DNA from: Baffinella frigidus
Taxonomy: Eukaryota; Cryptophyceae; Cryptomonadales; Baffinellaceae
NCBI GenBank assembly: GCA_026770585.1
Contig: MU646540.1
Location: 11,796-38,672 of the forward strand
Direction of reading: 5' to 3'
Length of the DNA: 26,877 nucleotides
A model generated the notes under the pieces. That model made no database searches. It was not told where the DNA came from and was given only the letters and a program-made list of their open reading frames with translations. Both the position numbers and the translations under genes were made by a program. Of this stretch, positions 1-26,877 are shown piece by piece; position 1 is the stretch's first letter, and every line of letters begins with the position of its first letter.

Positions 1-677
1 TTAATAGAAAAAGAGTCACAACAACTAACTTTTGTGGGGTAAACAGTCCATCAATTCGAAATCCATTTATGCAAGCTGAGAAGGTCGATGTGAACAGCAC
101 ACTATTTAACTATTCTTTTATATCTCCGAGCGGTGAGATGTCGTGGCTGTTCTCATCATCTTGTCTCCGAGAGGACGTGATGTCTAACGATTTTATCGTT
201 GGCCGTGGAGCCATTGGATTTCTCGGGGACTCCCCCCCCCGGGCGCGGAAAGACATTTCTTGGAGCCATTCATTTTGCTGACGCGTTCTCTCGTGTCAAA
301 ATGATTTTTTGAGGATCTTTTTGAGTATTTTCTTCAAAACGTCCCCCCTTGCGCTATTTTTAGTATTTTTGGGGGGGAAATCTGACATTTTGTCCTGTAG
401 TAATACTACTGCTGATGATTGTTTACTCCACTTCGGTCCTTCTATTTTCCTTGCAAGAGCGTCGGAGAAGGAGATGGAAGCTTCGGAGACGTTAATCGGA
501 TTTTCGGTGTAGTAAAAATCACGTCCTTGGTCATCTAAGCCAGTGGTACGTAATTTTTGTCTCCCATCTCCCGGATCTACCCCCCACAAAGCAGTTGAAG
601 TTTGTTCCTCATTTAGATCCACCTGCCAGAGAAATCATTTCGCATTCAACACATTCAATCACTTCATTTTTCACGAG
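1..677. other. AT-richer flank upstream of the first gene; no gene supported
   Basis: I see no convincing exon here. The first ~540 bases are AT-richer than the rest and hold long C and T runs (for example around 228-240 and 303-380). Two related short phrases, 'tctccgag' followed by 'gatgtc', occur near 123-141 and 165-183. The stretch could be promoter or 5' untranslated sequence of the + strand gene that starts near 678, or the end of an earlier gene. Confidence 0.4.
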
Positions 678-1262
678 ATGCAGGCGATCGACCAGTCCCA
701 GCGCCCCAGACGGCCCAGCTCAGCGGGTTCACGTCGGGAGAGTGGGCATTCAGGGTTCAGGCCGCTGCTGAAGCCCTTCTTGTGGGTGGGTACCATGTTC
801 CCGAGCATAGCCTGGCGAAAAACGAAACCACCAAAGGCGGCTGCGGAAGAGGAGCCCTCCTCAGACCCCGTCGCGACGTTCGACACGTTCTCTCGAGGCA
901 AGCTGGATGCCCAGACACGCACGCGCTCGCTCCCTGTCATGCTCAATAAGGGCATGTCCTCCGCGCACCGCTCCCACTCCGATCCCGCGGGCCGGGACAT
1001 CGTCACGCACGCCCGCGCAGCCCTCGGGGTGGCGCGCGACGGCGCACACGCCCGCTCACCCGAGGGCGCCGGCGCGCGCCTCCTCGACCGGGTGCTCCAG
1101 CTGCGCGCACGCGAAGCCGCCGTCAATCGAGCCAAGAAGATCGCATCGCCCAAGCTTCACTACGGGATGACGGTCAAGAAAGCTGAGCCCGTAGAGGGGT
1201 TCGCGTGGACGTTCGCGCGGCCGGAGCACATGCTGGAGGGGGAGGGGAGGGGGGAGGATCAC
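678..1262 (+). CDS. Unrecognised basic, Ser/Arg-rich protein, probable first exon
   Basis: This is a 195-codon stretch with strongly GC-rich third positions, unlike its flanks. An upstream in-frame ATG exists at 543, but the GC rise and the codon bias begin near the ATG at 678 (context cacgagATGC), so I prefer 678. The N-terminal third is rich in Arg, Ser and Pro. A more structured part follows (residues ~110-180) with helix-like segments such as ARLLDRVLQLRAREAAVNRA and then PKLHYGMTVKK and EGFAWTFARPEHML. No signal peptide, membrane helix or known motif is visible. The frame runs on to a stop at 1266-1268. However, a coding-looking stretch resumes after a possible 36-base intron (1263-1298), so I end the exon at the GT at 1263. 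The antisense frame (671-1153) is open too but reads as low-complexity Arg/Ala/Ser. Function unknown. Confidence 0.55.
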
Positions 1263-1298
1263 GTTTGAAGGTGTAGTCGTAGGTAGTTCGTCCCAGAG

Positions 1299-1373
1299 GG
1301 CGAGGCGTTCTTCTCCCTCAACGAGCGCGCATCCAAGTTGCTCCGCGGTGGCTCGGGGATGAGAGAGGGCAAG
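1299..1373 (+). CDS. Possible second exon of the 678 gene
   Basis: Twenty-five codons beginning GEAFFSLNERASKLLRG and ending GMREGK, followed by a GT (gtggcg) at 1374. It would join the previous exon in phase 0 across a 36-base intron that starts gtttga and ends cccagag. The composition looks coding, but the very short intron and weak donor make this a low-confidence model. The frame stays open to a TAG at 1515. If the intron is wrong, the protein simply ends at 1268. Confidence 0.35.
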
Positions 1374-1517
1374 GTGGCGCGCACGTTGAATGAAATCAAC
1401 TTCCCACGCCACACATGTGCCGCTGCCACCCCGCGTACTCTCCTCACTTGTACTCTCCGTGCGATTTGTTCCGGGGAATGGTTACCCCGGATATCCGGGG
1501 CTGACGGTACCCCGTAG

Positions 1518-1727
1518 CTGTTTGAGCGATCAGCTAGATGGATTTATTTGAAAGACTCTCGTTCTGATCACGGGACGATGACGCAAGGCTGCCCCCCACC
1601 CATGCGGGCACCGCAATAACATTACTTGCGACCTCTCCTGAAAAATGTCAGATGCATCGTAGGCTTCTCCATTGTAAGATGGGTACTTGGATAGCTCTTT
1701 GAGGAGTCGGGGCTGATGAAGAGCGGT
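1518..1727. other. Spacer before the telomere-like block; no feature seen
   Basis: About 210 bases with no exon-like frame. Short GGTACC and CCGGATATCCGG palindromes are present just upstream (1476-1510). Telomere-like repeats begin at about 1728. Confidence 0.3.
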
Positions 1728-2210
1728 ACCCTAAGCCCTAAACCCTAAAGCCTAAACCTTAAACCCTGAACCCTGAACCCTCAACCCTAAATCCTAGAAC
1801 CTAACCCTAAACCCTAAACCCCAAACCCTAAAACCTTATCCCAAAACACTAAACCATAACCCCTAAACCCCAAACCCTAAACCTTGAACCCTGAACCCTG
1901 AACCCCAAACCCGTAACCCCAAACCCTAAACCCTAAACCCTAAACCCTCATCCCTGAACCATAAACCCCAAACCCCAAACCACAAACCCTAAACCCTAAA
2001 CCCTAAACCCCAAGCCTGAACCCGAAACCCTAAACTCTAAACCCTGAACCCTAAACCCTAAACCCTACAACCCTAAACCCTGAACCCTCATCCCTAAACC
2101 CCCTAACCCCTAACCCCTAAACCTTAAGCCCTAAACCCTAAACCCTGAACCCTAAACCCTAAACCCCAAACCCTGAACCCTAAACCCTAAACCCTAAACC
2201 CCACACCCTT
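1728..2210. repeat. Degenerate CCCTAAA telomere-like array
   Basis: Dozens of 7-mers close to CCCTAAA (variants CCCTGAA, CCCCAAA, CCCGAAA, CCCTCAA) run uninterrupted on the + strand. This is the C-rich strand of a TTTAGGG-type telomere repeat. Strong degeneracy and internal position make it an interstitial array, not a working chromosome end. Confidence 0.9.
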
Positions 2211-3285
2211 TAGGGTTGAGAGTTTAGTATTTAGGGGTTTGGGTTTCGGGTTTCGGGTTTTGGGTTTCGGGTTTCGGGTTTACGATTTGGGGATAAGGGT
2301 TTAGGGTTTAGGGTTTAGGGTTTAGGGTTTAGGGTTCAGGGTTTAGGATTTAGGGTTAAGGATTAAGGGTCTAGGGTCCAGGGTTTAGGGCTTGGGGTGT
2401 CGTTTTTCGGGTTTCGGGTTTCGGGTTTAGGATTCAGGGTTGGGGGATGAAGGGTTGAATGTTGGGATTAGGGTTTAGGGTTTAGAGTTTAGGGTTAGAA
2501 GGTTTTGGGCTTAGGATTTAAGATGTAGGGTTTAAGATTTATGTTTTAGGTTTTAGGTTTACGATTCAGTGTTTAGGATTTAGAGTTTAGGATTTGAGAT
2601 TTGGGGTTTAGGAATGAGGGTTTAGGGTTTATGGTTTTAAGGTTTAGGGTTCAGGGGTTTAGGGTTCAGGATTTAGGGTTTCGGGTTTCGGGTTTAAGGT
2701 TTAGGGTTCAGAGTTCAGGGCTTATGGTTTAGGATTTAGGGTTTGGGGTTTAGGGTTGAGGCTTGAGGCTTGAGGTTGAAGGGTTGAGGGTTTGGTGCTG
2801 GGGGCTTAGGGTTTAGGTTTTAGAGATTTAGGTTTTAGGGTTTAGGGTTTTAGGGTTTAGGGGTTCGGGTTTAGGGTTTAGGGCTTAGGGTTCAGGGTTT
2901 AGTGTTGAGTGTTTAGGGTTTAGGGTTTTAGTGTTTAGTGTTTATTGTTTATTGTTTAGTGTTTTGTGTTTAGGGTTTAGTGTTCAGGGTTTAGGATTGA
3001 GTGTTTATGTTTTGAAACTTAGGGTTTAGGGTTTAGGGTTTAGGGTTTAGGGTTTAGGGTTTAGGGTTTAGGGTTTAGGGTTTAGGGTTTAGGGTTTGGG
3101 GTTCAGGTTATAGGGTTTAGGGTTTAGGGTTCAGGGTTGAGGGTTTCAGGGTTTAGTGTCTAGGGTTTAGGGTTTTGGGTTCAGTGTTTAGGGTCCAGGG
3201 TTTAGGGCTTAGGATTTAGGGGTTATGGTTTTGGGTTTAGGGTTCAGGGTTTATGTTTCAGTGCTTAGGGTTGAGGGTCTAGGCT
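2211..3285. repeat. Degenerate TTTAGGG telomere-like array, opposite orientation
   Basis: The same repeat continues with the G-rich strand on +. Variants are TTTCGGG, TTCAGGG and TTTGGGG. A near-perfect run of about ten TTTAGGG units lies at ~3018-3097, so this part is younger or better maintained. With 1728-2210 it forms a C-rich-then-G-rich inverted pair. Confidence 0.9.
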
Positions 3286-4595
3286 CTCATGCCGCTGTGG
3301 CAGATTCCGGTGGGTCCCCCTGAACATATATCTCTCAGTCTTTCTTCGTACACGCCGTGCAGATTGTGCAGCTCCTTTTCTTCTAGGGTCTACGTGGGTC
3401 CACCGGTATCCAAAACGTATCATCTTGCGGGTTCTTGCATTCGAGACACCCCTGTACAGAAAATGAAAATAGGTGTGAGAGAGACCTTTTATTCATACCA
3501 ACACAACCACCACGAATTTTCCCCAACGGTCAGTGTCGTCCGGAGTTTCTCTCTCAGAGTGGGAGTTGCCCTCCTCCCAGTGGGGCTTGATGTGAACCGA
3601 AAGGACGCATGGCCTTTCTGCATAACAAGTTCCGGTGTTCGCCTATGTTGGGAGCTCGTAGAATCTCGAGGACCTGAAGGACAGAGAGAGGAAGCTCTCT
3701 TTCTTTCCCGGGGATGGAGAGATGTTGCGCCCCTGTCTCCGTTCGGTGAAGCGTGCCTGTGTTGTCAGAGGTTGCTGCTCGAGTCTGGCGCCGTGATTAC
3801 TGTTACCTGATTACTGATTACTGATTACTGATCACTGTGTGTGTGTCAAGAAGCACAATCACTGTCGCTTTCGCTCGCTCGCCCTTTCTCTGCCGTGCTC
3901 TATCCGCTCTCTCTCTCCCTCTAGGATTGGTTAACCAAATCTTGAGAAAGTCCTTCACTGATACCAAAATGGCAAACAACATAGTTTTTTGGGGAGAGCC
4001 GTAATCCATCAATCCAGGATTGTGAGTGTGGCAAGCCACTTAGCAGCGACCGGTGCCTTCGGGAAGCGGTCCATCTAAACAATTCCTATGGAAAAATGGC
4101 GAATCCTTTCACCAGTAACGTGACCAAACTTGCTGGAAATCCGGGCAGGTTAGACATCACACAGCCACAGCCCAACACCAGATTGTGTGTGAGAATCTTT
4201 AAACAGCAAGAGGCTGACCGGCCTAAGGAAATTTCCTTCCGGGGTTCCTCGCGAATAAGGTCACGAGCCACCCTAGGGTCCTACATGAGCCCTATTCTTA
4301 GAACCCTAGGACCGGCCTAAGAGAAAAGATATATTTTTAGGACCTCTAGGATTGATTCGGGCCCACCGGGCACCTGACCCTTCCGTGATATGTCCTTGCT
4401 CACCAATAACCACATAATGCCACGCCTGATTGCTCGCGGGTGCTCCGCTCTTCCGAGCGTCCATTGAAACATGTACACAATGCTGATGACTTTTAGAAAC
4501 CGCTGAAAAGGGAAAATTGAAATTTCCTCTGCCGCCCGGAGGTGTGTGCAGTCGTACCGGCAGGGCGACGCGGGTGGGTGCAGGCTGGTAGGCCC
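3286..4595. other. Gene-poor region with short repeats
   Basis: A 173-codon + frame (3289-3810) is open, but its product is low complexity with mixed composition, so I do not call it. A 'tgattac' microsatellite and a (GT)n tract lie at 3798-3847. Bases 4036-4088 carry a dispersed repeat (ccacttagcagc ... tccatctaaac) also seen near 7940, 20750 and 23935. Bases 4252-4360 hold CCTAGG-rich sequence related to foldbacks elsewhere in the window. Confidence 0.4.
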
Positions 4596-4716
4596 TACAG
4601 GGGTACCTCGCTCATAAGAAACTGCCCCCCCCCTAGGATCACCATAGGGCCCTAGGCATAGGCCTGCTGTAGGGTCCTAGCGGGGGTTGGTTTCTTATGA
4701 GCGAGGTACCCCTGTA
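4596..4716. repeat. Foldback element with 27-bp perfect arms
   Basis: The left arm 4596-4622 (tacaggggtacctcgctcat...) is the exact reverse complement of 4690-4716. The centre is rich in CCTAGG and CTAGG. No clear target duplication flanks it. Related half-elements with 'cccctgta' ends and GTGCGTGTCCTT lie near 5297-5325 and 10306-10335. Confidence 0.75.
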
Positions 4717-4903
4717 ACTGAGCAGAAAGGCTCCCTGGTGCGCATCGAGGGTTGCGGAGAAGCGCGCCTCTTCTTACCAACGGGTGCGGCCTGAGCGAGA
4801 GTTGCGCGGTGCGAAAGAACACGTGATCGTGCCGCGTTGGTTCGTTCGCCCGCTCTCTCGCCTACTCAGCTGCGGTGTCTCCGAATCACAGGTCTGGAAA
4901 CAG

Positions 4904-5006
4904 CTAGCGCAGCTGAGCTCTGTTCTTTCCCCAGAGATGGGGGCGTTTGCGCCCCTGTATCTGTTCGCACACATCGTGTGCAGTACGCACGATCTCTCTC
5001 CAGGTC
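4904..5006 (-). CDS. Membrane-protein gene, exon 8 and stop
   Basis: Acceptor gggcag|G enters in phase 2, matching exon 7, and reads TWREIVRTAHDVCEQIQGRK to a TAG at 4904-4906. Composition is coding-like and the phase fits. The same DNA also has an open + frame, so confidence is moderate. Confidence 0.5.
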
Positions 5007-8000
5007 CTGCCCAGACACAGCCTCGGTGGGGGTGCACACACGGCGGCCGAGTTGGTAGTAAATAATAAAGGTCTCTCTCTTCTGTACTGACACAGGATAA
5101 GAGTGCGCGGGGGCAGAGTCGAAAGTAAGGTCACGCACCGCCCTAGAGTCCTACCCACCAGCCCTCAGAGTTGGAGCAAATCGCCTTTTTCTATCGCCTT
5201 GATTTGTACTGAAGGCTGTCGCATTGCGACGACCTCTGGTCGCCTTGATTTGAAGCACGACCTCTGGTCGCCTTGATTGCGTTAGTCCTAGAGGGGGTGC
5301 GTGTCCTTGATCGCGAGAAACCCCTGTATTCCGCGCCTCCCGCTCTCTCGCATGCAGCGGTACATACATGAATCTCAAGGCTCCGGGGAAACCGACTTGG
5401 TGTGTACATACATGTAAAAAAATGGAGACCGACCGGTTCTGCTTGCGCGTTTTTAATTTGAGAAAACGGCGACCGACCGACCGATGTCGGAGCACCCGTG
5501 TTCTTGGCCCACCCGTAACGAAACGTTTTGTAACGCACCGTTTCGAGCCTTATGGTACAAATGAGGTCCCGCAGTCTCGAAGTCGGGAAGTCGAAAAACG
5601 GCCTACATTTACCGGGACCGCTCTACAAGCCCCGGTCAAGCGTTTTTGCAGCGGTATTTGAGTCCTTCAAGACGTCTCAGCTCTACACCCCCCGCCCCCC
5701 CCGCTGTACATTCCAAGCCCCTCACATACATTGCACGCCCCTGTCACGCGCGCTTGCAGCGGTATTTGAGAGGCCCCCGAGTACACATCCCGCCCCTCCC
5801 GCTGTACATTGCAAGCCCCTTTCACGCGTTCTTGCAGCGGTACTTGAGGCTCTCGAGGCGGCGCAGCTCCGCGCGCGTCCCAGAACACGCCTCCAGGAAG
5901 AACACCTGTAAGGGAGAATCCGTATCTCCTCAGGAACTCTAACTAACTTCAATTACAGATCCCTGCGGAATCATAAGTAATTTTTATTGCTGGCCAAGTA
6001 ACGTTTGTTGCAGGTCCCTACGAAATAGTGAATACGGGCGAAGAGATTCTAATTACAGATCCCGAAGTAATGGTGAATACGGGCGAAGTAACTTTAATTA
6101 CGGATCCCTAGGAAATGGTGAACACGGGCGAAGTAACGGTATTTGAGGCTCTCGAGGCGTCACAGCCCCGCGCGCGTCCCAGAACACGCCTCCAGGAAGA
6201 ACACCTGTAAGGGAAAAGCTGTGTCAACGTAGGCCTTAATACGTCCACCCTTATCCGGGGAAACCTATTTTTCTTTAGTTTGATGGCAAGGAAAATTACT
6301 ACACAAATGCTTTAATATTACTAATAAGAACGAATTGTGTAGTAATTTTCCTTGCCATCAAACTAAAGAAAAATAGGTTTCCCCGGATAAACCCGGCAGG
6401 GCTCCTGGCCAAGCAGGGGCGAGATCGAGATGTCTTCATGCCCGATGCCGTGCAATTTAAACCGCCTTTTATTCTATCTTAAGGGTGAATTGCCTCATAT
6501 TTTGCTATCTTACCACGCAAGAGTGTAGGGCAGAGTGCCGTGTAGTAAAAATAGCCACATCTGGCTATTTTGAAAAGTTCATAAGTCAACATTCTCCGCC
6601 GAGAAAAATCGAAATTTCGGAAAGTTGATACAAATTCCGTGTGAACTGACTTGTTTTCCCAGGTCAGTCTTACACTCTTGCGTGGTAGCTTCGACGTAGC
6701 TGTAAAATAGCTCAAAATCCACCCCACGATAGCAAAGACACGGTTTAAACTGCATGGCCTCGTCCACGAGTCTCTCTCGTTGTACACTCTAGACCCTGGA
6801 CCATACTGTCAACCACCGAGGCTCGTCACCTGTCCGACCGAGGCTCGTCACCTGTCCGACCGAGGCTCACACGTACACCCCAAACAGTTTCAAACCCCAG
6901 ACCCGACGATCCCACGTACCTACACGGCGATTGGTCCTAGGATACCAGCTGCCATTCCGAACCAGAACACAGGCGAGAGCGAGGCGCCTGTCTCCTTACA
7001 CACCCTACACCATACACCCCCCACAATTTTTTTGAACCCTTTTAAAACCGTAGACCCCGAACCCCCAAAGCGCATACCGTCTTTCACACCCTAGACCCTA
7101 AACCGCAAGCTGTTTTCAAACCCTTTTCGAAACCCAGACCCGAAGCGCCGAAAGAGCGTACGCTCGTGCACAGCTCTTGGCCCTAGGAGTCCTGCCGCCA
7201 TGCCGAGCCAGAGCACGGGCGAGAGCGAGACTCGCGTCGCCGCTCTTGTCGCCAACCACGCCCACAACGACGCCATAAATGTGCTTTACCTACCCTTTTG
7301 TACTGGATTTCCGCTCCAAATTGATTTCCCGCTCTGAATTAATTTTCTGGCGTTGACGCAGGCAGAGGTAGATCACCTGAACGGCGATGGGGCCCAGGAG
7401 TCCAGCCGACATGGCGAGCCAGAGCACGGGCGAGAGGGAGGCGCGCGTCGCCGTTCTTGTCGCCAGCCACGCCCACAACACCGCCGACTGCGTCAGGGGT
7501 TATCAGGGTTTTAGGGCATATAGGGTAGGGGGTGATGGGTAGGGGGCAGGGGGTAGGGGGTAGGGGGTAGGGGTTAAGGGGTAGGGGATCGGGGGTAGCT
7601 TTTATAGGGGTTAGGGGTTAGGGGGTAGAGGGAGGCGCGCGTTGCTGCTCTTGTCGCCAGCCACTCTTGGCCCACACGACCGCCCACTCTTCGGGTTGAG
7701 GGTTCAGGGGCCCGCGCAGCGCTAGCAAATCGGTCAGACTTTGACCTTGTTGCACCAGGCAAATCGGTCAAACTTTGTGGCCCACAAGACCGCCGACTCT
7801 TCGGGTTGAGGGTTCGAGGGCGCGCGCAGCGCCAGTGAAGAGCTCAACACTAGAGCGGTTGCGGAAAAACTTGGCCGATTTCAACGAGAGATGTTTTCAG
7901 AAATTCAGAGGTTTTGCACCAGGACGTGACATGAAACCGGTCCATCTAAACGATTCTGGTACAAATTCTAAAAAAAAATCTCGTTGAAATCGGCCAAGTT

Positions 8001-11000
8001 TTCCCGCAACCGCTCTAGTGCTGCGCGCGCGCGGATAAGAGGGGACCTGCCCCCATTCTGAGCTAGAGCACGCGCGAGAGGGAGCTTCCCTAAACCCTAA
8101 ACCCTGATTCCTTAGGCCACTTCTTAAAAGGCACGCCATTATCTGGGATTATGGCCATAATCCCAGATTATGACGAATTCGACCTCTTAAAGGCGCTATT
8201 ATCCGCTTAAAATAATGACGTCCATTATTTTTGGCGTCCGGACGTCATAATCCGACCGGATTATGGCGTCAAATCCCGACGTCATTATTTCCGGAATGCT
8301 GGGGCCGCCGGATGCTTTCGCGCTGCTCTGCCGCGGGGGGGCGCCGCCCGCGCGGCAAAAACGCGGGCGAACGCTCGGGGTGGGCATGGAACAGGGCGGG
8401 GAGCAGCGTCCCCGCGCTGAGCGGGCCGCGGCCGCGGGTGAGCCGTCGGCCAGCGTGGCCAGAAGGGATCCTCGTCCTGGCCCACGGGCACCACGGCCGA
8501 ACGCCGCGGAGAAAGCGAGATCAGCATGCACCATCCGGGAGAGCTCGACGATGGCTGTGGCACCACCGAAGGACGCCCTGGTCGTGGCACCAGAGACGGA
8601 GCTACGAGCTCCAACGCGCGCCCGCCCTCCCCATCCGGAGGATTTTGTAAAGCAAAAGAGTTTGTGCAATGATACCCGATTATGACGTTCGAGATTCCGG
8701 ATTAATGAATCCTTTTAAGATTGGACCGACGCCATAATTCACAACGCCATAATCCAGGATTATGGCGTACTGGATTATGCCCTTTTAAGAAGTGGCCTTA
8801 CAACGAAATCCAGGGTTAGGGGTCGGGGGGTAGAGGGTCGGCGCGCGTTGCCGCTCGTGTCGCCAGCCACCCCCACAACACCGCCCACTGCTTCAGGGGT
8901 TTGGGGTGAGGGTTTCGAGGGTAGGGGGTAGGGGTTAAGGGGTAGGGGATAGGGGGTAGGTTTTACGGGGGTTAGAGGTTAGCAGGTAGGGGGTTAGCAG
9001 GTAGGGGGTAGAGGGGAGGCTCGCGTCGCTGCTCATGTCACCAGCAACCCCCAGAGCACTGCGCACTGCTCCAGGGGTTGCGATTTAGGGGGTAGAGTGT
9101 AGGGTGAATGGATTGAGCTGGTTCGATTTTTCGGCACAACGAGGGCAGCAGGGGTGAGGGTTTAGGGGCTAGAGTTTAGGGTTTTGGGAGTAGGCTTGGT
9201 GGACACACAGAGCTGCATCTGGAGGGTTGGGTACCGCTGGGATGTCTGGAAGGAAGCAAGTGCCGACATACGCGGAGAAACCACGCAGGTCACTACCACG
9301 CCAGAATGATCGAGGGAAACCGACGCCTTATCCACGTAAGATCTGACGTGGTTGACTTTAGCTTTCAGGGCATTTCCCCTGAACGTTGTCAAAAGTGGAT
9401 GTTTCGAGCCCTCTGTCGTGGTAGTGGAATTTTCAGAACGCGACGTTTGGTTTCGTGGTACTAAATGAGTGTGTGGGACCTGGTGAGACATACCTCCTCG
9501 TCCTTTCCATGTCCGCGCTTGTACCCAGAATCGCAAAACCCGGTACAAAATTAAAAACAAGACTTGTAGCTGCGATTACACGTTACGACCTCTGGCGTGG
9601 GTAGTCGTTTTCACTCATCGAACAGTGTCATCACTCATCAAAAATATTCGAGAGTAACACATAATAAGAGGGTTTTCACCCGGGAACATGTTTAATTTCA
9701 AAGAAAATGGCCTATCAAACCGGATTCTGGCCCTAATTCAATTTAATTAGGGCCCTAATTAACCTTCCTCCAACTCCTATGAACCAACAGGGATCCGTTT
9801 TCTTTTAAAATCAAGAAGTGCCCGGATCAGTTCCGCACCGCGAGGGCGGCGGTGGCGCCGACGTGGATCGCCCTGTTCTCCCGCGCGCTGCTCCCGTTCC
9901 CCATAACCTGCCGCACCAGGCAAACCGGTCAAACTTTGAGCGATTTGACCGGTAGGGGGTGTAAATGGGGGGGTGCGCGCTCAAGGCAGCGCGCTCCGCT
10001 CTTATCCGGGGAAACCTATTTTTCTTTAGTTTGAGGTCAACGAAAATTACTACACGGTTCGTTCTTATTAGTAATATTAAAGCAGTCGTGTAGTAATTTT
10101 CGTGGCCATCAAACTAAAGAAAAATAGGTTTCCCCGGATGAGCTCTGTCCCCTTAACCTGTCGCACCGCGCGTTTGACCGATACATGCGTTTTTCGCGAA
10201 TGAGGACAGGCAACGTCCCTAGGGTGGTCCCTATACTTCCTAGGACTAGCCCTACCGTAGGTCCCTATGCTCCTAGGACTAGCCCTACCGTAGGACCCCA
10301 GCGCGGTGCGTGTCCTTACTCGCTGGTCAACCCTGTATAGTGTGTGTAGGTGGTGCCACAGCCATCGTCGAGCTCTCCCGGATGGTGCATGCTGATCTCG
10401 CTTTCTCCGCGGCGTTCGGCCGTGGTGCCCGTGGGCCAGGACGAGGATCCCTTCTGGCCACGCTGGCCGACGGCTCGCGTACCCCTCATGAGGGGTACGC
10501 GCTGCTGGGGGGACCTTATTTGTTGCGCCAGGCAAATCGGTCAAACTTTGACCGATTTCATCACCTTTCGCACCAGGCGTTTGACCGATAAGGTGCGTAA
10601 ATGAGGGGTACGCGCTGCCCTTCCCCATAACCTGTCGCGCCATGCAAATCGGACCGATTTGACCGATTTGACCGATAGGGTGTTTGAAAGAGGGGTGCGC
10701 GGTGCTGGGGAGGTACTGCAACATCGCTAACTGGAATCTTATCCCGAGGCGGGCTTCTTGGGATTGGGGATTAGGGTTTGGGGTTCAGGGGTTAAGGTTC
10801 AGGGTTTAGGGTTTAGGGTTTAGGGTTTAGGGTGTAGGTTTTAGGGTGTAGGGTTTAGGGTTTAGGTTTTAGGTTTTAGGTTTTAGGGTTAAGGGTCTAG
10901 GGTTTAGGGTTTAGTAGTTCCACACCACCTTCCAGCGGTGTGGAGCGGCGCGTCAGGCGGATTTTTGGACTCTTCTCAAGTCGATAATCTTGGTGTATGG

Positions 11001-14000
11001 TACACATCCGTGAACTTTGGAGTGGAAAGGAGACCGGGCTTACCAAAGTGGTTAGGCAGAATCAGCGTGAGACAGAGTTATCCGGGAACAAGTATTTTTC
11101 TTTTAAAAGCTGGCAATGAAAATTACTACACAACTGGTCACGTCCGAAGCAATTGTGTGGTAATTTTCGTACGGATTTTTTAAAAGAAAAATACTTGTTC
11201 CCGGATAAAGAGGGAGGGCGAGTTGCTGCTCGGTGAGTCGTGCTTGCTTGACAACTCCATGGTGTCTTTCTGGTCACGTGCGAGACTTGAATGATTGTTT
11301 CGGATGTGTGGGGGAGCTCTAGCTCTGCCTGAATAAAACTGGGCTCGTCACAAAATACATTTAACGCAGCGAATCTAGTACAAAAGTGTAACTAAAATAC
11401 ATGTATGGCGAGCCCAGTTTTACTCGGGCAGGACTAGGAGGCACCCCGCTGAACGCCGAGAGGAAGCAGGCAAGCGTTCCCAACACCAGCGCCATCATCT
11501 CATTTCGGAAGATAACAGAACCAGTTCCACGTTTATGCTATGTCAGGCTTTTATTTGTGGCATGTCAGCTTGGTTGTTCCTACCTTGGCATAAAACCCAT
11601 GCCTAACAAAGCATAAAAAGTGGAACTGATTCCGTTAACTCCCGAGATTAAATCAGCGCGAGACAGAGGTAGAGAGTGCTGCTTGGAGGAGGTACCCCGC
11701 TGAACGCCGAGAGGAAACAGGAAAGCGCGCCCAACACCAGCGCCATCATCGCCACCCGCTCCGCCCCCTGCATCCAGCGGTTCGGATGTACGGTTCAGAA
11801 GTTCGGGTTTAGGTCATAGGGTTTAGGTTTCGGGTTTCGCGCACCAGGGTGTCGGGTTTCGGGTTTCGGGTTTCGGGTGTCGGGTTTCGGGTGTCGGGTT
11901 TCGGGTTTCGGGTTTCCGTTCCATTGAAGGAATTTACACTCCGCACCACACGGTGGGTTTCGAAGGGGATTTCGACGGAAAATCCGGTCGAAATACCGGT
12001 CAATTAAAAGCCTTTGTAAGAGAACATGTGGCTTGGATGAGCTTCTGGAAGTTGATTCCCCGGGCTGGTGGTACAAATTCGTTTAAGTTTCGTGCGACAA
12101 ATAGTCAACCAACCCGGCGCAAGCCACACAGTGGGCTTCGCAGAACGGGGCATGCATTTTCGTGGTCCTCATTAAGAATTGCTCGGTGCAAAGACATCTT
12201 ATTGACCGACGTTTCAACCGGATTCCTGATCGAACGCTCCTTCGAAGCCCCCTGTGTGGCAGAGCTTACGCGACCCGGCCGGGTCCGGATGATACTTTTC
12301 TTCCTCACAGCTATCATCCGGACCCGCCCAATTATTCGGTGATGACATTTATTGATTAATGGTTTTCGTTTCGGGCGTGGTGTGGTGTGCACCTGGCCTC
12401 TCTGCCGAAACGCGTCGAAGGGTGGAGGCCTGTCAAGTGCCATTCGCACGTCGTTAGGGTTTGGGGTTTGGGGTTTGGGGTTTGGGGTTTGGGGTTTGGG
12501 GTTTGGGGTTTGGGGTTTGGGGTTTGGGGTTTGGGGTTTATGGTCTGGGGGTTCGGGTTTAGGGTTTAGGGTTTGGGGTTTGGGGTTTCGCGCACCAGGG
12601 TTTCGGGTTTCGGGTTTCCGGTTTCCTTTTTCGGGTTTCGGGGTTCGTGTTTCGTGTTTCAGATTTCGGGCTTCGGGCTTCGGGTTCCGGGATTCGGGTT
12701 TCGCGCACCAAGGTTTTCCGGCGTGCCATTATTACATTCGGGTTTCGGGGTTCGGGTTTCGAGGTAGGGTTTCGTGTTTCGGGTTCCCGGTTTCGGGTCT
12801 CGGGTGTCGGGTCTCGGGTTTCGGGTCCGTGTTTCGGGTTTCGAGTCTCGCGAAACAAGATTTGGCGGCGTGCCATTACTGTCGGGTTTCGGGTTCCGGG
12901 TTTCGGGTTGTACGAGTTGGGGTTAGGGTTTCGGGTTCCCGGTTTCGGGTTCCCGGTTTCGGGTTCCCGGTTTCGGGGTTTCGGGGTTTCGCACACCACG
13001 GTTTTTCGGCGTGCCAGTACGCGGCTAGGAGCCACAGACACCCCACCGCGAAATCAAACGCCGTTAACACCCTTGAAAACGCCTTTTCCGCGGCATCCTG
13101 GACACGACCGAATTCGTTTTAGTCAACGGGATCGCTTGAGCCCTTTATTTTCCCTGCCGTTCTGGGAGTAGAGGTTTCCCCCCTGTCTCTCTGGGAGGAA
13201 GGGAGTGCTGTGGTGTCGTCTTGCAGTCCTGCGGCCTCGGGCAGCTTCAACCCAGCGGCATGATTTAATCGCGGCGAGTGTTTATGATAAATACTCCACG
13301 GCAACGAAATTTTCTACACACATGTATCATACCAGTAATTATCAAAGCATTTGTGCAGTAAATTTCGTTGCTGGTGAGTATTTATCATAAATATTCGTCC
13401 GGATGAAATTATGCGGGCAAGACTCAATTCCTACGCACACTTGTCTGGCGAGGACTCACGCCCGACCACGCCAGACTGCTGGAGGGGGTAGTTTCCTTCG
13501 GGAACGCCAATTTTGGCGTTCAACTAAGCCAAAAGTAAACCATTCCTTCTTATTCCTTCCAGGGAATCGACTTTTGGCGACCCCTTCCGAGAATCTCGCG
13601 TGATACACTCATCCGGGAACATGTTTAATTTCAAAAAATGCCCCATCAAACCGGATTCTGGCCCTAATGAAATTTACTTCGGACCCTAATTAAACTCCGG
13701 CCAACTCCTATAAACAAATAGGGATCCATTTTCTTTTAAATTAAACATGACCCCGTATAAACACATCGCACCACGCCAGAGTGTTGGAGGGTGTTGATTC
13801 ATTTGAAACCGTACCAGGGTACTTTTTGACTTTTGAAAACCACTGTCTTGGGGGGGAGTCGACTTTTGGCGAGCCCTGGTGGCAGGAAGAGGCTCGCAAT
13901 GATCTCATACGAAAACGGTTTTAATTTAAAACTTCCGGGCAATGAAATTTACTACACGGTATGATCTTTATTAGTAATATTAAAGCATTCGTGTAGTAAT

Positions 14001-14182
14001 TTTCATTGAATCCAATGGTTCTAAATTAAAACCGTTTCCGCATTAGATCTTTTCCAATCGTTAGTGTTCTAGAGGAAGACCACGTTGAACGATCGTGAGA
14101 GTTGTGTGCACGCAGACCAACAGACCAGCAGAACGGCGGCTGACCCCCCTGCGCGTCACAGGAGCCTCGCTCACACTGACTT

Positions 14183-14221
<39 letters not shown>

Positions 14222-14753
14222 CGATTTGGTCTCCACCAATTTGGCGAGACCGGTCCTGTTTTCACCCCAAAGTTGACGGATTGGTACAACAGACCCAGCA
14301 TGTCGACTCACGCATAGTCAGCCAACCCGACTGAGGCAGAGCTAGACAGACGCCTGCGGACCGCCCGCGCTCAGAGGGCGAACGACATTGATTTTTGCGC
14401 TCAATTGAGTCTGTGAAGAAGTGAGCCGGATTGCGGCTCAGCTCATACAACTCCAAGGGAATCGGAAAAGGAGAGGTGTGACCCCTCGACGGGTGGGTGA
14501 GACGCTTGCACGACACTGCGCCGTACATACGGTGGTGCGGTGCACAACCTGAGCGTCACCTCACTGATTCTTTTGGATTTGACGAAACCACACGAATGAT
14601 GTGGAAGAGAAGGACAATGGATTGGTGCACCTGTCGCCGCAAAAGTTCTTGTAGAAGCGCGTCTTGCACATCCTCGTCCACGGGGCCGTCAGGGAGGTCC
14701 AGCGGCGCGGCCTTTCGGCTGGAGGCGAAGCGCGGGCGCGGGGGACCAACCAT
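4904..14753 (-). CDS. Eight-exon gene for a predicted four-helix membrane protein, family unknown
   Basis: I assembled eight - strand exons from coding-like segments whose splice phases all agree (0, 2, 0, 0, 0, 0, 2) and whose borders are GT..AG. The predicted product is ~231 residues. It has an acidic-then-basic N-terminus, helices at about residues 51-69, 92-109, 124-144 and 154-175, and a basic C-terminal tail (SLKYRCKN, then GKNRAQLR before the stop). I do not recognise a family, and no catalytic motif or signal peptide is visible. I chose the start at 14753 because its context (gggaaATGG) is good and it leaves a normal spacer before GFAT. The same frame stays open up to an ATG at 15098, only 26 bases from the GFAT start, which would add about 115 low-complexity residues. 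The gene is divergent to GFAT. Its introns (7376-14630) hold the same echo and foldback structure as GFAT. The 37-base exon 3 is the weakest link. Confidence 0.6.
5007..5825 (-). other. Membrane-protein gene, intron 7
   Basis: It holds three decayed copies of the exon 7 3' edge (core 'taccgctgca') near 5741-5775, 5638-5665 and 5340-5375, with ~100-bp spacing between the first ones. Near 5190-5280 the phrase tcgccttgatt recurs three times, twice inside a 21-bp direct repeat (5230-5250, 5258-5278). No further exon is needed by phase. Confidence 0.5.
5826..5905 (-). CDS. Membrane-protein gene, exon 7
   Basis: Acceptor ttacag|GTGTTC, 26 codons plus two bases, donor GC|gtgaaa. It encodes VFFLEACSGTRAEL and then RRLESLKYRCKN, the cytosol-like basic end of helix 4. 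A copy of its 5' part lies at 6137-6213, and copies of its 3' part near 5638-5665, 5741-5775 and 5340-5375. Confidence 0.6.
6251..6390. mobile_element. TYATCCGG foldback element, copy 1 (140 bp)
   Basis: A near-perfect palindrome. The left 56 bases (starting ttatccggggaaacc) equal the reverse complement of the right 56, around a ~28-base AT-rich loop. A 4-bp duplication ACCC flanks it (6247-6250 and 6391-6394). It has the inner core gaaaattactacac shared by the family. No coding capacity, so a non-autonomous MITE-like element. Confidence 0.85.
6445..6757. repeat. Older foldback element
   Basis: A perfect 17-bp inner inverted repeat (6511-6527 taccacgcaagagtgta against 6671-6687) lies inside weaker outer arms (near 6446-6463 and 6740-6757, 'ggtttaaa'). 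The arms have diverged, so this is older than the TYATCCGG copies. Confidence 0.6.
7377..7487 (-). CDS. Membrane-protein gene, exon 6 (helices 3-4)
   Basis: Acceptor cgcag|TCGG, donor CAG|gtgatc, 37 codons in phase 0, SAVLWAWLATRTATRASL followed by SPVLWLAMSAGLLGPIAV. It is the best intact member of a set of at least five copies. Others at 6916-6990, 7190-7276, 7630-7675, 8040-8090, 8838-8897 and 9013-9074 have lost a border, the frame or most of the length. Confidence 0.65.
7848..8020. repeat. Foldback element with CACTAGAGCGG ends
   Basis: The left arm from 7848 (cactagagcggttgcgg, then aacttggccgatttcaacg) pairs with the right arm ending at 8020 over ~43 bp with one gap. The loop contains the dispersed phrase ggtccatctaaac at ~7939-7951. 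The ends resemble the CACTA transposon end, but no matching target duplication is seen. Confidence 0.7.
8113..8800. mobile_element. 688-bp inverted-repeat element with captured GC-rich segment
   Basis: Ends are ttaggccacttcttaaaagg at the left and its near-complement ccttttaagaagtggcctta at the right. Sub-terminal zones repeat 'ataatcc' and 'ggattatgg' many times. The middle (8290-8640) is a GC-rich island with long frames on both strands, unlike the AT-rich ends. It looks like a non-autonomous transposon that picked up a host gene fragment. No transposase is present. Confidence 0.65.
8440..8567 (-). pseudogene. Captured gene fragment (identical inverted copy at 10349-10476)
   Basis: Read on the - strand this 128-bp segment can encode GATAIVELSRMVHADLAFSA. 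The same sequence is found on the + strand at 10349-10476 with no difference that I can see. It does not fit the splice phases of the surrounding gene (exons 5 and 6 both use phase 0), so it is treated as captured, non-functional DNA. Confidence 0.5.
9676..9829. mobile_element. TYATCCGG foldback element, copy 2 (diverged)
   Basis: Ends tcacccgggaac and cccggatca, flanked by gttt/gttc (three of four bases alike). Its interior matches 13609-13760 (ccggattctggccctaat; gggatcc; ttcttttaaa), so these two form a subfamily without the gaaaattactacac core. It sits right beside the exon 5 donor. Confidence 0.65.
9839..9907 (-). CDS. Membrane-protein gene, exon 5
   Basis: Acceptor ggcag|GTTATG, donor GCG|gtgcgg, 23 codons in phase 0, VMGNGSSARENR then AIHVGATAALA. 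Decayed copies of its 5' edge ('acag|gttatgggga' type) lie upstream on the same strand near 10610-10630 and 10143-10162, which supports the acceptor. Confidence 0.6.
10002..10141. mobile_element. TYATCCGG foldback element, copy 3 (140 bp)
   Basis: It has the same 140-bp length, arms and core as copy 1, with its AT-rich loop in the opposite orientation, as expected for a palindrome inserted the other way round. The flanking duplication is GCTC (9998-10001 and 10142-10145). The right end has one change (ggatga). Confidence 0.85.
10190..10330. repeat. CCTAGG-core foldback with internal 33-bp tandem repeat
   Basis: Diverged arms (cgcgaatgaggacaggcaac near 10195 against gtgcgtgtccttactcgctgg near 10305) surround two direct copies of a 33-bp unit (10228-10260, 10261-10293) that contains cctaggactagccctaccg. 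Confidence 0.6.
10349..10476 (+). pseudogene. Second copy of the captured fragment
   Basis: An inverted copy of 8440-8567, apparently identical over 128 bp, while nearly all other duplicated segments here are clearly diverged. It is preceded by gtgtag, an AG that could act as an acceptor on the + strand, but the host gene runs on the - strand. Confidence 0.55.
10755..10912. repeat. TTTAGGG-type interstitial array
   Basis: Degenerate G-rich telomere-like units on +, that is, the C-rich strand in the sense of the host - strand gene. Confidence 0.85.
11078..11208. mobile_element. TYATCCGG foldback element, copy 4 (131 bp)
   Basis: Ends ttatccgggaacaag and cttgttcccggataa, with an inner core tgaaaattactacacaa and its complement. 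Target duplication AGAG (11074-11077, 11209-11212). A related unoccupied sequence, gcgcgagacagaggtagag, lies at 11656-11674. Confidence 0.85.
11320..11440. repeat. Foldback element, CTGCCTGAATAAAACTGGG arms
   Basis: Left arm 11325-11346 and right arm 11409-11431 are reverse complements with one or two changes; flanks add a few more paired bases. The loop has a direct repeat aaaatacat. No family ends shared with TYATCCGG. Confidence 0.7.
11502..11648. repeat. Foldback element interrupting an exon 4 echo
   Basis: Arms around cggaagataacagaacc at the left and tgattccgttaactcccg at the right pair over ~29 bp with a few mismatches; inner arms include 'tttatgct'/'agcataaa'. It lies directly against the end of the exon 4 echo (…cgccatcatct), so it inserted into or beside it. 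Confidence 0.65.
11696..11767 (-). CDS. Membrane-protein gene, exon 4 (helix 2)
   Basis: Acceptor tgcag|GGGG, donor GGG|gtacct, 24 codons in phase 0. It encodes GAER followed by VAMMALVLGALSCFLSAF. A decayed copy of its 3' part with a GGG|gtgcct donor lies at 11438-11502. Confidence 0.65.
11768..12392 (-). other. Membrane-protein gene, intron 3
   Basis: It is made of a G-rich TTTCGGG array (11805-11922), an old foldback with ~70-90-bp arms (11930-12018 against 12188-12280), and a small perfect hairpin gggtccggatgata / tatcatccggaccc at 12283-12327. A ctg|gtgcgcgaaacc donor-like echo of exon 2 remains near 11838-11850. Confidence 0.5.
11930..12280. repeat. Old foldback with ~75% similar arms
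   Basis: The left arm (cgaaggggatttcgacgg ... taccggtcaattaaaagc) matches the reverse complement of 12188-12258 (attgaccgacgtttcaaccg ... ccttcgaagccccctgtg) at roughly three of four positions. Confidence 0.55.
12393..12429 (-). CDS. Membrane-protein gene, exon 3 (37-base micro-exon)
   Basis: Acceptor gacag|G, donor CAG|gtgcac. It enters in phase 2 and leaves in phase 0, exactly what is needed to join exons 2 and 4. It encodes PPPFDAFRQRGQ, a short loop. It is supported only by phase, splice sites and composition. Confidence 0.4.
12430..12996 (-). other. Membrane-protein gene, intron 2
   Basis: Nearly all of it is G-rich TTTGGGG/TTTCGGG repeat on +. Embedded are three echoes of the exon 2 3' edge and donor (tggcacgcc... 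then gtgcgcg or a lost donor) at 12845-12876, 12708-12733 and 12588-12600. The long + frames here only translate the repeat. Confidence 0.65.
12455..12995. repeat. TTTGGGG / TTTCGGG interstitial array
   Basis: About ten near-identical TTTGGGG units (12462-12540) are followed by TTTCGGG-type units. They are telomere-repeat variants with one substituted base, homogenised locally. C-rich in the sense of the host gene. Confidence 0.85.
12997..13097 (-). CDS. Membrane-protein gene, exon 2 (helix 1)
   Basis: Acceptor gtccag|GATG, donor TG|gtgtgc, 33 codons plus two bases. It encodes DAAEKAFSR and then the hydrophobic segment VLTAFDFAVGCLWLLAAYW. Phase 0 at entry matches exon 1. The 3' edge is echoed several times downstream in the intron. 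Confidence 0.65.
13265..13406. mobile_element. TYATCCGG-related foldback, copy 5 (older)
   Basis: Arms tttatgataaatactcc / gagtatttatcataaa with the inner core caacgaaattttctacac. The right end cgtccggatga fits the family, while the left end (aatcgcgg) has diverged and no clean target duplication remains. Confidence 0.65.
13609..13760. mobile_element. TYATCCGG foldback element, copy 6 (152 bp)
   Basis: Ends tcatccgggaacatg and ccccgtataa, target duplication ACAC (13605-13608, 13761-13764). Interior related to the element at 9676-9829; this pair lacks the gaaaattactacac core. Confidence 0.8.
13905..14045. mobile_element. TYATCCGG foldback element, copy 7 (141 bp)
   Basis: Ends tcatacgaaaacgg and ccgtttccgcatta with long arms (ttttaatttaaaa / ttctaaattaaaacc) and the core gaaatttactacac. 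Target duplication GATC (13901-13904, 14046-14049). The loop matches that of 10002-10141. Confidence 0.8.
14631..14753 (-). CDS. Membrane-protein gene, exon 1
   Basis: Forty-one codons, from MVGPPRPRF to LLQELLRRQ, ending at donor gtgcac in phase 0. It holds an acidic stretch (LDLPDGPVDEDVQDALLQE). Possible acceptors just upstream on the same strand (tttcag|g, ttacag|g) mean this could instead be an internal exon of a longer gene. Confidence 0.55.
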
Positions 14754-15124
14754 TTCCCTGAAAACCTGTAAAGCGACTCCAGGTGCGTTCTTGGAGCCGT
14801 TTGTGCGTTCTTGGAGCCGTTTGTCCACTTTGAACGCCAAAAGTCGACTGACGTCAGCATTAATGGATGTTCCAATGGATTTTCCGCGATTTTTTCGCAA
14901 ACGAAAAAGATCAAGCGACGTGGGTTTGACCTCTCGGGCTGCTTCTCTTGAGGCCTTCTTCGCAGACACAAGAGAAAGCGAACGCTCGCCCGCTCGCCCG
15001 CCCAGACCCCGCGCCGTCCTGTGTCCCGCATCCCGCAGCGCCTCTCCAGAAACACCCAGGAACAGAGTCCTCGCGAAGGCGAGGCAGTCGCGCGGCAAGG
15101 GTCTCCAACTTAGAGGCAGCTAAG
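14754..15124. promoter_or_regulatory. Divergent promoter region between the membrane-protein gene and GFAT
   Basis: If the chosen starts are right, both genes are transcribed outward from these ~370 bases. The stretch near 14960-15110 is GC-rich. Two exact copies of gtgcgttcttggagccgttt stand side by side (14783-14822). A perfect TGACGTCA palindrome (cAMP-response/ATF-type site in other eukaryotes) lies at 14849-14856. No TATA-like box is clearly placed. The role of these sites is inferred only. Confidence 0.4.
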
Positions 15125-15221
15125 ATGTGCGGCATCACCGCTTACCTCGGATCCAAGCAGGCGGCAGCCATCCTCCTCTCAGGCCTCGCGCGCCTCGAGT
15201 ACCGTGGCTATGACTCCGCAG
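15125..15221 (+). CDS. GFAT: GFAT exon 1
   Basis: MCGITAYLG to GYDSA, ending in phase 1 at g|gtctgg. The start context ctaagATGT has A at -3. Cys2 is the glutaminase nucleophile. An in-frame upstream ATG at 14948 is ignored because Cys must be residue 2. Confidence 0.93.
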
Positions 15222-17195
15222 GTCTGGCCCAGGCCCCCTACCCTGGATTGGCCCGTCGGTTGCAGGATTGGGATCTGGAAGAAACCTTGCCAAGGCTCCG
15301 CGTCGCACCAGTCCCACGCGCCCTCTTTGAGACGGGACCCCCTAGGATTTTCCCCGCCTGTCCCGCTGTCTGCCGCACCTTCCCCTCCACCACCCTCCCT
15401 GCATCAGCGCCGTAGACCCCGGCCTAGCCAGTGGCGTTCTTTCCCCGAACACTCTTCTGCCTAAAAGCAGGCCGATAATTAGCGTCCTAGGCGGTCAAGC
15501 CGTCTGCGGCACACGCCGCCGCAGCCTTCCCCCTCTCCCTGCCGCCCTTTCCAGCCATGCGCTCTCCCGCCTCTTTCGCCGCGACCCGCCGTTCTCAGCG
15601 ACGGATCCCCACTCACTCGCCCTCCCCACCTCCCCTCTAAGATTGTGATGGTAGGGAGAGACGAACCCAACCTCGTCTCCCGCGTCTCCAACCATCATAC
15701 GAAGCCTTCACCGGACGCCCACTTTTCTCTCTCGGGTTTTCCTGCACCGCCCCGGAGGCCTTCTCTTGGTCTCGCGCTGTGAGAGTGCTCGTGGCGACCG
15801 TTTTGGCCGGGCAGCTGCAGCACACCCACACACTCTTCACTGTCATCCAGTTGCAGCGATGCCGCTGGTCTCACGCTGCCCCCTCCCCTTAACTCTAAAC
15901 CCTGAACCCTAAACCCTAAACCCTAAACCCCAAACCCCAAACCCCAAACCCCAAACCTGAAACCCCAAACCCCTCCCCGGCAGGCGTGGCGCTTGTGTCC
16001 GGCGGGAAGCTACAGACCCCGTAGCAGCCATCATCGTGCTAGTCCCACGCCGCCCCCTCCCCGCATGCCAGCCAACAATACGCGCAGGGCTTCATACCGC
16101 AATCTCATGATGGATTCTCTGGCCAGGCGATCCCGTAGCAGCAATCTCATCCGGCCAGGTATTTAATTTAAATGCTCGGCGGAGTTCTCCATACAACGAA
16201 AATTACTACACAAGCGGTAAAAGAGTCGTGTCCGAAAGATCGTGTGCAGTAATTTTCGTACATTCGGGGAACTCCCGAGCATTTAATTTAAATACCTGAC
16301 CGGATTAAATCATCGTGCTAGTCGCACGCTGCCCCCTCACCGCGCATCGCAGTCAACAATAAATACAGGGCTTCAAAGCCCTAAAAAAGGTATCTGCGGT
16401 ATCCGCAAATCTCATAATGGATTCTCTGGGCAGGCGTGGCGATTGTGTCCGGCGGGAAGCTGCAGATCAAGAAGAGGGTCGGCAAGGTCAGGGAGCTGCT
16501 CCCGGTCGCCCAGAGCCTCGAGGGCACGGTGCGTACATCCCTATCCCTTAAGTGGCCAGTAGGCTCATACGACCTACGGTAGGACCCTAGGACCTGCCTA
16601 GGGCGAGTTAGGGTGAATATTCGCCCGATGGTCACTTAAGGGATAGATAGTCACTATAGATAGTGACTATCTAACTGCCCACGCCCCGCCCCCCATCACC
16701 ACCATCACCGCCAGGATACCCTCATCGGGATAGTGCCCATCGGGATACCCTCATCCCTAAAACCGTCGGTACTTTTGGCGTCGGCAACTTCCATCATACG
16801 CAGCCTTGCACGCACGCCCACTTTTTTCCTGCCATCATACGCAGCCTACCACCGTACGCTTTTTGCCTAGCATCATACGCGTTTTGCCTAGCATCATGCG
16901 CAGCCTTGAACAAGGTTCGGGAGGTGCTCCCGGTCGCCCAGGGTCTCGAGGGCACGCTGCGTGCCCTAAACCCTACACCCTAACCATAAAACCCAAGACC
17001 ATACAACCCAAAACCATAAAACCATAAAACCCCAAACCATAAAACCCAAAGCCATAAAACCCAAAACCATCAACGTAAATTCCACACCCCTAATCCGAGG
17101 AGACGGTGCGTACCCTAAACCCTAAAACACAACCGCAAAACCCAAGCTCCTAATCCGAGGGGTCGGTGTCGGCTTCCATGCCGGCATCAAGAAAG

Positions 17196-17235
<40 letters not shown>

Positions 17236-18258
17236 AGGGATGTGTCTTATTTTTTTATGAAAGGATTTTTTTGTTCTTATTGGTGTAATTGAAGTCTCGA
17301 ATTCAGCGTGTTGGTGTCAAGAAAGGTCTCGCTCTCCTTCGAAAGAATCATTCCGTGCTTTTCGATTTAATTAACGTGTCGAACTGTTATTTCCGGCTTT
17401 ATCGAACGGTTAATCCCGTCTTTATCTCCCCTCCATCGATTTAATTGATGTCCACATCGATTTAATTGATATCCATAAGTTTTTCGTGTAATTTTCGAGT
17501 TAATTGACATGTTGAACTGTTCAGGTTGGGATCGGGCACACGCGCTGGGCGACCCACGGCGAGCCGACCGAGCCCAACGCCCACCCGCATACGGTACCGC
17601 CCAATTTCACATGGAAATGTAATTAAATCGAATCTGGTTTCGCATGACATTACGGGATTCCGGTGTCCACCCTGCCGTATTGCATTCACGCGGCGAAGGA
17701 GCGTAGTCTCCCATCACGGGAGGCTCTCTGCAGCGCAGCGATTCAGCACACACTCTCATCCATCGCGGATGTGTAGAGCGCTGTGCAGAGAAGTTGGCCA
17801 CCGGAAAACGGGGAAATGGGAAAATTGGAGCCATTTTGTCTACTTTTGAGAAATTTATGGTTCTAAATTTCTCAAAAGTTGACAGAATGGCTCCAATTTC
17901 TTGATTTTCCATGATTTTCCGTGGCCAACTTCTCTGCACAGCGCTCTACCAGGAATGCAACACACGGTTTGATCGTGGAGGTTCGCGGGTTTGTACCGGG
18001 GGTTTCCGCTGTCCAGGAATGAACACGCACTCACCCCGGCAGCTGCTCGATTTCACGTGGAAGCAGATTTGAATCGAATCCGATTTCGCAGTAAGTTACG
18101 GCGTTGTGTTGTCCACCCTGCCGTGTTGCATACGGTCGGACCCTGTCGCTCTCTGTCGCTCTCTCTCGCTCTCTCTCGCTCTCTCTCTCTCGCTCTCTGT
18201 CGCTCGCTCTCTCTCTCTCACACACACGCACGCGCGCGCTCTCTCTCTCTCTCTCTCG

Positions 18259-18289
<31 letters not shown>

Positions 18290-20672
18290 GCTCTCTCTCT
18301 CCCTCTCTCTCTCTCGCGCGCGCTCTCTATCGCTCTCTCTCTCACACAAACACACTCTGTCGCTCTCTCTCTCGCTCTCTCTCTGTCTCTCTCGCTCTCT
18401 CTCTCTCTCTTCGAGCCGAGGGGGCCGAACGCGCACCCGCGCAAGGTACGTCTTAAGGGTTCGGTATTTAGGGGTTGGGTTTTGGGGGTTGGGTCTCAGG
18501 TTTTGGTACCACCACGGGACGCCGTCTGGAGTGCATAATTATTTCACAACCACTATGTTTTGAAGGATGGATTTTAAGTCGGCGGATTTGCGCCCAGATC
18601 GGTACCAGTAGCCCTCTTGACCTCTCTCGTCGTCAAACCCCAACCCTAAACCCCAACCCCCAAACACTAAACCCCAAACCCTGCACCCTCACCCTGAACC
18701 CTGAACCCTGAACCCTGAACCTGTAACCCGGCATAAAACTTTATTCTCAAAATTTCCCTAACCCCCAACCCTAACCCTACACCAACAGGACAACGGCGAG
18801 TCGTTTGCGAGCGACTCCACCCCATACCAAACACTCAACCTCAACCCCCAACCCTAAGCGCGCTGGTGCACAACCGGATCAGGGTGAGCCAGGATGACTG
18901 ACTTTACAATCCTAACCCCAACCCTTAACCCCAAACCATAAACCATACGCCATACACCATAAACCATAAACCATAAATTCGTAATAGGACCACGGTGAGA
19001 CTTTCGCGCTAGTGCAGTGGATGTAGGCTTAATGTAGCACGACCGGGCGGAGATTTTGATGCTACATTAAACCCTGTGCTACATTAGGGCATTGGTAGCC
19101 TTAAGGATTTTGCCCTTCGGGACCTTGCCCACCGTGCTACAATAGGGCCCGTGCTACATTAAGCATATGCTATATTAGCCTACATCCACTGTACGCCATA
19201 AACCGTAACCCATGAACCAAAACCCGTAATAGGACCACGGTGAGACTTTCGCGCTAGTGCACAATGAACGCGCACTCACTCCGGCTCAATTTTCTGCTCA
19301 ATTTCACGTGGAAGCAGACTTGAATCGAATCCGATTTCGCAGTAAGTTAGTAACCAAAACCCGTAATAGGACCACGGCGAGACTTTCGCGCTAGTGCACA
19401 ATGGGATCATCGAGAACTACCACACGCTCAAGGCGATGCTCGCCAAGAAGGGCTACACCTTCTACTCCGACACCGACACCGAGGTCTCTCTCCACCCTTG
19501 TGGTAGGGGCAATTGCTCCAACAGTGTTAATCTGTCTACTTGTGCGGGTTTTTTTCGGCATGAAATCGCCAGAACCCACTCTGGAATGCGCCTTTTTGTA
19601 CCGCAAGTCATGCAGATTGACGCATGGGTGAAATCTGAACTGATACTAAACCCTAGACCCAACGCCCTGAGCTCGAAATCCGGCAACCGAACCCCCAACC
19701 TCCAAAGCCCAAACCCGAATGCGCAGGTCCCTGAGCTCGAAACCCGAAAACCGAACCCCCCACCTCTAAAGCCCAAACCCGAATGCGCAGGTGTTGGCGA
19801 AACTGATCGCGGACGTGATCCAGACCAGCCCCACGCTCACCCTCGGGGAGGTCCAAACCCCCAAACCCTAAACCCTAAACCCTCAACCCCAAACCCCAAA
19901 CCCGAAACCCGAAACCCTTGACACCAAACTCTCAACTCTCAACCCTAAACCCCAAACTGTAAACTCCAATCCCTAAACCCGAAACCCTGAACCCTAAACC
20001 CTGAAAGGGAGGTTCGGTAGTGGATTTGGGTTTCGGGGTTCGGGTTTGGACCCCTACGCTCACCCTGGGCGAGGTCCAAAACCCCAAACCCTAAACCCTA
20101 AACCCCAAGCTCCAAACCACAAGCACGAGGCCTGTACTCCAATCTCAAACGCTCTTTACTACACCAAGAGTTCACGGACCGCCACGAAATTTGCCCATGT
20201 TTCTTCCCACGTTTCCACCGTTTGTAAGGCCCTTCAGCCTTGAGTTGAGTGATACAAACGTCTACGCGCCTCAACGAAACGAGCCCGCCTCTCACTCGGC
20301 GCATGGTAGCAAGAAAGGTCTCTCGCTCTTTCAGTAACGAATTCCTCTCCCGTGAGCATGCTGACGGTGTCGGACACCGCATGCTGACGTGGCGACCCCC
20401 CACACCGTCAGCATGCTGACGTCACTTGGAGTGCTGACGCGTCTCCCGAGCAACACGCTGTCCCGGTGCGCATCTATCTTGGTAGTAAAAAATGTAGTAA
20501 AAAAGGCCGCTTGCTGAGCAGGCGACGCGCGAGGCGCTGCGGCACGTGGTGGGCGCCTACGGGATCGCCCTCTGCTCCAAGACGGACCCCGACATCCTCG
20601 TCGCCGCCCGCATGGGGTCTGCCGCCCTCCCCTCACAGCCGTCTCATTCTTTATTATATTTATATTTATATT

Positions 20673-20704
<32 letters not shown>

Positions 20705-23700
20705 CGGGGCGAACGCGGTTAGAATCCAGAGTAATGGATACGATTCTAGTACAAATGGTTTAGGTGGACTGTATCCGTGAAGCCTCCGGTGGCTGTTGAG
20801 TGGTACTCGATTCCCGGCGACCCCCTTTGATACACATCCGCCGGACGACCAGACTCTGTTTAGGCGCGGGATAGTGTGGTTAGGCGCGGGATAGTGTGGT
20901 TAGGCGCGGGATAGTGGTGGTGTATCCCTGGGCGTGGGCACCGAATCGACTGGGCAATTACCGTAGCCGATACCGTAGGCTTAAGTACCCTGAATGTAGG
21001 CCGTTACCCCTATTAACACGCTGATGGGCGCAGGTTGCCGCGAATCCTTGGGTTGGTTCCCGAAACCCGAAACCAAAAACACGGAGTTGATTTTAGAAAC
21101 CATCGATTTGCCCAGAACTTGCCTCCAGGGTGCTCGCCGTGATTCCTAGGAGGCAGATCGCAGAGCTAGCGCGCGCCTTCTTGACTACCGCTCGCGCGCA
21201 GCCCTTGGGTTGGTGGGCGAGGGTGGGTAATCCACTGCGCAATTCCTCGGTTCAAAAAAGGTCCTAGGTTATTAGGCGCGAGAATTGATGGCGCATTCTC
21301 TGATTGCAGGTCGCCGCTGATCCTCGGCGTGGGCGACGGCGAGTACTTCGTCGCGTCTGACGCGTCCGCCTTCCTCGAGCACACCCGCCAGGTTCCGAGA
21401 ACCTACTCCGGGAAATTCAGAACCCTGCAACGGAAATTAAGAGGAGGAAAGAATTGTGTCGTAAATTTCGTTGACAGAAACTCTTTCTAGAAAGCTTTGG
21501 GAGATTGACGAGGGCGAGTACTTCGTGGCGTCCGACGCGTCCGCCTTCCTCGAGCACACCCGCCAGGTCCCGTAGTAAATTACTAAACCGTGTAGTAAAT
21601 TACTGTAGTAGGTGTAGTAAATTACTATAGTAAATTACTACACTACTAAATTATTGTAGTAAATTACTACACATTTGTGTGGTGAATTTATGAGACGTGT
21701 AGTAAATTAGGGAATGTTGGGGAATGCGCGAGTACTGGGTGGCTTCCGACGCGTCCGCGTTCCTCGAGCACACCCGCCAGATTCCGAGCCCTCGAATAAA
21801 CCGTCAACTCTTGAACAATACCCTTACCACTAACCCCTTGCCCCCAAACCCCAAACACTACACCCTAAACCCTAAACCCTAAACCCTAAACCCCAAACCG
21901 TGAAACCCAAACCCAAAACCCTAAACCCTCAAACCAAAACCCTACACCCTAAACCCCACACCCCATCGCAGGTGGTGCACCTGCAGGACGGGGAGATGGT
22001 GGTTTGCACGCGCGCCGCAGGCTACACCGTTTCCACGATCAAGGGCGGGGACGTACGGTCGCCCTCTGTCACGGAAATCGAGGTACGGATTGAGATACGC
22101 ATTCCATGATCGGGGAGACCAACCCTGCACCTTGCACCCTAAACCCGAACATCCCTACACCATCAACCCTAAACACTTTTCTCCACGTGCTGACCCCTAA
22201 CCCTCAACCCTTTATGCATAAAGGGCCTCAGAGGAAGCGGTGATTGCTTTTCCAGGGGCCGCTGAAGCAGATCGATGTCTGAATCCTAAACTCCAAGCCC
22301 TACCCCTACCCCCTTTTTTCGTTGATCCGTGGTTGACAGGGGACGCTGGGGCAGATCGAGAGGGGGGGGTACACGGTTTAGGGTTTAGGGTTTAGGGTTC
22401 AGCAACCAGAAGAGAACCAAACCGGGATATGCCACCTGCACCAAATTTCACCAGCCTCGGATAAACCCTGAGGATTTATCTCTGGTGATAAATATCTCTG
22501 GTGATAAAATTTACTCAGCTCCACCCCGATTTGGTTCTGTTGTGATTGCTGGGGGTTGCTGGGGACGCTGGAGCAGATCGGTCCCCAATCTAATCCCTCC
22601 GAGCATTCATCATGCACACGATTTAACAACGAAAATTACTACGCAAATGCTTAATACACGTACTAGTAAAACAGTGGTGTAGTAATCTTCGTTGGCAAAT
22701 CGTATTCATCATCCCGCGGTTTGCACGACGGGCGGCTCTTCGGTCTTGAGCGGGAAACTGCATCGATGCCCAGACCATAAATCCCGAACCCTGCACCCCT
22801 AATATCCCTAAACCCTGAACCCCCATAATCCCTAAAGGTTAAACCCATATCGATTTGCAGGGGATGCCCAGACCCTAAATCCTGAACCCTGCACCCCTAA
22901 TATCCCTAAACCCTGAACCCCCATGATCCCTAAAGGTCAAACCCATATCGATTTTCAGGGGACGCTGGAGCAGATCGAGAAGGGGGGGTACAAGCATTTC
23001 ATGCTCAAGGAGATCCACGAGCAGCCCCGGCGAGTGCCCTAACCCCTGAACCCTGAACCCTGAACCCTGAACCCTGAACCCGAAACACGAAACACGAAAC
23101 GCGAAACACGAAACACGAAACCTAAACCCTACACCCTAAACCCTGAACCCGAAACCCGAAACACGAAACTCGAAACCCTAAACCCTGAACCCTGAACCCT
23201 GAACCCTGCGCCCTGACCCATTAAACCCTAAACCCTAACCCCTTAAACCCTGAACGGTAAACTCTAATCACTACACCCTTAGGGCGGTGTTCACACCTGT
23301 TGGCCACGAAAAGAATGGAACACCGCTCAAAGTTGATGGTGCTGCTACTGAAATGTCGACAGTGGGCATTGTTTGGTTGTTTTCGCTGCCAAAAGATCTG
23401 AAGAACGCTCTAACCCTGAACCTTACATTCGAAATGTGCATGCGCAGGCGAGTGCGCCTCAACGCCTCTTTAGGTCCTTTAGGTTTTAATTTCTCCCAAC
23501 ATATGCCAACGACACGCCCTTCCGTAGAAAGGACTGCAGAACCTCGCCCCCTAACCTCTGCACCCAAATCCCCAATCCCCAACCCCCAATCCCCACACCC
23601 TACACCCGAACCCCTGCGCCATGAACCCCACACCCGAAACGCAGTTCGCTCGAAATGTGCATGCGCGGGCGAGTGCGGCTCAACGCCTCGCACCCCTTAA

Positions 23701-26700
23701 TCCCTGCAGGGTTTGGGGTTTAGAGTTCGGGTTTAAGGTTGACCCAAATCCCTGATCCCTGATCGCCAACCCCAAAACCCTACACCCTAACCCCTGCACC
23801 CTGAACCCTGAACCCCACACCCCGATCCCCAGGTCGCTGGAAATGTGCATGCGCGGGCGAGTGCGGATCAACGCCTCGCAACCCCCCTCGCCTACCTTAG
23901 GCTTCTCGCCCACGGCCCCCGAGGTCCGTTTGCCAACCACTTAGCAGCCACCGAGGGGTTCACGGATACAGTCTGTTTGCCCGACCCTCAGATCTGACGT
24001 TTGAGCCCGAAGCGTCCGAGGTCAGTTTGCCAAACCCTTCAGTTTTGACGTTCTGAGGGACTCGCGTGGAGCCCTCGCCCACGGTAGGCTTTCGCCCAAG
24101 CCCCCCGAGGTCTCCACCAACCCTCACACAGCCTGAGCAAATCGTCGAATTTGAGGCCACGTATTTCCCTTGGAGGCCGCCGGATTCCGGCGTCCGTGGA
24201 GCCATTTTTCCGAAAATCGAAAATCATCGATTTGCTCAGGCTGTGAGGGTTGGTGGGTGTTTGCCAGTCCCTCACTGCGCGCCCGGACGCGAAAAGGTTC
24301 CGCAAAACGAAAGAGGGGTGTTGCGTGTTCACACCGGGTAACGTACGCACGGTAAGGCCTGTGCCTCACTGCAGCTCCCGCGGGCGGAGGGCTAGCCGAG
24401 CATCACGCTGGGCGGGATCCAGAACCTCATGGGGGGTGCTCCCAGGGGCAAATCTTAAGTCAATCTCCCACAGATGCGCCCAGATCCCAGGCGCATTTGG
24501 ATGGGAGCTGATTTTAGAAACCATCGATTTGCTCAGAACTTGCCTCGAGGGTGCTCGCCGTGATTCCTAGGGGGCAGATCGCAGAGCTAGCGCGCGCCTT
24601 CTTGACTACCGCGCGCGCGCAGCGCTCGTGGTACACACCATTCACACTCAGGACTCCTAATTCACGTACCCTCCCGCCATTTACGTACCCTCCCGCCTAG
24701 ATTAAGCGTGATTGCGGCGGTGGTAGTGTACTCGCTTCATACATTTTTTGGTGGTGATGTGCACCCCCGAAACAGCTTCCGCAGGTGCAGGGCGAGCCGT
24801 CGATCATGCTGGGCGGGATCGAGAACCTCATGGGCGAGGGCGACGAGAAGTGGTCCGTCCTCGAAAAGCTCCAAAAGGTTACGAGCCCTCCCTTATTTGT
24901 TTTTTTGGTACCATGCGTTGAAAGAAAGGTTAAGTTTTGTACGAGATCGTTTTGACATGTGTACCGCGGTGGAGAGTTTGCAGTTGAGTTGGGGGGAGAG
25001 TTTGCTTTATTGTTTTGTACCAGGCGTTTTAAGACAATGCTAAGTTTTGTACCAAGTCGTTTTGAAGTGTGTCCCGCGGTGGTGAGATGGCAGTTGAGGT
25101 AGGGTGAGTTTGCGCGGGATGGAGCGTTTGCAGTTGAGATGGGGTGGGTTTGCGCGGGATCATGTGCGAGGGAGACGACTAGTGCTCCGTCCTCCAGAGG
25201 CTCCAAGAGGTTCGCTCTAAACCCTCAACAATAAACCCTCAACCCTAGATGGGTCGCTCTTAACCCCAAACCCTAAACCGTTTAAGGTCCTGAAGTCTCG
25301 GCCCGCGAGGACCGCAGCTCCCCCTTTTTGCTTTTGGGGTTAGCACTTTGGCACCAGCGGAGGATGCCAACTGGGCTTGCCATAAAATCCAAACACACCA
25401 GGAAAGGAAATCAAGTACAAAATCACAATTGAAACATATTTATGGCCGGCCCAATTTCGACCAGGCAGAGCGAGTTAACCCCGAAACCGTCACGCAATGC
25501 CGGCGGATCTTCTTCTGCGCGTGCGGGACGTCGTGGCACGCGCTTTACAAAGCCTCTGTAAAGTAAAAATGTAAAGTAACTCTGTAAAGTAACTCTGTAA
25601 AGTAACTCTGTAAAGTAACTCTGTAAAGTAACTCTGTAAAGTAATTCTGTAAAGCAACTTCGTACCAGCCCCGGAAACCCCAAACCCCAACCCCTCCCCC
25701 CAGTGCCGGCGGATCATCTTCTGCGCGTGCGGGACGTCCTGGCACGCGCTTTACAAAGCATCTGTAAAGTAACTCTGTAAAGTAACTCTGTAAAGTAACT
25801 CTGTAAAGTAACGCTGAAAAGTTACTTCTCACCCCCCCCCAGAAACGACGAAATCCCAACCCCGACACCCTCAAACAGTGCCGGCGGATCATTTTCTGCG
25901 CGTGCGGGACGTCGTGGCATGCGGCGCTCGTCGGGGAGTACATGCTCGAGTCGCTCTGCCGCATCCCCGTGGAAGTCGAGTACGCCTCCGAGTTCAGGTG
26001 CCGCGCGCATCTCGACCTCGCATGGAAAAATATTTAATTTAAGTTATTTTTGGGTATCTTACGGGTGGGTTTTGAGGTACGGTAAGGCTGTTGAGGGTAA
26101 GATAGCAATATCCCCCCGTAAGATGACACGGAGGCACGCGGCGCCCGTCGGGGAGTACATGCTCGAGTTGCTCTGCCGCATCCCCGTTGAAGTCGAGTAC
26201 GCCTCCGAGTTGAGGTGCCTAGACCCTAGACCCTGCACCCTACACCCTGCACCCTACACCCTACACCTTACACCCTATACCACGCGCGCATCTTCCAGCT
26301 GGTTTTGGGCAAGTCCTCATTTCGTGTTGTGGGCCGCGCGCATCCCCACAGCGTTTGTAGCTACAAACAGGGATTTCGTGAATACCTCATCTAGGAACAC
26401 GCCCTAGGACCCTATACGGTAGGCTTCCCGTAGGGACAAAGGGGTGTTCCTACGGATATCTGGGGACATGATGAAGACTCTCTGGCGTATCCCCGTCGAT
26501 TTCTGGTCCGGGAAGCGCCTCGGTTTCTGGGCCTGGGATGTAGGGCGTATGGTGTAGGGTCTAGGATTTAGGGCTGACAACTGGCACGCGCACCCGCCGT
26601 GTTTCCCACGGACACCACGTCCCGACGCGCCCTTTCCAAGGACGTGACGTCCCGACGCGCACACCCGTCGCCCATCACGTCTTGCTGAGCACACCACTCA

Positions 26701-26802
26701 CCCATCACGTCCTGATCACGCCCTGACGCGCACACCCGTGCAGGTACCGCTCGGTGGTGCTGCGTCCGGACGAGGACATCGTCATCGTCATCTCCCAGTC
26801 CG
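15125..26802 (+). CDS. GFAT: Glutamine:fructose-6-phosphate aminotransferase (isomerizing), N-terminal 13 exons
   Basis: GFAT converts fructose-6-phosphate and glutamine into glucosamine-6-phosphate and glutamate, the first step of hexosamine (UDP-GlcNAc) synthesis; it is cytosolic. Thirteen exons with matching phases give ~385 residues. The class II glutaminase signature is complete: Met-Cys2-Gly-Ile start (Cys2 is the nucleophile once Met is removed, which fixes the start at 15125), EYRGYDSAG at 25-33, [10 protein letters not shown] at 69-78, HNGIIENY at 97-104 and SDTDTE at 120-125. Arg71, Trp72, Asn98, Gly99 and Asp123 are the expected glutaminase-site residues. The linker MRGRV and the sugar-isomerase (SIS) motifs CACGTSWHA (333-341) and SQSG (383-386) follow. 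Family members are ~600-680 residues, so the rest of both SIS domains is beyond the right edge. Introns make up about 90% of the span. Confidence 0.95.
15984..16015 (+). pseudogene. Echo of GFAT exon 2, 5' edge
   Basis: ccggcag then [11 protein letters not shown], followed by unrelated sequence. It keeps an acceptor-like AG and the reading frame but lacks two thirds of the exon. Confidence 0.8.
16147..16307. mobile_element. TYATCCGG foldback element, copy 8 (161 bp)
   Basis: Ends tcatccggccaggta and tacctgaccggatta; long arms include atttaatttaaatgctcg and the core cgaaaattactacac. Target duplication AATC (16143-16146, 16308-16311). The loop shares gtccgaaa with copy 4. Confidence 0.85.
16434..16528 (+). 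CDS. GFAT: GFAT exon 2
   Basis: Acceptor gggcag|GCGTGG, donor ACG|gtgcgt; [20 protein letters not shown] then [11 protein letters not shown]. It matches the family region between RGYDSAG and HTRWATHG. The earlier partial copy at 15984-16015 stops after KLQ. Confidence 0.92.
16529..17524 (+). other. GFAT intron 2
   Basis: A foldback (16541-16646) begins 12 bases after the donor. Then come a perfect small hairpin (tagatagtcactat / its complement, 16645-16674), repeats of catcatacgcagcct (16790-16905), and an echo of the exon 2 3' edge with lost donor (16911-16965). CCCTAAA-type sequence (16965-17065), two short 'taatccgagg' echoes (17092, 17150), a (CT)n run (17196-17233) and an AT-rich stretch with atcgatttaattga repeated (17436-17469) complete it. 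Confidence 0.6.
16541..16646. repeat. CCTAGG-core foldback beside the exon 2 donor
   Basis: ctatcccttaagtggccag at the left pairs with tggtcacttaagggatag at the right; the middle contains cctaggacctgcctaggg. Related in core to the foldbacks at 4596, 10190 and 26389. Confidence 0.7.
17525..17593 (+). CDS. GFAT: GFAT exon 3
   Basis: Acceptor gttcag|GTTGGG, donor ACG|gtaccg; [20 protein letters not shown], then PHT. It contains the Arg-Trp pair of the glutamine-binding loop. Confidence 0.94.
17773..17949. repeat. Foldback with ~80-bp arms
   Basis: gtagagcgctgtgcagagaa at the left matches the complement of the end at 17949, and pairing continues through ttggccac and aattggagccatt to a short centre near 17860. 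Arms are roughly 85-90% alike. Confidence 0.75.
18143..18410 (+). repeat. CT-rich microsatellite (ctctctcgct units)
   Basis: A 268-base pyrimidine strand on +, with only C, T and interspersed G, plus CACACA patches at 18219-18228 and 18343-18352. It lies upstream of an exon 3 echo and so, unlike a normal polypyrimidine tract, is far from the used acceptor. Frames across it are low complexity. Confidence 0.85.
18412..18445 (+). pseudogene. Echo of GFAT exon 3, 3' edge
   Basis: [11 protein letters not shown] then gtacgt. The donor GT is intact and nearer the consensus than the used donor (gtaccg), so this is a possible alternative 5' splice site only if an upstream acceptor existed. Confidence 0.75.
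18988..19266 (+). pseudogene. Two echoes of GFAT exon 4, 5' edge
   Basis: At 18988-19016 and 19232-19266 the phrase aatag|gaccacggtgagac, then tttcgcgctagtgca, repeats the true exon start with one change (ggt for ggc). The first is cut by the foldback at 19015; the second continues to acaatg and then diverges. Less similar relatives stand at 18799-18826 (DNGESFA) and 18857-18882 (LVHNRI). Confidence 0.8.
19015..19191. repeat. Foldback inserted in an exon 4 echo
   Basis: cagtggatgtaggct at the left is the exact complement of agcctacatccactg at the right; inner arms repeat 'gctacatta' four times. It interrupts the echo after 'cgctagtg'. Confidence 0.75.
19370..19483 (+). CDS. GFAT: GFAT exon 4
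   Basis: Acceptor taatag|GACCAC, donor GAG|gtctct; [20 protein letters not shown], then the segment up to SDTDTE. Asn98-Gly99 (oxyanion hole) and Asp123 (glutamine binding) are here. Four truncated copies of its 5' edge precede it. Confidence 0.94.
19484..19790 (+). other. GFAT intron 4
   Basis: Shortest GFAT intron in the set (307 bases). The last 140 bases are C-rich telomere-like sequence with two copies of a unit ending gcccaaacccgaatgcgcag; the second is the used exon 5 acceptor, the first (19710-19730) an echo. Confidence 0.65.
19791..19850 (+). CDS. GFAT: GFAT exon 5
   Basis: Acceptor gcgcag|GTGTTG, donor GAG|gtccaa; [20 protein letters not shown], equivalent to the helix after SDTDTE in the family. 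Confidence 0.88.
19851..20521 (+). other. GFAT intron 5
   Basis: It starts in CCCTAAA-type repeats (19855-20010), has an exon 5 3'-edge echo with donor (20055-20073, acgctcaccctgggcgag|gtcc), then a hairpin region built on agcatgctgacggtg (20355-20417, 63 bases; a third and fourth partial copy up to 20440). No other exon seen. Confidence 0.6.
20522..20616 (+). CDS. GFAT: GFAT exon 6
   Basis: Acceptor tgagcag|GCGACG, donor GG|gtctgc in phase 2; [18 protein letters not shown], then [13 protein letters not shown], the 'GA(Y/F)' strand and 'AAR(R)GSPL' region of the glutaminase domain. Confidence 0.92.
20617..21309 (+). other. GFAT intron 6
   Basis: An AT microsatellite (20654-20704) is followed by a dispersed repeat (20708-20812: tagtacaaatg, ttaggtggactgtatccg, gtggctgttgagtgg) and three tandem copies of taggcgcgggatagtgtggt (20861-20920). 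A ~118-bp repeat (21084-21202) is shared with intron 10. No telomere-like array and no exon echo is obvious. Confidence 0.6.
21084..21202 (+). repeat. Intronic repeat shared with GFAT intron 10, copy 1
   Basis: It matches 24509-24622 at about 95%, from gattttagaaaccatcgatt through gcagatcgcagagctagcgc to the CG-rich end. One frame of the last third reads [16 protein letters not shown] in both copies, so it may be a fragment taken from another gene. Confidence 0.75.
21310..21391 (+). CDS. GFAT: GFAT exon 7
   Basis: Acceptor attgcag|GTCGCC, donor CAG|gttccg; [20 protein letters not shown] then FLEHTRQ. It joins exon 6 to restore Gly-Ser-Pro-Leu. Two copies of its 3' part follow in the intron. 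Confidence 0.93.
21507..21780 (+). pseudogene. Two echoes of GFAT exon 7, 3' part
   Basis: Copy one reads [19 protein letters not shown] before gtcccg. Copy two reads [18 protein letters not shown] before attccg. Both keep the codon frame with mostly silent differences from the exon. Confidence 0.85.
21573..21712. repeat. GTGTAGTAAATTACT array
   Basis: Seven or eight irregular copies of gtagtaaattact, several of them back to back as inverted pairs (gtagtaaattactac). The unit is the inner core of the TYATCCGG foldbacks (gtgtagtaattttc / gaaaattactacac), here multiplied without the outer arms. Confidence 0.7.
21972..22082 (+). CDS. GFAT: GFAT exon 8
   Basis: Acceptor atcgcag|GTGGTG, donor GAG|gtacgg; [18 protein letters not shown], then [19 protein letters not shown]. 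This is the last part of the glutaminase domain. The C-rich telomere-like repeat directly precedes the acceptor. Confidence 0.9.
22083..22958 (+). other. GFAT intron 8
   Basis: At least three echoes of the exon 9 5' edge with acceptor (22256-22276 gggccgctgaagcagatcga; 22340-22374, nearly as long as [12 protein letters not shown]; 22562-22580) are separated by short telomere-like pieces. A core-bearing foldback (22619-22700) follows. A recent 98-bp tandem duplication (22765-22960) creates the final acceptor. One G-rich patch (22376-22402) breaks the usual strand rule. Confidence 0.7.
22619..22700. repeat. Foldback carrying the gaaaattactac core
   Basis: cgatttaacaacgaaaatta pairs with agtaatcttcgttggcaaatcg; the flanks both contain attcatcat (22607-22615, 22702-22710), possibly a 9-bp target duplication. 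It lacks the TYATCCGG ends. Confidence 0.65.
22765..22960 (+). repeat. Fresh 98-bp tandem duplication across the exon 9 acceptor
   Basis: Two units, 22765-22862 and 22863-22960, are ~95% identical (gatgcccagacc ... catatcgatttgcaggg). The unit end lies at the exon start: copy one ends ttgcag|gg, copy two ends tttcag|gg and continues into exon 9. It therefore copied the acceptor and the first bases of the exon. Confidence 0.85.
22959..23029 (+). CDS. GFAT: GFAT exon 9 with a probable GC donor
   Basis: Acceptor tttcag|[26 protein letters not shown], then EQP. Joining to exon 10 to give the expected EQP-R-S-L-E requires the exon to end in CCCCG followed by gcgagt, a GC-AG intron. No GT gives the right frame nearby. 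Confidence 0.85.
23030..23832 (+). other. GFAT intron 9 (GC-AG)
   Basis: It begins gcgagt. Most is CCCTGAA/CCCTAAA/CACGAAA-type repeat (23036-23280, 23550-23640, 23740-23830). Two echoes of the exon 10 5' edge (23427-23478 and 23645-23698, cgaaatgtgcatgcgc... inaacgcct) precede the real one; neither keeps an AG directly before the match. Confidence 0.7.
23427..23698 (+). pseudogene. Two echoes of GFAT exon 10, 5' part
   Basis: 23427-23478 reads [14 protein letters not shown] and 23645-23698 reads [15 protein letters not shown] if shifted to match (the latter has ttcgctcg for tcgctgg). Both end where the true exon continues with its Pro-rich tail. Confidence 0.8.
23833..23923 (+). CDS. GFAT: GFAT exon 10
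   Basis: Acceptor ccccag|GTCGCT, donor GAG|gtccgt; [16 protein letters not shown], then [19 protein letters not shown] is the conserved link between glutaminase and isomerase domains. The Pro-rich tail of this exon has no counterpart that I recall in typical family members. Two 5'-edge copies precede it and two 3'-edge copies follow. Confidence 0.87.
24115..24255. repeat. Foldback with 30-bp arms
   Basis: caccaaccctcacacagcct then gagcaaatcg pairs with cgatttgctcaggctgtgag then ggttggtg with one mismatch. It begins right after the second exon 10 echo donor. Confidence 0.75.
24509..24622 (+). repeat. Intronic repeat shared with GFAT intron 6, copy 2
   Basis: See 21084-21202. A few substitutions (gctcagaac for gcccagaac, ctcgaggg for ctccaggg) and a slightly different CG-rich end. 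Confidence 0.75.
24785..24877 (+). CDS. GFAT: GFAT exon 11
   Basis: Acceptor tccgcag|GTGCAG, donor AAG|gttacg; [16 protein letters not shown], then [15 protein letters not shown]. It corresponds to the 'LGGL' segment that leads into the first SIS domain. Confidence 0.88.
24878..25878 (+). other. GFAT intron 11
   Basis: A repeated block on 'ttttgtaccatgcgtt / gtgtaccgcggtgg / agtttgcagttgag' recurs three times (24898-24990, 25012-25100, 25118-25150). Then come the exon 11 3'-edge echo with donor (25163-25209), a short CCCTAAA piece, and two echoes of the exon 12 5' part (25498-25542, 25704-25748), each running into a tandem 13-mer ctgtaaagtaact. Confidence 0.7.
25498..25820 (+). pseudogene. 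Two echoes of GFAT exon 12, each followed by a 13-bp tandem repeat
   Basis: Both copies read [15 protein letters not shown] (or [12 protein letters not shown]) and then LYKASVK before a stop. The first has lost its acceptor (caa for cag); the second keeps cccag. The 13-mer repeats about seven times in 25556-25655 and about four in 25762-25815, so the whole unit (exon part plus array) was duplicated. Confidence 0.85.
25879..25997 (+). CDS. GFAT: GFAT exon 12
   Basis: Acceptor aaacag|TGCCGG, donor AG|gtgccg in phase 2; [15 protein letters not shown], then [19 protein letters not shown] and YASEF. CGTS is the sugar-phosphate-binding loop of SIS1. Copies at 25498 and 25704 stop after WHA and run into tandem repeats, so only this copy is a complete exon. 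Confidence 0.93.
25998..26743 (+). other. GFAT intron 12
   Basis: It holds an 84-base echo of the exon 12 3' part (26131-26214, [19 protein letters not shown] then YASE and a gtgcct donor) and a weaker one (26464-26530, LWRIPVDFW). A CCCTACA array (26218-26280), a foldback (26389-26452), and three copies of the acceptor-side phrase acgcgcacacccgt (26578, 26653, 26727) complete it. Confidence 0.65.
26389..26452. repeat. Small CCTAGG-core foldback
   Basis: taggaacacgccc pairs with aggggtgttccta; the loop is cctaggaccctatacggtag. Upstream at 26353-26368 is a perfect 16-base palindrome gtttgtagctacaaac. Confidence 0.6.
26744..26802 (+). CDS. GFAT: GFAT exon 13 (last in window)
   Basis: Acceptor gtgcag|[25 protein letters not shown] plus one base, donor g|gtagac (phase 1). 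SQSG is the second phosphate-binding loop of SIS1. The next exon is outside the window. Confidence 0.9.
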
Positions 26803-26877
26803 GTAGACCATGCACCCTTCACCCTACACCCTTCACCCTACACCCTACACCCTACACCCTACACCCTACACCCTACA
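26803..26877 (+). repeat. CCCTACA telomere-like array at the start of GFAT intron 13
   Basis: After the donor gtagac the sequence is nearly pure (CCCTACA)n or CCCTTCA up to the window edge. Confidence 0.85.

Follow-up and report, generated by a model that had tools for sequence, protein, structure and literature searches.

Many introns of an Arctic cryptophyte alga appear to have grown outward from their exons by repeated duplication across the exon-intron border

Genes and exon models

The window analysed here is a 26,877-nucleotide stretch of cryptophyte nuclear DNA (contig MU646540.1, positions 11,796 to 38,672 of the forward strand) from the Baffinella frigidus assembly GCA_026770585.1, which comprises 382 Mb in 1364 contigs. 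It carries a GFAT gene on the plus strand, which continues past the window, and our model of 13 exons for this gene (Table 1) encodes 388/388 residues equal to the MMETSP/JGI transcript protein P0001. The transcript (LPQ) places the start of exon 11 at 24776, at an acceptor 9 nt upstream of the 24785 initially assigned. In the CCT-alpha gene, at a separate locus (L113), residues 30-552 of the transcript protein P0122 fall exactly on 17 exons, whose donors are GT or GC and whose acceptors are AG.

A second gene lies on the minus strand of the window (5822-14753), and its exons match at 100% a protein named Baffinella frigidus T484DRAFT. The public protein P0121 stops after the exon at 9830-9907; coding-looking exons with echoes of their own follow downstream at 7377-7487 and 5822-5905, with the reading frame as their sole support, and the P0121 model may be truncated. 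The window also contains a 128-bp inverted repeat (8440-8567 and 10349-10476, 2 kb apart), which is 100% identical and thus probably recent. An array of CCCTAAA-like units (1728-3283), switching at 2209 to TTTAGGG-like units, lies between a coding-looking plus-strand stretch (834-1385) and the minus-strand gene.

Table 1 Exons of GFAT and echoes of exon edges in the window (positions count from the first nucleotide of the window).
Feature	Position	Strand	Basis
GFAT exon 1	15125-15221	+	Spliced model equals P0001
GFAT exon 2	16434-16528	+	Spliced model equals P0001
GFAT exon 3	17525-17593	+	Spliced model equals P0001
GFAT exon 4	19370-19483	+	Spliced model equals P0001
GFAT exon 5	19791-19850	+	Spliced model equals P0001
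GFAT exon 6, neither edge with detected echo	20522-20616	+	Edge test; P0001
GFAT exon 7	21310-21391	+	Spliced model equals P0001
GFAT exon 8, neither edge with detected echo	21972-22082	+	Edge test; P0001
GFAT exon 9, GC donor	22959-23029	+	Spliced model equals P0001
GFAT exon 10	23833-23923	+	Spliced model equals P0001
GFAT exon 11	24776-24877	+	Spliced model equals P0001
GFAT exon 12	25879-25997	+	Spliced model equals P0001
GFAT exon 13, gene continues past window	26744-26802	+	Spliced model equals P0001
Exon 2 5' edge echo, 5 nt intron + 33 nt exon	15979-16016	+	
Exon 2 acceptor copy, intron-long class, 31 nt intron + 3 nt exon	16097-16129	+	
Exon 2 3' edge echo, 46 nt exon + 6 nt intron, donor GT lost	16911-16962	+	
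Exon 3 3' edge echo with donor	18412-18449	+	
Exon 4 5' edge weak echo, most distant of four	18784-18809	+	
Exon 4 positions 18-40 copy, stops short of junction	18859-18881	+	
Exon 4 5' edge echo with acceptor	18969-19016	+	
Exon 4 5' edge echo with acceptor, nearest	19215-19266	+	
Exon 5 acceptor copy in 64-bp tandem, ends in AG|GT	19667-19728	+	
Exon 5 3' edge echo with donor, continuing into telomere-like array	20052-20128	+	
Exon 7 3' edge echo with donor, near copy, exon part 95%	21509-21572	+	
Exon 7 3' edge echo, far copy, donor GT to AT	21728-21788	+	
Exon 9 5' edge echo with acceptor	22249-22275	+	
Exon 9 5' edge echo with acceptor	22337-22373	+	
Exon 9 5' edge echo, acceptor AG lost	22561-22580	+	
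98-bp tandem pair across exon 9 acceptor	22765-22962	+	
Exon 10 5' part far echo, starts 7 nt within exon	23431-23468	+	
Exon 10 5' edge near echo, 56 nt intron + 52 nt exon	23597-23696	+	
Exon 10 3' edge echo with donor, loose alignment	24005-24033	+	
Exon 10 3' edge echo with donor	24072-24112	+	
Exon 11 5' edge echo with acceptor	24372-24433	+	
Exon 11 3' edge echo with donor	25160-25212	+	
Exon 12 5' edge echo, acceptor AG to AA	25477-25542	+	
Exon 12 5' edge echo with acceptor	25669-25748	+	
Exon 12 3' edge echo with donor	26133-26219	+	
Exon 12 3' part echo, weak, far	26462-26510	+	
Second gene, last exon (5822-5905) 5' edge echo, upstream of exon	6137-6225	-	
Second gene, exon 7377-7487 3' edge echo, downstream	6918-6995	-	
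Second gene, exon 7377-7487 5' edge echo with acceptor, upstream	8832-8948	-	
Second gene, exon 11698-11767 3' edge echo with donor, downstream	11436-11499	-	

Side and frequency of the exon echoes

A sequence-only reading of the window had described decayed copies of exon edges, here called echoes, in at least ten of the twelve GFAT introns, and had proposed a side rule by which copies of a 3' edge lie only in the following intron and copies of a 5' edge only in the preceding one. BLASTN of the 13 GFAT exons against both strands of the window (E<=0.01; exon 11 taken from 24785 in this run) gave 18 non-self matches, all of them direct (18/18); each lies in the neighbouring intron that the rule predicts, and no match at this threshold is inverted. 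The best inverted match at E<1 (E=0.023) lies inside the second gene, and the two best within GFAT reach E=0.077 and 0.15.

An edge test with exon-only 40-nt edges, in which a strong copy was one scoring at least 30, found such a copy in the predicted intron at 12 of the 24 GFAT edges (13/24 at a score of at least 28), compared with 0/22 in the exon's other adjacent intron; the two sides are not equally represented. At the same threshold there were none in all other introns (0/242) or in shuffled introns (0/1440, with a single one at 28), and dinucleotide-preserving shuffles reached a maximum score of 26 in 2880; the shuffles rule out a chance origin of the echoes. Echoes are thus carried by 9/12 introns at a score of at least 30 and by 10/12 when intron 5, at a score of 29, is included, in agreement with the sequence-only count, and the echo positions reported there were borne out, including weak ones at 18784-18809, 24005-24033 and 26462-26510. 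A 64-bp tandem repeat in intron 4 includes the acceptor together with 2 nt of exon 5; intron 6 has no echo, and at 11 to 12 of the 24 edges no echo of the exon could be detected. The splice dinucleotide is intact in 16/20 echoes, two of these 16 having been read by eye from alignments 1-3 bases out of register, and is broken in the other four. Junction-spanning segments have been duplicated, often repeatedly, and one complete exon has been kept, as the earlier reading had it. At the protein level no echo is used as an exon in P0001 (388 residues) or P0122 (residues 30-552), both of which follow the echo-free models.

The same side rule holds in CCT-alpha, where the edge test found a right-side copy at 5/32 edges, in 5/16 introns, with 0/30 on the wrong side and 0/450 in other introns; BLASTN (E<=0.01) gave six direct matches, 6/6 on the right side, and no inverted match. 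At the transcript-proved edges of the two genes combined, 17 copies lie on the right side and 0/52 on the wrong side, without exception to the rule. The expectation that almost every intron of a gene carries such copies therefore stands for GFAT (10/12) and fails for CCT-alpha (5/16): echo prevalence differs between genes, and GFAT is a rich example.

Exon cores anchored by Pfam matches extend this result. We scanned 21 cores, namely 23 loci minus L100, whose match crosses stops, and L105, with 100 nt beside each core excluded and halves assigned by midpoint, and found 15 echoes in 8/21 cores, none breaking the side rule; the six upstream echoes are all centred in the 5' half of their core and the nine downstream echoes all in the 3' half. 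The CCT-alpha gene accounts for four of the 21, and without them there are 12 echoes in 6/17 cores. Two matches at L109 span almost the whole core (12-108 of 108). The helicase match of L105 lies in a 1744-aa open frame that is AT-rich, as judged from its translation, and is possibly nucleomorph DNA in the assembly. In the second gene the side rule is also seen, aside from one ambiguous match (8060-8084) that covers exon interior only and clearly fits neither side. By eye, the CCT-delta region (L114) has a similar appearance. Of five arbitrary stretches that were visible in part, dense local repeats occur in the largest three, two of which show, by eye, ladders at coding-looking segments. Local direct repeats are common in the window and in the stretches examined.

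Anatomy of the copies and of the DNA between them

Copy limits were compared over 21 usable rows (25 minus three CCT-alpha rows aligned to the real edge and one GFAT duplicate), a small sample in which all limits derive from one scoring scheme. Below, E4-5 denotes the 5' edge of exon 4, E7-3 the 3' edge of exon 7, and likewise for the others. Copies reach or cross the junction in 19/21 rows and most include the splice signal, with median lengths of 6 nt for the intron part and 40 nt for the exon part. Of the 18 usable GFAT rows, 11 have an intron part of 0-8 nt and five, all on the acceptor side, one of 18-56 nt; the remaining two rows end 7 and 17 nt inside the exon. Acceptor-side rows of GFAT are thus mixed in intron-part length, and all 7/7 donor-side rows share 3-8 nt of intron, next to 34-82 nt of exon. 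Longer donor-side intron parts occur at E5-3 (54 nt, telomere-like), in the second E10-3 copy (about 13 nt) and at core L106 (about 21 nt). The three usable CCT-alpha rows have intron parts of 9 (E3-3, donor side), 56 and 11 nt. A mirror class, long on the intron side and short on the exon side, is found at the acceptors of exons 5, 9 and 2, with 60+2, 60+7 and 31+3 nt of intron and exon, the first two values being limited by the 60-nt query.

Beyond the copies, similarity over the next 40 nt of flank is not significant in 19/21 usable rows. Copies differ from their exon by 0-24% in the usable GFAT rows, and nearly all copies differ. In 20 listed pairs the spacing ranges from 2 to 814 bp and is 61-814 bp in 18/20; close tandems occur at E5-5 (64 bp) and E9-5 (98 bp). 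One filler is related to the next at E10-5 and E12-5, and E2-5 has a repeated intron unit; at E4-5, at E7-3 and between the remaining E9-5 copies, consecutive fillers are unrelated, giving a copy-filler-copy structure. The proposal that introns grow by tandem duplication is therefore upheld in part: it fits several acceptor-side cases (E5-5, the 98 bp at E9-5, E12-5, E10-5 and E2-5) and fails at the edges with unrelated fillers and at most donor-side cases, including all usable GFAT donor rows.

The fillers contain telomere-like arrays, CT runs, a 13-mer array and high-copy palindromic elements, and the description of the introns as assembled from echoes was overstated, since much of their length is filler of these kinds. 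Two palindromic elements, at 16542-16645 (about 104 bp) and 17773-17949 (about 177 bp), have many near copies in the genome, judging from 40 candidates scored of 1997 for the former and 40 of 716 for the latter; they resemble MITEs. They sit inside two fillers without delimiting the copies. Inspection by eye revealed no obvious shared filler ends, and the idea that the fillers are one transposon family bounding the copies was dropped on this ground.

Seven GFAT edges have more than one exon-bearing copy. The nearest copy is the most similar to the exon at E7-3, E9-5, E10-5 and E12-3 and is tied at E4-5 and E12-5; at E10-3 the order is reversed, with the near copy weaker. Among multi-copy Pfam cores, L099 agrees with the nearest copy being the most similar, L108 is tied, and L104 and L109 disagree.

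Proposed routes to longer introns

We consider it probable (roughly 0.75) that these patterns arose as splice junctions were locally duplicated again and again, in part head to tail and in part with unrelated filler. Segments of about 20-100 bp in Baffinella genes would be duplicated locally and frequently, leaving copies either head to tail or separated by unrelated DNA. Tandem duplication and staggered double-strand-break repair with inserted filler are the likely sources, and both plain tandem duplication and copy-filler-copy events seem to be needed. Where a duplicated segment spans a junction, the exon body would remain attached to one copy only, and the outer copy would become a half-exon with one splice site inside the intron, removed by splicing, with exon definition probably favouring the copy that has both splice sites. 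Duplications within exons would presumably be purged by selection, those across junctions would be tolerated and lengthen the intron, and repeated events at one junction would produce a ladder. The side rule follows from the geometry of junction-spanning duplication, making a special splicing mechanism unnecessary. Repeats touch exons in 16/32 GFAT pairs, against a mean of 7.8 for circularly shifted exons (p=0.015), and in 6/11 CCT-alpha pairs, against a mean of 4.6 (p=0.34). Because this excess of exon contact is modest in the former gene and absent in the latter, a generally high rate of local duplication, which shows up where conserved exon is copied, suffices for most of the data, and slower decay of exon copies could yield the GFAT excess. 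What general local duplication leaves unaccounted for is the short intron part (3-8 nt) of donor-side copies.

The alternatives overlap with local duplication across junctions, and their probabilities do not sum to one with its own. Plain head-to-tail duplication, with its structure hidden by later insertions and decay, would explain the tandems at E5-5 and E9-5, the related fillers at E12-5 and E10-5 and the repeated unit at E2-5, but successive fillers at E7-3, E4-5 and E9-5 are unrelated, and recent copies (exon part about 94-95% at E2-5, E7-3, E9-5 and E12-3) lack significant flank similarity, so that we regard it as rather unlikely. More doubtful is a process targeted to splice-site-like motifs (AG|GT or CAG|G), in which an element that inserts itself, or a break linked to splicing or transcription, would cut the DNA at the junction and duplicate a variable stretch to one side. 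The short intron parts in 11/18 GFAT rows and in every donor row, the lack of significant flank similarity further out and the exon-short mirror class all point towards it; five acceptor-side GFAT rows reaching 18-56 nt, two rows ending inside the exon, CCT-alpha rows of 9-56 nt throughout, fillers without obvious common ends by eye and high-copy elements that do not delimit the copies point the other way. That a splice-site- or motif-coupled mutation duplicates exon edges with filler, as an intron-length ratchet anchored at AG|GT, strikes us as slightly less probable again. If it were true, the position of the break would be marked by the donor-side ends, 3-8 nt beyond the junction, and intron growth behind the expansion of this genome could be read from the ladders as from a clock.

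Functional half-exons, acting as decoy splice sites, in recursive splicing or as regulated alternative ends, might be suspected from the splice dinucleotides kept in 16/20 echoes, but at modest divergence most dinucleotides would persist by chance, four are broken, the transcript proteins match models without echoes, and echoes are absent at about half of the GFAT edges and at 27/32 CCT-alpha edges, which makes such a role very improbable. An assembly or low-complexity artefact could be imagined in introns rich in telomere-like arrays and microsatellites; with matches that fall in coding sequence, nearly all copies differing from their exon, GFAT and CCT-alpha models confirmed by transcript proteins and no shuffle at threshold, its probability is close to negligible. 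Dispersed or templated copying is disfavoured by the lack of inverted matches at E<=0.01 in GFAT and CCT-alpha and of any on the wrong side. Nested self-insertion of exons, considered from the overlapping limits of 5' and 3' echoes at exons 11 and 12, was rejected on exon 2, which shows no overlap.

Mechanisms of the class that we favour, local duplication across junctions, are already known from potato RdRp and Daphnia, as excerpts of those reports describe them. In the potato excerpt (PMC4974935), tandem duplication over the 3' end of an intron and the 5' end of the next exon gave rise to one new intron; boundary-crossing duplication and the conversion of a small upstream exon piece to intron are the likeness, whereas potato RdRp concerns one intron and a contiguous tandem, and GFAT shows copies in 10/12 introns, in several steps at a junction, at donors as well and frequently with filler, and suggests growth rather than a proven gain. 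Daphnia neointrons, according to part of the paper (PMC4202315), arise by staggered double-strand-break repair that leaves direct repeats of terminal exon bases of 4-12 bp, and repeated breaks were proposed there to lengthen nascent introns. Direct repeats of terminal exon bases and intron-internal repeats are common to both systems, and direct repeats around inserted sequence, as expected of staggered breaks, occur at E4-5, E7-3 and E9-5; the listed Baffinella copies, however, are about 20-100 nt long, outside the Daphnia range, and form ladders next to the exon.

Other systems are more distant. The AGGT tandem-duplication model and Hellsten et al. 2011, as summarised in passages of a review (PMC3443670), likewise involve duplication of AGGT splice-site motifs with the remainder spliced out, but create a new intron within an exon, whereas here existing introns appear to grow. 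Introners, in the excerpt of PMC9860276, are mobile sequences that also add to intron content; they form a repeat family, whereas Baffinella echoes are gene-specific, and exon 2 with its flanks matched its own locus only in the portion of the assembly searched; in the two fillers with high-copy repeats, these repeats cover parts and not the whole. The main text of that study contains none of the terms cryptophy, Baffinella and CCMP2293. Short direct repeats at intron borders (PMC11782384, in part) also lie close to splice sites, but average 11.4 bp and come from a comparison between both ends of a single intron, and are not exon edges repeated in the intron next to them.

The literature searched, which included few subscription papers, contained no description of long exon-edge copies arranged in ladders across most introns of one gene. 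Intron lengthening is usually credited to transposons and slow drift. With exon sequence as a tag, single growth events could be counted and roughly ordered at many junctions, which would permit direct tests of where growth events originate, whether breaks prefer splice sites, and by what means half-exons whose splice sites are intact are passed over by the spliceosome. The genome of Baffinella sp. CCMP2293 is 6.1 times that of Guillardia theta, as given in an excerpt of PMC9756366, and in view of this difference the process may bear on genome expansion.

Degenerate telomere-like motifs have their C-rich strand mostly in the sense direction at 21/21 Pfam-anchored loci (1076 vs 175, some loci sharing a gene). 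Counts of C-rich sense to opposite motifs are 195:46 in GFAT, 117:35 in the second gene, 229:13 in CCT-alpha and 82:49 in CCT-delta; on the plus strand of 1386-5800 they are 63:96. The motif CCCTAAAC is similar to a branch point together with a pyrimidine tract, and selection for acceptor function may thus have favoured this orientation.
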